Source: Streptomyces antibioticus (lineage in GTDB: Bacteria > Actinomycetota > Actinomycetes > Streptomycetales > Streptomycetaceae). Taken from it: a stretch of 64,000 bases of DNA. The number at the start of each line of letters is the position of its first letter. Positions within the stretch are counted from its first letter, which is position 1. The notes beneath the pieces were generated by a model. That model saw nothing but the letters and a program-made list of their open reading frames with translations. It ran no database searches and had not been told where the DNA came from. Positions 1 through 64,000 of the stretch are shown here, piece by piece. The stretch is taken from assembly GCF_001514065.1 (NCBI RefSeq), contig NZ_KQ948427.1:360474-424473 (forward strand), read 5' to 3'. The position numbers and the translations under genes were made by a program.

Positions 1-12
1 AGTGCGGGGCAT

Positions 13-182
13 GGAGAAGCCTCTCCGAGCACGAGGTGCGGCCGGAGCCTCTTGGGAGCGGTCGCGGAAAGGATGAAGGAGGCACCTCGACTGCTAAAGT
101 GGAGGTACGCCTCCACTCTACCGGAGGCCCACCTCCGCTTCAACCCGTATCGGAGGCATACCTCCGCTTCACCTCCGGGAGG
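13..182. promoter_or_regulatory. Multi-site TetR-type operator region
   Basis: Four inverted repeats with 4-nt spacers lie upstream of the TetR gene: GGAGA-N4-TCTCC (13-26), AGTGGAGG-N4-CCTCCACT (98-117), CGGAGG-N4-CCTCCG (122-137) and CGGAGG-N4-CCTCCG (151-166). A compact CCTCC-G-GGAGG sits at 172-182 next to the GTG start. The constant form (GGAGG-N4-CCTCC) is what a dimeric TetR repressor would bind, so autoregulation is likely. On the minus strand an ATG at 10-12 is preceded by a purine-rich RBS (within 13-26), so a divergent gene may start at the very edge of the window and be the co-regulated target. That last point is inference from only four codons. Confidence 0.6.
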
Positions 183-187
183 CGCCC

Positions 188-778
188 GTGACCACCCAGT
201 CCTTCCCCGTCACCGAGCTCGTCGCGGCGCGCCGCCCCACCCGGAAAGACGCCGCCCGCAACTACGACGCCCTGCTGGACGCGGCGCGGGAGGCGTTCGC
301 CGAGCACGGCGCCGAGGCGGCCCTGGAGGACATCGCGCGCCGCGCGGGGGTCGGCATCGGCACGCTGTACCGGAACTTCCCGACGCGACGGCACCTTTTC
401 GAGACGGTCTACGCGGACGAGGTCAACGCGCTGTGCCGGCTGGCACTGGAGGTGGCGGACCGGGAGCCGTGGGAGGCGCTGGCGGTCTGGCTCGACCGGT
501 TCGCGGGGTACATGGTGACCAAGCGGGCGGTGCGGGAGGCTCTCGACGGGGAGTCGGAGGTCTTCGCCGCGTGCCGTGAGTCGATGTTCGCCGCGGGGGG
601 TCCGTTGTTCACGCGGGCCCAGGAGGCGGGCGAGGTGCGGCCGGACATGGAGTTCGGGGATCTGCTGCGGATGGTCTCGGGGATCATGGCGACGGCCTTC
701 GAGGACGACGCGCAGCGGGATCGGGTGCTGGGGATCGCGCTGGACGGCGTACGCGTACGGAAGGACCCGGGCGCCTGA
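188..778 (+). CDS. TetR/AcrR family transcriptional regulator
   Basis: A 196-aa DNA-binding repressor. Residues ~20-70 form the TetR N-terminal HTH domain, with the typical helix-turn-helix run 'LEDIARRAGVGIGTLYRNF' followed by 'RRHLFETVY'. The C-terminal ~120 residues form the ligand-binding/dimerisation domain, which has no family-specific signature that reveals the inducer. The GTG start is chosen because the HTH begins at a normal distance from it and because the palindromic operator array ends just upstream. It converges with the dioxygenase gene on its right, so its target is more likely to its left, outside the window. Family assignment is secure; the ligand is unknown. Confidence 0.9.
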   Translation: MTTQSFPVTELVAARRPTRKDAARNYDALLDAAREAFAEHGAEAALEDIARRAGVGIGTLYRNFPTRRHLFETVYADEVNALCRLALEVADREPWEALAVWLDRFAGYMVTKRAVREALDGESEVFAACRESMFAAGGPLFTRAQEAGEVRPDMEFGDLLRMVSGIMATAFEDDAQRDRVLGIALDGVRVRKDPGA

Positions 779-812
779 AGGCTCGGGCCCTTCGGCCGCA
801 CGAAATCCCTGG

Positions 813-1763
813 TCAGGCGACCGGTGGGGTCCCGTGTGTGTGGAACGACTCGATGGTCTTCAGGCCCCAGGCCTGCCCCTTCTTCCGCTCCTCCTCGGTC
901 CAGGTGATCAGCGGCCAGTCGGGCGCGAGCACCAGCCGGGTGAGCGGGTTGCACAGCTCGATCCGGTTGCCGCCCGGCTCGTAGACGTAGAGGAAGAACG
1001 TCTGCTGGATGGCGTGCTTGTGCGGCCCCGTCTCGATGAACACCCCGGTGTCGATGGCGAGATCGGCCGCGCGCAGGATGTCCTCGCGGGTGTCGGTCGC
1101 GAAGGCGATGTGGTGCAGCCGCCCGGCGCTCCCGGTCCGGTCCGCGGTGTGGACGACGTCGTACGACTTGTTCGTGTACGTCAGCCAGCGCGCCGCGATC
1201 TTCCCGCTGTCCAGCCGGATCTGCTCCGTCGGCCGGGCGCCGAGGACGTTCTGCTCGAACTCGGCGTTGGCGAGGACGTCGGCGGCGAGGAAGTTGATGT
1301 GGTCGAGCCGCCGTACGCCCACACCCCGGTTCGGTTTGGCCTGCGGCTGGTTCTTCAGCGCGGGCCTGAGCTCCTCGGGCGCCCGGTAGTGCTCGCTCTC
1401 CCAGTAGAGGGCGTGCTCGTGGCCGTCCGGGTCGGTGGTGACGTAGAGCTTCCCGAGGCCGGGTTCGTCCTCGACCCAGGTGCCGGTGCCGCCGGACTCC
1501 TCGACCGCCTTGATACGGCGGTGAAGAGCCTCCTCGCTGGAGGTGCGCAGGGCGAGCCGGCCGAGGCCGGGCCGGCGGCGGGCCGTCAGGACCAGGCTGT
1601 GGTGCTCGTAGTCGTCGAAAGTCCGCAGGTAGACGGTGTCACCGTCCCGGCCGTTGACCGTCAGACCCAGGTAGTCGGTGAAGAAGGCGACGCTGGCGCC
1701 CAGGTCGGGGGTGAACAGCTGGGCGTGGCCGATGTGCGCGATGTCGCCGAGCGGCGGAGTCAT
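813..1763 (-). CDS. VOC-type (type I) extradiol ring-cleaving dioxygenase
   Basis: 316 aa, the usual length for two-module catechol 2,3-dioxygenases. Each half has the vicinal-oxygen-chelate fold: N-module start 'HIGHAQLFTPDL', C-module start 'LDHINF'. The metal-binding facial triad of the C-module is visible as His155 (LDHINF), His217 or His218 (LHHIAF) and Glu269 (NRIEL). His250 and Tyr260 sit where the family has its conserved active-site His/Tyr. It should insert O2 next to a catecholic diol. It is the last gene of the gntR-galB-galC-galD operon and overlaps galD by 4 bases (ATGA), so the physiological substrate is probably the aromatic whose product enters the GalD/GalB/GalC route (gallate or a close relative). 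The substrate itself is inference. The start has a GAGGAGGT Shine-Dalgarno. Confidence 0.88.
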   Translation of the reverse strand: MTPPLGDIAHIGHAQLFTPDLGASVAFFTDYLGLTVNGRDGDTVYLRTFDDYEHHSLVLTARRRPGLGRLALRTSSEEALHRRIKAVEESGGTGTWVEDEPGLGKLYVTTDPDGHEHALYWESEHYRAPEELRPALKNQPQAKPNRGVGVRRLDHINFLAADVLANAEFEQNVLGARPTEQIRLDSGKIAARWLTYTNKSYDVVHTADRTGSAGRLHHIAFATDTREDILRAADLAIDTGVFIETGPHKHAIQQTFFLYVYEPGGNRIELCNPLTRLVLAPDWPLITWTEEERKKGQAWGLKTIESFHTHGTPPVA

Positions 1764-2854
1764 CCGTGACCTCCTCGGGGTCGTGCGGCGGCCCGGGGGA
1801 AGACGGTGCCGTCGAAGATCTTGCGGGCCGTGCGCACCACGGCGGTGCGGCGGGCGGAGGGCAGACCGTCGGGGGTGGTGCCGAGGCTGCTCTCGATGTC
1901 CAGGAAGCCGGTGGGATGTTCTATGCGCATGCGGTCAACGCCGGGAGACAGCTCCGCGAGCTCCGCGCCCACCCCGCCGTCGATCCGCAGCCCGGCGGCG
2001 ACACCGGCCGCGCCGAGCACGCCGATCGAGGTGTGGCAGCGGACGGGGATGAAGGTGCGGGTGCAGATCGCGCCGCCCTCGCGGGGCGGGGCGAGCAGGG
2101 TGAGCTTGGGGACGGTCGTGTCCGACACATCACCGAGCCCCATCAGCCGGCCGGCCGCCAGGCGGATCTCGCGCAGCCGGTCGGCGAGCGCCAGGTCCTC
2201 CTCCAGGTCCTTGGGTGTCTCGTAGCCGGTGACCTTCAGTTCGGCGGCGGCGATCAGCACGGTCGGCATGCCGTTGTCCACGCAGGTGACCGGGACCCCG
2301 TCGATGACGTCCCGGGCGTTGCCGGTGGGCAGCAACTGCCCGGCTCCCGCCGGGAATTCGATGACGACCGCGGCGGCTGTGCCCGGCACTCCGGAGATCC
2401 GGGCCTCGCCCGTGCAGTCGACCCGGCCGCCCGGGGTGGGGAAGGTCGCGGTGGCGAGGTCGCCGCTGTTGACCATCCGGATGCGGACGGAGGTGAAGTC
2501 CTCCCCCGCCCGGACCAGACCCCGCTCGACGGCGAACGGTCCGACGCCGGCGAGGATGTTCCCGCAGTTCTGACGGTCACTCACCTCGGGTCGGTCGACG
2601 GCGACTTGGAGGAAGAGATAGTCGACGTCGGCGTCCGGGTCGGACGAGGGCGAGACCACGGCCACCTTGCTGGTGAGCGGGTGCGCCCCGCCGAGGCCGT
2701 CGATCTGCCGGTCGTCGGGGCTGCCCATGATGCGCAGGAGCAGCTCGTCGCGGGCGGCCGGGTCGGCGGGGAGGTCGTCGGCCAGGAAGTAGGCGCCCTT
2801 GGAGGTGCCGCCGCGCATCAGCAGACAGGGCACCTCCTCGGGCACGGAGCTCAC
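1760..2854 (-). CDS. PrpF-family 4-oxalomesaconate tautomerase (GalD-like)
   Basis: 364 aa, PrpF/diaminopimelate epimerase-fold isomerase. The N-terminus 'VPCLLMRGGTSKGAYF' and the later 'VDRPEVSDRQNCGNILAGVGPFA' region (the conserved N-C-G-N containing an active-site Cys) are hallmarks of PrpF proteins. Neighbouring galB and galC homologues make the GalD role (tautomerising the ring-cleavage product so that the hydratase can act) much more likely than the 2-methylaconitate isomerase role of PrpF itself, for which a 2-methylcitrate cycle context would be expected. The start is GTG at 2854, which overlaps the stop of galC by 4 bases (GTGA); reading further upstream would run into galC. Confidence 0.85.
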   Translation of the reverse strand: MSSVPEEVPCLLMRGGTSKGAYFLADDLPADPAARDELLLRIMGSPDDRQIDGLGGAHPLTSKVAVVSPSSDPDADVDYLFLQVAVDRPEVSDRQNCGNILAGVGPFAVERGLVRAGEDFTSVRIRMVNSGDLATATFPTPGGRVDCTGEARISGVPGTAAAVVIEFPAGAGQLLPTGNARDVIDGVPVTCVDNGMPTVLIAAAELKVTGYETPKDLEEDLALADRLREIRLAAGRLMGLGDVSDTTVPKLTLLAPPREGGAICTRTFIPVRCHTSIGVLGAAGVAAGLRIDGGVGAELAELSPGVDRMRIEHPTGFLDIESSLGTTPDGLPSARRTAVVRTARKIFDGTVFPRAAARPRGGHG

Positions 2855-3555
2855 GGCCGCCCTCCTTCGTACTCGGCGTACGTCCGGTACTCGACGCCGA
2901 GCCGCTGGAGGGCCTCCCGCAACCCATAGCGGTCCAGGCCGAGTTGGCCGTCGAGGAAGGCGGCCCGGGTGGCGGCCTCCTTGGCTTCGCGGGCCGCGGA
3001 CTTCTCGACCGTCTCGCGGACGCGCTCGCGCGGGACGACCACGACACCGTCGTCGTCGGCGAGGATCGCGTCGCCGGGGCGGATGACCTGGCCGTCGATC
3101 GCGATCGGTACGTTGACGGAGCCGCCGGTGGCCTTGACGGTGCCCTGCGAGGAGACGGCACGCGACCAGGCGGCGAAGCCCATGGCGCGCAGTTCCCGGG
3201 TGTCGCGGATGCCGGCGTTCATCACCACGCCCCTGACTCCGCGCTGCTGCAAGGCAGTTGCGAACAGCTCGCCGAAGAGGCCGTCCGTGCACGGGGAGGT
3301 GGTGGTGACGACCAGGAGGTCACCCTCCCCGCACTGCTCGACGGCGGCGTGGATCATGAGGTTGTCGCCGGGCCAGCTGAGCACGGTCACTGCCGTGCCC
3401 GCGACCCTTACGCCCTGCTGCACGGGCCGAATCCCCGGGCCCAGCAGGCCGGTTCGGCCCAACGCCTCGCTCACGGTCGCCACGCCATGGCCGGCCAGCG
3501 CGTCGACGTCCTTCAGCTCCGCCTTCGGCGGGTCGGTGACGATCACGCCGCTCAT
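2851..3555 (-). CDS. RraA-fold 4-carboxy-4-hydroxy-2-oxoadipate aldolase (GalC-like)
   Basis: 234 aa, RraA/class II pyruvate aldolase family. It splits 4-carboxy-4-hydroxy-2-oxoadipate to pyruvate and oxaloacetate with a divalent metal. 'GELFATALQQRGVRGVVMNA' followed by 'GIRDTREL' carries the conserved G-E loop and the Arg-Asp pair that in characterised aldolases bind substrate and metal. RNase-E-inhibitor RraA proteins are shorter (~160 aa); this one has the aldolase-type N-terminal and C-terminal extensions. It overlaps both neighbours by 4 bases (ATGA with galB, GTGA with galD), implying translational coupling. Function is inferred from family plus context and is well supported. Confidence 0.88.
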   Translation of the reverse strand: MSGVIVTDPPKAELKDVDALAGHGVATVSEALGRTGLLGPGIRPVQQGVRVAGTAVTVLSWPGDNLMIHAAVEQCGEGDLLVVTTTSPCTDGLFGELFATALQQRGVRGVVMNAGIRDTRELRAMGFAAWSRAVSSQGTVKATGGSVNVPIAIDGQVIRPGDAILADDDGVVVVPRERVRETVEKSAAREAKEAATRAAFLDGQLGLDRYGLREALQRLGVEYRTYAEYEGGRP

Positions 3556-4301
3556 GCCAGCTCCTTCGCGATCTGCGGGTAGGGACGCATGTACGCCTCG
3601 GCCATGGTCCTGTGGGCCAGGCCCAGGTTCGGCCCCGCGTTGCGCTTGAGCTGGACGCCGCGGCGGACGGCGAGGTCGGTGTAGTAGTCCCACAGGTGCC
3701 GCTGGGCGCCGAGGCACTCCATGGCCTTGCGCTTGGTGTCCCACACCTCGGTGATGTCGAGGAGGACCTCGGGCCTGAAGCCGCTCATCTCGGGCTGGTG
3801 CGGCTCGAAGAAGAACACCGGCGGGGCTCCGATGATCTCGCCGGGGCCGGGGTAGCCGATGGCCTGCGCGAGGACACGGGCTTCCAGGGCCATGCGGTGG
3901 GCGGCCGGGTGGTCGCCGTTGTACGGGTCCTCGGCGGGGTGGGTGAGCACGACGTCGGGCTGGGTGTCGCGGTAGACCTCCACGAGCCGGTCCGTCAGTT
4001 CGGGGGTGACCAGCAACGGGTAGTCGCCGGCGTCGAAGAAGCGGACCTCGGCGCCGAGGGTGGCGGCGGCGCGCTCGGCCTCGTCCCGGCGTATCGCCTT
4101 GATCTCCTCCAGCTTCTTCCCCTCGCGCCACGCCTTGGCGGACTCGCCGCGCTCTCCGAAGGTCAGACAGGCGATGGTGACCTTCTCGCCGCGCGCGGCC
4201 GCGAGGGCGATGGCCCCGCCGGCCCGCCACACGAAGTCGCCGGCGTGTGCGGTGACGACGAGGCTGGACCGTGGCGGGGCGGGCGCGTTGGCCTGGGTCA
4301 T
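3552..4301 (-). CDS. PIG-L-family 4-oxalomesaconate hydratase (GalB-like)
   Basis: 249 aa, zinc-dependent LmbE/PIG-L fold. Instead of the deacetylase-type AHPDDE motif it has 'TAHAGDFVWRAGGAIAL', the variant I associate with GalB hydratases of gallate degradation, and the downstream zinc-ligand segment is 'GDHPAAH'. 'CLTFGERGESAKAWR' is also typical. GalB adds water to 4-oxalomesaconate to give 4-carboxy-4-hydroxy-2-oxoadipate, the substrate of the next gene. I chose ATG at 4301 because AAGGGAG lies 6-8 nt upstream; an in-frame GTG at 4322 has no comparable RBS. Assignment is from motif memory and context, not a search. Confidence 0.87.
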   Translation of the reverse strand: MTQANAPAPPRSSLVVTAHAGDFVWRAGGAIALAAARGEKVTIACLTFGERGESAKAWREGKKLEEIKAIRRDEAERAAATLGAEVRFFDAGDYPLLVTPELTDRLVEVYRDTQPDVVLTHPAEDPYNGDHPAAHRMALEARVLAQAIGYPGPGEIIGAPPVFFFEPHQPEMSGFRPEVLLDITEVWDTKRKAMECLGAQRHLWDYYTDLAVRRGVQLKRNAGPNLGLAHRTMAEAYMRPYPQIAKELA

Positions 4302-4351
4302 TGCTGCATCTCCCTTGGTCACAGGTGGGCGCCCGCCCCGGTCCGTGGTGA

Positions 4352-5002
4352 TCAGTCGCGCAGCGCCTCGATCACGCCGGCGAGGTGGGCACGGACGGCT
4401 GTCTCGGCCGCCTGCGGGTCCCTGGCCCTGATCGCGTCGATCATCGCCAGGTGCTCGTTCAGGGAGTGCTGCGGACGTCCGGGCCGCAGCGCCAACCGGA
4501 AGCGGTGGCGCACCAGTTGGGCGTTGAGCCGCTCCAGCAGGTCCACGGCCGTCCGCTGGCCGGAGAACTCCCGGACCTTGGTGTGGAGCTCCTGGTTGAG
4601 CTCGGAGTAGGTCACCGGCTCGCCGTCGGCGACGGCCTTGCTCATCGCCGTGCCCAGCTCGGTCAGCTCGGCGAGCTGCTCGTCACTGGCGGCGACGGCG
4701 GCCTTCGCCGCGCAGAGCCCTTCGAGGACCATCCGGCACTCGGTGATGGCGACCGCTTCCTCCACGGTCACCACCCGCACCCGGGAACCCCGGTTGCGGA
4801 TCCGCTCGACGAGGCCCTGGGCCTCCAGATCGATGAGTGCGGCCCGGATGCTGGCCCGTGTCACACCGAACTGCTCGGCGAGTTCGTTCTCCACCAGCCG
4901 CTGCGCCGGTGCCATCTCACCGTGCAGGATCGCCTGCCGCAGCTGCGCGAGCGCATGCTGTTTGGCCTGCTCCCCGGTGCTCGGACGGGCTTCCTTCGGC
5001 AT
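4352..5002 (-). CDS. GntR-family (FCD/FadR subfamily) regulator of the gal-like operon
   Basis: About 216 aa. An N-terminal winged HTH ('LRQAILHGEMAPAQRLVE', 'ELAEQFGVTRASIRAAL') is followed by an all-helical FCD effector domain. Metal/ligand-coordinating positions typical of FCD proteins are seen around 'ELNQELHTKVREF' and 'NEHLAMIDAI'. It is first in the operon, with galB 50 bp downstream, so it probably represses its own operon until a pathway intermediate binds. The start is ATG 5002, preceded by GGGAGCGCAGCG. A longer in-frame start at 5077 exists, but it would lie upstream of the promoter and operator and is unlikely. Confidence 0.9.
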   Translation of the reverse strand: MPKEARPSTGEQAKQHALAQLRQAILHGEMAPAQRLVENELAEQFGVTRASIRAALIDLEAQGLVERIRNRGSRVRVVTVEEAVAITECRMVLEGLCAAKAAVAASDEQLAELTELGTAMSKAVADGEPVTYSELNQELHTKVREFSGQRTAVDLLERLNAQLVRHRFRLALRPGRPQHSLNEHLAMIDAIRARDPQAAETAVRAHLAGVIEALRD

Positions 5003-5031
5003 CGCTGCGCTCCCTGAGTGAGTGCCTGTCG

Positions 5032-5065
5032 AACGTAGATCTGGCCGAACAGGATTGTCAACAAT
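5032..5065 (-). promoter_or_regulatory. Promoter and palindromic operator of the gntR-gal operon
   Basis: On the minus strand a perfect -35 box TTGACA (5056-5061) is followed after 18 nt by TACGTT (5032-5037) as the likely -10. The -35 is embedded in the 12-bp palindrome ATTGT-N2-ACAAT (5054-5065), which matches the TTGT-N2-ACAA style of FCD-GntR operators. Binding there would block RNA polymerase, consistent with autorepression. Boxes are visible by eye; the regulation is inferred. Confidence 0.6.
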
Positions 5066-5114
5066 TTTGTCCGCCATATTGCGTGCACCGCCTCGGGCGA
5101 CACCCGCCCCACCT

Positions 5115-5969
5115 TCACCCCTCTCGGTACAGCGCCGTGAGCAGCTCCATCACGGCCTGTGTCGCCGGGTGCGGATCGTCCCGCCACCAGGCGAGCCGCA
5201 CGGCGATCGGCTCCCCGTCACGCACCGGCCGGTAGACGACCCCGGGCCGCGGGTACTGGTTGGCCGTCGACTCGGCCGTCGTCCCCACGCACCGGCCGGT
5301 GGCGATCACGGTCAGCCAGTCGTCGACGTCGTGCGTCTCCTCGGTGGCCGGGCGGGCCTCCGGCGGCCACAGGTCGGGCGTGGTGGTGCCGGTACGGCGG
5401 TCCACCAGCAGTGTCCGCCCCGCGAGGTCGGCCATCCGCACCGACCGGCGCCGTGCCAGCGGATCGTCGGCGGCCATCGCGCACAGCCGTCGCTCCAGTC
5501 CGACGATGACCGACTCGAACCGCCGGTCGTCCAACTCCCGGCGTACGACGGCCAGATCGCACGCACCCTCAGCGAGCCCGGCGGTCGTCGAGTTGACGCG
5601 CACCAGGTGCAGGTCGGTCTCCGGACGCTCCCGGCCCCAGCGGCGCTGGAACGGCAGCGTGTGCCGCCCCAGCGCCGCCCAGGCGTAGCCGACGCGCAGA
5701 TGGGCGTGGCCCGACGTGGCGTCCCGGACCAGGTCGTCGACCTCGGCGAGCACCCGGCGGGCGTGCGCGACGACCCGCACCCCGGTACCGGTCGGGGTCA
5801 CCTCGCGCGAGGTGCGCCGCAACAGCCGTACCCCCAGGGAGCGTTCGAGCGAGGCCAGGGTGCGGGAGACGGCCGCCTGGGACACCCCGAGGGCGAGGGC
5901 GGCGTCGGTGAAGGTGCCCTCGTCGACGATGGCGACGAGACAGCGCAACTGCCGAAGCTCCACATCCAT
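5115..5969 (-). CDS. LysR-family transcriptional regulator
   Basis: 284 aa. N-terminal winged HTH (residues 1-60) with 'LRQLRCLVAIVDEGTFTDAALALGVSQAAVSRTLASLE' character, then a periplasmic-binding-protein-like co-inducer domain. It is divergent from the EamA exporter gene, 68 bp apart, with a dyad in between, so the exporter is the obvious target. It also sits between the gal-like and hydroxyquinol gene sets and could sense an aromatic acid, but nothing in the sequence fixes the ligand. ATG start at the conserved 'MDVELRQL' N-terminus typical of the family. Confidence 0.92.
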   Translation of the reverse strand: MDVELRQLRCLVAIVDEGTFTDAALALGVSQAAVSRTLASLERSLGVRLLRRTSREVTPTGTGVRVVAHARRVLAEVDDLVRDATSGHAHLRVGYAWAALGRHTLPFQRRWGRERPETDLHLVRVNSTTAGLAEGACDLAVVRRELDDRRFESVIVGLERRLCAMAADDPLARRRSVRMADLAGRTLLVDRRTGTTTPDLWPPEARPATEETHDVDDWLTVIATGRCVGTTAESTANQYPRPGVVYRPVRDGEPIAVRLAWWRDDPHPATQAVMELLTALYREG

Positions 5970-5994
5970 GACTCAAGCGTATAGATGAAGGAGC

Positions 5995-6017
5995 GGATGC
6001 ATTTTGCGCAAGCATCC
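5995..6017. promoter_or_regulatory. LysR-type operator between lysR and the exporter
   Basis: A perfect dyad GGATGC-N11-GCATCC spans 5995-6017 between the two divergent starts. The arm spacing and the embedded T-N11-A are the classical LysR box arrangement. It is 26 bp from the lysR start and 21 bp from the exporter start, so it could control both. Confidence 0.6.
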
Positions 6018-6037
6018 AAGGGGCCGACGATCGGCGT

Positions 6038-6943
6038 ATGCAAGGAGCCCCCGCACGCCCCGCCGCCCCTCCCCTGCCCGCCACCGGCGCCCGGGAGCGC
6101 TCCGGTGTCTCCGTCGCCGGGGTGGCCACGATGGCCGGCAGCGGACTGTCCAACCAGGTCGGCGCCGCGATCGGTTCGCTCGCCTTCTCCGTCATCGGCC
6201 CCGTGGGAGTCGTGGCGGTGCGTCAGTACGTGGCCGCCGCCGTGCTGTTGACCGTCGGCCGGCCGAAGCTGAGGTCGTTCACCTGGCGCCAGTGGTGGCC
6301 GGTGCTGCTGCTGGCCGTGGTGTTCGGGACGATGAACCTGTCCCTCTACACGGCCGTCGACCGCGTCGGGCTGGGGCTGGCGGTGACCCTGGAGTTCCTC
6401 GGCCCGCTCGCCATCGCCCTGGCCGCCACCCGGCGCCGGGTGGACGCGTGCTGTGCGCTGCTGGCGACCGCGGGGGTCGTGACGCTGATGCGCCCGCAGC
6501 CCTCCACCGACTACCTCGGCATGGGGCTCGGGCTGCTGGCGGCCGCCTGCTGGGCGGCGTACATCCTCCTCAACCGCACCGTCGGCAGCCGGCTGCCCGG
6601 AGCGCAGGGCTCCGCGGCGGCGGCCATGGTGTCGGCGCTGATGTTCCTGCCGGTCGGGATCGTGGTCGCCGTACGCCACCCGCCGACCCTCGCGGCGGCC
6701 GGCTGCGCGGTGGCCGCCGGGGTGCTGTCCTCGGCGGTGCCCTACCTCGCCGACCTGTTCACGCTGCGGCGGGTGCCGGCCCCGGTGTTCGGCCTGTTCA
6801 TGAGCGTCAATCCGGTCCTGGCGGCCGTGGTCGGGTGGGTGGTGCTCGGGCAGGGGCTGGGCGGACCGGAGTGGGCGGGGATCGCGGCCGTCGTCGGGGC
6901 GAACGCGCTCGGCATCCTCACGGCGCGGCCTCGGCCGACCTGA
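6038..6943 (+). CDS. EamA/DMT-superfamily exporter (RhtA-like)
   Basis: 301 aa integral membrane protein with about ten hydrophobic segments from residue ~28 to 292, forming two EamA repeats. Motifs such as 'GPVGVVAVRQ', 'TLEFLGPLAIAL' and the closing 'NALGILTAR' are like the RhtA threonine/homoserine exporters and relatives. It should export a small metabolite through the cytoplasmic membrane; the substrate is not deducible. It is controlled by the divergent LysR gene. The first ~25 residues are Pro/Ala-rich and probably cytosolic. Confidence 0.85.
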   Translation: MQGAPARPAAPPLPATGARERSGVSVAGVATMAGSGLSNQVGAAIGSLAFSVIGPVGVVAVRQYVAAAVLLTVGRPKLRSFTWRQWWPVLLLAVVFGTMNLSLYTAVDRVGLGLAVTLEFLGPLAIALAATRRRVDACCALLATAGVVTLMRPQPSTDYLGMGLGLLAAACWAAYILLNRTVGSRLPGAQGSAAAAMVSALMFLPVGIVVAVRHPPTLAAAGCAVAAGVLSSAVPYLADLFTLRRVPAPVFGLFMSVNPVLAAVVGWVVLGQGLGGPEWAGIAAVVGANALGILTARPRPT

Positions 6944-6945
6944 CC

Positions 6946-6987
6946 GGCCCCTGCCGGAGGAGCACCCAGCCCCTCGGAACAGGGGCC
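6946..6987. terminator. Possible bidirectional terminator hairpin
   Basis: GGCCCCTG (6946-6953) pairs with CAGGGGCC (6980-6987) across a 26-nt loop in the short space between the convergent exporter and maleylacetate reductase genes. There is no clear U-tract, so its efficiency is uncertain. Confidence 0.35.
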
Positions 6988-6996
6988 CTTCATGCC

Positions 6997-8076
6997 CTAC
7001 GTCCGCCCCGGCGCCTCTCCCTCGAACGCCGCCCGCAGCAGCGCCAGCACACCGTCCGCCGTGACCTCCCTCGGGTTGGGGTACGCCTGACCCACCACCT
7101 GCTCGGCCGCCACCCCCAAGTCGCCCTCTTTCAGGCCCAGTTCCGCGAGTGAGCGCGGCGCGCCCAGGTCTCCGGCCAGTCGCCACAGGGCCGTTGGGGC
7201 GTCGGACGAGGTGTCCAGGGCGCGGGCGACGGCGGCCGCCGCCTCGGGGGCCGCGGGGGCGTTGTACGCCAGGGCGTACGGCAGGACCACGGTGTGGGTC
7301 TCGGCGTGGGGCAGGCCGAAGGTGCCGCCGAGGACATGGCAGAGCTTGTGGTGCAGGCCCATGGTGGTGGCGCCCGGGCAGGAGCCGCAGAGCCAGGCAC
7401 CGTAGAGGGCGCGGCTACGGGCGTCCAAGTTCCGAGGGTCTGCGGCCAGTTGGCGCAGCGCACCCGCCATGGCCCGTACGCCCTCCTCGGCGGTCAGCGC
7501 GATCAGGGGTGAGGTGTCGGGGGCGTACAGGGCCTCGACGGCGTGGGCGATGGCGTTGACACCGCTGGTGACGGAGAGCGGGACGGGGAGGGAGAGGGTG
7601 AGCTCGGGGTCGTAGACGATGCTGCGGGGCAGGACGGACGGGTCGCGGCCGGTGCGTTTGGCGCCGTGTTCGGTAAGGCCCCACACCGCAGTCGCCTCCG
7701 AGCCGGAGTACGTGGAGGGGACGGCGATCAGCGGCAGGCCGGTGCGCAGCGCGATGGCCTTGCCGAGGCCGATCGACGAACCGCCGCCGACCGCCACACA
7801 GCCGTCCGCGTCCGCTGCCCGGGCCACCTCCACCGCGCGGTCGGCGACTTCGACGGGGACATGCATCCTGGCCCCGGTGTGCAGGCCCGCGCAGGCCGCG
7901 CCCAGGGAGTCGGCGACCGCCTGCGCGGTGTCGGCTCCGTGCGTGCCCGAGACCACCAACAGCCTTCGCAGGCCGAGCCGTTGGGCCTCCCCCGCGGTCG
8001 CCGTCGTCGCGGCACCGGGGCGGAAGACGACCCGCATGGGCGGCGTCTCGTGGGTAAAGGCGGCGAGGGGGTTCAC
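6997..8076 (-). CDS. Maleylacetate reductase (iron-containing ADH family)
   Basis: 359 aa, group III metal-dependent alcohol dehydrogenase fold. The dinucleotide-binding 'GGGSSIGLGKAIAL' and the 'PSTYSGSEAT' segment are typical of maleylacetate reductases, as is the metal-site region 'LHHKLCHVLGGTFGLPHAETH'. It would reduce maleylacetate to 3-oxoadipate with NAD(P)H. It overlaps the upstream ring-cleaving dioxygenase by 4 bases (GTGA), which fixes the GTG start at 8076 and couples their translation. The pair makes a complete lower hydroxyquinol path to 3-oxoadipate. The thiolase at 35-36 kb could handle the next thiolytic step, but it is far away. Confidence 0.92.
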   Translation of the reverse strand: MNPLAAFTHETPPMRVVFRPGAATTATAGEAQRLGLRRLLVVSGTHGADTAQAVADSLGAACAGLHTGARMHVPVEVADRAVEVARAADADGCVAVGGGSSIGLGKAIALRTGLPLIAVPSTYSGSEATAVWGLTEHGAKRTGRDPSVLPRSIVYDPELTLSLPVPLSVTSGVNAIAHAVEALYAPDTSPLIALTAEEGVRAMAGALRQLAADPRNLDARSRALYGAWLCGSCPGATTMGLHHKLCHVLGGTFGLPHAETHTVVLPYALAYNAPAAPEAAAAVARALDTSSDAPTALWRLAGDLGAPRSLAELGLKEGDLGVAAEQVVGQAYPNPREVTADGVLALLRAAFEGEAPGRT

Positions 8077-8924
8077 GCGCGCTCCAGTACGAGGTCGATG
8101 TGCGCGTGCCGGAAGGGGTTCGGCACCCCCAACTCCCCGGCCAGGGACGGGTCGTCGGTCGGGGTGAAGTCGCGGACGAGGCTCTGCTTGACGGCGAACA
8201 CCGCGTCCGAGTCCAGGTACTTGTCGCCCGCCACGAAGATGTGCGTGGTGACCGGGGCGTGGCCGGGGGCCGAGGCGATGAAGTGGATGTGGGCGGGGCG
8301 GTAGGGGTGGCGGCCGGTGGCCCGGAGCAGGTCTCCGACCGGGCCGTCCGTGGGGATCGGGTAGGAGCTCGGGACGCAGGTGCGGAAGCGGAAGCGGCCC
8401 TCGGGGTCGGTGGTGAACAGCCCGCGGCCGTTGCCGGCCGGCTGTACGTCCGGCCGCTGGACGTCGTAGAAGCCGTTGCCGTCGGCCTGCCACACGTCCA
8501 CGGTCGCGCCCGGCAGCGGGGTGCCGTCCGCGGACAGCACGCGGCCGCTCACCACACAGGGCTCACCGTCGCCCACGAGGTCGATGTCGGCACCGAGTTC
8601 ACGGACGGGGGACTCGGTCATGTGGAAGGGGCCGAGGACGGTCGACTCGGTGGCGTCGGGCGTGCTGTGGCCGTGGAGGGTCTCAAGCAGCATCGACAGG
8701 CCGAGGACGTCGGACAGGAGGATGAACTCCTGCCGGGTGTCCGTGCAGGTCTGTCCGGTCGCCGTGAGGAAGCGGATCGCCGCCTCCCACTCCCCCTGCG
8801 TCAGCCGCGTCTCGCGGGCGAAGTCGTGCAGATGGCGGACGAGAGCGGTGAGCAGGTCACGCAGACGCGGGTCCGCGGTGTCGCGCAGGCTGTCGATCGC
8901 CTCGTCGGTGACGTCGGTGGTCAT
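8073..8924 (-). CDS. Intradiol dioxygenase, probably hydroxyquinol 1,2-dioxygenase
   Basis: 283 aa, with an N-terminal helical dimerisation domain (~1-95) and a beta-sandwich catalytic domain. Non-haem Fe(III) ligands are visible: Tyr in 'GNGFYDVQ', Tyr in 'CVPSSYPIP' and the two His of 'RPAHIHF'. Both catechol and hydroxyquinol enzymes share these; pairing with maleylacetate reductase argues for 1,2,4-trihydroxybenzene as substrate, because maleylacetate is its cleavage product. No hydroxylase that would make hydroxyquinol is in the window. The ATG at 8924 is preceded by AAGGGAGC, and this RBS-start unit is repeated upstream (see repeat at 8915). Confidence 0.9.
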   Translation of the reverse strand: MTTDVTDEAIDSLRDTADPRLRDLLTALVRHLHDFARETRLTQGEWEAAIRFLTATGQTCTDTRQEFILLSDVLGLSMLLETLHGHSTPDATESTVLGPFHMTESPVRELGADIDLVGDGEPCVVSGRVLSADGTPLPGATVDVWQADGNGFYDVQRPDVQPAGNGRGLFTTDPEGRFRFRTCVPSSYPIPTDGPVGDLLRATGRHPYRPAHIHFIASAPGHAPVTTHIFVAGDKYLDSDAVFAVKQSLVRDFTPTDDPSLAGELGVPNPFRHAHIDLVLERA

Positions 8925-9026
8925 ACGGGCTCCCTTCCCCCCCCATCGGTGGTCGTACGGGCTCCCTTCCCCCCATCGGTGGTCGTACGGGCTCCCTTCC
9001 CCCCATCGGTGGTCGTACAGGCTCCC
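8915..9026. repeat. Tandem 30-bp repeat duplicating a gene's RBS-start segment
   Basis: Four consecutive copies of a 30-bp unit lie at 8915-8946 (32 bp, two extra C), 8947-8976, 8977-9006 and a partial 9007-9026. Read toward the dioxygenase each copy holds the AAGGGAGC Shine-Dalgarno and the first codons. Only the gene-proximal copy reads GTATGACC; the others read GTACGACC, with ACG where the start ATG stands. There are no unique spacers, so it is not a CRISPR. Confidence 0.9.
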
Positions 9027-9053
9027 CCCGGCCGCCCCCGACCTTACGCTCCG

Positions 9054-9569
9054 TCACTTGATGACCGCGTTGGCCACGACCACCCCCACCCCCAGCAGCG
9101 CGTCCACCGCGCCGATCAGCAGGGCGGCGGCCCACGACCGGTGGGCCCAGCGGGCCGTCACCAGACCGAGGCAGAACAGCAGGGTGATGTTCAGGGCGAA
9201 TGCCGGGTACTCCACGCCCTTCGCGGGCCACCAGCCCCAGCCCGCCCCGGCCAGGACCGCGACGGTGGGCAGGACGGCCGCGATCAGGGGCCACTCGTTG
9301 ACCAGCGTGCGCAGGGCGTCTCCGCGGCGGTGCGGGGTGCGTTCGGCGATGTAGTGGGCGTAGCCGTGGGCGAGGGCGGAGGCGAAGGCGGTGACCAGGA
9401 GCCACAGGGCGTCGTAGCGGCGGCTGTCCTGGGAGGTGTGGCCGTACTGGGTGAGCGCGGCGACCATCGAGCAGGCGAGGACGGCGCCGTAGACGCCGCC
9501 GAACAGGACGGCCTCGCGGGTGTCGTGCGGGTGCGGTGCGTCGGCGGTCGATGCCGCGGCCTGTGCCAT
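9054..9569 (-). CDS. Small integral membrane protein of unknown function
   Basis: About 171 aa with roughly four hydrophobic segments ('VLFGGVYGAVLACSMVAAL', 'LLVTAFASALAHGYAHY', 'LIAAVLPTVAVLAGAGW', 'ALLIGAVDALLGVGVVVA'). I do not recognise a named family. The conserved-looking 'AHGYAHYIAERTPHRRG' loop between segments two and three has several His residues. ATG 9569 with GGGAGAC upstream is preferred over a longer in-frame start, which would overlap the region next to the divergent cupin. It is the same strand as the dioxygenase, but the repeat array separates them. Confidence 0.65.
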   Translation of the reverse strand: MAQAAASTADAPHPHDTREAVLFGGVYGAVLACSMVAALTQYGHTSQDSRRYDALWLLVTAFASALAHGYAHYIAERTPHRRGDALRTLVNEWPLIAAVLPTVAVLAGAGWGWWPAKGVEYPAFALNITLLFCLGLVTARWAHRSWAAALLIGAVDALLGVGVVVANAVIK

Positions 9570-9691
9570 GTCTCCCACGATCACGCGCCTTGCGGCGGCC
9601 CGCCAGTCGCGACGAAGTGTCCTCCCACCTGGGCTGATACCCCACACCCTGTCCACGTCCGCGGAGCGTGCGCGCTGGCTAGGGTCGTCCC

Positions 9692-10039
9692 ATGAGCCAC
9701 AGTTTCGTAGTCCACGTCCCCGACGCCGAGCTCGAACCCGAGCCCCTCGCCCCGGAGCAGATCGTCTCCGGGACGCCCGAGGTGACCGGGAAGGTGGTCT
9801 GGGAGTCGGCGGACGGCAAGCAGATCCGCGGCATCTGGCAGATCACGCCGGGCGTCGTCACCGACACCGAGGCGGACGAGCTGTTCGTGGTGCTCAGCGG
9901 GTCGGCCACGGTCGAGGTGGAGGGCGGGCCGACGCTTCGGGTCGGGCCCGGTGACATGGCCGTACTCCGTGCGGGCGACCGTACGACGTGGACCGTGCAC
10001 GAGAAGCTGCGCAAGGCGTACGCGATCAATCTCGGCTAG
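9692..10039 (+). CDS. Small cupin-domain protein
   Basis: 115 aa, a single cupin barrel. 'GIWQITPGVVTDTEADELFVVLSG' and 'GDMAVLRAGDRTTWTVHE' correspond to cupin motifs 1 and 2 of the EutQ/DUF861-like group, where one metal-binding His is commonly replaced (here by Asp/Glu). It may bind a small carboxylate or ureide; no reaction can be assigned. It is an isolated gene convergent with the LacI regulator. Confidence 0.8.
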   Translation: MSHSFVVHVPDAELEPEPLAPEQIVSGTPEVTGKVVWESADGKQIRGIWQITPGVVTDTEADELFVVLSGSATVEVEGGPTLRVGPGDMAVLRAGDRTTWTVHEKLRKAYAINLG

Positions 10040-10062
10040 ACGGCTACCGGGCAGTCGCGCCG

Positions 10063-11088
10063 TCACTCCCGGCTGGGCATGTTGTACGGGGTCACGACCT
10101 GGATCGCGGACGGCAGTGTCGGCCCCGCCGGGGGCAGCGCGCCGTGCGCCCGCATGACGAGGTGGCAGGCCTCGCGCAGGTCCTGGCGCAGGTCGTGGTG
10201 GAGGACCGCGGAGAGGCGGTGCTCGCTCAGCAGGCGGGTGTTGTCGTGGTCGAGGTCGTGCGCGATGAACACCACGCACTCCCGGCCGAGGTCCTCGAAG
10301 GCACGCAGGGTCGCGATGTTGCCGCCGCCGATGGAGTAGACGGCACGGATGTCCGGGTCGCGGGCGAGGGCGGCGCGGACGAGGTCGTACTGGGTGGCGT
10401 CCAGGCCCTGGCCCTCGGCGATCTCGACCAGGGTGCGGCCCGGGTGGTGGGCCCGCATGGCGCCGCGGAAGCCCATCTCACGCTCCTCCTCGTTGCGGAA
10501 GAAGCCGCTGCTGAGGCTGGTGAGGACATTGCCGGGCCGGTCCCCCAGCCACTGGCCCATGAGGTACGCGGCCGTCGCCCCCGCCGCCCGGTTGTCGATG
10601 CCGACGTAGCCGAGGCGGGCGCTGGCGGGCAGGTCGGTGACCAGGGTGACCACGGGGATTTCGGCGGCGACCAGGCGGCCGACGGCCGCGGTGACCTCGG
10701 GGACGTCCGGGGCCTTGAGGATCACGCCCTGGGAGCCGCGCCGGGCTATCCGGTCCAGGGTGCGGACCTGCTCCTCGACCGGACCGGTCTCCCGGAAGTG
10801 GAAGCGGGAGCGCACGACCGCCGGATGCAGGGCGGGCAGTTCCGCCTCCAGCGCGGCCCGGACGGCGGTGCTGAACCGCTCGGGCGTCTGCATCACTATG
10901 TCGATCATGAAGGTGCGGCCCACCAGCCGGACCTGGGTGCGCTGCCGGTCGAGGTCGGCGATGGCACGCTGGACCTCGCGGGCGGTGCTCTCCCGGACGC
11001 CGCCCCTGCCGTTCAGGACCCGGTCCACGGTGGCCTCGCTCAAACCCGCCTGACGTGCGATTTCCCGGATCGGGAAGGGGTGGCCCAT
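10063..11088 (-). CDS. LacI-family transcriptional regulator
   Basis: 341 aa. N-terminal HTH with hinge: 'IREIARQAGLSEATVDRVLNGR' then 'VRESTAREVQRAIADL'. The rest is a periplasmic sugar-binding-like domain ('GVILKAPDVPEVTAAVGRL', 'YSIGGGNIATLRAFEDLG'). It is divergent from the PhyH-SDR-dehydrogenase genes 133 bp away and is their probable regulator, responding to a sugar or cyclitol. AAGGAGCC precedes the ATG. The sequence 'VILKAPDV' rather than 'VIISP' is typical of the branch resembling inositol/ribose binding proteins, but I cannot name the effector. Confidence 0.92.
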   Translation of the reverse strand: MGHPFPIREIARQAGLSEATVDRVLNGRGGVRESTAREVQRAIADLDRQRTQVRLVGRTFMIDIVMQTPERFSTAVRAALEAELPALHPAVVRSRFHFRETGPVEEQVRTLDRIARRGSQGVILKAPDVPEVTAAVGRLVAAEIPVVTLVTDLPASARLGYVGIDNRAAGATAAYLMGQWLGDRPGNVLTSLSSGFFRNEEEREMGFRGAMRAHHPGRTLVEIAEGQGLDATQYDLVRAALARDPDIRAVYSIGGGNIATLRAFEDLGRECVVFIAHDLDHDNTRLLSEHRLSAVLHHDLRQDLREACHLVMRAHGALPPAGPTLPSAIQVVTPYNMPSRE

Positions 11089-11159
11089 GGGCAGGCTCCT
11101 TGAGGGGTTTTTGATGGCTCCGTGCCGGTTGTTCGACGGGTTTGTACTGACAAGAATGA

Positions 11160-11208
11160 CAGCGCTGCGTCGCCCCTGTCACCCGAGCGCTGCGTCGCCC
11201 CTGTCACC
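11160..11208. repeat. Two direct 23-bp repeats upstream of the PhyH oxygenase gene
   Basis: The 23-mer beginning AGCGCTGCGTCG occurs exactly at 11161-11183 and 11186-11208, a 25-bp period, ending 12 bp before the start codon. Each copy starts with the palindrome AGCGCT (CAGCGCTG at 11160-11167). It overlaps the place where the RNA leader of this gene would be, so it could be tandem regulator sites or a recent duplication. Confidence 0.7.
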
Positions 11209-11220
11209 GAGAGGACGCCG

Positions 11221-12387
11221 ATGTCCTTCATCGCCGTACACCGCCGGGCCTGGCTGTCCGAGCAGGACTGCGACCTCGCCGCCCTGCGTCCGCTCGTCGA
11301 GCGGACCACCGACCCGGCCGACTACCCGTACGCCGACGCCGTGGAGCGGAACGTCCTGATCTACGACAGTGAGCGCGTCGGCGCGGTCAAGGAACGCCGT
11401 GAGGTCCAGGAGGAGCTGGTGCGGGCCCTCACCGACGGGCCCGGAGTCGTGGTGTTCCGGGGCGCGTTCCCCGATGCCGCGGTCGTGGACCGGGCCAGCG
11501 CGGTGTTCGAGGCGCTGATCCGTGAGCAGGACGCGGCGGGGGCCACCGCCGGGGACCACTTCGCGAAGCCCGGCGCCAACGAGCGGGTGTGGAACGCGCT
11601 GGAGAAGGCAGCCCTGTACGACCCGACGGCGTTCGCCGACTACTACGCCAACCCCGTCCTCGCCCTGGTCTCCGAGGCCTGGCTGGGCCCTGGCTACCAG
11701 GTCACCTCCCAGGTCAACGTCGTCAACCCGGGCGGCCTCGCGCAGACCGCGCACCGCGACTACCACCTCGGTTTCCTCTCCGACGAGGTCGCGGCCGCCT
11801 ACCCGGCCCATGTGCACCGCCTTTCCCCCGTGCTCACGCTCCAGGGCGCGGTCGCCCACTGCGACATGCCGGTGGAGTCCGGACCGACGCTCTACCTGCC
11901 ATACTCCCAGACCTTCGAGCCGGGTTACCTCGCCTGGCGGCGGCCGGAGTTCCAGGCGTACTTCAAGGAGCACCACGTCCAGCTGCCGCTGGCCAAGGGC
12001 GACGCCGTGTTCTTCAATCCGGCGCTGTTCCACGCGGCCGGCACCAACCGCACCACCGATGTCCGGCGGGTCGCCAATCTGCTCCAGGTGTCCTCGGCGT
12101 TCGGGCGGGCCATGGAGACCGTGGATCGGGAGACGATGGCGAACGCGGTCTATCCCGTGCTGCTGCGCCGCGCCACGGAGGGCGCGAGCGAGGAATGGCT
12201 GGCCAACGTGATCGCCGCCAGCGCCGAGGGCTACCCCTTCCCCACCAACCTCGACAGCGATCCGCCGGTGGACGGTCTGGCCCCGCCCTCCCAGGCGGAT
12301 CTCGTCCGGCGGGCGCTGCGCGAGCGGTGGACGCCGCGGACGCTGCGGGACGGGCTGCGGGCGGCCGCCGAGCGGCGCGAGAGCTGA
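11221..12387 (+). CDS. Phytanoyl-CoA dioxygenase (PhyH) family Fe(II)/2-oxoglutarate oxygenase
   Basis: 388 aa. The iron triad of the double-stranded beta-helix is visible: 'TAHRDYHLGF' gives His-x-Asp and 'FFNPALFHAAGTNRT' gives the distal His, with the 2-oxoglutarate-binding Arg shortly after ('RRVANLLQ'). Such enzymes hydroxylate small molecules or sugars using 2-oxoglutarate and O2. It is first gene of a run with an SDR and two Gfo/Idh/MocA dehydrogenases, suggesting oxidation of a sugar, cyclitol or sugar-derived compound. ATG 11221 (GAGAGGA RBS) begins right after the direct repeats; upstream in-frame extension would read through them. Confidence 0.87.
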   Translation: MSFIAVHRRAWLSEQDCDLAALRPLVERTTDPADYPYADAVERNVLIYDSERVGAVKERREVQEELVRALTDGPGVVVFRGAFPDAAVVDRASAVFEALIREQDAAGATAGDHFAKPGANERVWNALEKAALYDPTAFADYYANPVLALVSEAWLGPGYQVTSQVNVVNPGGLAQTAHRDYHLGFLSDEVAAAYPAHVHRLSPVLTLQGAVAHCDMPVESGPTLYLPYSQTFEPGYLAWRRPEFQAYFKEHHVQLPLAKGDAVFFNPALFHAAGTNRTTDVRRVANLLQVSSAFGRAMETVDRETMANAVYPVLLRRATEGASEEWLANVIAASAEGYPFPTNLDSDPPVDGLAPPSQADLVRRALRERWTPRTLRDGLRAAAERRES

Positions 12388-12402
12388 AAGGGCGTACGGC
12401 AC

Positions 12403-13179
12403 ATGGGACTTCTCGACGAGAAGATCGTCCTCGTCAACGGCGGGAGCCAGGGCGTGGGCGCCGCGATCGCCCGGGCCGCGGTGCGCGAGGGCGCGGTCGT
12501 GGCCGTGTCCGGGCGGCGCCCCGAGCCGGGCGAGGCGCTGGTGGCCGAGCTGACGGCGGCGGGCGGCAAGGCGATGTTCGTACGGGCCGATCTCGCGGAC
12601 GCCGAGCAGGCGAAGGCGTCGGTGGCGTCCGTGGTGGCGGCGTACGGCCGGATCGACTGCCTGGTGAACTCGGCGGGGCTCACCTCCCGGGGCACGCTGC
12701 TCGACACCACGCCCGAGCTGTTCGACCAGCACATCGCGATCAACCTGAAGGCGCCGTTCTTCGCCATGCAGGCCGCGGTCGCCGACATGGTGGGGCGGGG
12801 CGCGCCCGGCACGGTCGTCAACATCATCACGTCCTCGGCGCACGGCGGGCAGCCGTTCCTCGCCCCGTACGTCGCCGCGAAGGCCGGGCTGATCGGCCTG
12901 ACCCGCAACGCCGCGCACGCGCACCGCTGGGACCGGGTGCGGATCAACGGCCTGAACATCGGCTGGACGGCGACCGAGGGCGAGGACGCCACCCAGAAGG
13001 CCTTCCACGGCGCCGCCGACGACTGGCGCGAGGAGGCCGCGGCGAAGCTGCCGATGGGCAAGCTGGGCCAGCCCGACGAGATCGCCGACTTCGTCGTCCT
13101 GCTGCTGTCCGACCGGTCCGGCGTGGTCACCGGATCGGTGATCGACTGGGACCAGAACGTCCTCGGCGGACTCGACTAG
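12403..13179 (+). CDS. SDR-family NAD(P)-dependent oxidoreductase
   Basis: 258 aa classical short-chain dehydrogenase. The cofactor motif 'VNGGSQGVGAAIA' (a G-x3-G-x-G variant), 'NSAG' (NNAG-like), catalytic Ser in 'IITSSAHGG' and Tyr-x3-Lys in 'YVAAKAG' are all present. The substrate is probably a sugar or polyol alcohol. It is 15 bp after the PhyH gene and is likely co-transcribed with it under the LacI regulator. Confidence 0.92.
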   Translation: MGLLDEKIVLVNGGSQGVGAAIARAAVREGAVVAVSGRRPEPGEALVAELTAAGGKAMFVRADLADAEQAKASVASVVAAYGRIDCLVNSAGLTSRGTLLDTTPELFDQHIAINLKAPFFAMQAAVADMVGRGAPGTVVNIITSSAHGGQPFLAPYVAAKAGLIGLTRNAAHAHRWDRVRINGLNIGWTATEGEDATQKAFHGAADDWREEAAAKLPMGKLGQPDEIADFVVLLLSDRSGVVTGSVIDWDQNVLGGLD

Positions 13180-13223
13180 CACTACCGCTCTTCCGTAAGA
13201 ACCCTCAAGGAGCTGCAATCCCC

Positions 13224-14228
13224 ATGCGCATCGGAATCCTCGGCCTCGGCCGTATCGGCGCCTTCCACGCCGAGACCCTCTCCGGACTCGACGCGGTCGA
13301 GTCGCTCGTCCTCACCGACCCGTTCGCGGACGCCGCCAAGTCCGCCGCGGAGAAGTTCGGCGGCGAGGTCGTGGACTCGCCGGAGGCCCTGCTGGCGGCC
13401 GGCGTGGACGGCATCGTCGTCGCGGCGGCGACGGACGCCCACCCGGCGCTGATCCTGGCCGGTGTCGAGGCCGGCATCCCCGTCTTCTGCGAGAAGCCGG
13501 TCGCCAAGCACATGAGCGAGGGCGTCGAGGTCCTCAAGGCGATCCAGGGCACGACCGTGCCGATCCAGATCGGCTACAACCGGCGTTTCGACGCCGGGTT
13601 CGTGGCCGCGCGGGCCGCCGTGCGGAGTGGCGAGCTCGGCAAGCTGCACACCGTGCGCTCGACGACCCTCGACCCGGCGCCGCCGCCCGCCGCGTACGTC
13701 GCCGCCTCCGGGGGCATCTTCCGGGACTGCTCGGTGCACGACTTCGACATCATCCGCTGGGTGACCGGCCGTGAGGTCGTCGAGGTGTACGCCGTGGGCG
13801 GCAACCGTGGCGCCGACTACATCAAGGCGGCCGGCGACGCCGACACCACCGGCGCGATCCTCACCCTGGACGACGGCACGATCGCGGTGATCTCCAACTC
13901 CCGGCACAACAAGCGGGGTTACGACGTCCGCATGGAGCTGCACGGCTTCGAGGACTCCATCGCGGTCGGCCTGGAGGACAAGCTGCCGCTGCGCTCGGTC
14001 GAGCCCGGGGTGACGTTCCCGGCCGGAACGCCGCACGACTTCTTCATGGACCGCTTCACCGCCGCCTACCGCGCCGAACTCACCGCGTTCACCGAGGTCG
14101 TGGCCGGCACCCGGCCGTCCCCGTGCACGGTGGAGGACGCCCTGGAGGCCGGCTGGATCGCCGAGGCCTGCACACTGTCCCTGCACGAGCACCGTCCCGT
14201 CACCATCGAGGAGGTACGGCAGGCATGA
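13224..14228 (+). CDS. Gfo/Idh/MocA dehydrogenase, inositol 2-dehydrogenase-like
   Basis: 334 aa. Rossmann start 'MRIGILGLGRIGAFHAETL', the family 'EKPVAKH' motif with the catalytic Lys, and 'DCSVHDFDIIRWV' containing the Asp/His catalytic pair. The sequence closely follows IolG-type myo-inositol 2-dehydrogenases ('IGYNRRFDAGF', 'GGNRGADYI'), so oxidation of an inositol is the best guess. AAGGAG lies upstream of the ATG at 13224. The stop overlaps the next dehydrogenase gene by 4 bases (ATGA). Confidence 0.88.
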   Translation: MRIGILGLGRIGAFHAETLSGLDAVESLVLTDPFADAAKSAAEKFGGEVVDSPEALLAAGVDGIVVAAATDAHPALILAGVEAGIPVFCEKPVAKHMSEGVEVLKAIQGTTVPIQIGYNRRFDAGFVAARAAVRSGELGKLHTVRSTTLDPAPPPAAYVAASGGIFRDCSVHDFDIIRWVTGREVVEVYAVGGNRGADYIKAAGDADTTGAILTLDDGTIAVISNSRHNKRGYDVRMELHGFEDSIAVGLEDKLPLRSVEPGVTFPAGTPHDFFMDRFTAAYRAELTAFTEVVAGTRPSPCTVEDALEAGWIAEACTLSLHEHRPVTIEEVRQA

Positions 14229-15253
14229 GCGAGCCGGGCCGGGAACCACTGCGCATCGGAGTCCTGGGAGCAGCGCGGATCACCGAGAGCTCCCTCATCG
14301 CCCCGGCCCGGACGACCGGCCACCGTGTCGTCGCGGTGGCCGCCCGCGACCGGTCCCGCGCCGAGGAGTTCGCGCGCGAGCACGGCGTGGAGCGGGTCGT
14401 GGACTCCTACGCCGACCTGATCGCGGACCCCGAGGTCGAGGTCGTCTACAACCCGCTCGCCAACGGCCTGCACGGACCGTGGAACCTGGCCGCTCTCGCG
14501 GCCGGCAAGCACGTCCTCTCCGAGAAGCCGTCGGCGAGCAACGCCGGGGAGGCCGCCGAGGTGCGGGAGGCGGCGGCGAAGTCCGGGACGGTCTTCATGG
14601 AGGCCTTCCACTACCTCTTCCACCCGGTCACCCGGCGGCTGCACGAGCTCCTGGAAAGCGGCGAACTCGGCGACCTCCAGCGGGTGGAGACGATGGTCGC
14701 CATCGCCGCGCCCCCGGACACCGACCCGCGCTGGTCGCTGCCGCTGGCCGGCGGCGCGATGATGGACCTGGGCTGCTACAGCCTGCACGCGGTGCGCATG
14801 CTGGCCCCGTTCGGCGGCGGCGCGCCCCGGCTCGTCTCGGCGCGCGGCGGTGAGCGGGCGGGGGCGCCCGGCGTGGACGAATGGCTGGACGTGGAGCTGG
14901 AGTTCCCGGGCGGGGCCACGGCGTCCGCGCGCTGCCACATGGCGTACGACGGTCTCGACATGAGCTGCCGGATCATCGGCAGCCGAGGTGAGGCGACCGC
15001 GACGAACTTCGTGCTGCCGCACCTCGACGACCAAGTCGTGGTGCGCACCGACGCGGGTGAGCGCACGGAGCGGCTCGGCACCAGGTCGTCGTACACCTAC
15101 CAGTTGGACGCGTTCGCGGCGCGGGTGCGCGAGGGGACGCCGGTGCCGCTGGACGCGGACGACGCGGTGGCGACGATGGAGCTGATCGACGCGAGCTACC
15201 GCGCGGCGGGCTTCGAGCCGCGACCCCGGTCGGTGGTCCCGCGCCTGTCATGA
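14225..15253 (+). CDS. Gfo/Idh/MocA-family oxidoreductase
   Basis: 342 aa. Rossmann start 'LRIGVLGAARITESSLI', 'LSEKPSASN' (EKP motif) and 'GGAMMDLGCYSLHAVRML' in place of the IolG-like D-x2-H segment. That is the pattern of glucose-fructose oxidoreductase/dimeric dihydrodiol dehydrogenase-like members rather than inositol dehydrogenases. Substrate unknown, probably a sugar or trans-diol. Translationally coupled to its neighbours on both sides by 4-base overlaps. Confidence 0.9.
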   Translation: MSEPGREPLRIGVLGAARITESSLIAPARTTGHRVVAVAARDRSRAEEFAREHGVERVVDSYADLIADPEVEVVYNPLANGLHGPWNLAALAAGKHVLSEKPSASNAGEAAEVREAAAKSGTVFMEAFHYLFHPVTRRLHELLESGELGDLQRVETMVAIAAPPDTDPRWSLPLAGGAMMDLGCYSLHAVRMLAPFGGGAPRLVSARGGERAGAPGVDEWLDVELEFPGGATASARCHMAYDGLDMSCRIIGSRGEATATNFVLPHLDDQVVVRTDAGERTERLGTRSSYTYQLDAFAARVREGTPVPLDADDAVATMELIDASYRAAGFEPRPRSVVPRLS

Positions 15254-15720
15254 TCGACGGCATGGCCGTGCACATCGTTCCCGCCCGGGTCACCGACATC
15301 CAGCAGGTCCTCGCCGATCACTCCCGCTACTGGGGCGACCGGGACCTCAGGTCCCTCCATCTCCTGGCCTTGGTCCAGGAGTTCGGGTCGACCTGTCTGG
15401 TGGCCCGGGCCGAGGACGGCATCCACGGCTATCTCGTCGGGTTCGTCACGCCCGACGCCACCGGGTACGTCCATCTGATCGCGACCCGCGACGACGCGCG
15501 CGGCACCGGGCTCGGGCGGCGGCTGTACGACGCCTTCACCGAGGCCGCGCGGCAGCAGGGCGCGGTCCGGCTGAAGGCCATCACCTCCGTGACCAACACG
15601 GGCTCGGTCGCCTTCCACCGCGGTATGGGCTTCGACGCCCGCGTCGAGGAGGACTACAACGGTCCCGGGCAGCCCATGGTGGTCTTCACGCGGGCGCTCC
15701 CGGAACCGGGTCAGGTGTAG
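15250..15720 (+). CDS. GNAT-family N-acetyltransferase
   Basis: 156 aa, a single GNAT domain. Acetyl-CoA binding motif A is at 'RDDARGTGLGRRLYDAF' and the C-terminal 'SVAFHRGMGF' is motif B. The acceptor substrate cannot be told. The start overlaps the preceding dehydrogenase stop (ATGA), so it belongs to the same transcript, perhaps as a detoxifying or tailoring activity. Confidence 0.88.
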   Translation: MIDGMAVHIVPARVTDIQQVLADHSRYWGDRDLRSLHLLALVQEFGSTCLVARAEDGIHGYLVGFVTPDATGYVHLIATRDDARGTGLGRRLYDAFTEAARQQGAVRLKAITSVTNTGSVAFHRGMGFDARVEEDYNGPGQPMVVFTRALPEPGQV

Positions 15721-15732
15721 CGAGAACCCCGG

Positions 15733-16752
15733 TCACGCGTAGAGCTCCGGTCGCTCCACCAGCTCGACCTCCACCCGCCCGCCGTCCGTCAGCGCCCGCA
15801 CCCCGGCCTCGCAGACGGCGGCGGCCGCGTACCCGTCCCACACGCTCGGCCCGGTGACCTCGCCCCGGCGGGTGGCGTCGGCCCAGGCCTGGAGTTCGCG
15901 GTCGTAAGCTTCGGCGAAGCGGTCGATGAAGTCCTGGGCGATGGTGCCGCCCCAACGCCCCGCCATGTTGGTGACCATGGCGTGGCCGTCGCCGATGCGG
16001 GCGGTGCCGCGTTCGCAGACCACCTCGGCCTGCACCTGGTAGCCGTAGCCGCAGTTGACGAAGATCTCCACGTCGGAGATCGCGCCGCCGTCCGTCTCGA
16101 ACACCACGAACTGCGGGTCCTGCAAACCGTCCGGCGCGTTCACCGAGGGTCTCGGCCGCAGCACGGTGACGGCGGTGATCTCCTGGCCGAGCAGCCAGCG
16201 GGTCACGTCCGTCTCGTGCGCCACCGAGTCGCTGATGAGCATCTCGCTGGTGAAGAAGGGCGGGCTGGCCGCGTTGCGATGCCGGTTGTGCAGCAGCAGC
16301 GGACGGCCCAACTGGCCCGTGTTCAGCAGCGCCTTGAGGCGTACGTACTCGGAGTCGTAGCGCCGCATGAAGCCGACCTGGACGCGGCGGCGGCCCAGTC
16401 GCCGTTCGGCCTCCAGGACGCGCAGGGCCGAGGCCGCGTCCGGGGTGAGCGGCTTCTCGCACAGCACCGGGAGGTCGCGGTCGAGGGCGGCCAGCAGCGC
16501 GGCCTCGTGCGCGGGGCCGGAGGAGGCGATCAGTACGGCGTCGACGTCGTCCGCGGCCATCGCCGTGACCGGGTCGGTGTAGGCGGTGCAGCCGTCGACG
16601 CGGGCCGCCACGGCCTTGGCGCGCTCCGCGTCGATGTCGACGACGGCGCTGACCCGAGCCCCGCTGACGACCCCCTGGATGCGCCGCACATGGTCGGCGC
16701 CCATCTTTCCCGTTCCGATGACGGCGACTCGGAGAGTGTCGCTCCGCGTCAT
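15733..16752 (-). CDS. Gfo/Idh/MocA dehydrogenase, IolG-like
   Basis: 339 aa. N-terminal '[19 protein letters not shown]', 'LCEKPLTPD' (EKP, catalytic Lys) and '[15 protein letters not shown]' with the Asp/His pair expected of inositol and related polyol dehydrogenases. It ends the operon SBP-permease-ATPase-TIM barrel-IolG, so the likely role is NAD-dependent oxidation of an imported inositol or inosose-forming step. It starts 13 bp after the TIM-barrel gene. Confidence 0.88.
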
Positions 16753-16765
16753 GTCGTCGCCCCCT

Positions 16766-17665
16766 TCAGGCGCCGCAGGACCTCAGGAACTTGCGGGTGC
16801 GCACCGCGATCGGCAGTGGCTTGTCCGGCGCGCACGGGTACATGTCCTGCTCGACGATCGCGAACAGTTCCACGCCCAGCTTCTGCGCGGCCACCAGCAC
16901 CGGCTCCAACTCCGGTACACCGGAGGGCGGTTCGCACATCACCCCGCGCTGCACGGCCGGGCCGAACGGCACCTCGTTCGCCACCACGTCGGCGAGGATC
17001 GCCGGGTCGACCTGCTTGAGGTGCAGATAGCCGATGCGTTCGCCGTACGTCTCGATCAGCTTGACGCTGTCGCCGCCGCAGTAGGCGTAATGCCCGGTGT
17101 CCAGGCAGAGGTTGACGAGTTCCGAGTCGGTCGAGTCGAGGAAGTGCTCGACGTGGTCCTCGGTGTCGAGGTGGGTGTCGGCGTGCGGGTGGACGACGAG
17201 GTCCAGGCCGTACACCTCCTTGACCTCGTGTCCGAGCCGCTCCATGCCCTTGGTGAGGTGGGCCCACTGCTCGTGGGTCAGCTCCGGGGGTTCGAGGAGC
17301 TCGGCGGTCTTGTCGTCCCGCCAGAACGACGGGATGACGACGAGGTGCCGGGCGCCCATCGCCTGGGTGAGCGCGGCGACCTGGCTGACGTGCGCCCAGG
17401 TCGGCTCCCACACCGAGGGGCCGCGGTGCAGCCCGGTGAAGACCGTGCCGGCCGAGACCTTGAGGCCCCGCCTGGCGACCTCGTCGGTGAGCCGGGCCGG
17501 GTCGGTGGGCAGATAGCCGTACGGACCCAGCTCGATCCACGAGTAGCCGGCCTCGGCGACCTCGTCCAGGAACCTTTCCCAGGGCACCTGTTGGGGGTCG
17601 TCGGGGAACCAGACGCCCCAGGAGTCGGGGGCGGAGCCGACCCGGATGCGGTCCAGGGCGGTCAC
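16766..17665 (-). CDS. Sugar phosphate isomerase/epimerase, inosose dehydratase (IolE)-like
   Basis: 299 aa AP-endonuclease-2-type TIM barrel. '[14 protein letters not shown]' at the N-terminus and '[15 protein letters not shown]' and '[11 protein letters not shown]' (metal-binding Asp/His/Glu positions) resemble IolE-type 2-keto-myo-inositol dehydratases. It would dehydrate scyllo-inosose to the diketone that IolD hydrolyses, linking it functionally to the divergent iolC-iolD genes. The GTG start at 17665 overlaps the ATPase stop by 4 bases. Other TIM-barrel isomerases cannot be excluded from sequence alone. Confidence 0.82.
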
Positions 17666-18579
17666 GACGCGTCGTCCTTCGCCACCACCACCGGCGCCTT
17701 GAGGTCGCCGGCCTCGGGGAGCTCCTCGACGTCCACGCCGCGCACCTGGGACAACTCGTGCTTGAGTGCGGCGAGTTCGGAGCCGCCCGCCATGTGGTTG
17801 GTGAGCTCCTCCAGACTGACCTCGTCGCGGGAGGCGTTGAGTTCCATGGTGCCCAGGCGCAGCACGCTGAAGTGGTCGCCGACCATGTAGGCGTGGTGCG
17901 GGTTGTGGGTGATGAAGATGACGCCGAGGCCGCGGTCGCGGGCGGCGGCGATGTACTTCAGCACCACACCGGACTGCTTCACACCGAGCGCGGCGGTCGG
18001 CTCGTCCAGGATCAGGACACGGGCGCCGAAGTAGACGGCGCGGGCGATCGCCACGCACTGGCGCTGGCCGCCGGAGAGCGTGCCGATCGGCTGCTCCAGG
18101 TCGTCCAGGACGATGCCCATGTTGCGCAGCTCCTGGTCGGCCGTCTTCTTCATCTTCTCGATGTCGAGGCGACGCAGCGGCCAGGGGCCCTTGGTCATCT
18201 CGGAGCCGAGGAAGAAGTTGCGCCACACCGGCATCAGCGGGACGACGGCGAGGTCCTGGTAGACGGTGGCGATGCCCTTGTCGAGGGCCTCGCGCGGGGT
18301 CGAGAAGCGCACCGGGGCGCCGTCGACGAGGAACTCGCCCTCGGTGTGCTGGTGCAGCCCCGAGATGATTTTGATCAGCGTCGACTTGCCCGCGCCGTTG
18401 TCGCCCAGCACACAAGTGACCTTGCTGGGGTGGACCTTGAGGTCGACGCCGTGCAGGGCGCGGATGTTGCCGTACGACTTGCCCGCGTTGCGGAGTTCGA
18501 CGATCGTGCCGTCGCTCCCCTGGGGGGCGGTGTCGGCGAGGACGGCCCCATGGGTTCCCTGGGTTCCGTTGGATGTCAT
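17662..18579 (-). CDS. Sugar ABC transporter ATP-binding protein, single-domain CUT2 type
   Basis: 305 aa with one ABC domain: Walker A 'GDNGAGKST', signature '[15 protein letters not shown]', Walker B '[12 protein letters not shown]' and H-loop 'ITHNPHHAY'. Most ribose/inositol-type (CUT2) importers use a fused two-domain ATPase of ~500 aa; this is the half-length FrcA-like form and presumably works as a homodimer. ATG 18579 is preferred over the GTG at 18582 because GGAGG then has a 7-nt spacing. It energises uptake with the permease and SBP of the same operon. Confidence 0.92.
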
Positions 18580-18583
18580 CACG

Positions 18584-19663
18584 TCACCTCCGGGTCGCCG
18601 TACGGCTGACCCACAGATTGATCAGGACGGCGCCGAGCAGCATCACGCCCAGGAAGGCCTTGAACCAGTCCGGGTTCCACCCGGCGTACACGATGCCCTG
18701 CTGCACCATGCCGAACATGAACGCCCCGAAGACCGGGCCGATCGCGGAACCGGCACCACCGGTCAGCAGACAGCCGCCGATGACGGCCGCGGAGATGTAG
18801 ATCAGCTCCTGCCCGACGCCCTCGCCGGACTGCACGGTGTTGAAGGAGAACAGGTTGTGCATGCCGACGAACCAGGCGCCGAACCCGACCAGCATGAACA
18901 GCGAGATCTTCGTGAAGGTCACCGGGACACCGACGGCCCGCGCCGACTCCTTGTTGCCGCCGACCGCGAAGATCCAGTTGCCGTACTTGGTGCGCAGCAG
19001 CACCCAGGTCGCCAGCGCCGCGAAGACCAGCCAGTAGATGATCGTGATCTTGATCTGTACGCCGCCGACCTCGAAGGACGAGGCGAAGACCTTCTTGGCG
19101 CCGGAGAAGCCGTCCATGTCGCTGATGTCGTCGGTGGCGACGTTGCCGGTGACGAGCTTGGTGACGGCCAGGTTCACGCCCTGGAGGATCAGGAAGGTGC
19201 CCAGGGTGATGAGGAAGCTCGGCAGCCCGGTCTTGACGACCAGCCAGCCGTTGAGGAACCCGATCGCGAGCGACACGACCAGGGCGGCGACGACGCCCGC
19301 CCACACGTTCAGCGTGAGCTGGTAGGCGAGCATGCTCGCGGTCAGCGCGGAGGTGATGACCGCGACGCCGGACGAGAGGTCGAACTCGCCGCCGATCATC
19401 AGCAGCGCGACCGGCAGGGCCATGATCCCGATCGTCGACGACTGGTAGAGGATGTTGGCCATCGAGCTGCCGTCGCGCACCGGCGGCGCGGCGATCAGGA
19501 AGAACACGTAGACGGCGACGGCGCCGAGGAAGACACCCACCTCGGGGCGGGCCAACAGCCGCAGCGCCAGGGGACGTTCGGCGGTCCGGCCGTCGGTCTC
19601 CTTCGGGCCGGGGGCCGGCGGTGTGGTCACCGCCGGCTCGGCGTGCTGGGTCATACGGATCAC
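18584..19663 (-). CDS. Sugar ABC transporter permease (CUT2/RbsC family)
   Basis: 359 aa with about 9-10 membrane helices; '[14 protein letters not shown]' and '[14 protein letters not shown]' are the conserved BPD_transp_2 motifs of ribose/xylose/inositol permeases. It forms the channel of the importer, probably as a homodimer. The GTG at 19663 overlaps the SBP stop by 4 bases (GTGA) and has AAGGG 7 nt upstream; an ATG nine bases further in is less well placed. The first ~40 residues are cytosolic and Pro-rich. Confidence 0.92.
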
Positions 19664-20679
19664 CGGGTGCCCTTCGCGGCGTACTGCGCGACCGCGTCGA
19701 CGTTGGACTTGTCCACGAACGCGGGACCGGTCAGCACCGGCTGCTCGCCGCCGCCCATGTAGTTGCCGTTGTTCTTGTAGAGCCACAGCGAGTCGATCGC
19801 CAGGTAGCCCTGGAGGTACGGCTGCTGGTCGACCGCGAAGGCGATGGTGCCCTTGCTGATGGCGCCGGTCAGGTCCTTGTTGAGGTCGAAGGTGGCGACC
19901 TTGGCCTTGCTGCCGGCGTCGGACACGGACTGCGAGGCGGTCAGCGCGATGGGGGCGCCGAGGGCGACGACGTAGTCGATGGACTTGTCCTGGCTGAGCT
20001 TGGCGGTGATGGTCGACTTCACGGACGGCATGTCGGCGCCATTGACGTTGACCGTCTGGAACTTGCCCGAGAACGTCTTCTTCACGCCGTCGCAGCGCTG
20101 GGTGAGACCGATGTTGCCCTGCTCCTGGATGACACAGACCGCGCTCTTGGCGCCCTCGTCGTTCAGCCGCTTGCCGAGCGCCTCACCGGCGACGGTCTCG
20201 TCCTGGCCGAAGAACTCCAGCAGACCGAGCTTCTGCCATTCGCTGACACCGGAGTTGAGGCCGACGACGGGTATGTTCTGGCCCTTCGCCTTGGCGATGA
20301 CGTCCTTCAGGGCGTCCGGCTTGGCCAGCGTGACCGCGATGCCGTCGACCTTCTGGTCGATGGCGTTCTGGACCAGGGTGGCCTGACCGCCGGCGCTCGG
20401 GTCGTTGGTGTAGATCAGCTTGACGTTGTCCTTGGCGGCGGCGGCTTCGGCGCCCTTGCGGACGATGTCCCAGAAGGTGTCGCCGGGCGACTGGTGCGTG
20501 ACCAGCGCGACCGTCATACGGGGGGTGCTGGCCTTGCCGACGGAGGCGCCGTCCGCGCTCTCCTCCGACTTCTTGCCCCCGGAACTGCTGGAGCAGCCGG
20601 CGAGGGTCAGGGCAGCGGCCGCCGCCAACGCCACCACCGGGGCGAATCTGCGGGACTGAGAGCGAGAAGAGCGGTCCAT
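19660..20679 (-). CDS. Sugar (probably inositol) ABC transporter substrate-binding lipoprotein
   Basis: 339 aa. N-terminal signal with positive residues, hydrophobic run and lipobox 'LAGC' (Cys ~29), so it is anchored outside the membrane. The mature domain is a periplasmic-binding-protein type I fold as in ribose, inositol and fructose binders ('DPSAGGQATLVQNAIDQKVDGIAV', 'GLNSG', 'FDLNKDLTGAI'). It has two extra Cys (in 'AVCVIQEQGN' and 'TQRCDGV') that could form a disulfide. It is first gene of the operon transcribed from the divergent iol promoter. Inositol as ligand is inferred from iol neighbours. Confidence 0.9.
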   Translation of the reverse strand: MDRSSRSQSRRFAPVVALAAAAALTLAGCSSSSGGKKSEESADGASVGKASTPRMTVALVTHQSPGDTFWDIVRKGAEAAAAKDNVKLIYTNDPSAGGQATLVQNAIDQKVDGIAVTLAKPDALKDVIAKAKGQNIPVVGLNSGVSEWQKLGLLEFFGQDETVAGEALGKRLNDEGAKSAVCVIQEQGNIGLTQRCDGVKKTFSGKFQTVNVNGADMPSVKSTITAKLSQDKSIDYVVALGAPIALTASQSVSDAGSKAKVATFDLNKDLTGAISKGTIAFAVDQQPYLQGYLAIDSLWLYKNNGNYMGGGEQPVLTGPAFVDKSNVDAVAQYAAKGTR

Positions 20680-20816
20680 CTTTCCTGCACCTCACTGTGC
20701 TTACGGGGGAAAGGGAGATCTCGGTGATCCGAGGCCCGGGATCTTGGCATGTCCGGGTCGCGTGCCGCAAATACGGCGGTTGTACTGGGACGGAATCAAA
20801 TCCCTGGGCGTGCCCG

Positions 20817-20882
20817 CTGTCAATACTTTGTTAAGACATCATTTCACAATCAGGTCCGAATGTAAGTACAAAGTATTGACAG
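20817..20882. promoter_or_regulatory. Divergent iol promoter with perfect 15-bp inverted repeat
   Basis: The stretch 20680-20964 between the SBP gene and iolC has no gene. It holds a perfect inverted repeat, CTGTCAATACTTTGT (20817-20831) and ACAAAGTATTGACAG (20868-20882), with 36 bp between. Each arm contains an outward-facing TTGACA (-35) box. On the right, TACACC at 20900-20905 follows after 18 nt as a plausible -10 for iolC. On the left, TTTGAT follows the TTGACA at a similar distance for the ABC operon. A regulator binding both arms would shut both promoters at once; the GntR encoded after iolD is the natural candidate. Confidence 0.75.
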
Positions 20883-20964
20883 GGTCACCTCCCGCGTCCT
20901 ACACCTGAGACTCGCAGGCCCCCGCGAGGGGCGCACGTCCAGCCGAGTCCGAGGAGCATCGCGC

Positions 20965-21729
20965 ATGGCCGGATCCGCCCAGCCCTTCGACTTGATCACG
21001 ATCGGCCGCACAGGAGTCGATCCTTACCCACAGCAGTCGGGCGTGCCGTTGAGCGATGTGCAGACCTTCGGGAAGTTCCTGGGCGGTTCTGCGGCGAACG
21101 TCGCCGTCGCGGCCGCCCGGCTGGGCCGCTCCGCCGCCGTCATCACCGGTACCGGCGACGAGCTGGACTACTTCGCCATTCGCTCGGCCCGGATGCTCTG
21201 GATCACCGGCACCGGTCTGAGCGCGGAGCCGAGCCGCTCCGCGACCCTCGCCGCCCTCAAGGCGCGAGCGAGGCCCGGTACCACGGTGTTCGACCTCGAC
21301 TGGCGCCCCGCGCTCTGGTCGGCTCCCGAGGAAGCACACCTCTACTACACGGAGGCCCTGCGCCACGCGACCGTCGCGATCGGCGACCTAGCCGCGTGCG
21401 AGATCGTCACCGGAGTCCGTGAACCCCGGGCGTGCGCCGAGGCATTGCTGGCGGCCGGGGTGGAACTGGCCGTGGTCAAGCAGGGTCCCGAGGGTGTGCT
21501 GGCGGTGCACCGCGACGGCCGCAGCGCCGAGGTCCCGTCGGTGACCGTCGAGGGCGTCAACGGCCTCGGCGCGGACGACGCCTTCGGCGGCTCGCTCTGC
21601 CACGGCCTGCTGTCCGGCTGGGAGCTGGACCGCGTCCTGCGCCACGCCCACGCGGCCGGTCCCCACCACGAACACCCCGAACATCCCGCCCCCCGCCTCC
21701 CCCTCCCGACAGCCCCGGAGACCTCCTGA
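20965..21729 (+). pseudogene. iolC: Degenerate 5-dehydro-2-deoxygluconokinase (IolC)
   Basis: Clearly related to IolC of the PfkB/ribokinase family, but damaged. The N-terminal 'GRTGVDPYPQQ' and 'GGSAANVAVAAARLG' are intact. After 'VITGTGDE' (residue ~66) the protein jumps to 'LDYFAIRSARMLWITGTGLS', lacking roughly 60-70 residues that normally carry lid and substrate-contact parts. The phosphotransfer signature is 'NGLGADDAF' (residues 199-207) instead of N-G-L-G-A-G-D-A-F, so the second anion-hole Gly is Asp. The C-terminus after 'HAHAAG' ends in a low-complexity His/Pro tail where the family has about 25 more ordered residues. At 254 aa it is ~70 aa short. The frame is still open and its TGA overlaps the iolD ATG, so it may be translated only to couple iolD. 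Confidence 0.7.
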
Positions 21730-23606
21730 TGAGCACCCCCACCCGCCGCCTGACCGTCGCCCAGGCCCTGGTGCGTTTCCTGTCCGTGCAGTACACCGAG
21801 CGCGACGGCGTACGCCACCGGCTGATCGCCGGTACGTGGGGCATCTTCGGCCACGGCAACGTGGCGGGCGTCGGCCAGGCCCTCCTGGAGGCGGGCGAGG
21901 AGGCGATGCCGTTCCACCAGGGCCGCAACGAACAGGCCATGGTGCACGCGGCCGTCGGCTACGCCCGCCAGCTCGACCGGCTCTCCGCGCAGGCGGTGAC
22001 GACGTCCATCGGCCCCGGCGCCACCAACCTCGTCACCGGTGCCGCCCTCGCCACCATCAACCGCCTTCCCGTCCTTCTCCTCCCCGGCGACTACTTCGCC
22101 TCGCACGCCCCCGACCCGCTGCTCCAGCAGCTGGAGCACCCCACCGAGGCGGACGTGTCGGTCAACGACACCCTGCGCCCGGTCTCCCGCTACTTCGACC
22201 GTGTCACCCGCCCCGAGGCCCTGATCCCGTCCGCCCTGAACGCCATGCGGGTCCTCGCCGACCCCGCCGAGACGGGCGCGGTCACCCTCGCCCTCCCCCA
22301 GGACGTGCAGGCCGAGGCGTACGACTGGCCGGAGGAGTTCTTCGCCGAGCGCGTGTGGCACGTACGACGTCCCGCGCCCGACCCGTACGAGCTGGCGGAG
22401 GCCGTGGCGGCGATCCGCGCCGCCGGGCGTCCGCTGATCGTCGCGGGCGGCGGGGTGCACCACAGCAGGGCCGAGGAGGCCCTCAAGGCGTTCGTGGACG
22501 CCACCGGCATCCCGGTCGCCTCGACGCAGGCCGGCAAGGGCTCCCTGCGGCACGACCACCCGGCCGACCTCGGCGGCATCGGCCACACCGGCACGGCCGT
22601 CAGCGACGACCTCGCCCGCACCGCCGACCTGGTGATCGGCGTCGGCACCCGGTACACGGACTTCACCACCGCCTCCGGCACCCTCTTCCAGAACCCGGAC
22701 GTCCGGTTCGTCAACCTCAACATCACCGCGTTCGACGCCCACAAGCTGGCGGCCCGCACGCTGGTGTGCGACGCGCGGGCGGGGCTGACGGCGTTGACAG
22801 AGGCGTTGGCGGATCACCGCGTGACCCCGGTTCACGAGGCGGAGTACCGCGTCGGCAAGGAACGCTGGGACGCGGTCGTCGACGCCGCTTTCACCGCCGC
22901 CGACGAGAACGCCGTACCGACCCAGACCCAGGTGCTCGGCGCGCTGGACGCGGTGGTCGGGGACGAGGACGTCGTCATCAACGCGGCCGGCTCGCTCCCC
23001 GGCGACCTGCACAAGCTGTGGCGGGCCCGCAGCCCGCGCCAGTACCACCTGGAGTACGGCTACTCCTGCATGGGCTACGAGATCCCGGCGGCGATCGGCG
23101 TCCAGCACGCCACCCCCGACACCCCCGTGTGGGCCCTGGTCGGCGACGGCACCTACCTGATGATGCCGACCGAGATCGTCACCGCCGTCCAGGAGGGCCT
23201 GCCGATCAACCTGCTCCTCATCCAGAACCACGGTTACGCGTCCATCGGCGGCCTGTCCGAGTCGGTCGGCGGCGAGCGCTTCGGCACCGCCTACCGCTAC
23301 CGCGCCGCCGACGGCACCTTCACCGGCGCCCCGCTCCCCGTCGACCTGGCCGCCAACGCGGGCAGCCTCGGCATGGACGTACTGCGCGCCAAGACGGTCC
23401 GCGAACTGCGCGAGGCGCTCGCCGCGGCCCGCGCCTCCGACCGCCCGACCTGCGTCTACGTCGAGACCGACACCGCCGGCCCGGCCGCTCCCCCGGCCGA
23501 GGCCTGGTGGGACGTGCCGGTGGCCGCGACCGCGTCCCGCGAGGCCGCCGTACGGGCGCGGGAGGAGTACGACCGCGAGGTCACCGCCCGCCGCCCGCAC
23601 CTGTGA
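21729..23606 (+). CDS. iolD: 3D-(3,5/4)-trihydroxycyclohexane-1,2-dione hydrolase
   Basis: 625 aa, thiamine-diphosphate enzyme of the acetolactate synthase fold. It opens the ring of the cyclohexanedione made by IolE to give 5-deoxyglucuronate. The N-terminal PYR domain has the catalytic Glu region 'GRNEQAMVHAAVGYA' and the C-terminal PP domain has the TPP/Mg motif 'VGDGTYLMMPTEIVTAVQEGLPINLLLIQNHG'-like segment starting GDGTY. Length is normal and motifs look intact, unlike iolC just upstream. The ATG overlaps the iolC stop (TGATG) with GGAG 9 nt before it. iolB, iolA and iolJ are not in this window. Confidence 0.94.
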   Translation: MSTPTRRLTVAQALVRFLSVQYTERDGVRHRLIAGTWGIFGHGNVAGVGQALLEAGEEAMPFHQGRNEQAMVHAAVGYARQLDRLSAQAVTTSIGPGATNLVTGAALATINRLPVLLLPGDYFASHAPDPLLQQLEHPTEADVSVNDTLRPVSRYFDRVTRPEALIPSALNAMRVLADPAETGAVTLALPQDVQAEAYDWPEEFFAERVWHVRRPAPDPYELAEAVAAIRAAGRPLIVAGGGVHHSRAEEALKAFVDATGIPVASTQAGKGSLRHDHPADLGGIGHTGTAVSDDLARTADLVIGVGTRYTDFTTASGTLFQNPDVRFVNLNITAFDAHKLAARTLVCDARAGLTALTEALADHRVTPVHEAEYRVGKERWDAVVDAAFTAADENAVPTQTQVLGALDAVVGDEDVVINAAGSLPGDLHKLWRARSPRQYHLEYGYSCMGYEIPAAIGVQHATPDTPVWALVGDGTYLMMPTEIVTAVQEGLPINLLLIQNHGYASIGGLSESVGGERFGTAYRYRAADGTFTGAPLPVDLAANAGSLGMDVLRAKTVRELREALAAARASDRPTCVYVETDTAGPAAPPAEAWWDVPVAATASREAAVRAREEYDREVTARRPHL

Positions 23607-23641
23607 CGCCCCGCGCCCGCTCCACCCAGAGAGGTACCCCC

Positions 23642-24427
23642 ATGGCGAAGACCGGCGGTCACTCGCGCACCGCTACCGCCCCCGCGCTCGACGCCCTGGA
23701 CTTCGCCCTGGACCGGGGCAGTCCAGTGCCGCTCTATTACCAGCTCGCCCAGCAGCTGGAGGCGGCGATCGAGCACGGGGCCCTCGCCCCGGGGAACCTC
23801 CTGGGCAACGAGATCGACCTCTCCGTACGCCTCGGCCTGTCCCGCCCGACGGTCCGCCAGGCCATCCAGACCCTGGTCGACAAGGGGCTGCTGGTCCGGC
23901 GCCGCGGGGTGGGCACGCAGGTGGTGCACAGCCAGGTCAAGCGCGGGCTGGAACTGAGCAGTCTCTACGACGACCTGGAGGCGGCCGGGCAGGGGCCGAC
24001 CACGCAGGTGGTGCGCAACGAGCACGTCCCGGCCGCCGCCGACGTGGCCGCCGCGCTCGGCGTCGCCGAGGGCGCCGACGTCGTCGTACTGGAACGGCTG
24101 CGCGCCACGCACGGACAGCCGGTCGCGATCCTGTGCAACTACCTGCCCGCGACCCTCCTCGAACTCGACACCGCCCGGCTGGAGTCGACAGGCCTGTACC
24201 GGCTGATGCGCTCGGCGGGCGTCACCCTGCACAGCGCCCACCAGACCATCGGCGCCCGCTGCGCCACGGCCGAGGAGGCGGCCCGCCTGGACGAGCGGGA
24301 GGGCGCCGCACTGCTGACCATGCAGCGCACGGCGTACGACGACACGGGCCGGCCGGTCGAGTACGGGACGCACATCTACCGCGCGTCCCGGTACGCCTTC
24401 GACTTCCAGCTGCTCGTCAGACCATGA
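23642..24427 (+). CDS. GntR-family (HutC/UTRA) regulator, probable iol repressor
   Basis: 261 aa. The N-terminal winged HTH ('PLYYQLAQQLEAAIEHGAL', 'LSVRLGLSRPTVRQAIQTLVDKGLLVRRRGVGTQV' class) is followed by a UTRA effector domain ('LERLRATHGQPVAILCNYLP', closing 'EYGTHIYRASRYAFDFQL'). It is 35 bp behind iolD with an AGAGAGG RBS, so it belongs to the iol transcript and most likely binds the inverted repeat at 20817-20882. The effector is probably an inositol-pathway intermediate. Both are inferences from context. Confidence 0.92.
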   Translation: MAKTGGHSRTATAPALDALDFALDRGSPVPLYYQLAQQLEAAIEHGALAPGNLLGNEIDLSVRLGLSRPTVRQAIQTLVDKGLLVRRRGVGTQVVHSQVKRGLELSSLYDDLEAAGQGPTTQVVRNEHVPAAADVAAALGVAEGADVVVLERLRATHGQPVAILCNYLPATLLELDTARLESTGLYRLMRSAGVTLHSAHQTIGARCATAEEAARLDEREGAALLTMQRTAYDDTGRPVEYGTHIYRASRYAFDFQLLVRP

Positions 24428-24435
24428 GGTGTTGT

Positions 24436-25419
24436 CTAGTGGACCCCGTCCAGACGGGCCCGCTGGTCCTCGGTCAGTTCCAGGTCGACGGCGGCCAGGT
24501 TCTCCTCCAGCTGGGCCAGGGTCGACACCCCGGCCAGCGGGAGGATCGGCAGGGCGCCGCCGATCTGCCAGGCCAGGACGACCTGGTTGACGGTCGCGCC
24601 GGTCTCCCGGGCCACCTCCCGCAGGACCTTCAGCCGGGCGGGGGTGCCCGGGTGGTCGTAGTCGGCGGGGAGGCGGTCGGGGTGGGTGTAGGCGCCCTTG
24701 AGCAGAGGTGAGTAGGCGACCAGGGTGAGCGTGGGCTCCTCGCGCAGATAGGAGAGGAGTTCCGCGCCCGCGTGACCGAGGCTGCCGTCGGGCCAGAACT
24801 CGTCCGGCACGTCGAGACGGGGCCGCAGATGGCTGTGGGCGTACTGGAGCACCTCGTAGCCGGGCAGTCCCGCCGCGGCGGCGATCGCGCGGGCCCGCTC
24901 CACCCGCCACACGGCGTGGTTGCTGACACCGAGCAGTCCGACGGTGCCTTCCGCGACGAGTTCGGCGAAGCCCTCGACCGTCTCCCGCAGGGGTACGTCG
25001 TAGTCCTCGATGTGCGCGTAGAGCAGGTCCAGCTTGTCCACGCCCAGCCGCTCCCGGCTGCGCTCGGCGGACTCGCGGATCACCTTCGCCGAGAGGCCCT
25101 CGGCGTTGTCGGCGTAGCCGGTGCCCGGGGCCAGGGGGCGGGCGCCGAGCTTGGTGGCGATGAAGACCTCCGCGCCGATACCGCGGCTGCGCCGCCAGCG
25201 GCCGAGGAGTTCCTCGCTCTGGCCGCCCTGGCCGCCGTCCTCCCAGTAGGCGTAGTTGTCGGACGTGTCGATGAAGTTGCCGCCTGCCTCGACATAGCGG
25301 TCGAGGAGGGCGAAGGAGGTCTCGTCGTCCGTGCGCGAGCCGAACAGCATCGCGCCGAGGGCGAGGACGCTGACCTCGCGGCGGTTCTTCGGATCGGTGC
25401 CGATGGTGCGGTACTTCAT
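24436..25419 (-). CDS. Aldo/keto reductase
   Basis: 327 aa (beta/alpha)8 NAD(P)H-dependent reductase. The catalytic tetrad is visible: Asp in 'FIDTSDNYAYW' with Tyr four residues later, Lys in 'FIATKLG' and His in 'LLYAHIEDYD'. The C-terminal 'PLAGVSTLAQLEENL' resembles the cofactor phosphate-binding loop. Substrate unknown; members near iol genes sometimes act on sugar-derived aldehydes. It converges with the iol regulator gene with only 8 bp between. ATG 25419 has GGGAGGG upstream. Confidence 0.9.
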   Translation of the reverse strand: MKYRTIGTDPKNRREVSVLALGAMLFGSRTDDETSFALLDRYVEAGGNFIDTSDNYAYWEDGGQGGQSEELLGRWRRSRGIGAEVFIATKLGARPLAPGTGYADNAEGLSAKVIRESAERSRERLGVDKLDLLYAHIEDYDVPLRETVEGFAELVAEGTVGLLGVSNHAVWRVERARAIAAAAGLPGYEVLQYAHSHLRPRLDVPDEFWPDGSLGHAGAELLSYLREEPTLTLVAYSPLLKGAYTHPDRLPADYDHPGTPARLKVLREVARETGATVNQVVLAWQIGGALPILPLAGVSTLAQLEENLAAVDLELTEDQRARLDGVH

Positions 25420-25512
25420 GGCGTTCCCTCCCGTTGCGCACCCGCGGTCGGGGTGCGCGAACGGGAGTCTTCCTGCTGGAGCGCACTTCAAGTCAAGAGG
25501 TCACGGCACGCG

Positions 25513-26178
25513 TCACGAACGTGCGAACGGCCCTTCCAGCGCGGCCCATTGGAGCAGCATGATCGTCTTGGCGTCGGCGATCTCGCCGGTGCGGATCATC
25601 TCCAGGGCCCTGCGGAAGGGCAGTTCGAGGATCTCGATGTCCTCGCCCTCCTCGTCCAGGCCACCGCCCTCGTGGGTCCGGGTCGAGGGGCCGTACGCGG
25701 CGGCGTAGAAGCTGACGCGCTCGGTGACGGAACCGGGGCTCATGTAGACGTCGAAGACGTGCTGGACCTCGCCGATGGTGTGCCCGGTCTCCTCGACCAC
25801 CTCGCGGCGCACGGCGATCTCCGGGTGCTCGTCCTCGTCGTCGAGCAGCCCGCCCGGGGTCTCCACGAGCATGCCGTCGGGGTGGCCGTTGACGTACACG
25901 GGGAAGCGGAACTGCCGGGTGAGCAGGACGGTTTCGCGGTCGGCGTCGTAGAGGAGCATGGTGGCGCCGTTGCCGCGGTCGTGCGTCTCGCGCTGCTGGG
26001 TGTGCCAACTGCCGTCCGCGTGCTGGAGGTCGAAGGTGGTGGCCCGCTCGACGTACCAGTGGCTGGAGAGCAGTTTCACGTCGCGGATCTTGACCCGGGG
26101 GTTGCCGGTGAGATCCAGGCCGGTGCGGTCGAGCCCGGTGCGGCCGCGGCCGTCCGGGGTGTCGATGCCGGCGGTCAT
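25513..26178 (-). CDS. Nudix hydrolase, GDP-mannose/ADP-ribose pyrophosphatase (NudK)-like
   Basis: About 221 aa. The Nudix box is seen as 'GGLLDDEDEHPEIAVRREVVEETG', matching G-x5-E-x7-R-E-U-x-E-E-x-G with a slightly longer acidic insert, preceded by 'VETPGG'. 'YMSPGSVTERVSFYAA' is typical of ADP-sugar pyrophosphatases of the NudK/NudF group, which cleave nucleoside-diphosphate sugars with Mg2+. The start at 26178 is chosen because a short upstream reading frame ends on it (ATGA overlap); an in-frame start further up lacks an RBS. Confidence 0.85.
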   Translation of the reverse strand: MTAGIDTPDGRGRTGLDRTGLDLTGNPRVKIRDVKLLSSHWYVERATTFDLQHADGSWHTQQRETHDRGNGATMLLYDADRETVLLTRQFRFPVYVNGHPDGMLVETPGGLLDDEDEHPEIAVRREVVEETGHTIGEVQHVFDVYMSPGSVTERVSFYAAAYGPSTRTHEGGGLDEEGEDIEILELPFRRALEMIRTGEIADAKTIMLLQWAALEGPFARS

Positions 26179-26219
26179 CGGGCACCGGCCGGGAGGCGGA
26201 GGATGTGCGAGTCGGTCAT
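26175..26219 (-). CDS. Possible 14-codon leader ORF upstream of the Nudix gene
   Basis: ATG at 26219, preceded by GAAGGCGGGC, opens a 14-codon frame (M-T-D-S-H-I-L-R-L-P-A-G-A-R) whose TGA overlaps the Nudix ATG (ATGA). The Nudix start has no good Shine-Dalgarno of its own, so translation of the leader could deliver ribosomes by coupling. Evidence is positional only; there is no known homologue in my memory. Confidence 0.35.
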   Translation of the reverse strand: MTDSHILRLPAGAR

Positions 26220-26303
26220 GCCCGCCTTCTATCATCCCCAGGCACCGAGCCGCGCGACGTGTTATGATCTCAGAGTTGCAGTTGTGGTACCCATGAACCT
26301 ATG

Positions 26304-26336
26304 TGCGCCTGACGGGAATGTTTATCCTCAGGCGCA
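26304..26336 (+). promoter_or_regulatory. Hairpin in the cold-shock gene 5' leader
   Basis: TGCGCCTGA (26304-26312) pairs perfectly with TCAGGCGCA (26328-26336) around a 15-nt AT-rich loop and is followed by a T-rich stretch to about 26349. It lies 57 bp before the cold-shock ATG. It could be an attenuator-like terminator or a temperature-responsive leader structure, as is common for csp mRNAs. The AT-rich leader contrasts with the GC-rich surroundings. Confidence 0.55.
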
Positions 26337-26392
26337 TTATTTGTTTTCCCGGCATCTCCGGATGGGGCCTCTGCCTACTGAAGGAGAAAGTC

Positions 26393-26596
26393 ATGGCACA
26401 GGGAACCGTCAAGTGGTTCAACGCCGAAAAGGGTTTCGGTTTCATCGAGCAGGACGGCGGCGGCCCGGACGTCTTCGCCCACTACTCGAACATTCAGTCC
26501 CAGGGCTTCCGTGAGCTGCAGGAGGGCCAGCGGGTCTCCTTCGACGTCACGCAGGGCCAGAAGGGCCCCCAGGCGGAGAACATCGTCCCCGCCTGA
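26393..26596 (+). CDS. CspA-family cold-shock protein
   Basis: 67 aa single cold-shock (S1-like OB) domain. RNP1 'KGFGFIEQ' and RNP2 'DVFAHYSNI' are both present, which bind single-stranded RNA/DNA and act as RNA chaperone. Start '[17 protein letters not shown]' is canonical. AAGGAG sits 7 nt before the ATG. It is followed by a strong hairpin and then a DEAD-box helicase gene, a frequent pairing in cold adaptation and RNA remodelling. Confidence 0.97.
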
Positions 26597-26619
26597 TCGC
26601 CGGACGCGTATTCCGCTCA

Positions 26620-26652
26620 CCGGGGTCCGCACCGTCTTGGTGCGGACCCCGG
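26620..26652 (+). terminator. Strong hairpin between csp and the helicase gene
   Basis: A perfect 14-bp stem CCGGGGTCCGCACC (26620-26633) / GGTGCGGACCCCGG (26639-26652) with a 5-nt loop is followed by TTTGTGCTGTTT. It ends 32 bp before the helicase ATG. This is a good intrinsic terminator for the csp mRNA, possibly partial, so that the helicase is expressed at a lower level by read-through. Confidence 0.8.
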
Positions 26653-26684
26653 TTTGTGCTGTTTCCAGGAAGGCAGACCACCGC

Positions 26685-28304
26685 ATGTCCCGCAGGCCCC
26701 AGAAGTCGAACCGGCGCGCCTCGTCCCCCTCACCGTCCGCGTCGCCGTCGAAGGAATTCCGGCTGCCGGAAAGCACCACTCCCGCACTTCCCGCCGTCGA
26801 GGACTTCGCCGACCTGGACATGCCCGCGGGGCTGCTGAAGACCCTCACCGCGCAGGGCGTGACCACGCCGTTCCCCATCCAGGGCGCCACCCTGCCGAAC
26901 TCGCTCGCCGGACGTGACCTGCTCGGCCGCGGCCGCACCGGCTCCGGCAAGACCCTCGCGTTCGGGCTCGCGCTCCTGGCCCGTACGTCCGGACTGCGCG
27001 CCCAGCCCAAGGCGCCGCTGGCGCTCGTGCTGGTGCCCACCCGGGAACTCGCCCAGCAGGTCACCGACGCGCTGACGCCGTACGCGACGGCCGTCAACCT
27101 GCGCATGGCCACCGTGGTCGGCGGGCTCTCCATCACCAAGCAGGCCGCCACGCTCCGGCGCGGCGCCGAAGTGCTGGTGGCGACGCCGGGCCGGCTCAAC
27201 GACCTCGTGGAACGCGGCGACTGCGTGCTCGACCAGATCGGCATCACGGTGCTGGACGAGGCCGACCAGATGACCGACATGGGATTCCTGCCGCAGATCA
27301 CCAAGCTGATCCAGCAGGTACGGCCGGACGGCCAGCGGATGCTCTTCTCGGCCACCCTGGACCAGAACATCGACCGCCTGGTGCAGCGCTTCCTCACCGA
27401 CCCGGTCGTCCACTCGGTGGACCCGTCCGCGGGCGCGGTGACCACCATGGAGCACCACGTGCTGCACGTCCTGGACGAGACCGACAAGAAGGCCGTCACC
27501 ACGCGCATCGCGGCCCGTGACGGCCGGGTCATCCTCTTCCTCGACACCAAGCGGTCCGCCGACCGGCTCGCCAAGCGGCTGCTGTCCGTCGGGGTCCGCG
27601 CGGCGGCCCTGCACGGCGGCCGCTCCCAGCCGCAGCGCAACCGCACCCTGGAGCAGTTCAAGAACGGCCAGGTCACCGCGCTGGTGGCGACCAATGTCGC
27701 GGCCCGGGGCATACACGTCGACGACCTCGACCTCGTCGTCAACGTCGACCCCCCGACCGACCACAAGGACTACCTCCACCGCGGCGGCCGCACGGCCCGC
27801 GCCGGCGGTTCCGGCAGCGTGGTCACCCTGGTCCTTCCCGACCAGAAGCGGGAGGTCACCCGGCTCATGTCGGACGCGGGCATCCGCCCCCGGACGGCCC
27901 GTGTCACGTCGAGCGACGCCGCGCTGACCACCATCACCGGCGCCCGCGAGCCCTCCGGCGTGGCCGTCACCATCGAGATCCCCCAGCCGACGGCACCGGC
28001 GTCTTCCCGCCCGGACCGGAAGGCCGGAGCCAAGCCCGGGGGCCGGTCCGGACGTCGCCGCCGTGGCGGCGGTGGCGACGGTCAGCCCCAGGCCGCGGCG
28101 GGCGGTGCCACCAGGACGGGGACCCCCAGGGCAGCGAGCGAAGGCTCCACCCGCCGCTCGGGCGCCGGCAAGACCAAGAGCGCTGCCCCCGCGGCGGGCG
28201 GCCGGACCTCCGCCACCCGTCGGTCCGCAGCCGGCGGTACCCCGAGCCGGGCGTCCGGCGGCCGCCGGACGGCGCCCCGGAGGGCCACGGGGGGCGCTGC
28301 CTAG
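26685..28304 (+). CDS. DEAD-box RNA helicase
   Basis: 539 aa. All helicase motifs are in order: Q-motif 'TTPFPIQ', motif I 'GRTGSGKT', Ia 'PTRELAQQ', Ib 'TPGRL', II 'DEAD' in 'VLDEADQM', III 'SAT', V 'ATNVAARGIHV' and VI 'HRGGRTARAG' (most relatives have H-R-I-G-R-T-G-R). The N-terminal ~40 residues are Ser/Pro/Lys-rich and the last ~110 form a low-complexity Arg/Gly/Ala-rich basic tail suited to RNA binding. It probably unwinds structured mRNA or rRNA, with the upstream cold-shock protein. No TM or secretion signal. Confidence 0.95.
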   Translation: MSRRPQKSNRRASSPSPSASPSKEFRLPESTTPALPAVEDFADLDMPAGLLKTLTAQGVTTPFPIQGATLPNSLAGRDLLGRGRTGSGKTLAFGLALLARTSGLRAQPKAPLALVLVPTRELAQQVTDALTPYATAVNLRMATVVGGLSITKQAATLRRGAEVLVATPGRLNDLVERGDCVLDQIGITVLDEADQMTDMGFLPQITKLIQQVRPDGQRMLFSATLDQNIDRLVQRFLTDPVVHSVDPSAGAVTTMEHHVLHVLDETDKKAVTTRIAARDGRVILFLDTKRSADRLAKRLLSVGVRAAALHGGRSQPQRNRTLEQFKNGQVTALVATNVAARGIHVDDLDLVVNVDPPTDHKDYLHRGGRTARAGGSGSVVTLVLPDQKREVTRLMSDAGIRPRTARVTSSDAALTTITGAREPSGVAVTIEIPQPTAPASSRPDRKAGAKPGGRSGRRRRGGGGDGQPQAAAGGATRTGTPRAASEGSTRRSGAGKTKSAAPAAGGRTSATRRSAAGGTPSRASGGRRTAPRRATGGAA

Positions 28305-28309
28305 AACGC

Positions 28310-28342
28310 ACGGAGGGGCCGGTCACAGACCGGCCCCTCCGT
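28310..28342 (+). terminator. Terminator after the helicase gene
   Basis: A perfect 15-bp stem ACGGAGGGGCCGGTC / GACCGGCCCCTCCGT with a 3-nt loop begins 5 bp after the helicase stop. There is no U-tract, which is common for Streptomyces terminators. Confidence 0.85.
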
Positions 28343-28373
28343 CGCAGCACGACCAAAAGACGCAGCACAACCG

Positions 28374-28407
28374 AAAGGCCGTTTCAGATACCTCTGAAAC
28401 GGCCTTT
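28374..28407 (-). terminator. Terminator of the tRNA-Pro transcript
   Basis: AAAGGCCGTTTCAGA (28374-28388) pairs perfectly with TCTGAAACGGCCTTT (28393-28407), loop 4 nt. It lies 28 bp downstream of the tRNA 3' end on the minus strand and ends in a short T run in either direction, so it could also back up the helicase terminator. Confidence 0.8.
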
Positions 28408-28435
28408 GCGTTACGACTTCCACGATGTCGAGAAG

Positions 28436-28509
<74 letters not shown>

Positions 28510-28627
28510 GTGCGTTTCTCGCGCGGTGGAACCGCGTGATCACGCGTTGAGTACTTTACCGCACGCCGGGGACCGCTTCGAAGAGGGCCCGGTGAGGGGT
28601 GCCCGGTGGGCGCGGGACAATCGGTGT

Positions 28628-29143
28628 ATGGGCAGCACATCCTCAGGACGGCCGACCGGGGCACGGGACCGTGACGACGAGGGGCGGGCGCGCAACGCGC
28701 GACCGCGGGACGGGCTCGGGCGGCCCCTGCCGTACGGCGCGGACGGTGTGGAGCGGCAGCCCGAGGGCGTGCTGCGGGCGCCGGAGCAGTCCGTCGCGGA
28801 GGCACAGGAGCTGCTGGACGCCGGGAAGCCGTTCCATGCGCACGAGGTGTTCGAGGACGCCTGGAAGTCGGGGCCCGAGGAGGAACGGGAGCTGTGGCGG
28901 GGGCTGGCCCAGCTCGCGGTGGGGCTCACACACGCGGCCCGGGGCAACCTCACGGGCGGGGCGCGGCTGCTGCGGCGCGGAGCCGGGGCGGTGGAGGGCT
29001 GGGCGTCGCAGGCGGCGCGCCCACAGCCGTACGGCATGGATCTCGGCGGTCTCGCCGGGTGGGCGCGGGAGCTGGCGCAGGACGTGGAGGAGGGCGGCCA
29101 GGCCGTCGACCCGCGGGCCCGGGCGCCCCGCCTGCGACCGTGA
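28628..29143 (+). CDS. DUF309-family protein
   Basis: 171 aa. A disordered N-terminus (~50 residues, Arg/Gly/Pro-rich) precedes the helical DUF309 domain, whose signature 'FHAHEVFEDAWKSG' is clear, with 'ELWRGLAQLAVGLTHAARGN' next. The His/Glu motif is suggestive of a metal or ligand site, but no biochemical function is known to me for the family. The start is ATG 28628; the following cobF gene begins 49 bp after its stop. Confidence 0.85.
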   Translation: MGSTSSGRPTGARDRDDEGRARNARPRDGLGRPLPYGADGVERQPEGVLRAPEQSVAEAQELLDAGKPFHAHEVFEDAWKSGPEEERELWRGLAQLAVGLTHAARGNLTGGARLLRRGAGAVEGWASQAARPQPYGMDLGGLAGWARELAQDVEEGGQAVDPRARAPRLRP

Positions 29144-29192
29144 CCTGGGACGCGGTTCCGTCACTGTCAGTGGCGTGCGGCAGACTCGGGGC

Positions 29193-29966
29193 GTGCGAAA
29201 GATTCATGTCATCGGTATCGGCGCAGGCGACCCCGACCAGCTGACCCTCCAGGCGGTCAGGGCGCTGCGGGACACGGACGTGTTCTTCGTCCTCGACAAG
29301 GGCGAGGTGAAGAGCGATCTCACGGACCTGCGCCGGGACATGCTCCACACGCACATACCGGAGGGGACGTACCGCGTCGTCGAGGCGCGTGACCCCGACC
29401 GTGACCGGACGGCCGGCGGCGCGGCGTACTCCCCCGCCGTCGGGGACTGGCGCAGTTCGCGTGCGGCCATCTACGAGCGGCTGATCGCCGAGGAGCTGGG
29501 CGAGGACGAGACCGGCGCATTCCTGGTGTGGGGCGACCCCGCGCTGTACGACAGCACGCTCGGCATCCTGGAGGAGATCCTGGAGCGCGGCGCGGTGGCG
29601 TTCGAGTACGACGTCATACCGGGCATCAGCAGCGTCTCCGCGCTCGTGGCGCGGCATCGGACCGGGCTGAACCGGGTCGCCCGGCCGGTGCAGATCACCA
29701 CCGGGCGGCGGCTCGCCGAGGGCTTCCCGGAGGGGGTGGACGACGTGGTGGTGATGCTGGACGCGCACCAGACCTTCCGGCAGTACGCGGACGACGACAT
29801 CGACATCTACTGGGGCGCCTACATCGGCACGCCGGACGAGATCCTCGCCTCCGGGCCGATCGCCGAGGCCGGGCCGCGGATCGAGCGGCTGCGGGCGGAG
29901 GCGCGGGAGCGCAAGGGCTGGATCATGGACACGTATCTGCTGCGCCGCAACCCCGGGCAGGCATAG
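29193..29966 (+). CDS. cobF: Precorrin-6A synthase (deacetylating)
   Basis: 257 aa SAM-dependent tetrapyrrole methylase fold. '[25 protein letters not shown]' is the family P-loop-like N-terminus; '[13 protein letters not shown]' and '[17 protein letters not shown]' are the SAM-binding segments. The specific 'RRDMLHTHI' and '[11 protein letters not shown]' stretches fit CobF, which methylates C-1 and releases acetate in aerobic cobalamin synthesis. The GTG start is at 29193. cobK lies 2.6 kb downstream on the other strand; the rest of the pathway is elsewhere. Confidence 0.92.
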
Positions 29967-30025
29967 GGCACCCGAGCGGGCCCGTCCCGCATGCGGGGCT
30001 GGGCCACCGGTGTGATCGTGACCTC

Positions 30026-32101
30026 GTGACGATCACCGAGGAAACCGCGCCGCCGCCCGCAGCCGAGCCGCCGGTGCTGGACAAGCGGCAGCGGAACGTC
30101 GTCTTCGTGACGATCATGCTGGGGATGCTGCTGGCGGCCCTGGACCAGACGATCGTGGGCACCGCGCTGCCGACGATCGTGTCGGACCTCGGTGGTGCCG
30201 CGCACATGTCATGGGTGGTCACCGCCTATCTGCTCGCCGAGACGGTCTCGACCGCCCTGGTGGGCAAGTTCGGCGACCTGTTCGGCCGCAAGGTGGTCTT
30301 CCAGGTCTCGGCGATCGTGTTCATCACCGGCTCGTTCCTGTGCGGTCTCGCCGGGAACATGACCCTGCTGATCGCCTGGCGGGCGGTGCAGGGCGTCGGC
30401 GCGGGCGGGCTGATGGTGACGGCGATGGCGCTGATCGCCGATGTCATCCCGCTGCGCGAGCGCGGCAAGTACCAGGGCGCGATCGGGGCCGTGTTCGGGG
30501 TGGCGACGGTCATCGGGCCGCTGCTCGGCGGCCTGTTCACCGACCATCTGACGTGGCGCTGGGCGTTCTACGTCAACGTACCGATCGCGATCGTCGTCGT
30601 GATCGCTGCGGCCCGCACGATCCCCGTGGTGAAGTCGGCCTCCCGGCCGGTCATCGACTACCTCGGCATCGCCCTCGTCGCGGCGGGCGCCAGCGCCCTG
30701 ATCCTGGCGACGAGTTGGGGCGGCAACGAGTACGCGTGGGGCTCGGGCGTCATCATCGGCCTGTTCGTCGGCGGCGCGCTCGCGCTCGGCCTGTTCTGCT
30801 GGGCGGAGACCCGGGCGAAGGAACCGATGCTGCCGATGCGGCTGTTCGCCAACCCGGTGTTCACGGTCTGCTCGATCCTCAGCTTCATCGTCGGCTTCGC
30901 CATGCTCGGCGCGATGACGTATCTGCCGAGCTATCTCCAGTACGTCGACGGCGACTCGGCCACCATCTCCGGTGTCCGCACCCTGCCCATGGTCATCGGC
31001 CTGCTCATCGCGTCCGTCGTCAGCGGCAACGTGGTGAGCAAGACCGGGCAGTACCGGCTCTTCCCGATCGTCGGCTCCCTGGTGATGGGGCTCGGGCTGT
31101 ATCTGATGTCCCTGATGGGGCCGGACACCGGGGCGTGGCTGGAGTCGCTCTACATGTTCGTGCTGGGCACCGGCATCGGCCTGTGCATGCAGGTGCTGAC
31201 GATCGCCGTGCAGAACACCGTCGAGTACGCCGACCTCGGCACCGCGACCTCCGGCGTCACCTTCTTCCGCACGCTGGGCAGTTCGTTCGGCACCGCCGTC
31301 TTCGGCACGATCTACGCCAACTCCCTCGCCCCGAACCTCAAGGACGCCGTCGCCGAGGCCGCGCGAGCGGGCAGCGGCGTCGCTCCCGCGACCATCGCCA
31401 AGGCGGCGACCAGCCCGGAGGGCCTGCACCAGCTGCCGCCGGCCGCCGCCTCGCCGATCATCGACGCCTACGCGGACACGATCCAGACCGTCTTCCTGTG
31501 GACGGTGCCGGTCGCGGCCCTCGGCTTCGTCGTCGCCCTGTTCCTCAAGCAGGTGCAGTTGCGCGACAGTGCCCGGGCTGGCTCGACCGACATGGGCGAG
31601 GGCTTCGGGCAGCCGTCCGGGGCGGACTCGCAGCGGGTGCTTGAGGCGGCCGTCGGGAAGATCATCGGCGGTACGGACCTGGACACCGCGCGCCGGATCA
31701 TGGCGGACTCCGACACCCGCCTCGACATCGCGGGCGCGTGGGCCGTGATGCAGGTGGAGCTGTTCACACGGCTGGTGGGGCACGCCAGCCTCGGGCTGAT
31801 CGCCGCCCGCCGCCACATGCCGCCCGAGGTGCTGCTGCCGGTCTTCGACCGGATGGTCGAGGAGGGCTATCTGACCCGCGCGGGCTCGCTGTTCTCGCAC
31901 ACCGAGGCGGGCGCCCGCGAGGCCCGGGTCATCAGCAAGGCCTGGGCGACCTGGCTGGAGGAGCGGGTGCAGCAGGACATCGGCCGCCCGGCGGGCACCG
32001 ATCTGCGGGCCGCGGTGGACACGATCTCCAAGCGGCTGCTGGTGGAGGACCTCAGCACCGGACTGCCGCAGCGGCAGCCGGAGTTGGCCGGCAGCCACTG
32101 A
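30026..32101 (+). CDS. DHA2-family MFS drug exporter with C-terminal winged-helix-like extension
   Basis: 691 aa. Residues ~25-515 form a 14-TM EmrB/QacA-type proton antiporter ('[19 protein letters not shown]' = motif D/1 of the family, '[10 protein letters not shown]' = motif A, '[25 protein letters not shown]' = motif C region). About 165 further cytosolic residues follow; the usual exporters end near residue 520-550. This tail ends in a helical segment resembling a MarR-like winged helix ('[18 protein letters not shown]', '[11 protein letters not shown]'). The export substrate is unknown. The GTG start is preceded by no strong RBS, but alternative GTGs in other frames stop quickly. Confidence 0.9.
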
Positions 32102-32144
32102 AAACCACATGCCGGGTGGAGCTGTCGGTCGGCATACTCCCGGC

Positions 32145-32561
32145 ATGTCTCCCGTCCGCTTTCACGATCCCGGCCTGAGCCACTACGCCTTCGCCGACGC
32201 GGCGCTGGTCCGCTGCCCGCGCTGCGACCGGGTCGCCCACTACGAGCGGCACACCCGTCCCGAGGCGCGGGTGGTCTGCCGGTCGTGCGGGCTGTGCCGG
32301 ACCACGAAGGGCTGCCGCCGACCGCCGCTGTGGCTGGAGACCGGGACCCGGCACGGCGAGATCTGGGCGTACAACCTCGAACACCTCGACCTGATCCGCC
32401 GGTTCGTGGCGGCGGACCTGCGGGAGCGGGCCCCCTGGTACGAGCACGGCCGCAAGATGACCGCCGTCGCGCGGCTGCCCGCCTGGATCAAGAGCGCCAA
32501 GAACCGCACCGAGGTGCTGCGCGCGATCGACCGGATGCGGGCCTCGGTCATCGCGCGCTGA
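32145..32561 (+). CDS. Putative zinc-ribbon protein of unknown function
   Basis: 138 aa. Four Cys in two CxxC knuckles ('VRCPRCDRVAHY' and 'VCRSCGLC') form a probable zinc ribbon in the first 60 residues, followed by a Trp/Arg-rich helical part ('EIWAYNLEHLDLIRRFV', 'KSAKNRTEVLRAIDRM'). It could bind nucleic acid, but no family name is recognised. Its 3' end overlaps the convergent cobK gene by 14 bp. ATG 32145 begins shortly before the conserved region. Confidence 0.7.
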   Translation: MSPVRFHDPGLSHYAFADAALVRCPRCDRVAHYERHTRPEARVVCRSCGLCRTTKGCRRPPLWLETGTRHGEIWAYNLEHLDLIRRFVAADLRERAPWYEHGRKMTAVARLPAWIKSAKNRTEVLRAIDRMRASVIAR

Positions 32562-33294
32562 GGCCGAGCCGCTCCAGGACCGCGGGCACATCGGGCACGG
32601 CCGTCACGTCGGCGGGCAGTGCCGGACGTCGTACGACCACGACCGGGAGCGCGAGCCGGCGGGCGGCCGTGAGTTTGGCGGCCGTCGCCGCTCCTCCGCT
32701 GTCCTTCGTCACCACGACGTCGATGCAGTGCGTGGTGAGGAGGGTGGTCTCGTCGTCGACGGTGAACGGGCCGCGGGCGAGCAGGACTTCGGTGCGCGGG
32801 GGCATGGGAGGCTCGGGCAACTCGACCGACCGTACGACGAAGTGAAGCTCCGTCAGGTGGACGAAGGCGGCGAGGCCCAGACGGCCCGTGGTGAGGAACA
32901 CCCGGGGGCCGAGCAGGGGGAGCAGGCCCGCGGCCTCCGCCAGGGAACCGACCGGGTACCAGCGGTCCTGGGGGCCGGGTCGCCAGCCCGGGCGGCGCAG
33001 GACCACCGCGGGAACGCCCGTCGCCGCGGCGGCACGGGCGGCGTTGGCGGTGATCGCCTCGGCGAAGGGGTGGGTGGCGTCGACGAGGGCGTCCACGCGC
33101 TGGTCCCGCAGCCACGTGGCGAGCCCGTCCGCGCCGCCGAAACCGCCGATGCGGAGGTCCCCGGTGACCGTGCCCGGGCGGGTCACGCGGCCCGCGAGGG
33201 AGGTGGTGACCCGGACGCCGGGCAGTGCGGTGAGCGCGGCGGCGAGTTCCCGGGCCTCGGTGGTGCCGCCGAGGATGAGCACGTGGGGGGACAT
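32548..33294 (-). CDS. cobK: Precorrin-6A reductase
   Basis: 248 aa. The N-terminal Rossmann start 'HVLILGGTTEARELAAAL' and the diagnostic 'DATHPFAEAITANAARAA' and 'VFLTTGRLGL' segments identify CobK/CbiJ, which reduces precorrin-6A to dihydro-precorrin-6 with NADPH. 'VVTKDSGGAATAAKL' is the usual second nucleotide-contact loop. It acts after CobF and CobM in the aerobic B12 pathway. Divergent from the HAD gene with 50 bp between. Confidence 0.93.
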   Translation of the reverse strand: MSPHVLILGGTTEARELAAALTALPGVRVTTSLAGRVTRPGTVTGDLRIGGFGGADGLATWLRDQRVDALVDATHPFAEAITANAARAAAATGVPAVVLRRPGWRPGPQDRWYPVGSLAEAAGLLPLLGPRVFLTTGRLGLAAFVHLTELHFVVRSVELPEPPMPPRTEVLLARGPFTVDDETTLLTTHCIDVVVTKDSGGAATAAKLTAARRLALPVVVVRRPALPADVTAVPDVPAVLERLGLSAR

Positions 33295-33344
33295 GGGGCA
33301 GAGCCTACGGCGATCGCCCTGGGCACTCTCGCTATGGTCCGGGC

Positions 33345-34133
33345 ATGACGTCTGTGCGTGTTGTGCTGATCGACATCGACGGTGTGCTCACCGTCTCCTG
33401 GGAGCCGCTGCCCGGCGCGGTCGAGGCACTGCGGGAGATCCGTGCGACCGGGCTGGGAGTGGCGCTGGTGACCAACACGACCTCGCGGACGCGGGCGTCG
33501 AGCGTCGGGACGCTCGCGGCGGCCGGGTTCCCGGTGGCGGCGGAGGACATCCTGACGGCGCCGGCGGTGACGGCCGCGTATCTCGCCGAGCACTGTCCGG
33601 GGGCGCGGTGTGCGCTGCTCAACAGCGGGGACGTGCGGGAGGATCTGGAGGGCGTGAACCTGGTCGAGGACGATCCGGACGTCGTCGTCGTGGGGGGCGC
33701 GGGGGACGAGTTCGGGTACGCGGCGCTGAACCGGGCGTTCGGGCATCTCCAGCGTGGAGCGCGGCTGGTGGCGATGCACCGGAACCTGTACTGGCGTACG
33801 GAGGACGGGTTGCAGTTGGACTCGGGGGCGTTCCTGGCCGGTCTTGAGCAGGCGGCGCGGGTCGAGGCCGTGGTGACCGGGAAGCCGTCGCGGGCCTTCT
33901 TCGCCTCCGCGCTCGCCCGGCTGGGGGCCGGTCCGGACGAGGCGGTGATGGTCGGGGACGACGTCGAGTCGGACGTGCTCGCGGCGCAGGCGGCCGGGGT
34001 GACCGGGGTGCTGGTGCGGACCGGGAAGTTCCTGCCGGAGACGCTGCGGGACGCGAGCGGCAGGCCGGATCATGTGATCGACTCGTTCGCCGATCTGCCG
34101 GCGCTGTTGCGGGCGTGGTCGGCGCAGGACTAG
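33345..34133 (+). CDS. HAD-superfamily (subclass IIA) phosphatase, LHPP/NagD-like
   Basis: 262 aa. HAD motif I 'IDIDGVLTVSW' (nucleophile Asp and acid/base Asp), motif II 'LVTNTTSRT', conserved Lys in 'VTGKPSRAFF' and motif IV 'VMVGDDVESDV'. The C2a cap lies between motifs II and III, as in NagD/LHPP phosphatases, which remove phosphate from small metabolites or phospho-amino acids. Exact substrate unknown. Confidence 0.9.
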   Translation: MTSVRVVLIDIDGVLTVSWEPLPGAVEALREIRATGLGVALVTNTTSRTRASSVGTLAAAGFPVAAEDILTAPAVTAAYLAEHCPGARCALLNSGDVREDLEGVNLVEDDPDVVVVGGAGDEFGYAALNRAFGHLQRGARLVAMHRNLYWRTEDGLQLDSGAFLAGLEQAARVEAVVTGKPSRAFFASALARLGAGPDEAVMVGDDVESDVLAAQAAGVTGVLVRTGKFLPETLRDASGRPDHVIDSFADLPALLRAWSAQD

Positions 34134-34157
34134 GCGGCGGAGAGCAGGGGCCGGGCG

Positions 34158-34931
34158 TCAGCGCAGGAGCAGTTGCAGGCCGCCGACGACAGTCGCCGCG
34201 ATCACGAGTTGTTCGAAGAGTCGCTGGTTGATCCTGTTCACAGCCCATTTGCCGATGAACGCGCCGGGCACGACGAACGCCACGAGTGCGGCGTCAAGGA
34301 GCAGCGAGTTCCCGTCGATCAGCCCGAGGCCCACGCTGAAGGGCACCTTGGACGTGTTGACGATGAGGAAGAAGAAGGCGGACGTGCCCAGGAAGCCGAG
34401 TTTCCGGAAGCCCGCCGACAGCAGGTACATCGACATCACCGGGCCGCCCGCGTTCGCGACCATGGTGGTGAAGCCGCCGAGGACGCCGTAGGAGCGGGCC
34501 TTGATACGGCCCGCCCTGGTGGTGACCGCGTCCGGGTCGTCGTCGGCGTCGGCGGTGCGGCGGCGCCAGACCGTCACGCCCGCCATCAGCAGCAGGATCG
34601 CGCCGATCGACGTCCGGACGATCGCGTCGTCCGCCCACACCAGGAACAGCGTGCCGAGGACCACGCCGGCCGCGACGGCCGGGAACAGCCGCCACAGCGT
34701 GGGCCAGTGGGCGTGCCGCCGGTAGGTGAGGACGGCGAGCACGTCCCCGGCGATGAGGATCGGCAGCAGCACGCCGGTGGAGGCGCGGGCGGGCAGCACC
34801 GCGGCGAAGACGGCGAGACTGACGGTGTTGGCGCCGCTCACGGCGGTCTTGGAGAAGCCGACGAGCAGCGCCGCGAAGGCGAGTGCGGCGAACCCCCAGC
34901 CGGAGATGTTCCAGAGTGTCATCGTGTTCAT
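34158..34931 (-). CDS. TauE/SafE-family sulfite/organosulfonate exporter
   Basis: 257 aa with about 7-8 membrane helices in two halves; 'FAALLVGFSKTAVSGANTVS' at the N-terminus and 'GGFTTMVANAGGPVMSMYLL' at the middle are the duplicated TSUP motifs. It should export sulfite, a sulfonate or a similar small anion. Convergent with the HAD gene, and the neighbours give no substrate hint. Confidence 0.9.
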   Translation of the reverse strand: MNTMTLWNISGWGFAALAFAALLVGFSKTAVSGANTVSLAVFAAVLPARASTGVLLPILIAGDVLAVLTYRRHAHWPTLWRLFPAVAAGVVLGTLFLVWADDAIVRTSIGAILLLMAGVTVWRRRTADADDDPDAVTTRAGRIKARSYGVLGGFTTMVANAGGPVMSMYLLSAGFRKLGFLGTSAFFFLIVNTSKVPFSVGLGLIDGNSLLLDAALVAFVVPGAFIGKWAVNRINQRLFEQLVIAATVVGGLQLLLR

Positions 34932-35031
34932 GCGGAGACCGATGCTATGCGCAGCTATCCGGCCGCCGTAAGGCGCGTCTCGCTGGTTGGGCCTCCTCGG
35001 AGGGTGCCCCGCCAGTCCTGCCCGGACGCGG

Positions 35032-36219
<1,188 letters not shown>

Positions 36220-36248
36220 GACGGGACTCCTGACGGCTCTGACCTGTT

Positions 36249-36275
36249 AATTAGCGCTGCTAGTTTTGGACTATA
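36249..36275 (-). promoter_or_regulatory. Promoter and dyad upstream of the thiolase gene
   Basis: On the minus strand TATAGT (36270-36275) is a good -10 box. Immediately downstream lies the imperfect dyad AATTAGC-GCT-GCTAGTT (36249-36265, one mismatch), which would cover the transcription start. A TetR-like repressor site is plausible. No regulator gene is adjacent. Confidence 0.5.
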
Positions 36276-36337
36276 GACCGCCTGTCACCCGCCTGGGAAG
36301 ATCTCCCGGGACCTTCACCGACGCAGCTGGAGGAGAC

Positions 36338-37135
36338 ATGACCGAGGCCCGCGAGCACGCACTCCCGGGGATGGTCGTACGGGAGTGGCCGAACGAGCGA
36401 CCCCGGTACCTCGCCCTGGTGGTGCACGGGTACGGGGAGCACATCGGCCGGTACGAGGAGCTCGCCGGCGTCCTCGTCGCGCACGGCGCGGCCGTCTTCG
36501 GACCCGATCACCGGGGGCACGGGAAATCGGCGGGCGAGCGGGTGCTGATCGAGGACTTCGAGGACCTGGTCACCGATGTGCACGCGGTGGCCGACCTGGC
36601 CTGCACCACCCATCCGGGCGTCCCGCTGGTCCTCATCGGCCACTCCATGGGGGGCCTGATCGCCGCCCGCTTCGCCCAGCGGTACGGCGCCGAGCTCACC
36701 GCGCTCGTCCTGTCCGGGCCGGTCATCGGCGACTGGTACCTGCCCCGGCAGCTGCTCGCCCTCGACGAGATCCCGGACACGCCCATCAGCACGGCCTCGC
36801 TCTCCCGCGACCCGGCGGTCGGGACGGCGTACGCGGCGGATCCGCTGGTGTGGCACGGGCCGATGAAGCGGCCGACGCTGGAGTCGTTCGTACGGACGCT
36901 GGAGACCGTGGCCAAGGGCGGGGACGTCGGCGCGCTGCCGGTGCTGTGGCTGCACGGCGACGACGACCGGCTGGTGCCGCTGTCGGGCAGCCGGGGCGGG
37001 GTGGAGCAGCTCAGCGGGGGCAGGCTGACCGAGCGGATCTATCCGGGCGCCCGGCACGAGGTGTTCAACGAGACGAACCGGGCCGAGGTGTTCGCGGACC
37101 TCACACGCTTCCTGGAGGGCGTGTTCCACGGTTGA
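36338..37135 (+). CDS. Alpha/beta hydrolase, monoacylglycerol lipase/lysophospholipase-like
   Basis: 265 aa. 'VVHGYGEHIGRYEEL' is the HGxxEH oxyanion-type motif of the family, the nucleophile Ser is in 'IGHSMGG', the Asp is probably in 'LHGDDDRLVP' and the His in 'YPGARHEVFNE'. No signal peptide, so it acts in the cytosol on acyl glycerols or lysophospholipids. GGAGGAGA lies 3-8 nt before the ATG, divergent from the thiolase. Confidence 0.92.
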   Translation: MTEAREHALPGMVVREWPNERPRYLALVVHGYGEHIGRYEELAGVLVAHGAAVFGPDHRGHGKSAGERVLIEDFEDLVTDVHAVADLACTTHPGVPLVLIGHSMGGLIAARFAQRYGAELTALVLSGPVIGDWYLPRQLLALDEIPDTPISTASLSRDPAVGTAYAADPLVWHGPMKRPTLESFVRTLETVAKGGDVGALPVLWLHGDDDRLVPLSGSRGGVEQLSGGRLTERIYPGARHEVFNETNRAEVFADLTRFLEGVFHG

Positions 37136-37180
37136 TCCGCACGGCGTTTGCACCGGTTGGCCCGGGGCACCCGCGCCCGC

Positions 37181-37438
37181 ATGGAGTGGTTGCGGCACGC
37201 GGCCTGCGTGGGAGAGGACCCCGAGCTGTTCTTTCCCGTGGGCACGGAAGGGCCCGCGCTGCGCGAGATCGCGGCGGCCAAGCGGGTCTGTGCCCGCTGC
37301 CCGGTGGCTCCCGAGTGTCTCGACTGGGCGCTCCGCAGCGGACAGACCTCGGGTGTCTGGGGCGGCACCTGTGAGCGGGAACGCGCCGCGCTGCTCCGTA
37401 CCGGCACGGACCATGTCCCAAGGAGGAGCACCGTATGA
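37181..37438 (+). CDS. WhiB-family iron-sulfur regulator (Wbl)
   Basis: About 85 aa. Four Cys for a [4Fe-4S] cluster are in the WhiB pattern: 'AACVGED', then 'KRVCARCPVAPECLDW' (C-x2-C-x5-C). The turn 'GVWGGT' that follows is the hallmark loop before the basic C-terminal DNA-contact region. Its stop overlaps the dps ATG (ATGA), so the two are translated together, which fits a redox-responsive regulator made with an iron-storage and DNA-protection protein. ATG 37181 is chosen; an upstream TTG-initiated extension is possible. Confidence 0.93.
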   Translation: MEWLRHAACVGEDPELFFPVGTEGPALREIAAAKRVCARCPVAPECLDWALRSGQTSGVWGGTCERERAALLRTGTDHVPRRSTV

Positions 37439-37914
37439 CTGTGGTGAAGAGCACCCTTCCCGACGCCGCCCGCGAGGTGGCCGGAGAGGCGTTGCAGAGC
37501 ACCCTCGTGGATCTGCTCGGGATCTCGCTCGTCGGCAAGCAGGCGCACTGGAACATCGTGGGCCCGCGCTTCCGGTCCATCCACCTCCAGCTGGACGAGG
37601 TGGTCGCGACGGCCCGCACGTACTCCGACACGGTGGCGGAGCGCGCCGCCGCGCTCGGGCTGCCGCCCGACGGCCGGCCCGAGACGGTCGCCGCCGCCTA
37701 CGCGCTGCCCGGCGCGAAGGAGGGCTGGGTGCGGGACGACGAGGTGGTGCGGCTGATGGTCGAGACGCTGGAGTCGGCGATCGGCCGGCTGCGCGACCGT
37801 ATCGACGCCACCGACAAGGCCGACCCGGTCACCCAGGACCTGCTGATCGGCATCACCGCCGAACTGGAGAAGCAGCGCTGGATGTTCGAGGCCGAGAACT
37901 GGCCCCGGGACTGA
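37435..37914 (+). CDS. dps: Dps-family ferritin-like DNA-protection protein
   Basis: 159 aa four-helix bundle. The inter-subunit ferroxidase ligands are visible in 'KQAHWNIVGPRFRSIHLQLDEVV' (first His, second His, Asp, Glu positions). Dps dodecamers oxidise and store iron with peroxide and coat DNA during stress or sporulation. There is no long N- or C-terminal tail of the DNA-binding type, so DNA binding may be weak. Coupled to the whiB-like gene by a 4-base overlap. Confidence 0.94.
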   Translation: MTVVKSTLPDAAREVAGEALQSTLVDLLGISLVGKQAHWNIVGPRFRSIHLQLDEVVATARTYSDTVAERAAALGLPPDGRPETVAAAYALPGAKEGWVRDDEVVRLMVETLESAIGRLRDRIDATDKADPVTQDLLIGITAELEKQRWMFEAENWPRD

Positions 37915-37942
37915 CCGCGAACGCACGAGGAAGGAGGACGCC

Positions 37943-38275
37943 ATGACGGACGCCCTCGAACTCGACGCGCTGTGGGAGGACTTCCACCGTGTCGTCAACA
38001 TGACCTCGCAGGAGCTGGCCGCCTGGCTGCGCGTCAGCGACGCCTCCGAGGAGACGGAACCCCTGCCGGAGCACGCCGGCACCCCCACCGGACAGCATGT
38101 CCTGGCGATCCTGCAGAAACGGCGCACGGACCTCACCGACGACGACATCGAGGTGATGTACGAGGTGGTGGACACCGTCACCGCACAGGCGGACGTCGAG
38201 AACGAACCCGAGCCCGAGGAGACCCGGCGCCGGCACCAACTGATGACGCTGGGCCACGATCCGCTCAGGCCGTAA
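37943..38275 (+). CDS. DUF3140-family small protein
   Basis: 110 aa, acidic, helical. 'LWEDFHRVVNMTSQELAAWL' and the late 'RRRHQLMTLGHDPLRP' are typical of DUF3140 proteins, whose role I do not know. AAGGAGG precedes the ATG 28 bp after dps, so it could be a third gene of the whiB-dps transcript. Confidence 0.85.
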   Translation: MTDALELDALWEDFHRVVNMTSQELAAWLRVSDASEETEPLPEHAGTPTGQHVLAILQKRRTDLTDDDIEVMYEVVDTVTAQADVENEPEPEETRRRHQLMTLGHDPLRP

Positions 38276-38392
38276 CGCCCGCGGACGGCACCGGCGTTGA
38301 CGCGAAAGAGGTGGCCGAAGACCGACTCCGCCGCGTCCGGATGATCGTGAAACACTGCTCGCAGTCCTGCCGCGCGAGCAGAGGAGTCACAC

Positions 38393-39205
38393 GTGACCGG
38401 GACCGAGCCGGCCGCCCCGCTGATCGACACGACCAAGCCGCACCCTGCCCGGGTCTACGACTGGTATCTCGGCGGCAAGGACAACTACCCGGTGGACGAG
38501 GAACTCGGCCGCCGGATCGCCTCGTTGAACGGCGACGCGCCACGGGCCGCGCGGGCCAACCGGTGGTTCATGCACCGGGCCACGCGCCGGCTCGTGGGCT
38601 CCGTCGGCATCCGCCAGTTCCTCGACATCGGCACCGGCATCCCCACCGAGCCCAATCTGCACCAGATAGCGCAGCGGGTCGCCCCGGACGCCCGGGTCGT
38701 CTACGTCGACAACGACCCGATCGTCCTCGCCCACGCCGGCGCGCTGCTGCGCGGCACCGAGGAGGGCGTGACGGAGTACGTCCAGGCCGACGCCCGCGAC
38801 CCGGAGCAGATCCTCGAACGGGCGGGCAAGATCCTCGACTTCGAGCGTCCCGTCGCCCTCTCGCTGATCGCGCTGATGCACTTCATCGCGGACGAGGACG
38901 GCGCCTACGACATCGTCGGCACCCTGGTCGACGCGCTGGCGCCGGGCAGTTGTCTGGTGCTGTCGTGCATGACCGCCGACTTCGAACCGGAGCAGGTGCA
39001 CGAGGGCATCGCCGCCTACAAGGCGTCGGGCGTCACCCTCGTCGCCCGCGACCAGGCCCAAGTGGGCCGCTTCTTCAAGGGACTCGACCTCGTCGAGCCC
39101 GGGATCGTGTCCGTACGGGACTGGCGTCCCGAGCTCGCGGAGGGCGAGTCGGACATCGGCCCCGGGCCGGTCTCCCTGTACGGCGCGGTCGGCATCAAGC
39201 CGTGA
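38393..39205 (+). CDS. SAM-dependent methyltransferase, PF04672 (DUF574) family
   Basis: 270 aa. The family-specific N-terminal 'PARVYDWYLGGKDNYPVDEE' is followed by the SAM-binding 'FLDIGTGIPT' and 'VVYVDNDPIVLAHAGAL'. These proteins are abundant in Streptomyces and have no generally agreed substrate. A paralogue is encoded at 48.7 kb. The GTG start is preceded by GAGGAG. Its last codons and stop lie inside a 23-bp tandem repeat. Confidence 0.9.
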   Translation: MTGTEPAAPLIDTTKPHPARVYDWYLGGKDNYPVDEELGRRIASLNGDAPRAARANRWFMHRATRRLVGSVGIRQFLDIGTGIPTEPNLHQIAQRVAPDARVVYVDNDPIVLAHAGALLRGTEEGVTEYVQADARDPEQILERAGKILDFERPVALSLIALMHFIADEDGAYDIVGTLVDALAPGSCLVLSCMTADFEPEQVHEGIAAYKASGVTLVARDQAQVGRFFKGLDLVEPGIVSVRDWRPELAEGESDIGPGPVSLYGAVGIKP

Positions 39206-39282
39206 GGCGGCTCGGCATCAAGCCGTGAGGCGGCTCAGCGTCAGGCCGTGAGGCGGCTCAGCGTCAGGCCGTGAGGCGGCTC
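39191..39282. repeat. Four tandem 23-bp repeats at convergent gene ends
   Basis: Consecutive 23-bp units at 39191-39213, 39214-39236, 39237-39259 and 39260-39282 share the core CCGTGAGGCGGCTC; the first two are identical and the last two are identical to each other. The first unit includes the end and TGA of the PF04672 methyltransferase gene and the last includes the end and stop of the M20 gene on the other strand. No unique spacers, so not CRISPR. Confidence 0.92.
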
Positions 39283-40508
39283 AGCGCCGCCGACACCAGC
39301 GTGCGTACGCCGGGTGCCAGCACCGACAGGTCGGGGGCGAAGAACGGGCTGTGGTTGTCGGGCACGTTGCCGAACCGCTCCGCGTCCGTCTCCCCCGGGA
39401 CCGTCTCCCACACCTCGTGCGGTGTCGAGGTCACGTACCAGTAGTCGTACGGCACTCCCGGCGGCGCGAGCAGGGAGAAGTCCTCGCTGCCCATCTCCGG
39501 GCCGAAGTCGAACACCGCGTCGGCGCCGAACAGTTCCCGGTGCACGGCCGCGATCTCCCGGTCGAGGGCGGCGTCGTTGACGGTGTTCGGATAGCCGGGG
39601 ATCACGGTGATCTCCGGCGGCACCGGGCAGCCCGCCGCCAGGCACTCGCCCTCCACGATCCGCCGCACCGCGGTGAGGATCCGCTCCCGCACGCCGTCGT
39701 CCTGGCTGCGCAGGTTCAGCGAGAGCCGCGCCTCGGCGGGGATGATGTTGCTCTTCGTACCGGCGTGGAACTGCCCCACCGTCAGCACCGCCGAGTCCTT
39801 CGCGGCGACCTCCCGGGAGACCACGGTCTGGAGCCGGGTGACGATGTGCGCGGCGGTGACGACGGGGTCGACGGTGGACTCGGGGCGCGAGCCGTGGCCG
39901 CCGACGCCGGGCACGACGACCTCGACGCCGTCGGACGCCGACATGATCAGGCCGGGGGTGTGCGAGTAACAGCCGGTGCGGCCGGGGACGACATGCTGGC
40001 CGAGGACCACGTCCGGGTACGGGAAGCGCGTGTGCACCCCGTCCGCGGCCATCACTCCCGCTCCCCCGCCGGCCTCCTCGGCGGGCTGCCCGACCGCCAC
40101 CAGCGTCCCCGACCAGGCGGCACGCCCGGCGGCGAGCGCCTCGGCGGCCCCCGCGAGCCAGGTGACGTGGCAGTCGTGCCCGCAGGCGTGCATCACGCCG
40201 TCGACCGTCGAGGCGTACGGCAGTCCGGTCGCCTCCTGCACCGGCAGCGCGTCCATGTCGCCGCGCAGCCACACCACGGGCCCGTCCCCGTTGGCGAGCA
40301 CACCGACCACGCCGGTGCGGCCGACGCCCTCGGTCACCGTGAACCCGGCCGCGCGCAGCCGCTCCGCGAGCCGGGCGGCGGTGCGGTGCTCCTGGAAGGA
40401 CAGCTCGGGGTGGCGGTGCAGATCGCGGTAGAAGTCCTCCAGGTCACGGGTCTTCAGCCCGGCGGTCAGGTCCGCGGTGAGCCGGGCGACTGCGGCGGGG
40501 TCGGTCAT
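39264..40508 (-). CDS. M20D-family metallo-amidohydrolase
   Basis: 414 aa zinc hydrolase of the hippurate/IAA-amino-acid hydrolase group. Metal ligands and motifs: 'HRHPELSFQE', 'GDMDALPVQE', 'HACGHDCH' and catalytic Glu in 'GQPAEEAGGGA'. It hydrolyses an N-acyl or similar amide to an amino acid plus acid; the substrate is unknown. It is the last gene of the eight-gene operon headed by the XRE-cupin regulator, 112 bp after the SDR gene. Its final codons lie in the 23-bp tandem repeat. Confidence 0.9.
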   Translation of the reverse strand: MTDPAAVARLTADLTAGLKTRDLEDFYRDLHRHPELSFQEHRTAARLAERLRAAGFTVTEGVGRTGVVGVLANGDGPVVWLRGDMDALPVQEATGLPYASTVDGVMHACGHDCHVTWLAGAAEALAAGRAAWSGTLVAVGQPAEEAGGGAGVMAADGVHTRFPYPDVVLGQHVVPGRTGCYSHTPGLIMSASDGVEVVVPGVGGHGSRPESTVDPVVTAAHIVTRLQTVVSREVAAKDSAVLTVGQFHAGTKSNIIPAEARLSLNLRSQDDGVRERILTAVRRIVEGECLAAGCPVPPEITVIPGYPNTVNDAALDREIAAVHRELFGADAVFDFGPEMGSEDFSLLAPPGVPYDYWYVTSTPHEVWETVPGETDAERFGNVPDNHSPFFAPDLSVLAPGVRTLVSAALSRLTA

Positions 40509-40620
40509 CGCGCTCCCTCTCTCCTCGAAAGTGGCCCTGGTGGCCGGGTTCCCCGCCCCGGCGAGTCCACGGCTTCGCCGCGGCGGCGGCTTCGCGGCCC
40601 GGAGTGCGGCACGGTCGGCC

Positions 40621-41310
40621 TCACCCCAGCAGCCAGCCCCCGTCCACGGCGAGCCCCACCCCGTTGACGGACCGGTTGCGCAGCAGGAAGTCCACGGCGT
40701 CCACGACGTCGGCCATCGCCGCGAGCCGCCCGGTCGGGGTGCGCGCCCGCAGTCCCGCCAGCACCTCCGCGGGCTTGTCCCGCCAGTAGGGGCTGTCCCC
40801 GACCACCCCGGGGTGGACGGCGTTGACGCGGACGGGCGCCAGCTCGACGGCGAGCGTGTGCACGAGGCCGGTCACCCCGGCGTTGACGGTCGCCACGGTC
40901 GTCGCGCCCGGATAGGGCCGCTCCTTGGCCTGCCCGCCGAACAGCACGATGGCGCTGTCGGCGTGCAGGCCGGGCCGCAGGGCGTGCACGGCCTCGGTGT
41001 AGCCGACGAGCTTGAGGGTGACGAGGTGGACGGCGGCGTCGATGTCGTAGGCCGCCACCCGGTTGTCGTCGCGGGAGATCCCGGCCAGCACCAGATGGTC
41101 GACGCGTCCGGCACCGGCCAGCGCGGCACCGATCTCGCGGGGGCGGGAGAGGTCCAGGGCGAGGCCGCGGGCGCCGATCTCCTTGGCGGCGGTGTCGGTG
41201 CGGTGGGCGTCCCGGCCGGTGATGAGCACGTCGTCGCCGCGTCCCGCGCGCATCCGGGCGAACTCCCGGCCGATGCCCGAGGTTCCGCCGATCACCACGA
41301 CCCGGTTCAT
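40621..41310 (-). CDS. SDR-family oxidoreductase
   Basis: 229 aa. Cofactor motif 'VVIGGTSGIGREFARM' is clear, but the usual Tyr-x3-Lys is not obvious: where it should stand the sequence is 'PYPGATTVATVNAGVTGL', giving Ser/Asn-like positions instead. The catalytic Tyr may be the one in 'ERPYPG', or the protein may be a non-classical member. It overlaps the bicupin stop by 4 bases (ATGA) and has GAGGGG upstream. Role in the operon unknown. Confidence 0.85.
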   Translation of the reverse strand: MNRVVVIGGTSGIGREFARMRAGRGDDVLITGRDAHRTDTAAKEIGARGLALDLSRPREIGAALAGAGRVDHLVLAGISRDDNRVAAYDIDAAVHLVTLKLVGYTEAVHALRPGLHADSAIVLFGGQAKERPYPGATTVATVNAGVTGLVHTLAVELAPVRVNAVHPGVVGDSPYWRDKPAEVLAGLRARTPTGRLAAMADVVDAVDFLLRNRSVNGVGLAVDGGWLLG

Positions 41311-42176
41311 CGCACACCCCTCAGATGATCCCAGTCCCGGGTGAAGCGGTAGGAGTGCCGGGACGGCGGCTGCGGGGCCTGCGTCTCCAGCCAACGCACC
41401 GGCCCCGCACCGGCGTTGGTGAAGCCGTGCACACAACCGGCGCCCGCCCAGGCGAGATCGCCGGGCCCGAGGTGGTACCGCGCGTCGTCGAAGGTCGCCT
41501 CCACGACCCCTTCGAGGATCAAGTACGTCTCCTCGAAAGGGTGGTCGTGGGTGCCCGCGACGCCGTCGACGGCGTACTGCACGATGAACATCGTCGAGGC
41601 GACCGCGCCCAGGTCGGCGTCGACCATCATCTTGACCGTGATCCCGCTGTAGACGAGCAGCGCGGTCCGCATGCTCGCCGACACCGCCAGCAGGTCCTGG
41701 GACTGTTTGCCGGGGTCCATCTGCGCGGGCTCGAAGTGGCCGAAGGAGCGGGTGCGGGGGTCACGGACGTCGATCCGGACGGGGGTCCGGGCGGGCAGCT
41801 CGGGCACGGACAGGGTGTCGTACCCGTAGCGGGCGCGCGGCACGGGCGCGAGCATGTCCGCCCAGCGGGCGCCGGTGTCCGGCACGCCCCGCCAGGCGTG
41901 CGGGACAGCGGTCGGCAGCAGGCCGTAGTCGCCCTCCTCGAGGAGGTACGACCCCTCGGGCACGTCGAGGATCACGGTGCCGTCGAGGACGTGGAAGCTC
42001 TCCTCGTACGCGTGCACATGGGCGCCGACCCGGCCGTTCGGCCGCAGCTCGCAGACACCGAAGCCGGTGTGCACGCTCCCGTCCGCCTCACCGACCAACT
42101 CCCGCCGCCGGTAGCCGTGTTCGTCATGGTCCGGGGCCCGGACCTCGGCGGCGCGACGCACCAGGTGCGTGGTCAC
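41307..42176 (-). CDS. Bicupin, (S)-ureidoglycine aminohydrolase (AllE)-like
   Basis: 289 aa with two cupin barrels. Module 1: 'VGAHVHAYEESFHVLDG' and 'LPTAVPHAW'. Module 2: 'GTHDHPFEETYLILEGVVE' and 'AGAGCVHGF', giving the His-x-His, Glu and His metal ligands in module 2. The arrangement resembles AllE-type ureidoglycine aminohydrolases and related ring or ureide enzymes. Given neighbouring amidohydrolases, a role in breaking down a nitrogenous compound is plausible but unproven. 4-base overlaps on both sides. Confidence 0.85.
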   Translation of the reverse strand: MTTHLVRRAAEVRAPDHDEHGYRRRELVGEADGSVHTGFGVCELRPNGRVGAHVHAYEESFHVLDGTVILDVPEGSYLLEEGDYGLLPTAVPHAWRGVPDTGARWADMLAPVPRARYGYDTLSVPELPARTPVRIDVRDPRTRSFGHFEPAQMDPGKQSQDLLAVSASMRTALLVYSGITVKMMVDADLGAVASTMFIVQYAVDGVAGTHDHPFEETYLILEGVVEATFDDARYHLGPGDLAWAGAGCVHGFTNAGAGPVRWLETQAPQPPSRHSYRFTRDWDHLRGVR

Positions 42177-43516
42177 CGGGCCGCCTTCGCCGCCAGGAGC
42201 CGGTCGCGGGACTCCTCGACGAGGCGCCGGGCGCGGGCCACGTCGGCCGTCAGCCTGCCGTCCCGCTTGCGGATCACGCCGTCGACGATGACGGTGTCCA
42301 CGTTGGAGACGTCGGCGGACAGGGTGACGGCGGCGGCGGGGTCGTGCACGGGGGCGACGTTCAGCGCGGTGGCGTCGATCGCGACGACGTCGGCGCGCTT
42401 GCCGGGGGTCAGGGAGCCGGTGCGGCCCTCCAGGCCGGCCACATGGGCGCCGTTGCGGGTGGCGATCTCCAGCATCTGACGTGCCGTCAACATGGTGTCA
42501 GGGACGGGCATGTTGGCGTGCCAGCAGTCCGCGTTGAGCCGGGCGCGCTCGGCGCCGAAGGCCGCGCGGATCTGGGTGAACATGTCGCCGGGGACGGTGG
42601 TGACGACGTCGATGCTGAGCGAGGGGCGCAGTCCGTGTTCGATCGCCTTCATCACCGGTGGCCAGCCGTGTCCCATCTGCGTCTCGACCTGCGGCGCGAT
42701 GGACACCGTACCGCCGCTGTCTGCGAGCATCCGCCACTCGTCCTCGTGGAGATAGCAGCAGTGGATGTACGTGGTGTCCGGGCCGAGGAGGCCGAGGTCG
42801 TGGAGTTGCTTCACCATGCCGAAGCGGCCGGCGAGGCGGCCCATCGCCACGTGCACGGTGATCGGGATGTCCAGGTCGCGGGCGAGGGCCCATTCGGCGG
42901 TGACGACGTCGTTGACGCAGAACCCGGGGCCGCGGGTGGCGAGGGCCAGGGTGAGCAGGCCGGTGTCGGAGGCGAAGTACTCGGTGCGGATGCGGCGTAC
43001 GTCGTCGCCCGGTATCGCGATCTTGCTCTCGAACCAGTAGTCGGCGAGGGAGGTGTTGGCGCTGCCGTACGCGTACTGCGCCCGGATGCCGGACTCGGTG
43101 AGGGCCTGGATCGCGGCGTCGGGGTGGGCGGGGGTGTTGTTGATGTGGGACCAGTCGACGAGCGTGGTGATGCCGGCGTTGAGACACTCAAGGGCGCCGG
43201 CCAGGTTCGCCGCGTACACGTCCTCCGGGGTGTAGAGCGGGGCGAAGGCGTCGAGGATGTCCACGAAGTAGTCGTCGAGGGTGGCGTCGGGGGCGACCCC
43301 GCGGATGGAGGCCTCCCAGGTGTGCCGGTGGGTGTCGACGAAGCCGGGGATCACGATCCGGCCGGTCATGTCGAGGACTTCGGCGTCCGCGTCGATCCGC
43401 GGCGCCACGGCCTCGATCCTCCCGTCCTCGATGAGGACGTCCCCCTGGGGAAGGTCCCCGATGTCGGGGTCCATCGAGATCACCTGACCTGCGCGCAGGA
43501 GTGTCCGAACGGTCAT
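42173..43516 (-). CDS. Amidohydrolase/deaminase, TrzA/AtzA-like
   Basis: 447 aa. A beta-sandwich plus TIM-barrel metal hydrolase: 'IPGFVDTHRHTWEASIRG' (first metal His-x-His), 'PITVHVAMGR' (third His), 'YIHCCYLHEDEW' (fourth His) and 'SIDVVTTVPGD' (catalytic Asp). It is like the s-triazine/guanine/8-oxoguanine deaminase branch, which removes amino or halide groups from heteroaromatic or amide rings. Substrate cannot be fixed. Coupled to the bicupin by ATGA; the gap to the E1-beta gene is 50 bp. Confidence 0.88.
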   Translation of the reverse strand: MTVRTLLRAGQVISMDPDIGDLPQGDVLIEDGRIEAVAPRIDADAEVLDMTGRIVIPGFVDTHRHTWEASIRGVAPDATLDDYFVDILDAFAPLYTPEDVYAANLAGALECLNAGITTLVDWSHINNTPAHPDAAIQALTESGIRAQYAYGSANTSLADYWFESKIAIPGDDVRRIRTEYFASDTGLLTLALATRGPGFCVNDVVTAEWALARDLDIPITVHVAMGRLAGRFGMVKQLHDLGLLGPDTTYIHCCYLHEDEWRMLADSGGTVSIAPQVETQMGHGWPPVMKAIEHGLRPSLSIDVVTTVPGDMFTQIRAAFGAERARLNADCWHANMPVPDTMLTARQMLEIATRNGAHVAGLEGRTGSLTPGKRADVVAIDATALNVAPVHDPAAAVTLSADVSNVDTVIVDGVIRKRDGRLTADVARARRLVEESRDRLLAAKAAR

Positions 43517-43566
43517 CGCCCTTCCTCCTTCGGGGTGTTCGGTACGCGGTGGAGTCCTTCGGGTGT

Positions 43567-44547
43567 TCAGTACGCGGTGAGGTCGCGGACGGCCGCCACG
43601 ACCTTGTCGACGGTCGGGATGACCCGCTCCTCCAGTGCATCGGCGAACGGCAGCGGCACACACTCCCCCGCCACCCGGCGCACGGGCGCGTCCAGCAGGC
43701 CGAAACCCTCGTCGGCGACGACCGAGACGACGGTGGCGCCCCAGCCGCCCTGGTACGGGTTCTCCTCGACGGTGACGAGCCGCGAGGTGCGGGCGAGCGA
43801 GGCGAGGACGGTGCGCATGTCCAGCGGCACCAGACAGCGCAGGTCGACGACCTCGGCCTCGACGCCCTCCTCGGCGAGCAGCGCGGCGGCCCGCAACGCC
43901 AGCGGGACCATCGCGGCGAGAGCCACCAGGGTCACGTCGGCGCCCTCGTGCACGACGGCCGCGCGGCCCAGCTCGACCACATGGTCGGGCGGCGCAGGCG
44001 CGCCTTTGGCGGCCAGCAGGCCCTTGTGCTCGAAGAACACCACCGGGTCGTCGCTGCGGATCGCCGCCGCCATCATGCCGACCACGTCGGCGGGTGTCGC
44101 GGGCGCGGCGATCTTCAGTCCCGGGACGGTCAGCGCCCAGTTCTCGGTGGCCTGCGAGTGCTGGGCGCCGAAACCGAGCCCGCCGCCGTTGGCGGTGCGA
44201 ACGACGAGGGGCACGGTGACCTGACCACCCGTCATGTAACGCACCTTGGGTATCTCGTTGGCGAGGTAGTCCCAACAACAAGCCAAAAAGTCCGAGAACA
44301 TGATCTCGGCGACCGGCCGCATCCCGGTCATCGCGGCGCCCATCGCCGCGCCGACGATGGCCTGTTCGGAGATCGGTGTGTCCCACACCCGCTCCGGCCC
44401 GAACTCCTCGATCAGCCCGGCGGTGGTCTTGAACACGCCGCCCGCCGCACCGATGTCCTCCCCGAGGCAGACCACGGCCGCGTCGCGGCGCATCTCCCGC
44501 GCGATGCCCTCGGCGACGGCCTCCCGATAGGTGATCACGTCCGCCAT
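43567..44547 (-). CDS. 2-oxoacid dehydrogenase E1 component, beta subunit
   Basis: 326 aa transketolase-pyr fold. 'VVCLGEDIGAAGGVFKTTAGL' with the catalytic Glu region, 'WDTPISEQAIVGAAMGAAMTGMRPVAEIMF' and 'VTVEENPYQGGWGATVVS' are the conserved E1-beta segments. With the alpha subunit it would decarboxylate a 2-oxo acid with thiamine diphosphate (acetoin dehydrogenase, pyruvate or branched-chain type). No E2 or E3 gene is nearby. ATG 44547 (GGAGGTG RBS) overlaps the alpha gene by 13 bp. Confidence 0.93.
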   Translation of the reverse strand: MADVITYREAVAEGIAREMRRDAAVVCLGEDIGAAGGVFKTTAGLIEEFGPERVWDTPISEQAIVGAAMGAAMTGMRPVAEIMFSDFLACCWDYLANEIPKVRYMTGGQVTVPLVVRTANGGGLGFGAQHSQATENWALTVPGLKIAAPATPADVVGMMAAAIRSDDPVVFFEHKGLLAAKGAPAPPDHVVELGRAAVVHEGADVTLVALAAMVPLALRAAALLAEEGVEAEVVDLRCLVPLDMRTVLASLARTSRLVTVEENPYQGGWGATVVSVVADEGFGLLDAPVRRVAGECVPLPFADALEERVIPTVDKVVAAVRDLTAY

Positions 44548-45533
44548 GCGGCACCTCCGTCCGCCCACACGTCGGTCAACGCGTCACCGGGGTCGGGCGC
44601 GGGAGCGTTCTTCGCCGCGTCCACTGCCTGTCGTACGGCCTCCTGTGCGCGCTCGTCGGCCGCGGTGACCGTCTCCGCGGGCACCCCCCGCTCGGTCAGC
44701 CGGCCGCGCGCGATGTCCAACGGGTCGTGCTTGAGCCAGCGTTCGACCTCCTCGGCCGGGCGGTAGGCGGCCGGGTCGGACCTGCTGTGCCCGAAGTGCC
44801 GGTAGGTGGCCGCCTCCAGCAGCGCGGGCCCGTCTCCCGCCCTGGCCCGTTCCGCGAGCCGGGCCACGGTCTCGCGGACCGCCACGACGTCGTTTCCGTC
44901 GACACTCTCGCCGGGGATGCCGTACGCGGACGCCCGGTCGGCCGCCGGGCGGGCCACCGCGGTGACGTCGGCGATCGGCGTGTACTCCATGTAGAGGTTG
45001 TTCTCGCAGACGAACAACACGGGCAGCTTCCATACGGCGGCTAGGTTCAGCGCCTCGTGGAAGGCACCGATGTTGGTGGCGCCGTCCCCGAAGAAGGCGA
45101 CCGCGATCTGACCGGTGCCGCGCAGCCGGGCCGACCACGCGGCACCGGCCGCCATCGGGAGGTGGGCGCCGACGATGGCGTAGGAGCCGAGCATGCCGGT
45201 GGCGGCCTTGGTGAGGTGCATGGAGCCGCCCTTGGCGCCGCACAGCCCCGTCGCCCTGCTCATGAGTTCGGCCAGGCATTCCTCCGGGCCGGCGCCGCGG
45301 GCCATCGCGTGGTGGTGGCCGCGGTAGGTGGCGAAGACGTAGTCGTCGGCGCGCAGGGCCGCGCTCGCGCCGACGGCGATCGCCTCGTGGCCGGCGGCGA
45401 GGTGGGTGGTGCCCTTGACGAGGCCCTGGAGGAAGAGGTCGTGGGCGGCCTTCTCGGTGCGGCGGATGAGGACCATCTGCTCGTACAGTGCCAGGAGTTC
45501 GGCCGTGTCCGTCGACAGGTCAGCGGTGTCCAT
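44535..45533 (-). CDS. 2-oxoacid dehydrogenase E1 component, alpha subunit
   Basis: 332 aa. The thiamine-diphosphate motif begins 'GDGATNIGAFHEALNLAA' and ends with 'VCENNLYMEY'. 'YRGHHHAMARGAGPEECLAEL' and 'CGAKGGSMHLT' are typical of AcoA-type acetoin dehydrogenase E1-alpha, a closer match than pyruvate E1-alpha. Overlaps the M24 gene by 14 bp and the beta gene by 13 bp, so the three are tightly co-translated. Regulatory phosphorylation-loop features were not examined. Confidence 0.93.
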   Translation of the reverse strand: MDTADLSTDTAELLALYEQMVLIRRTEKAAHDLFLQGLVKGTTHLAAGHEAIAVGASAALRADDYVFATYRGHHHAMARGAGPEECLAELMSRATGLCGAKGGSMHLTKAATGMLGSYAIVGAHLPMAAGAAWSARLRGTGQIAVAFFGDGATNIGAFHEALNLAAVWKLPVLFVCENNLYMEYTPIADVTAVARPAADRASAYGIPGESVDGNDVVAVRETVARLAERARAGDGPALLEAATYRHFGHSRSDPAAYRPAEEVERWLKHDPLDIARGRLTERGVPAETVTAADERAQEAVRQAVDAAKNAPAPDPGDALTDVWADGGAAWRT

Positions 45534-46857
45534 CGGCGGTCCCCGTGTTGAGGTGGGACTGCGACTCCCGGCGGGTGTTCAGTTCGCCGCCCACCGTCCA
45601 GTACTTGCGGCCCGCGACGAGGAGTTCCTCGGCCGGGAACTTGGTGATGACCTCGCAGCCGTCCGCGGTGACGACCACTTCCTCCTCGATGCGGGCCGCG
45701 GACCAGCCGTCGGCGGCGGGCCAGTAGGTCTCCAGGGCGAACACCATCCCCTCTTCGAGGACTTCGGGGTGGTCGAGGGAGACCAGGCGGCTGAAGATGG
45801 GCTTCTCCCAGATCGACAGGCCCACCCCGTGGCCGTACTGGAGGGCGAACGCGGCGGTCTCGTCGGCGAAGCCGAACTCCTCGGCGCGCGGCCAGACCTG
45901 GACGATGTCGGCGGTGGTGGCGCCGGGGCGGACGAGGGCGATCGCCTGGTCCATGTACTCCCGGCAGCGGACATAGGCGTCGCGCTGGGCGCGGGAGGCG
46001 CTGCCGACGGCGAACGTGCGGTAGTAGCAGGTGCGGTAGCCGAGGTGGCTGTGCAGGATGTCGAAGAAGGCGGGGTCGCCGGGGCGGATCAGGCGGTCGC
46101 TGTAGACGTGCGGGTGGGGTGAACAGCGTTCACCGGAGATGGCGTTGACGCCTTCGACGTACTCGCTGCCGAGGTCGTACAGGACCTTGCTGACCAGTCC
46201 GACGCACTCGTTCTCCCGCACGCCCGGGCGCAGATAGCCGTACAGCTCCTCGTAGGCCGCGTCGACCATCGCGCAGGCCTGGGTGAGCAGGGAGATCTCG
46301 TCGTGGGTCTTGGTGCGGCGGGCCTCCAGGAAGACCTGCTGGCCGTCGACGACGTCGATGCCCTCGGCGCGCAGGGCGGCCAGGACCGGCATCTCGGCGA
46401 CGTCGATGCCCAACGGCTCGCCCGCCAGGCCGTGTTCGCGCAGTTCGGCGGCGATCTTCGCGGCCACGTCCGCCGCGATGCCCGCGTCCGGGTGGAAGGC
46501 GCCGCGCAGGGTGGAGATGCCGGCGCGGGCGCCGGTGGGCGGGCCCTCCTTGCCGTCGCTGTGGTCCAGCCACGGGTTGTAGAGCTGGTGGTGGCGGGCG
46601 GCGGAGCCGAAGTCCCAGACGACCGGGTCGCCGCCGCGCACCAGCAGGGCGAAGCGGATCAGCTTGTCCATCGCCCAGGTGCCGATGTGCGTGGCGGTCA
46701 TGTAGCGGATGTTGGCGAAGTCGAAGCTGAGCACCGCGCCGAGCGAGGAGCGGTTCAGGGTCTCGTGGAGCCGGGCCAGCCGCTGTCGCCGCAGCCGGTC
46801 GAGGTCGATGCGCTGTTCCCAGTCGACCGCGTTGGGTCCGAATGTGCGGATCGCCAT
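45520..46857 (-). CDS. M24 (pita-bread fold) hydrolase/lyase homologue with altered metal site
   Basis: 445 aa, with a creatinase-like N-domain ('FANIRYMTATHIGTW') and a pita-bread C-domain. Of the five M24 metal ligands the first Asp ('PAFFDILHSH'), the His ('YGHGVGLSIWE') and two Glu ('VFALETYW', 'IEEEVVV') are recognisable. The second Asp, normally in a G-Y-x-S-D-x-x-R-T pattern, reads 'GYRTCYYRTF', so it appears to be Cys. Members without full ligands include creatinase and other non-peptidase hydrolases; DMSP lyase DddP is also in this superfamily. ATG 46857 with GGGGGTGG upstream is chosen over 46872. Substrate unknown. Confidence 0.85.
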   Translation of the reverse strand: MAIRTFGPNAVDWEQRIDLDRLRRQRLARLHETLNRSSLGAVLSFDFANIRYMTATHIGTWAMDKLIRFALLVRGGDPVVWDFGSAARHHQLYNPWLDHSDGKEGPPTGARAGISTLRGAFHPDAGIAADVAAKIAAELREHGLAGEPLGIDVAEMPVLAALRAEGIDVVDGQQVFLEARRTKTHDEISLLTQACAMVDAAYEELYGYLRPGVRENECVGLVSKVLYDLGSEYVEGVNAISGERCSPHPHVYSDRLIRPGDPAFFDILHSHLGYRTCYYRTFAVGSASRAQRDAYVRCREYMDQAIALVRPGATTADIVQVWPRAEEFGFADETAAFALQYGHGVGLSIWEKPIFSRLVSLDHPEVLEEGMVFALETYWPAADGWSAARIEEEVVVTADGCEVITKFPAEELLVAGRKYWTVGGELNTRRESQSHLNTGTADGHR

Positions 46858-46902
46858 GGCGACCACCCCCATTGCGGAGTGAACGACCGCACGAGGAGAG
46901 TG

Positions 46903-47529
46903 TCAAGTGTCACTGAACACGAACCATACCCCGATGGCTGGTTCCTCTCCATCGTTGCAGTAGCGGTGCGGGGTCGTCGACTCGAAGCAGACCGCACCGC
47001 CGGGACGCAGTGTGTGCGTTTCGAAACCGAGGGTGAGGGTGAGCTCGCCGGAGATCAGATAGCCGTACTCGGTGCCCGCGTGGCGCATCAGGCCGCCCGA
47101 GGTGGAGGAGGAGCCACCGGGCCGGTAGGTGACGAGCAGGAAGTCCACGTCCGTGCCCGGGACATGGCCGAGCCGCTCCCACACGACACCGGAGTCCAGC
47201 TCCAGCACCTCGCGCTCACCGGGCGTGATCAGGGGTCCGATGCGCCGCGCAGGGTCGGCCGCGAAGGCGGCGAGGGCGTGCGCCACCAGGGCACTGCCGG
47301 TCGCGGCGACCGTCTCCCGCTGCTCGAAGAGAGCCTCCACGGAGATGTTCAGGACCGTGGTGATCGCGTACAGCGTGCTCACCGAGGGCTGGCTCTTGCC
47401 GGTCTCGATCTGGGAGACCAGGCTCGCGGAGACGCCGACCTCGCGGGCCAGGCCGCGCAGACTCAGGCCGCGCTCCTGGCGCGCCTGGCGGATGCGGGCA
47501 CCGACGGGCGGCACGTCGGCTGGGGGCAC
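46903..47529 (-). CDS. XRE-family HTH regulator with C-terminal cupin
   Basis: About 208 aa. N-terminal HTH_3 ('IRQARQERGLSLRGLAREV', 'SASLVSQIETGKSQPSVSTLYAI') followed by a cupin ('HAGTEYGYLISGELTLTLG', 'FESTTPHRY') that would bind the effector. Such regulators usually control adjacent catabolic genes; it precedes the M24 gene by 45 bp on the same strand and likely heads that operon. The GTG at 47529 is preferred because GAGAGG then lies 8 nt upstream; the GTG at 47538 overlaps that RBS. Confidence 0.92.
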   Translation of the reverse strand: MPPADVPPVGARIRQARQERGLSLRGLAREVGVSASLVSQIETGKSQPSVSTLYAITTVLNISVEALFEQRETVAATGSALVAHALAAFAADPARRIGPLITPGEREVLELDSGVVWERLGHVPGTDVDFLLVTYRPGGSSSTSGGLMRHAGTEYGYLISGELTLTLGFETHTLRPGGAVCFESTTPHRYCNDGEEPAIGVWFVFSDT

Positions 47530-47581
47530 GGGCGGCACCTCTCGTGGACGATCGTGTGCAGTCCCATTGAACAGCTGCGGC

Positions 47582-48037
47582 TCACTTCCCGTCCATCAAC
47601 CGCTCCAGCCGGTCGAAGCGCTCATGCAGCGCACGCACCGCCTCCTCGCCCAACTCGTGGGCGCCGTGCGCCAGATGGTGCCGACGCTTCTGCTCCCTGC
47701 CGACGAACCAGGTGGCCAGCGCGGCGGTGACCATGCCGTACGTGGTGATCCCGACGACCATCACGACCGCGCCGACGACCCGGCCCCACGGGGTCACGGG
47801 GAAGAAGTCGCCGTACCCGACCGTCGTCGCGGTCTCGATCGACCACCACAGGGCCTTCGGGTACGACGTCAGATTCGCGCCCCGCGCACCCTCTTCGGCC
47901 CCGATCACGGCCCATGACCCGGCGAGCATCACCACGACCAGCACGGCCGTCGCCGCCCCCGCGGCCTTCAGATGCAGGGACCGCCCCTCCCGGCCGAGCA
48001 ACACCGCGACCGCCCTGGTGAGAAATCCGGGCAGCAT
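47582..48037 (-). CDS. Two-TM potassium channel
   Basis: 151 aa. Two membrane helices (~24-44 and ~85-108) flank a pore helix and the K+ selectivity filter 'TATTVGYGDFFP'. This is the KcsA-like topology, with a charged C-terminal tail ('HELGEEAVRALHERFDRLERLM') that is probably coiled-coil and could assemble the tetramer. AAGGAG precedes the ATG. Confidence 0.95.
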   Translation of the reverse strand: MLPGFLTRAVAVLLGREGRSLHLKAAGAATAVLVVVMLAGSWAVIGAEEGARGANLTSYPKALWWSIETATTVGYGDFFPVTPWGRVVGAVVMVVGITTYGMVTAALATWFVGREQKRRHHLAHGAHELGEEAVRALHERFDRLERLMDGK

Positions 48038-48048
48038 GACGACTCCTT

Positions 48049-48084
48049 GGGACGCGGACAGGGACGCGGACAGGGACGCGGACG
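48049..48084. repeat. Three tandem copies of a 12-bp unit upstream of the channel gene
   Basis: GGGACGCGGACA at 48049-48060 and 48061-48072, with GGGACGCGGACG at 48073-48084, immediately upstream of the K+ channel start on its promoter side. The gene-free stretch 48038-48213 holds nothing else I can identify. Confidence 0.8.
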
Positions 48085-48213
48085 GGCCATGGGCCCAGTG
48101 TCGGCGCCGCCTGCGGGGCGGGCATGCCGGGCGGGGCGTTCGAGTTGCCGCGCGGCCCTGGCCGAGGTGGGCTGTGAGGGCCCCTTGGAAAACGCCGGAG
48201 GACCGGAGGACCC

Positions 48214-48543
48214 GTGACCCGCCAGCCCCGATCGGTGCCGGAGACCTTCGCCTTCGCCTGCGGGGACTGCGGGCACGGCTGGGAGGCCACGTTCCAGGTC
48301 ATGTTCTTCACCGACCCGCTGGACCCCTCGGGCCTGACCACCCAGGAGTACGTCGACGAGGCGGGCCGGGCCGTCAGATCGCCGCTCGCCGAAGCGGTCT
48401 GCCCGCGGTGCGGCGGCCGGAAGGTGCGCGTCCTGGAGGCGGGCCTCGCCGAGCGGGCCCGGAAGGCGGAACACGAACGCGCCGCACACCCGCCGCGTCA
48501 CCGCCCCCATTTCCCCCACCGCTCCCCCGAGCGGCCGGACTGA
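48214..48543 (+). CDS. Small zinc-ribbon-like hypothetical protein
   Basis: 109 aa. Two CxxC pairs ('FACGDCGHGWE' and 'AVCPRCGGRKV') about 45 residues apart could form one zinc ribbon; the rest is charged, with a His/Pro/Arg-rich tail. No function recognised. GTG start with CGGAGGACCC upstream. Confidence 0.72.
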   Translation: MTRQPRSVPETFAFACGDCGHGWEATFQVMFFTDPLDPSGLTTQEYVDEAGRAVRSPLAEAVCPRCGGRKVRVLEAGLAERARKAEHERAAHPPRHRPHFPHRSPERPD

Positions 48544-48654
48544 GCCGCGGGCGGGCGCGCTCCCGCTTCCCCCTGCTCCCCTGCTCCCCTCTGCCGATTC
48601 CCGGGACATCGTGATCATGGGGCGGCACAATGGCACCGGCGGTCGGCGGTGCCT

Positions 48655-48668
48655 CGATCGCGCGATCG
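48655..48668. promoter_or_regulatory. Perfect 14-bp palindrome upstream of the second PF04672 gene
   Basis: CGATCGCGCGATCG reads the same on both strands and lies 34 bp before the GTG start, within a 158-bp gene-free stretch (48544-48701). A dimeric regulator site is possible; GC-rich chance palindromes of this length are uncommon but not impossible. Confidence 0.4.
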
Positions 48669-48701
48669 CAGGATCACAGGGGCGAGGAGAGGACGGACGA
48701 C

Positions 48702-49508
48702 GTGAGTGACACCCCCTCCAGCGGGTCGTCGAGGCTCAACACCGCCGTCGCGCACAACGCGCGCGTGTGGAACTACTGGATCGGTGGCAAGGACAACTAC
48801 GAGGTCGACCAGAAGGTCGGCGAGCACGTCGCCACGATGTTCCCGATCATCCGGGACATCGCCCGCGCCGACCGCGAGTTCCTCGGCCGTGCGGTGACCC
48901 ATCTGGCCACGGAACGCGGGGTACGGCAGTTCCTGGACATCGGCACCGGTCTGCCCACCGTCGACAACACCCACGAGATCGCCCAGCGCATCGCGCCGGA
49001 CGCGCGGATCGTCTACGTCGACAACGACCCGATCGTCCTCGCCCACGCCCGCACCCTGCTGACCAGCACCCACGAGGGCGTCACCGACTACATCGACGCC
49101 GACGTCCACGATCCGGCCGCGATCCTCGAACGGGCCGGAGGCACCCTGGACTTCACCCGTCCCGTCGCGGTGATGCTGCTGGGCATCCTCAACTTCGTCC
49201 TCGACTACGACAAGGCCCGGGACATCGTCCGCCAGGTACTGGCCGCGGTCCCGTCCGGCAGCTACCTGGTACTGACCCACCCCACGTTCGACCACGAGCT
49301 CGGCGGCGCGGGCCAGATCCCGGCGATGAAGTTCTGGAACGAGAACGCCACCCCGCCGATCACGGCCCGCAGCGGCACGGACATCGCCGCGTTCTTCGAG
49401 GGCCTCGACCTCCTCGACCCGGGCCTGGTGTCGTGCTCGCAGTGGCGACCCGACGTGAACTCGCCTGTCGTGGTGCCGCAGTTCGGCGCGGTGGCCGTGA
49501 AACCCTGA
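48702..49508 (+). CDS. SAM-dependent methyltransferase, PF04672 (DUF574) family, second copy
   Basis: 268 aa. Family N-terminus 'ARVWNYWIGGKDNYEVDQK', SAM motifs 'FLDIGTGLPTVDNTHEIAQR' and 'IVYVDNDPIVLAHARTL'. It is a clear paralogue of the protein at 38.4-39.2 kb, with near-identical core motifs but a different C-terminal third ('MKFWNENATPPITAR'). The methyl acceptor is unknown. GTG start, GAGGAGAGGA upstream. Confidence 0.9.
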   Translation: MSDTPSSGSSRLNTAVAHNARVWNYWIGGKDNYEVDQKVGEHVATMFPIIRDIARADREFLGRAVTHLATERGVRQFLDIGTGLPTVDNTHEIAQRIAPDARIVYVDNDPIVLAHARTLLTSTHEGVTDYIDADVHDPAAILERAGGTLDFTRPVAVMLLGILNFVLDYDKARDIVRQVLAAVPSGSYLVLTHPTFDHELGGAGQIPAMKFWNENATPPITARSGTDIAAFFEGLDLLDPGLVSCSQWRPDVNSPVVVPQFGAVAVKP

Positions 49509-49546
49509 CGCGGGACCCGTACCGGCAGACCCGTCGTGGAGGACGT

Positions 49547-50950
49547 ATGACCACCCTTGCCGACCCCGTACCCGGCGGACGTCCCGGTGACGTCGACCGC
49601 GCCACCGCGCTGAGCGGCGAGCTGTCCGGGAGAGGCGTGCACGGGGTGGTGCTGTCGTACGTCGACACCGCCGGCGTCGGCCGGGTGAAGACGATCCCCA
49701 CGGCGAAGCTCGCCTCGGCGGCGGCCTGGGGCGTCGGCATGTCCCCGGTGTTCGACACGTTCCTCGCGAACGACTCCATCGTGACCACCGACGTCCTGGG
49801 CTCCCCTGACGGCGACCTTCGCCTCTACCCCGACCTCGACCACCTGGTGGTCCTGGCCGGGCAGCCCGGCTGGGCGTGGGCGCCGGTCGACCGGATCACC
49901 CAGGAGGGCGAGCGGCACCCCGGCTGCACCCGCACGCTGCTGCGCCGGATCGTCGCGGACGCCGAGCGGCGGCACGGTCTGACCTTCAAGGCGGCCGTCG
50001 AGGTCGAGTGGGCGGTGGGCCAAGGCCCGGCGGCCCAGGGCGACTTCACGCCCGCGCTGTCGGGTCCGGCGTACGGGGCCGTCCGTCAGGTCGAGTTGAG
50101 CAACTACACCGCCGACCTGCTGGCGGCGTTCGCGGCGCAGGGCGTGGAGGTCGACCAACTCCATCCCGAGTACGCGGCAGGGCAGTTCGAGGTCTCGGTC
50201 GGCGCCCTGGACCCGGTGGCCGCGGCCGACCGGAGCGTGCTCGTACGCCAGACGATCCGCGCGGTCGCCCAACAGCACGGCCTGGTCGTGTCGTTCGCCC
50301 CGTCCGTCTTCGCCGAGGGCGTCGGCAACGGCGGCCACCTCCATCTCTCCGCCTGGCGCGACGGCACCAACCTGCACGCGAGCGGGGAGGGCCGGTACGG
50401 CATGACGGCCGACGCGGAGGCGTTCGCGGCCGGCGTCCTGGCCCACCTCCCCGCGCTCACGGCCGTCACCGCCCCGAGCCCGGCGAGCTACCTCCGCCTC
50501 AAACCCTCCCAGTGGGCCGGGGTGTTCACCGCGTGGGGCCGCGAGACCCGGGAGGCGGCGGTCCGTGTCGTCACCGGCACGGTGGGCCTGCGCGACCGGG
50601 CCGCCAACCTGGAGGTCAAGCCGGTCGACCTGGCGGCGAACCCGTACCTGGCGTTCGCCTCCGTCATCGCGGCGGGCCTCGACGGCATCGCCTCGGCCGC
50701 CGTGCTCCCCGAGGAGATCACCGGCGACCCGGCCCGGCTCGACGCCGACCGGGCGGCGGCCCAGGGGGTACGCCGGCTGCCGGCCTCGCTCGCCGAGGCG
50801 GTCGCCGAGTTCCGCAAGGACGAGTGCCTGCGGGGCGCTCTGGGCCCGGTCCTCGCCGACGCGGTGATCGCCGTACGGGAAGGCGAGAGCGCGTCCGTGG
50901 CCGGGCTCGACGACGCCGGGATCGCGGCGGCGTACCGCTGGAAGTACTGA
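49547..50950 (+). CDS. Glutamine synthetase-like ATP-dependent amide ligase (FluG C-domain type)
   Basis: 467 aa GS type I fold. Seen: 'SYVDTAGVGRVKTIP' (N-domain), 'FKAAVEVEW' (first metal Glu), 'HPEYAAGQFEVSVG' (E-x4-Q-x-E), 'GNGGHLHLSAW' (His), 'SYLRLKPSQWAG' and 'LEVKPVDLAANPYLAFAS'. The assimilatory enzyme has E-N-R and E-x-R at the last sites; here they read 'ETREAAVRV' and 'LEVKPVD', so the glutamate/amine pocket differs and it is probably a gamma-glutamyl-amine synthetase or another ligase, not GlnA. It is followed 1 bp later by an amidohydrolase, matching FluG/NodGS fusions. Confidence 0.9.
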   Translation: MTTLADPVPGGRPGDVDRATALSGELSGRGVHGVVLSYVDTAGVGRVKTIPTAKLASAAAWGVGMSPVFDTFLANDSIVTTDVLGSPDGDLRLYPDLDHLVVLAGQPGWAWAPVDRITQEGERHPGCTRTLLRRIVADAERRHGLTFKAAVEVEWAVGQGPAAQGDFTPALSGPAYGAVRQVELSNYTADLLAAFAAQGVEVDQLHPEYAAGQFEVSVGALDPVAAADRSVLVRQTIRAVAQQHGLVVSFAPSVFAEGVGNGGHLHLSAWRDGTNLHASGEGRYGMTADAEAFAAGVLAHLPALTAVTAPSPASYLRLKPSQWAGVFTAWGRETREAAVRVVTGTVGLRDRAANLEVKPVDLAANPYLAFASVIAAGLDGIASAAVLPEEITGDPARLDADRAAAQGVRRLPASLAEAVAEFRKDECLRGALGPVLADAVIAVREGESASVAGLDDAGIAAAYRWKY

Positions 50951-50951
50951 C

Positions 50952-52058
50952 ATGACCGCAGTACAGGAGGCGCTCGCGCGACTGAGCCTGGTCGACCACC
51001 ACTGCCATGGTGTGGTCACCGAGGACCTCGACCGGGACGGCTTCGAGGCCCTCCTCACCGAGGGCGGCCGATGGCCGGGCAGCGACATCTCCCCCTTCGA
51101 CACCCCGGTCGGTGTCTCGGTCCGCCGCCACTGCGCACCCCTGCTCGACCTGGACCGGCACGCCCCGCCGGAGGAGTACCTGGCGCGCCGGGCGGAACTG
51201 GGCGCGCGGGAGGTGAACCGGCGCTTCCTGGCCTCGGCCGGCACCGGCACCTACTTCCTGGACACCGGCTTCGGCCCGACCGAGCTGGCCGCGGACGACG
51301 TGCACGAGGTCGTACGGCTGGAGAGCGTGGAGGAGGCGCTGGTGGCGAAGGGCGTCGAGCCCGACGACTACGCCGACGCCTTCCGCACGGCCGCTCTCCG
51401 GGCCGTCCGGCGCCCGGGTGTGGTGGCGGTGAAGTCGGTGGCGGCCTACCGCACGGGGTTCGACCTGGACCCGGCGCGTCCGTCGGCCGCGGAGGTGGAG
51501 CGGGCGGCCCGGAAGCGGCTGGCGGCGGGAGGACGACTGACGGACCCGGTCCTGGTACGGCACCTCCTGTGGACCGCCGTCGACCTGGGCCTCCCCCTCC
51601 AGCTCCACACGGGCTTCGGCGACAACGACATCCGCCTGCACCGGGTCGACCCCACCCACCTCACGGACTGGCTGCACCTGACCTCCGGCACCATCCCGGT
51701 CCTGCTGCTGCACTGCTGGCCGTACCAGCGGCAGGCCGGCTATCTGGCCGCGGTCTTCGAGCAGGTGTACCTGGACGTCGGCCTCACCCTGCACCACGTG
51801 GGCCCGGCGCGGGCCCGGGCCGTCCTGGAGGAGGCACTGGAGATCACACCGTTCCGCAAACTGCTGTACAGCTCCGACGCCTACGGTCTGGCCGAGTTCT
51901 ATCGGCTGGGCGCGCTGGCGTTCCGCCGGGGACTGGGCGAACTGCTCCAGGACCGGGTGGACGCCGACGAGCTGAGCCGGCCCGACGCGCTGCGGCTCGC
52001 GGAGTGGGCGGGAGCACACAATGCGCGTCGGGTCTACCGCCTTCCCGACCCCTCCTGA
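50952..52058 (+). CDS. Amidohydrolase 2-family protein (FluG N-domain type)
   Basis: 368 aa TIM-barrel metal hydrolase. 'LVDHHCHGVV' gives the first His-x-His-like site, 'PLQLHTGFGDNDI' a middle His, 'LLLHCWPYQRQAGYLA' another, and 'LLYSSDAYGLAEFY' the catalytic Asp. It is the counterpart of the amidohydrolase half of FluG and NodGS. With the GS-like ligase 1 bp upstream it probably acts on the same metabolite, for example hydrolysing a gamma-glutamyl conjugate or releasing an amine. Specific reaction unknown. Confidence 0.88.
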   Translation: MTAVQEALARLSLVDHHCHGVVTEDLDRDGFEALLTEGGRWPGSDISPFDTPVGVSVRRHCAPLLDLDRHAPPEEYLARRAELGAREVNRRFLASAGTGTYFLDTGFGPTELAADDVHEVVRLESVEEALVAKGVEPDDYADAFRTAALRAVRRPGVVAVKSVAAYRTGFDLDPARPSAAEVERAARKRLAAGGRLTDPVLVRHLLWTAVDLGLPLQLHTGFGDNDIRLHRVDPTHLTDWLHLTSGTIPVLLLHCWPYQRQAGYLAAVFEQVYLDVGLTLHHVGPARARAVLEEALEITPFRKLLYSSDAYGLAEFYRLGALAFRRGLGELLQDRVDADELSRPDALRLAEWAGAHNARRVYRLPDPS

Positions 52059-52073
52059 AAGTATGATCAAGCA

Positions 52074-52610
52074 ATGTCTGATACGACCGAAACCACGCCC
52101 GGCTGGCTGACGACCGACGACCTCGAGCAGGCGCGTGCCCGGATGCCGATCCTGTACGTCGAGGCGGTGCCCGTGCGCGTCGACGACAGCGGCGAAGTCA
52201 CCAGTGTCGGCCTGCTGCTGCGTATCGGCCCCGACGGGACGGTCAGCCGGACGCTGGTCTCCGGACGCGTGCTGCACCACGAGCGCGTCCGCGACGCCCT
52301 CATGCGCAACCTGGAGAAGGACCTCGGCCCGGTGGCGCTGCCCCGCATCCCGACCGCCCCGCAGCCGTTCACGGTCGCCGAGTACTTCCCGACGCAGGGC
52401 ATCACGCCGTACCACGACCCCCGTCAGCACGCGGTGTCGCTGGCCTACGTCGTTCCGGTCACCGGCGACTGCCGCCCCCGGCAGGACGCCCTCGACCTGG
52501 TCTGGTTCAGCCCCCAGGAGGCGCTGTCGGAGGCGGTGCAGAGCGAGATGCCGGGCGGGCACGGGGTGCTGTTGAAGCAGGCGCTGGCGCATGTGGGGTG
52601 CGTGATCTGA
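52074..52610 (+). CDS. Nudix-fold family protein with a degenerate Nudix box (DUF4916-like)
   Basis: 178 aa, beginning 'TPGWLTTDDLEQARARMPI'. A sequence in Nudix position reads 'GRVLHHERVRDALMRNLEKDLG': it fits G-x5-E-x7-R but then has N-L-E-K-D-L-G in place of E-U-x-E-E-x-G, losing the catalytic Glu pair. It is therefore probably not a canonical pyrophosphohydrolase; ligand binding or altered catalysis is possible. It lies 15 bp after the amidohydrolase gene and may share its transcript. Confidence 0.8.
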   Translation: MSDTTETTPGWLTTDDLEQARARMPILYVEAVPVRVDDSGEVTSVGLLLRIGPDGTVSRTLVSGRVLHHERVRDALMRNLEKDLGPVALPRIPTAPQPFTVAEYFPTQGITPYHDPRQHAVSLAYVVPVTGDCRPRQDALDLVWFSPQEALSEAVQSEMPGGHGVLLKQALAHVGCVI

Positions 52611-52663
52611 CCTTCGGCGGCGCCGCGCCTTGACGCCTCCGCGGAATGGGTGGACAGTCGTAG

Positions 52664-52683
52664 ATATACGTCGTAAACATACG
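52664..52683 (+). promoter_or_regulatory. galE upstream element shared with the GT4 operon
   Basis: ATATACGTCGTAAACATACG lies 33 bp before the galE start codon. The same 20-mer, with four transitions only, occurs upstream of the GT4 gene on the minus strand (61243-61262), in the same orientation to its gene. It could be a promoter core or a regulator site. Compared by eye. Confidence 0.6.
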
Positions 52684-52716
52684 GCGTCCTCCCCTGTACT
52701 CGGGAGCGTCATCGCC

Positions 52717-53787
52717 ATGACGCGCAGCGGCCCCGGCCCCCCGTCCACGGTCCTCGTGACGGGCGGAGCCGGATTCATCGGTTCCCATGCCTGCGTCGAG
52801 CTGCTCGACCACGGCTACGAGCTGATCGTGGTCGACGACTACTCCAACAGCACGCCCGAGGTCCTCACTCGGGTCGAGCGGATCGCCGGCCGGTTCGTCG
52901 GCGCCGTCTACGAGCTCGACGTGCGGGACCGGCGTTCCCTGTCGGCCGTCTTCGACCGGCACGCCGTCGACGCGGTGGTGCACTTCGCCGCACACAAGGC
53001 GGTCGGCGCCTCGATGCGCAGGCCCGCCGAGTACTACGACACCAACGTCGGCGGCACCACCTCGCTGCTGCGCACCATGCACGAGCACGGGGTGCACCAC
53101 CTGGTGTTCTCCTCCTCCTGCGCGCTCTACGGCGAGGCCGGCCCCGGCCCCCTCGACGAGTCCACGCCCGCCCGCCCCACCAACCCCTACGCCGCCTCGA
53201 AGTGGCTGTGCGAGCAGATCCTCACCGACATCTGCCGGCGCCGCCCCGAGTACACGGTGCTGAGCCTGCGCTACTTCAACCCGGCCGGCGCCCACCCCAG
53301 CGGCCTCCTTGGCGAGGCCCCCCGCGGCGAGCCCGACAACCTGATGCCTTACGTCGCCCAAGTGGCCGCGGGCCGACGGAAGTTGCTGCGGGTCTTCGGC
53401 GGCGACTGGCCCACGCACGACGGGACCGCGGTCCGCGACTACCTCCACGTCATGGACACCGTCGAGGCACACCGGGTGGCGCTGGACCACCTGGTCGACG
53501 GGCCAGGCATGCATGTGTTCAACCTCGGCGCGGGCCGGGGCAGTTCGGTGCTGGACGTGGTCGCCGCGTACCGGCACGCGGCCGGCCGGGAGGTGCCGTA
53601 CGAGATCGTGGCCCGGCGCCCCGGCGACGTGGCCGAACTGGTCGCCGACGCGTCCGCGGTGGAGCGCGCCTGGGGCTGGCGGCCCACCCGGGACCTCGCG
53701 GACATGTGCCGCGACTCCTGGCGGTTCCAGCAGCTCAACCCGCAGGGGTACGCGGGGTCGGCGCGGCATCCGAACGGGAAGCGTTGA
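52717..53787 (+). CDS. galE: UDP-glucose 4-epimerase (GalE-like)
   Basis: 356 aa extended SDR. NAD motif 'TGGAGFIGSHACVEL', catalytic Ser in 'SSSCALYGEAGPG', Tyr-x3-Lys in 'NPYAASK', and the GalE-specific 'LRYFNPAGAHPSG' and 'VRDYLHVMD'. It interconverts UDP-glucose and UDP-galactose (or the GlcNAc pair) and supplies UDP-Gal for surface polysaccharide. GGGAG is 11 nt upstream of the ATG. The 3' end overlaps the convergent GH15 gene by 53 bp, unusually long. Confidence 0.93.
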   Translation: MTRSGPGPPSTVLVTGGAGFIGSHACVELLDHGYELIVVDDYSNSTPEVLTRVERIAGRFVGAVYELDVRDRRSLSAVFDRHAVDAVVHFAAHKAVGASMRRPAEYYDTNVGGTTSLLRTMHEHGVHHLVFSSSCALYGEAGPGPLDESTPARPTNPYAASKWLCEQILTDICRRRPEYTVLSLRYFNPAGAHPSGLLGEAPRGEPDNLMPYVAQVAAGRRKLLRVFGGDWPTHDGTAVRDYLHVMDTVEAHRVALDHLVDGPGMHVFNLGAGRGSSVLDVVAAYRHAAGREVPYEIVARRPGDVAELVADASAVERAWGWRPTRDLADMCRDSWRFQQLNPQGYAGSARHPNGKR

Positions 53788-55579
53788 GCGTGAACGCCGT
53801 CTCGATGAGGGCGATGTGGCTGAACGCCTGCGGAGTGTTGCCCAGTTGGCGGCCCGCGTCCGGGTCCCACTGCTCGGACAGCAGGCCCACGTCGTTGCGG
53901 ACGGCGAGGACACGCTCGAACGCCTCCCGGGCGCGCGGCAGTTGACCGGTGGCGGCGAGGGCGTCCGCGTACCAGAGAGTGCAGGCGACGAACGCCCCCT
54001 CGGCGCCGCGCACACCGTCGACCGCGTGCGCCCCGGGGGCGTCGGGGGCGTACCGCCGCACGAAGCCACCGTGGTCGAGGCGCCGCATCGCACGGACGGT
54101 GGCGCGCACCCGCTCGTCCCCGGCGGGCAGGAAGCCCAGCCGTGGGATCAGCAGCGCCGAGGCGTCCAGGGCCGGGGAGCCGTAGGACTGGACGAAGGCT
54201 CCCAGGCGCGGGTCCCAGCCCTCCTTCAGGATCTGCCGGCGCACATCGTCGCGCATCGCCCGCCACCGGTCCGAGACGCCGTTGCGGCCGAGGAGCGCGC
54301 CCATCCTCAGGGCGCGGTCGGCGGCCACCCAGACCATGACCTTGGAGTGCGTGAACTGCCGGGCCGGGCCGCGCACCTGCCACAGCCCTTGGTCGGGTTC
54401 GCGCCAGTGCCGCTGGAGGTACGCCATGAGCGCCTCCACCAGGTCCCAGAGGTGGGCCGGCAGCGGGATACCGGCGCGCAGTGAGAGGTACAGGGTGTCC
54501 AGGACCTCGCCGTACACGTCCAGTTGGAACTGGTTCACGGCCGCGTTGCCGAAGCGGACCGGCCGGGAGCCCGCGTAGCCGGGCAGCCAGGGTGCCTCGG
54601 TCTCGGGCAGCAGACGCTGACCGCCGACGCCGTACACGGTCTGGAGATCGGCCGGGTCTCCGGCGAGGGCCCGCACCAGCCAGTCCAGCCAGGCCGTCGC
54701 CTCCTCCCGGTAGCCGCTGCGCAGCAGACAGGAGAGGGTCAGGGTGGAGTCACGCAACCAGCAGTAGCGGTGGTCCCAGTTGCGTTCGCCGCCGAGACGG
54801 CCGGGCAGCGAGGTCGTGGGGGCGGCGACGATGCCGCCGGTGGGGGCGTAGGTGAGGGCCTTGAGGGTGACCAGCGAGCGCAGCACCGCCTCGCGGTACG
54901 GGCCCTCGTAGCGGCACCGGGCGCTCCAGCGGCGCCAGAAGTCGCAGGTCTCCTTCAGGACCGTCTCGGCGGGCACGAACAGCGGCGCGGGTGGTTCCGG
55001 CAGGTGCGAGGGGGCCCAGACCAGAGTGAGCGCCAGCCGTCGCCCGGCCGGGACGGTGAACTCGTGCACCGTACGGTCGTCACGCGCGGACTCCCGCACC
55101 CGGCCGTCGGTGTGCAGCCAGACGGCGTCCGGGCCGGCGACCGCCACCGCGCACTGGTCGACGGCCCGGATCCAGGGCGCGACCCGGCCCTGGTGGAAGC
55201 GCAGCCGCAGCTCGCTGCGCAGCCGCACGGTGCCCGACACTCCCTCTACCACCCTCACCAGACAGGGCAGTTGGTGCCGGGGCGGCATGAAGTCCGTGAC
55301 CCGGACGGCTCCGGTGGGGGTCTCCCAGCGCGAGTCGAGGACCAGGGTGTCCTGCCGGTACGCCCGGTGCGCACAGATACCGCCGCCGACGGGGGCCACC
55401 CGCCAGTGACCGTTGTCCCGCGTCCCCAGCAGGGCGGCCAGACAGGCGGGCGAGTCGAAGCGGGGAAGACACAGCCAGTCGACGGAACCGTCCCTGCCGA
55501 TCATGGCGGCGGTCTCCAGGTCGCTGAGGAGGGCGTAGTCCTCTATGGGTGCGTTCATGATCGGTCCGCTCGCGGTCAT
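53735..55579 (-). CDS. GH15-family glucosidase (glucoamylase/trehalase-like)
   Basis: 614 aa, (alpha/alpha)6 barrel with an N-terminal beta domain. 'IEDYALLSDLETAAMIGRDGSVDWLCLPRFDSP' type N-terminus, 'RNWDHRYCWLRDSTLTL' (catalytic-site Trp/Asp/Arg region) and 'LSEQWDPDAGRQLGNTPQAFSHIALI' (catalytic Glu in S-E-Q) are typical of bacterial GH15 proteins, several of which are trehalases. No signal peptide, so cytosolic. It is the last gene of the GT4-ugd-UXS-rmlA-rmlB operon and overlaps rmlB by ATGA. A role in trimming or recycling glucans is inference. Confidence 0.9.
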   Translation of the reverse strand: MTASGPIMNAPIEDYALLSDLETAAMIGRDGSVDWLCLPRFDSPACLAALLGTRDNGHWRVAPVGGGICAHRAYRQDTLVLDSRWETPTGAVRVTDFMPPRHQLPCLVRVVEGVSGTVRLRSELRLRFHQGRVAPWIRAVDQCAVAVAGPDAVWLHTDGRVRESARDDRTVHEFTVPAGRRLALTLVWAPSHLPEPPAPLFVPAETVLKETCDFWRRWSARCRYEGPYREAVLRSLVTLKALTYAPTGGIVAAPTTSLPGRLGGERNWDHRYCWLRDSTLTLSCLLRSGYREEATAWLDWLVRALAGDPADLQTVYGVGGQRLLPETEAPWLPGYAGSRPVRFGNAAVNQFQLDVYGEVLDTLYLSLRAGIPLPAHLWDLVEALMAYLQRHWREPDQGLWQVRGPARQFTHSKVMVWVAADRALRMGALLGRNGVSDRWRAMRDDVRRQILKEGWDPRLGAFVQSYGSPALDASALLIPRLGFLPAGDERVRATVRAMRRLDHGGFVRRYAPDAPGAHAVDGVRGAEGAFVACTLWYADALAATGQLPRAREAFERVLAVRNDVGLLSEQWDPDAGRQLGNTPQAFSHIALIETAFTLNASRSDAAPTPRTPAG

Positions 55580-56571
55580 GCGGCCTCCGACTCGGCCCGC
55601 CGCAGGAGGGGTTCCCACCAGGAACGGTGGGTGCGGTACCACTGGACGGTCCGGGCGATGCCGGTCGCGAGATCTGTGCGGGGCGCGAAGCCGAGTTCCT
55701 CGCGGATCTTGGTGAAGTCGACGCTGTAGCGGCGGTCGTGGCTCTTGCGGTCCTCGACGTGCGTGACCATGCCCCAGTCGGCGCCGCACTCGCGCAGCAG
55801 CAGGGCCGTCAGATCGTGGTGGGAGAGTTCGTTGCCGCCGCCGATGTTGTAGATCTCGCCGGGACGGCCCGCGGTGCGGACGAGTTCGATGCCGCGGACG
55901 TGGTCGTCGACGTGGATCCAGTCCCGGACCTGCAAGCCGTCGCCGTACAGCGGCACCGGCATGCCGTCCAGCAACCGGGTGATGAACAGCGGGACGGCCT
56001 TCTCCGGGAACTGGTACGGGCCGTAGTTGTCGGAACAGCGGGTGACCCGGACGCCGAGGCCGTGGGTGCGGTGCTGGGCCAGGGCGAGCAGGTCGGAGGC
56101 GGCCTTGGTCGCGGCGTAAGGCGAGTTGGGCCGCAGCGGGTCGGTCTCCGGCCAGGAGCCGGCGCGGATCGAGCCGTAGACCTCGTCGGTGGAGATGTGC
56201 ACGAAGGTCCGCAGGCCGTGCCGCCGGGCCGCGTCGAGCAGCGTCTGGGTACCGACGACGTTGGTGCGGACGAACGCGTCAGGGCCGGGGAGGGAGCGGT
56301 CGGCGTGGGACTCGGCGGCGAAGTGCACGATCTGGTCGTGCGCGGGGACGAGCCGGTCGACGAGATCGGCGTCGCAGATGTCGCCGCGGACGAAGTCGAA
56401 GCGGCGGTCGTCCCGGACCTCGTACAGGTTGGCGGGGTTTCCGGCGCGGGTGAGACCGTCGAGGACGGTGATGGCGACGGCGGGCGGTCCGTCCGGGCCG
56501 AGCAGGGTGCGTACGTAGTGGGAGCCGATGAATCCGGCTCCACCGGTGACCAGGATGCGGGTCGTGATCAT
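55576..56571 (-). CDS. rmlB: dTDP-glucose 4,6-dehydratase
   Basis: 331 aa extended SDR. 'VTGGAGFIGSHYVR', 'ISTDEVYGSIR' (catalytic Thr-Asp-Glu) and 'YAATKAASD' (Tyr-x3-Lys) are the RmlB signature; 'SDNYGPYQFPEKAVPLFI' completes it. It makes dTDP-4-keto-6-deoxyglucose. rmlC and rmlD (or other 6-deoxysugar genes) are not in this window, so the final sugar is unknown. Starts 11 bp after rmlA. Confidence 0.95.
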   Translation of the reverse strand: MITTRILVTGGAGFIGSHYVRTLLGPDGPPAVAITVLDGLTRAGNPANLYEVRDDRRFDFVRGDICDADLVDRLVPAHDQIVHFAAESHADRSLPGPDAFVRTNVVGTQTLLDAARRHGLRTFVHISTDEVYGSIRAGSWPETDPLRPNSPYAATKAASDLLALAQHRTHGLGVRVTRCSDNYGPYQFPEKAVPLFITRLLDGMPVPLYGDGLQVRDWIHVDDHVRGIELVRTAGRPGEIYNIGGGNELSHHDLTALLLRECGADWGMVTHVEDRKSHDRRYSVDFTKIREELGFAPRTDLATGIARTVQWYRTHRSWWEPLLRRAESEAA

Positions 56572-56582
56572 GACGAACTCGG

Positions 56583-57674
56583 TTACGGGATCTGGACCTT
56601 GCTGTGGTCGCCGAGCACGAGCCGGTGCACGGCGTGGGTGCGCGGCGAGGGGGTCACCTCGACGTGGTGGCCGATGAGGGAGACCTCGATCCTGCGCGTG
56701 CCGACGACGGACGCTCCGCGCAGCACGATCGAGTACTCGATCTCGCTGTCCTCGATACGGCAGTCCTCGGCAACAGAGGTGAACGGCCCTACGTAGGAGC
56801 CGGCGATCACCGTTCCGGCTCCTACGACGGCCGGCCCGACGACCCGGCTGCCGAACACCTTGGCGCCGTCGTCGATCCGGACCCGGCCGATGATCTCACT
56901 GGCCGCGTCGACGCTTCCCTCGATCCGCGGTTCGAGTGTCTCCAGGACGGTCCGGTTGACCTCCAGCATGTCGGTGACGTTGCCGGTGTCCTTCCAGTAA
57001 CCGGAGATGGTCGTGGCGCGCACGTCCCGCCCCTGGTCGAGGAGCCACTGCAGCGCGTCGGTGATCTCCAGCTCGCCACGCCGGGAGGGCACCACGGCCC
57101 GTACGGCCTCGTGCACGACGGGCGTGAAGAGATAGACGCCGACGAGCGCGAGGTCGCTCTTCGGCACCGCGGGCTTCTCCTCCAGCCCCACCACACGCCC
57201 CGTCGCGTCGAGTTCGGCGACGCCGAAGGCGGTGGGGTCGGCGACCGTGGTCAGCAGGATGCGGGCATCGGGCCGGTCCCGCCGGAAGTCGTCGACGACG
57301 CCGGTGATGCCGCCGACGATGAAGTTGTCGCCGAGGTACATGACGAAGTCGTCGTCGCCGAGGAAGTCCCGGGCGATCAGGACGGCGTGGGCGAGCCCGA
57401 GGGGGGCGTTCTGGCGCAGATAGGTCGCCCTGAGGCCGAAGCGGGAGCCGTCGCCGACCGCGCGGCGGATCTCCGGCGCGGTGTCGCCGACGATGATGCC
57501 GGCCTCGGTGACACCGGCGGCGGCGATGGCCTCCAGACCGTAGAACAGCACGGGTTTGTTGGCGACGGGGACGAGTTGCTTGGCGGAGGTGTGGGTGATG
57601 GGGCGGAGCCGGGTGCCCGCTCCGCCGCACAGGACGAGTGCTTTGAGCGTCTTCGGCGCTCGATGTGCTTTCAT
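56583..57674 (-). CDS. rmlA: Glucose-1-phosphate thymidylyltransferase (RmlA/StrD-like, long form)
   Basis: 363 aa nucleotidyltransferase. 'KALVLCGGAGTRLRPITHTSAKQLVPVANKP' type N-terminus with the catalytic G-x-G-T-R-L and Lys, 'MYLGDNFIVGG' metal site and 'VGVYLF'. About 70 extra C-terminal residues form a left-handed beta-helix with V/I repeats ('VRIDDGAKVFGSRVVGPAVVGAG'), characteristic of the StrD-type long form rather than E. coli RmlA (~290 aa). Makes dTDP-glucose for RmlB. The start at 57674 overlaps the UXS stop (ATGA). Confidence 0.93.
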   Translation of the reverse strand: MKAHRAPKTLKALVLCGGAGTRLRPITHTSAKQLVPVANKPVLFYGLEAIAAAGVTEAGIIVGDTAPEIRRAVGDGSRFGLRATYLRQNAPLGLAHAVLIARDFLGDDDFVMYLGDNFIVGGITGVVDDFRRDRPDARILLTTVADPTAFGVAELDATGRVVGLEEKPAVPKSDLALVGVYLFTPVVHEAVRAVVPSRRGELEITDALQWLLDQGRDVRATTISGYWKDTGNVTDMLEVNRTVLETLEPRIEGSVDAASEIIGRVRIDDGAKVFGSRVVGPAVVGAGTVIAGSYVGPFTSVAEDCRIEDSEIEYSIVLRGASVVGTRRIEVSLIGHHVEVTPSPRTHAVHRLVLGDHSKVQIP

Positions 57675-58630
57675 GATCGCCGCCCCACGGGTTGTGCGCT
57701 GTGCCGTTCGGCCACGAACCACTCCACGGTGTGCCGCAGCCCCTCCTCCAGCGGCACCGTCGGGGACCAGCCGAGCCCTTCCCGGGCCCGGGCGATGACG
57801 GGCCGCCGGCGGACGGGGTCGTCCACGGGCAGTGGCAGGAAACGCAGCCCGCTGTCGGACCCGGTGACGAGCAGGACGAGCTCGGCGAGCTCCAGCATGG
57901 TCCGCTCCCGGGGGTTGCCGAGGTTGACCGGCCCGGGCAGCCGGCTGTCGAGCATGGCGATCAGACCCCTGACCATGTCGTCGACGTAGCAGAAGCTGCG
58001 CGTCTGCCCGCCGTCCCCGAACAGGGTCAACGGCTCCCGGTCGAGCGCCTGCCGGACCAGTGTGGACACCACCCGCCCGTCGTGGGCGCGCATCCGGGGT
58101 CCGTACGTGTTGAAGATCCGTACGATGCCGACGTCGGCGCTCCTGGTACGGCGGTACGCGGTGCAGAGCGCCTCGGCGAAGCGCTTGGCCTCGTCATAGA
58201 CACTGCGGGGGCCGACCGGGTTGACGTGTCCCCAGTAGTCCTCGTCCTGAGGGTGGACGAGCGGGTCTCCGTACACCTCGCTGGTGGAGGCGAGGACAAG
58301 GCGGGCACCGTGCCGGACCGCCAGCCTCAGCATGTTCTCGGTGCCGCGGCTGCCTGCCGCCAGCGTCTCCAGCGGATACCGCTCGTAGTCGAACGGCGAG
58401 GCGGGGCTGGCGAGATGGGCGACAGCGTCGGCCTCGCCGGAGAACCGGAACCGGTCGGTGACGTCGCACAGGACGCAGTCGAAGCGGGGGTTGCCCGTGA
58501 GGTGGGCGATGTTGGCCGAGCGGCCGGAGGAGAAGTTGTCGAGGCAGCAGACGCTGTCACCGCGGGCGAGGAGCGCCTCGCACAGATGCGACCCGAGGAA
58601 GCCGGCTCCCCCGCTCACCACGACACGCAT
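57671..58630 (-). CDS. UDP-glucuronate decarboxylase-like (UXS) NAD-dependent epimerase
   Basis: 319 aa extended SDR. 'VSGGAGFLGSHLCEALL', 'ASTSEVYGDPLVHPQDEDYWGHVNP' and 'SVYDEAKRFAEAL' (Tyr-x3-Lys) are the pattern of UDP-xylose synthases, which convert UDP-glucuronate to UDP-xylose. The adjacent UDP-glucose dehydrogenase provides the substrate. ATG 58630 overlaps the ugd gene by 16 bp. Confidence 0.9.
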   Translation of the reverse strand: MRVVVSGGAGFLGSHLCEALLARGDSVCCLDNFSSGRSANIAHLTGNPRFDCVLCDVTDRFRFSGEADAVAHLASPASPFDYERYPLETLAAGSRGTENMLRLAVRHGARLVLASTSEVYGDPLVHPQDEDYWGHVNPVGPRSVYDEAKRFAEALCTAYRRTRSADVGIVRIFNTYGPRMRAHDGRVVSTLVRQALDREPLTLFGDGGQTRSFCYVDDMVRGLIAMLDSRLPGPVNLGNPRERTMLELAELVLLVTGSDSGLRFLPLPVDDPVRRRPVIARAREGLGWSPTVPLEEGLRHTVEWFVAERHSAQPVGRRS

Positions 58631-59943
58631 GGCGTCCCGCTCCTTTCCGAGAGGCCTGGCCGCCCGGGGGCGCGCAGGGTCCAGCCCGCCTCCTGCCAGG
58701 CCTCCGGGTCGAGGGCGTTGCGGGCGTCGACCATGACGGGGACGCGGACGACCGCCTTCAGCGCGGCCGGATCCAGCTCGCGGTACTGGGGCCACTCGGT
58801 GAGGTGCAGGACGACGTCGGCCTGCTCGCAGGCCTTGGCGACGTCCAGCGCGAACTGGAGCGCGGGCCGGGCGGACCGGGCGTTGTCGATCGCCTCGGGG
58901 TCGTGTACGCGCACATGGGCGCCCGCACGTCGTACGGCGTCGGCGACCGCGAGCGCCGGGGAGTCCCGGACGTCGTCGCTGAGGGGCTTGAAGGCGGCGC
59001 CCAGGACAGCGACGTTGCGGTCGGCGAACGAACCGCCGAGGGCTTCCTCGGCGAGGCCGAGGGTCCGTGCCCGCTGCCTTGTGTTGATCTCGTCGACCTG
59101 CCGCAGGAAGGCCACGGCCGGGGCCTGGCCGAGCTCCTCGGCGCGGGCGGTGAGGGCCCGGATGTCCTTGGGCAGACAGCTGCCGCCGAAGCCGAGTCCG
59201 GGCGCGAGGAATCGCGGCCCGATCCGCGGGTCCCGCCCCATCGCCTCGGCGAGGGTGAGCACGTCGGCGCCGGCAGCGTCGCAGATCTCCGCCATGGCGT
59301 TGATGAAGGAGATCTTGGTGGCCAGGAAGGAGTTGGAGGCGAGCTTGACGAGTTCGGCGGTGGGCGGGTCGGTGGCGATGAAGGGGGCGCCGGCGGCGAG
59401 GAGAGGCGCGTAGAGCGTCCGCATCCGCGCCTCGGCCCACACGGAGCGCACCCCGACGACGATCCGCTCGGGGCAGAGGGTGTCCTCGACGGCGCAGCCC
59501 TCCCGCAGGAACTCCGGGTTCCAGGCGACGTCGGCGTGCAGCCGCCGGGCGAGGCGGTCGGCGGTGCCGACGGGGACAGTGGACTTGCCGACGACCAGGG
59601 CGTCCGGGCTCAGATGCGGCGCCAGCCCATCCACCGCCGCGTCGACGTATGTCAGGTCGGCGGCGTCGGAACCCGGCCGCTGCGGGGTGCCGACACAGAG
59701 GAAGTGCGTGTCACCGAACCGACCGGCCTCGGCGAGGGAGTTCGTGAAGCGGAGCCGCCCCGTGTCGAGCGCCCGCTTGAGCAGCTCCGACAGACCCGGT
59801 TCGTAGAACGGGGGTCTCCCGGCGGCGAGTTCGGCGATCCGCGCCGGGTCGATGTCGACCCCGAGGACCTGGTGGCCGAGGTCGGCCATGCAGGCGGCGT
59901 GGACTGCTCCTACGTAGCCGGTGCCGATGACGGTGACGCGCAT
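58615..59943 (-). CDS. ugd: UDP-glucose 6-dehydrogenase
   Basis: 442 aa. N-terminal NAD domain 'VTVIGTGYVGAVHAACMADLGH', central 'NPEFLREG' and the catalytic Cys in 'GFGGSCLPKDIRAL', and a C-terminal UDP-binding domain ('GAAFKPLSDDVRDSPA'). It oxidises UDP-glucose twice to UDP-glucuronate, feeding the UXS gene downstream. Last residues (~25) are poorly conserved and proline-rich. Confidence 0.95.
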   Translation of the reverse strand: MRVTVIGTGYVGAVHAACMADLGHQVLGVDIDPARIAELAAGRPPFYEPGLSELLKRALDTGRLRFTNSLAEAGRFGDTHFLCVGTPQRPGSDAADLTYVDAAVDGLAPHLSPDALVVGKSTVPVGTADRLARRLHADVAWNPEFLREGCAVEDTLCPERIVVGVRSVWAEARMRTLYAPLLAAGAPFIATDPPTAELVKLASNSFLATKISFINAMAEICDAAGADVLTLAEAMGRDPRIGPRFLAPGLGFGGSCLPKDIRALTARAEELGQAPAVAFLRQVDEINTRQRARTLGLAEEALGGSFADRNVAVLGAAFKPLSDDVRDSPALAVADAVRRAGAHVRVHDPEAIDNARSARPALQFALDVAKACEQADVVLHLTEWPQYRELDPAALKAVVRVPVMVDARNALDPEAWQEAGWTLRAPGRPGLSERSGTPCVSW

Positions 59944-59961
59944 GGTGACCTCCTGGCCGGC

Positions 59962-61218
59962 TCACGGTTCCTGGGCGGGCAGTCCGAGCAGTTCGCGGTA
60001 AGAGGCGTCCACGGCTGTGCACATGGTCTGCGGGGAGAAGACGCTTCGCGCTCGCTGCCGGCCCTGCCGCCCCATCCGCGCGGCCTCCTGTGGGTGGTCC
60101 AGCAGCCAGCCGACCGCACGGGCCGCACCGTCCGGGTCGGCCGGGGCGACCAGGAGTCCGGTGGCGCCGTGCTCGACCAGGTCGGGCACCCCGTTGACAG
60201 CCGTGGCGACCACGGGACGGGCGGCGGCCAGTGCCTCGGTGAGGGCGCGGCCGAGCCCCTCGTAGAGCGAGGTGACGACGAAGACGTCCAGTCCGGCCGT
60301 CAGCCGGGCCGCGTCCGGGCGGTGGCCGGTGAGGATGAGGTCGACGCCCAGGTGGTCGGCGAGGGCCCGGACCTCCCCGGCCAGCGGCCCGTCGCCGATC
60401 ATGACGAACGCGACGTCCGGGCGCCGCTCGCGCAGCGCGGCCGCCATCCGGACGAAGTCCAGGGGCGCCTTCTGGGTGTCGAGCCGGCCGACGGCTCCGA
60501 CCAGTGCCGTCGGGTGCGGCACACCGAGCATCCGGCGGGCGGCGGTGTCGAACCGCTCGGGGACGTGATCCAGGTCGACAGCCGAGGGGACGACATGGAT
60601 GCGGCCGGGTGGCGCGAGTCGCTCCTCCACGGCCTGCCGGGCGACGCGCGGCGCGACAGCGAGGAACTGGTGGGTGAAGCGGCGTGTCGACCGCTCCAGG
60701 AACCGGTAGAGGGTGCGACGGAGGGCCGGCTGGCGCGCGTGGAAGCTGAAGCCGTGGATCGTGTGCACGACGACGGGGGTGCGGCACAGCCGAGCGGCGA
60801 CCCGCCCGAGGAAACCGCCCTTGGCGGAATGGGTGTGCACCACCGTGAACCGTTCGCGCCGGATCAGCCGCACCAGCCGCACCAGCACCAGCGCGTCGGC
60901 GGGGGTCAGTGTGTGCCGGAATCCGCGGAGTTCGACGGTGCGCAGCCCAGCGGCCCGGGCGGGGGCCCACAGGTCCCCGCCCGGTGCCCCCGCGATCCAG
61001 ACGTCGTACCGCTCCCGGTCCATCCCCAGAGCCGTGAGCAGTGTGTTGCCACCGGCGCCCGCCTGGAAGCGCGTGATGACATGCAGGACCTTGATGCGGG
61101 GTAGCACCGGCGGTGACGGCAGCAAAGCCGCCGGTACCACTCGGGGCAACGTCGCGGGCCAGCCGAGGGCCGGTGTGGACGGCCAGGCCGGGCCGGGGAC
61201 GAGCGTCCCGTTCCGCAT
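59962..61218 (-). CDS. Family 4 glycosyltransferase (GT-B)
   Basis: 418 aa, retaining glycosyltransferase. After a Pro-rich ~40-residue N-terminus comes 'IKVLHVITRFQAGAGGNTLLTAL'. The N-domain shows 'HTHSAKGGFLGRVAARL' and the C-domain the donor-site E-x7-E as 'SLYEGLGRALTEALAAARPVV'. It adds a sugar (donor unknown; UDP-Xyl, UDP-GlcA or dTDP-6-deoxyhexose are made by the following genes) to a lipid-linked or polymer acceptor. Probably first gene of a six-gene operon ending in GH15. Confidence 0.92.
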   Translation of the reverse strand: MRNGTLVPGPAWPSTPALGWPATLPRVVPAALLPSPPVLPRIKVLHVITRFQAGAGGNTLLTALGMDRERYDVWIAGAPGGDLWAPARAAGLRTVELRGFRHTLTPADALVLVRLVRLIRRERFTVVHTHSAKGGFLGRVAARLCRTPVVVHTIHGFSFHARQPALRRTLYRFLERSTRRFTHQFLAVAPRVARQAVEERLAPPGRIHVVPSAVDLDHVPERFDTAARRMLGVPHPTALVGAVGRLDTQKAPLDFVRMAAALRERRPDVAFVMIGDGPLAGEVRALADHLGVDLILTGHRPDAARLTAGLDVFVVTSLYEGLGRALTEALAAARPVVATAVNGVPDLVEHGATGLLVAPADPDGAARAVGWLLDHPQEAARMGRQGRQRARSVFSPQTMCTAVDASYRELLGLPAQEP

Positions 61219-61242
61219 CTTCGATCACCACCGGCGCAAAGG

Positions 61243-61269
61243 CGTACGTTTACGATGTACACGTACATC
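61243..61269 (-). promoter_or_regulatory. GT4-operon upstream element and palindrome
   Basis: On the minus strand GTGTACATCGTAAACGTACG (61243-61262) is the counterpart of the galE upstream element, 24 bp before the GT4 start. It overlaps a perfect palindrome GATGTAC-AC-GTACATC (61254-61269), absent as such at galE. The site lies in the divergent space to the methyltransferase gene and may serve both. Confidence 0.6.
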
Positions 61270-61336
61270 ATCTCCCTTTGGGCGGTATCGGTCAACACGC
61301 CCCAAAATGGAGGCGAGTCCATGCACGGGAGGCGTC

Positions 61337-62278
61337 ATGCCCTTGGCCGAGCTCAGCCGGATCAGACAGCTGCTGGTGTGTCCGCGCTGCCGGTCGGGCC
61401 TCACGGAGGAGACCGAAGGCCTCCGCTGCACCGCGCTGGACTGCGCCTACGCCCGTGCGGGCGCCTTTCCCTGGTCCGGCGCATGGCCGGTCCTCGTCGA
61501 CTTCGAGCGCAGCATCATGGACCGCGAGGTGGTGGTGGCAGAGGGCGCCGGACGCGCCGACGGCCTGCCCGCCCCGGTGCGCCGCCTGGTCAAGCCGCCC
61601 AACCGAGTCGCGGCCCGCAACATCGACCTGCTGCTGCGCGCCCTTCCCGGCCCGGCGCCGCGACTGCTGGTGGTCGGCGGGGCCACGGTCGGCAACGGCG
61701 TGAGCGCCGTCTACCGGGAACCGCGGGTGGAAGTGATCGCCTTCGACATCGTCGGCAGTCCGCACACACAGTTCGTCGCCGACGCCCACCAGATCCCGCT
61801 GCCCTCGGCCTGCGTCGACGCCGTCCTGGTGCAGGCGGTGCTGGAACACGTCCTCGAACCGCCGACGGTGGTGACCGAGATCCATCGTGTCCTCAAGGAC
61901 GGCGGTCTGGTCTACGCGGAGACGCCCTTCCTCCAGCAAGTGCACGCCGGCGCACACGACTTCAGCCGCTACACGGCGAGCGGTCACCGCTATCTGTTCC
62001 GGCGGTTCGAGGAACTGGCGGCGGGGGCGGTCGCCGGCCCGGGAACCCAGCTCCTGTGGAGCGTCGACCACTTGGTACGCGGTCTGACCCGGTCCGCCAC
62101 CGCGGGCCGCGGGGCGCGGTTGCTGCTGTCCTGGCTCCGCGCTCTGGACCGGCTGGTGCCGCCCGCGTATGCCGAGGACGACGCGACGGCGGTCTTCTTC
62201 CTGGGGCGCAAGAACGAGGCGGGGATGCCCCCGATGTCTCCCGGGGAGATCGTCCGGTACTACCGGGGCGCTCAGTAG
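61337..62278 (+). CDS. Class I SAM-dependent methyltransferase with N-terminal zinc-binding Trm112-like segment
   Basis: 313 aa. Residues ~13-55 carry four Cys ('LVCPRCRSGLTEETEGLRC' region then 'CAY') like a Trm112/UbiE-associated zinc knuckle. Then comes a methyltransferase core: 'LLVVGGATVGNGVS' in motif I position, 'VIAFDIVGS', 'VDAVLVQAVLEHVLEP' and 'GGLVYAETPF'. Divergent from GT4 and probably modifies a sugar or the growing polymer. ATG 61337 with GGGAGGCGTC RBS. Confidence 0.85.
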   Translation: MPLAELSRIRQLLVCPRCRSGLTEETEGLRCTALDCAYARAGAFPWSGAWPVLVDFERSIMDREVVVAEGAGRADGLPAPVRRLVKPPNRVAARNIDLLLRALPGPAPRLLVVGGATVGNGVSAVYREPRVEVIAFDIVGSPHTQFVADAHQIPLPSACVDAVLVQAVLEHVLEPPTVVTEIHRVLKDGGLVYAETPFLQQVHAGAHDFSRYTASGHRYLFRRFEELAAGAVAGPGTQLLWSVDHLVRGLTRSATAGRGARLLLSWLRALDRLVPPAYAEDDATAVFFLGRKNEAGMPPMSPGEIVRYYRGAQ

Positions 62279-62433
62279 GCGGCTGCCGTGCGGGCCGCAC
62301 CGGTCACGAAGCCCTGTGCCGCGGGCCGGCCCGGCCGACGTCCGGCGCGGGTGGCGGGGCCAGAAGGGAGCGTCCTGGACCGGTCGACCGTGTCCCGGCC
62401 CACGCTCTCCTCGACGATCGTGTCCCGGGCCAT
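62272..62433 (-). CDS. Possible small protein downstream of the epimerase gene
   Basis: 53 aa, beginning 2 bp after the stop of the epimerase gene, ATG preceded by GAGGTG. Composition is Thr/Ala/Arg-rich with no TM helix or known motif. Its tail overlaps the convergent methyltransferase end by 7 bp. Could be real (translationally coupled) or chance. Confidence 0.4.
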   Translation of the reverse strand: MARDTIVEESVGRDTVDRSRTLPSGPATRAGRRPGRPAAQGFVTGAARTAAAY

Positions 62434-62435
62434 GG

Positions 62436-63407
62436 TCACACCTCGCTTCGGTTCAGCCGGCTGTCGCGGGGCACGGCGGGCGGGGCGGTCACGGCCCGGA
62501 CCATCGCGGCCAGTCCCGCGCGGAGGTCCGTCACGGGGCGGTAGCCGAAGGCACGTCGGGCGAGGGTGATGTCGGCGGCGGTGCGCCGGGCATCGCCAGG
62601 GCGAGGACCGCCCGGTATCACCCGTACCGGCGCGCCCAGTTCGCTCAGCAGGGCGACGGCCTGGTTCATGGTCACCTCGCAGCCGCCGCCGAGGTTGGCG
62701 ACCCCGGTCCACCCGGACAGCGCCGACGCGCGCATGGCCGCCACCACGTCCCCGACGTAGGTGAAGTCCCGGCTCTGCCCGCCGTCGCCGTAGAGCGGGA
62801 AGGGGCGGCCCGCGCAGGTGGCCGTGATCAGCCGCGAGAAGGCCATGTCGGGTCGTTGCCGGGGTCCGTAGACGCTGAACAGGCGCAGGGACACCGTGGG
62901 GACACCGAAGACGGTGCGATAGGTCTCGCAGAGCTGCTCCGCGGCGAGCTTGGTGACGCCGTACGGGGAGACGGGCCGCGGGCGCACGGTCTCCGGAGTC
63001 GGGTAGGTCTCCGCGTCACCGTAGACCGAGGAGCTGGAGGCGAAGACCAGCCGGGGCAGCCGGGTGTCCCGGGCGGCCTCCAGAACGCGCTGGGTGACCA
63101 GGACGTTCCGTTCGAGGTACAGGGCGAACTCGGTGCCCCACGAGCCGCGGACGCCCGGCTGGCCCGCCAGGTGGTAGACGGCGTCCGCGGTGGCGAACAA
63201 CGGCTCCAGAGGTGTCCGCAGCAGGTCGCCGTGGTGGAAGGCGAACCCGTCGCGGCCCAGCAGAGGGGCGAGGTTGCGGTGCTTTCGCGCGGGGTCGTAG
63301 AAAGTGGTCACGGCGTCGATCCCGACGACCTCGTCCCCGTGGGACAGGAGGAGTTCGCACAGGTGGGAGCCGATGAACCCGGCTGCTCCGGTCACCACGG
63401 CACGCAT
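62436..63407 (-). CDS. NAD-dependent nucleoside-diphosphate-sugar epimerase
   Basis: 323 aa extended SDR. 'AVVTGAAGFIGSHLCELLL', 'ASSSSVYGDAETYPTP' and 'SPYGVTKLAAEQL' (Tyr-x3-Lys). It resembles UDP-glucuronate/UDP-glucose 4-epimerase-like proteins; substrate uncertain, UDP-GlcA made by ugd is a candidate. Its ATG overlaps the stop of the sugar transferase gene (TGATG). Confidence 0.88.
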   Translation of the reverse strand: MRAVVTGAAGFIGSHLCELLLSHGDEVVGIDAVTTFYDPARKHRNLAPLLGRDGFAFHHGDLLRTPLEPLFATADAVYHLAGQPGVRGSWGTEFALYLERNVLVTQRVLEAARDTRLPRLVFASSSSVYGDAETYPTPETVRPRPVSPYGVTKLAAEQLCETYRTVFGVPTVSLRLFSVYGPRQRPDMAFSRLITATCAGRPFPLYGDGGQSRDFTYVGDVVAAMRASALSGWTGVANLGGGCEVTMNQAVALLSELGAPVRVIPGGPRPGDARRTAADITLARRAFGYRPVTDLRAGLAAMVRAVTAPPAVPRDSRLNRSEV

Positions 63408-64000
63408 CAGGATCGGCCTCCTCGGCGCCGCAGGGCGGACACGACGTACACGACGGTGCGGGCCGTGAACCGTAGGACGTTGCCGACGGTGGGATGAGCG
63501 AGGAACTCCCTGTCCAGGGCGACGCGTTGCGGCACAAGCACGGTCAGGTAGTACTGCTCGGGGTCGGGGCGCCCGTCGAGCGCCGCGGCGTACGCACGTG
63601 ACCTCAACTGGCACGGGCCGGTGAGCCCCGGTCGGTGCCGGAAGACCCAGCGGTGCTCGGGTGGGTAGCGCTCGGCGAGGTGCGGGACCTCGGGGCGTGG
63701 GCCGACCAGGGTCATGTCCCCGCGCAACACGTTCCACAGTTGGGGCAGTTCGTCGAGGCTGAGGCGGCGCAGCAGCCGCCCGGTCCGTGTCACGCGCGCG
63801 TCGGCGCCGCCGGTGACGCCGGGGCCGGCGCAGCCCGCTCGCATGCTGCGGAACTTGTAGAGGGTGAACTCCGCCGCGCCCTCCCCCACCCTCCGCTGCC
63901 GGAAGACGACCGGCCTGCCGCTCGTGGCACCGACCAGGAGCGCGAGCAAGGTCAGCACGGGGGCGAGGGCGATCAGCAGAGCGAGGGCGACGGTGACGTC
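63407..64000 (-). CDS. Bacterial sugar transferase (polyprenyl-phosphate sugar-1-phosphate transferase), partial
   Basis: The C-terminal ~197 residues are visible; the frame stays open to the window edge and the N-terminus lies beyond. Seen: an end-of-TM hydrophobic segment ('LIALAPVLTLLALLV'), then the family core 'PVVFRQRRVGEGAAEFTLYK', 'KFRSMR', 'LRRLSLDELPQLWNVLRGD' and 'LVGPRPEVP'. It loads the first sugar phosphate onto undecaprenyl phosphate, starting a repeat unit for exopolysaccharide. This places the end of a polysaccharide locus here, continuing to the right. Confidence 0.92.
   Translation of the reverse strand, partial: DVTVALALLIALAPVLTLLALLVGATSGRPVVFRQRRVGEGAAEFTLYKFRSMRAGCAGPGVTGGADARVTRTGRLLRRLSLDELPQLWNVLRGDMTLVGPRPEVPHLAERYPPEHRWVFRHRPGLTGPCQLRSRAYAAALDGRPDPEQYYLTVLVPQRVALDREFLAHPTVGNVLRFTARTVVYVVSALRRRGGRS

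Follow-up and report, generated by a model that had tools for sequence, protein, structure and literature searches.

The locus analyzed here raises the question of which enzyme opens the aromatic ring in a gallate-type operon of Streptomyces antibioticus that encodes the steps following ring cleavage together with a VOC (type I) extradiol dioxygenase. Gallate is a building block of tannins, and it is released both from tannins and from syringyl lignin. The operon occupies positions 813-5065 of the window, i.e. of the whole 64,000-nucleotide stretch analyzed, and consists of five genes, all on the minus strand, which encode an FCD-GntR regulator, GalB, GalC, GalD, and the VOC protein. This set of five co-directional genes had been recognized in a sequence-only reading of the window, and both profile and PDB matches bear it out. 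The 4-base overlaps described in the same reading were found at three of the four gene junctions, and the gntR-galB junction turned out to be a 50-bp gap.

Homologues of GalB, GalC, and GalD thus occur together in the window, and all three are assigned by strong homology to pathway enzymes of solved structure. The predicted 4-oxalomesaconate hydratase GalB (3552..4301, minus strand), a PIG-L fold protein with the motif H-A-G-D-F-V-W-R, scores above the cut-off of none of the curated NCBIfam models; its best PDB match is the 4-oxalmesaconate hydratase 5cgz (274 bits, with the runner-up at 41), and HxxDFVWR is present in 89 of the 89 GalB matches examined. GalC (2851..3555, minus strand), an RraA-like putative 4-carboxy-4-hydroxy-2-oxoadipate aldolase, exceeds the cut-off of NF006731 (314.8 versus 179) and falls under that of TIGR02798 (278.2 versus 304.5), and its best match in PDB is 3noj (251 bits; runner-up, 61). 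GalD (1760..2854, minus strand, GTG start), a predicted 4-oxalomesaconate tautomerase of the PrpF fold, scores 493.6 bits against NF033377, for which the cut-off is 440, and is most similar to the oxalomesaconate isomerase 6p3j (384 bits), the score of E. coli YbhH being 340. In the pathways outlined in PMC9942251, a single ring cleavage converts gallate to 4-oxalomesaconate (OMA), whereas protocatechuate needs CHMS dehydrogenase and PDC hydrolase in addition. Neither of the latter is among the five operon genes, as the sequence-only reading had stated for the dehydrogenase and hydrolase of the protocatechuate 4,5-route.

The regulatory gene (4352..5002, minus strand) encodes a protein over the cut-offs of PF07729 and PF00392. 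Its reading frame is open as far as 5077, and we place the start at 5002 as the probable one, because a conserved operator stands upstream of it. This operator, the palindrome ATTGTTGACAAT (5054..5065, minus strand, 52-63 bp upstream of gntR), includes the sequence TTGACA, read by eye as -35-like. Of 28 loci, 25 have this palindrome with no more than one mismatch, placed between -57 and -64, and the only exact copy in the 10.1-Mb genome lies upstream of the gal operon. The FCD-GntR protein is probably an autoregulated repressor, which would bind the palindrome and block the operon until gallate or OMA is present.

A genome-wide search for a separate gallate dioxygenase of the LigB type, advised in the sequence-only reading, revealed two LigB-fold genes, both located away from the operon and neither of them gallate-like. 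The first is 2,3-dihydroxyphenylpropionate-dioxygenase-like and scores under every curated cut-off (111.5 bits, versus 412 for gallate dioxygenase); the second is DOPA-dioxygenase-like and also under the cut-off (179 versus 233). No LigB-fold gallate dioxygenase of the GalA/DesB type was detected in the genome over curated cut-offs, and the sole exact operator belongs to the gal operon. The search did not yield the co-regulated LigB-type gene that the sequence-only reading had named as refuting evidence.

The candidate for ring opening is the VOC protein, the proposed gallate 4,5-dioxygenase (813..1763, minus strand). The two-domain VOC fold spans its whole length, and the 2-His-1-Glu iron site is kept, with H155 conserved in 126, and H218 and E269 each in all 127, of 127 relatives. 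By one bit (321.3 versus 320.2) the protein passes the cut-off of TIGR03211, 'catechol 2,3-dioxygenase', and the folds nearest to it in the PDB copy searched belong to catechol 2,3-dioxygenases, among them AphC with 4-ethylcatechol, as could be expected if it were a usual 2,3-dioxygenase of catechol or alkylcatechols and served a second substrate of the operon. However, no semialdehyde hydrolase or dehydrogenase of meta-cleavage was recognized among the five operon genes, the catalytic histidine of the AphC-like 3lm4 is a tyrosine in the window protein, and in the genus sample the VOC gene is hardly ever found apart from GalD, and in a distant clade from proteobacteria it commonly has GalB, GalC, and GalD as neighbors. 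On these points catechol 2,3-cleavage was rejected as the physiological role and appears improbable, and the automatic name catechol 2,3-dioxygenase is probably misleading for a VOC gallate enzyme.

In type I extradiol enzymes a histidine of the second sphere is catalytic (HPCD His200, BphC His194). It is absent from the window protein, where Tyr201 occupies the place of HPCD His200; among the 127 relatives this position is filled by Tyr in 119 and by His in 8. HPCD Arg243 and Arg293, which are carboxylate-binding arginines, are changed to Thr245 and Gly296, respectively. Since the catalytic histidine is replaced, the activity of the VOC protein is not guaranteed. The same replacement, together with the fact that the VOC fold is known to host activities other than ring cleavage, would agree with a protein that acts after the cleavage, e.g. 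as an isomerase or lyase, while an unrecognized enzyme opens gallate, but we regard such a role as very improbable. The nearest solved sequence is PDB 9wgj (360 bits), titled 'Catechol 1,2-dioxygenase', which is not among the fold-search matches listed and for which no publication or source organism was found. Like the window VOC, it has Tyr in place of HPCD His200 and Gly in place of HPCD Arg293; unlike the GalD-linked VOC proteins, it falls just outside their 44-row clade.

The linkage was analyzed in a sample of 199 Streptomyces genomes, with GalD counted over its curated cut-off. GalD is present in 54 of them, and in 45 of these a VOC gene is located at most 306 bp away, such a VOC being not found in the other nine. 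Among the 46 genus-mate genomes with a VOC protein of at least 68% identity, 45 have GalD. In the phylum sample, the VOC gene adjoins GalD in eight of nine GalD genomes, and the ninth possesses LigB with LigI-like and LigJ-like genes. The co-occurrence of the gene set, which the sequence-only reading had proposed to check, is near-complete in the genus sample. Several loci deviate from this pattern: GalB, or both GalB and GalC, are absent from 5 of 20 Streptomyces loci; three genus-mates have GalD and gntR, in pieces in two of the three, with neither VOC nor LigB nearby; and 8 of 18 other actinobacterial VOC loci, some of them on short contigs, have none of the sought genes in the vicinity. 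An MFS transporter gene stands beside the VOC gene in relatives and is absent from the window. The missing transporter gene, the His-to-Tyr change, the operator, and the wide distribution were not part of the sequence-only reading.

In proteobacteria, GalB, GalC, and GalD are found together within 8 kb in 57 of the 80 VOC loci fetched. LigB occurs in 2 of these 80 loci, LigJ-like genes near 3, and none of the sought genes near 14, some of which are on short contigs. In eight VOC loci that lack GalD, DUF6282 accompanies GalB and GalC, and in Thermus a related VOC is accompanied by 4-hydroxybenzoate 3-monooxygenase, DUF6282, and an aldehyde dehydrogenase. This Thermus context, as well as LigI-like genes near 4 of the 80 proteobacterial loci, could be explained if the VOC protein were a protocatechuate 4,5-dioxygenase, with OMA produced via a dehydrogenase and a PDC hydrolase encoded elsewhere. 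Yet GalD and DUF6282 co-occur in 0 of 126 loci, and in the genus the six loci where GalD is accompanied by LigI-like and LigJ-like genes all lack VOC. In the genome under study, no good match was detected with a PDC-hydrolase-like query (so labeled by us; its best NCBIfam model is 4-sulfomuconolactone hydrolase, under the cut-off), the best hit being partial (163 of 292 residues, E 3.3e-6), whereas a protocatechuate 3,4-dioxygenase beta subunit is present over the cut-off. Protocatechuate 4,5-cleavage was rejected on these grounds, and we give it only a small probability. The Thermus-type clusters were separately considered as a protocatechuate pathway with a short-chain CHMS dehydrogenase, which was rejected, the Pfam assignment being DUF1932/6-phosphogluconate-dehydrogenase-like. 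DUF1932 is found in gallate-type clusters too, and therefore no substrate is claimed for this branch.

A tannase gene neighbors the operon in two lineages, adjoining it in three genus-mates, in A. tumefaciens pAt, and in a Rhodobacterales MAG. The tannase family is represented in 17 of the 49 genus-mates with VOC and in 13 of the 150 without it; the difference has a p of 4e-5 in a Fisher test that ignores phylogeny and genome size and uses a Pfam family that includes feruloyl esterases.

The above analysis makes it very probable that the window contains a self-contained gallate operon, in which the VOC protein is a non-homologous replacement for the LigB-type GalA/DesB, working with Tyr201. 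The replacement suggested in the sequence-only reading is thereby supported at the level of genomics, the activity of the enzyme being a prediction from sequence. In the proposed pathway, the 3- and 4-hydroxyls of gallate would bind Fe(II) of the VOC enzyme, which with O2 would cleave the C4-C5 bond to yield OMA, Tyr201 serving where type I extradiol enzymes have the catalytic histidine. GalD would set the tautomer of OMA, GalB would hydrate it to 4-carboxy-4-hydroxy-2-oxoadipate, and GalC would split the latter into pyruvate and oxaloacetate. There is about an even chance of a broader proposition, namely that a widespread Tyr-for-His type I subfamily without the HPCD arginines cleaves trihydroxybenzoate between two hydroxylated carbons, with Tyr in charge of proton transfer, and that Streptomyces and many Alphaproteobacteria open gallate mainly by means of this subfamily, which its annotation as catechol 2,3-dioxygenase has concealed. 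If so, with proton transfer by Tyr, a class of enzymes familiar from textbooks would possess another way of acid-base catalysis. A second, unrelated gallate dioxygenase would be a clean example of non-homologous replacement at a step of central catabolism, a new dioxygenase for lignin work, and a natural experiment on the role of the extradiol catalytic histidine. Under an annotation restricted to LigB-type GalA/DesB, the genomes detected in this analysis (Streptomyces-type, Rhizobium, Agrobacterium, Rhodobacteraceae, and Pantoea) would be taken to have no enzyme for the opening of gallate and yet be credited with catechol meta-cleavage.

Searches of the open-access literature listed no paper on a gallate dioxygenase of the VOC (type I) kind. 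A carboxylated catechol is the substrate of PraA from Paenibacillus JJ-1b, a protocatechuate 2,3-dioxygenase of perhaps type I, likened to the window VOC by description only; its route proceeds by 2,3-cleavage and subsequent decarboxylation and not via OMA. A search of the open-licence literature for protocatechuate 2,3-dioxygenase with Paenibacillus returned nothing. The two-domain VOC fold is shared by the window protein with HPCD (1f1x), AphC (7q2a, 3lm4), and catechol 2,3-dioxygenase (1mpy). The His/His/Glu iron site of the window protein, as well as its His250, Tyr259, Asn157, and Trp193, align with HPCD, and of the AphC-type structures 3lm4 shows the same aligned residues as 7q2a and keeps the catalytic histidine; unlike all these enzymes, the window VOC is linked to gal genes. 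A gallate pathway has been characterized in Rhodococcus opacus PD630, as mentioned in PMC9942251, and a VOC-type gallate dioxygenase may already have been described as part of it. As far as the gal system of Pseudomonas putida KT2440 and the desB/lig system of Sphingobium SYK-6 are outlined in the same source, they have the same GalB, GalC, and GalD steps in the same reaction order, and the window operon, by comparison, has no porin gene. The regulator of P. putida is the LysR-type GalR (PMC9942251), in contrast to the FCD-GntR protein of the window operon, and the ring is opened in both systems by a LigB-fold (type II) enzyme, in the window putatively by a VOC (type I) one. Judged by homology, the operon appears to encode the gal pathway as it is known, except that the first enzyme is unrelated.

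The operon lies on the minus strand, in a genome of 10.1 Mb and 29 contigs, and comprises gntR (4352-5002), galB (3552-4301), galC (2851-3555), galD (1760-2854), and voc (813-1763), the last encoding a two-domain type I extradiol dioxygenase (VOC). The sequence-only reading described five co-directional genes with 4-base overlaps; this holds for the three junctions from galB through voc, whereas gntR and galB are 50 bp apart. A convergent TetR gene (188-778) is located downstream and a LysR gene (5115-5969) upstream. A second aromatic ring-cleavage module adjoins the operon at 6997-8924, with an intradiol dioxygenase and an Fe-alcohol-dehydrogenase-type gene that resemble hydroxyquinol 1,2-dioxygenase and maleylacetate reductase. 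Further on (10063-20000), a LacI-type regulator, PhyH dioxygenase, short-chain dehydrogenase, two Gfo/Idh/MocA oxidoreductases, and ABC transporter genes are perhaps a polyol (inositol-like) catabolic cluster.

The top PDB matches of GalB and GalC are 4-oxalmesaconate hydratase (5cgz, 274 bits; runner-up 41) and 4-carboxy-4-hydroxy-2-oxoadipate aldolase (3noj, 251 bits; runner-up 61), respectively, and the motif HxxDFVWR is present in all 89 GalB matches examined. GalD matches oxalomesaconate isomerase (6p3j, 384 bits) and exceeds the cut-off of the curated 4-oxalomesaconate (OMA) tautomerase model. Since its next PDB match, E. coli YbhH, scores 340 bits, and a control search found a member of the curated family in E. 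coli as well, GalD by itself is weak evidence.

In the scheme outlined in PMC9942251, to which the atom mapping is our own addition, C4-C5 cleavage of gallate yields the enol form of OMA with no further step, and cleavage of protocatechuate yields a semialdehyde that requires a dehydrogenase and a PDC hydrolase en route to OMA. Neither enzyme is encoded among the operon genes. The best genomic match to a PDC-hydrolase-like query (the label is ours) is partial and weak, and the same genome encodes a protocatechuate 3,4-dioxygenase beta subunit above its cut-off.

Among 199 sampled Streptomyces genomes, VOC (E < 1e-30) was detected in 49 and GalD (over its cut-off) in 54. Both are present in 45 genomes, every time on the same contig and no more than 306 bp apart. 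If three VOCs with identities of 40-45% are set aside, GalD is present in 45 of 46 VOC genomes, a near-complete co-occurrence. In the sole exception (G182), the VOC reading frame is shortened and gal genes were not found nearby. Nine genomes have GalD without VOC. Six of them (L160, L163, L165-L168) share a different conserved cluster of GntR, GalD, LigJ-like, GalC, LigI-like, and MFS genes, in which a ring-cleaving gene is absent among the genes sought; LigI-like and LigJ-like are our labels for two Amidohydro_2 proteins, to which no curated model gives these names. The other three retain both GalD and gntR (in pieces in two genomes); GalC is kept in two of the three, and no VOC or LigB match lies near GalD. 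In a sample of 396 genomes of the phylum, VOC is adjacent in eight of the nine with GalD over cut-off, a count only partly independent, as seven of the eight are Streptomyces and six were already in the genus sample; the ninth has LigB, LigI-like, and LigJ-like genes. The predicted gallate operon is weakened by five of 20 Streptomyces loci that lack GalB, or GalB and GalC. Where VOC and GalD persist without these genes (L043, L046, L053-L055, and L061), either the operon has decayed or a hydratase encoded elsewhere has taken over.

A candidate operator, ATTGTTGACAAT, lies 52-63 bp upstream of gntR and is the core of an extended palindrome. Of the 28 examined loci in which gntR was matched, 25 contain it with no more than one mismatch, at positions -57 to -64 in all 25; the best shuffled sequences (50 per upstream stretch) had two to five mismatches. 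The three loci missed are L039, where an exact copy precedes galB rather than gntR, L162, with an exact copy within the locus and a partial gntR match, and L064. The only exact site in the genome is at this operon, and thus the predicted regulon is this operon; allowing one mismatch adds one further place (two per strand overall, versus four for a reversed control pattern). Exact copies of the 12-bp palindrome are also present in several loci with DUF6282 and in L160 and L165. The site probably mediates repression, and the TTGACA within it may serve as a -35 element.

The Pfam tannase/feruloyl esterase family is represented in 30 of the 199 Streptomyces genomes, 17 of them VOC-positive, versus 32 VOC-positive among the 169 tannase-negative ones (Fisher p 4e-5, uncorrected for relatedness). 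In three genomes (G065, G068, and G011) tannase lies within 5 kb of voc, and in two of these, G065 and G011, tannase and gntR diverge from either side of the operator (one mismatch in G065); L169 and L170 were picked for this proximity. The tannase of the strain studied is elsewhere, on contig 12. A tannase gene also follows galD on plasmid pAt of the walnut strain A. tumefaciens 186.

Outside the phylum, tblastn revealed VOC relatives in 76 plasmid records, and five of the eight regions inspected (L064, L068-L071) combine VOC with GalB, GalC, and GalD. In Pantoea piersonii, VOC is adjoined by galD-galC-galB, a LysR regulator, and an aromatic-acid symporter. Among the best 80 of at least 578 relatives from a named-genome scan with an Agrobacterium-led profile, all 80 proteobacterial, 57 loci have GalB, GalC, and GalD, two LigB, four LigI-like, three LigJ-like, and one tannase genes; 14 have none of the genes sought, several on short contigs. 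DUF1932 proteins (6-phosphogluconate-dehydrogenase-like), with no obvious reaction, are near VOC in 30 of these best 80 and also in the plasmid region L071 (1402-2289). In three proteobacterial loci (L130, L135, and L142) the genes after VOC encode a flavin monooxygenase resembling 4-hydroxybenzoate 3-monooxygenase and an intradiol dioxygenase; such a set may degrade a different aromatic acid.

Of eighteen other actinobacterial VOC loci, three contain GalD, seven contain GalB, GalC, and DUF6282, and eight contain none of the genes sought. A sister arrangement of VOC, GalB, GalC, DUF6282, and a DUF1932 dehydrogenase-like protein, without GalD, is seen in L025-L030, L032, and L067. GalD (90 loci) and DUF6282 (eight) never coincide among 126 loci; DUF6282, of no known function, would be a candidate for a step still lacking in the conversion of some other catechol into OMA.

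The phylogenetic tree represents 55 of 127 VOCs, hand-chosen to span contexts, and three PDB chains; some branches are long, and thus deep placements are unsure. The 14 actinobacterial VOCs of the type studied, all with GalD, form a single clade (support 100/98), and the 27 proteobacterial ones another (100/100; GalD in 17, a partial set in two, none in eight). Both belong to a 44-row clade (98/95) with Thermus, Roseomonas, and Methylobacterium enzymes; 9wgj, the closest solved sequence (titled 'Catechol 1,2-dioxygenase'), is placed just outside. The GalD label requires at least 11 changes versus a shuffled mean of 19.5, and is thus clustered but spread over more than one clade.

Two further points weaken the proposed reading. 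The cut-off of the catechol 2,3-dioxygenase model (TIGR03211) is formally exceeded by VOC, by a margin of one bit. Moreover, a 95%-identical relative (L044) has an MFS gene (6048-7292) directly downstream of VOC, which is absent from the window, where just 34 bp (779-812) separate voc from the TetR gene; outside this locus, the genome's closest counterpart shares 45% identity with it across a portion of the protein, and therefore uptake in this strain lacks explanation.

In the AromaDeg sections on these families, gallate dioxygenases are assigned to the LigB superfamily, and both gallate and protocatechuate are missing from the substrates listed there for the VOC superfamily. Searches of the full text of open-access literature listed no publication about a gallate dioxygenase of type I. 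The pathway itself is already known, and what appears to be new is the family of its first enzyme, whose role is predicted, the Tyr201 at the position of the catalytic His200 of HPCD, and the breadth of the swap.
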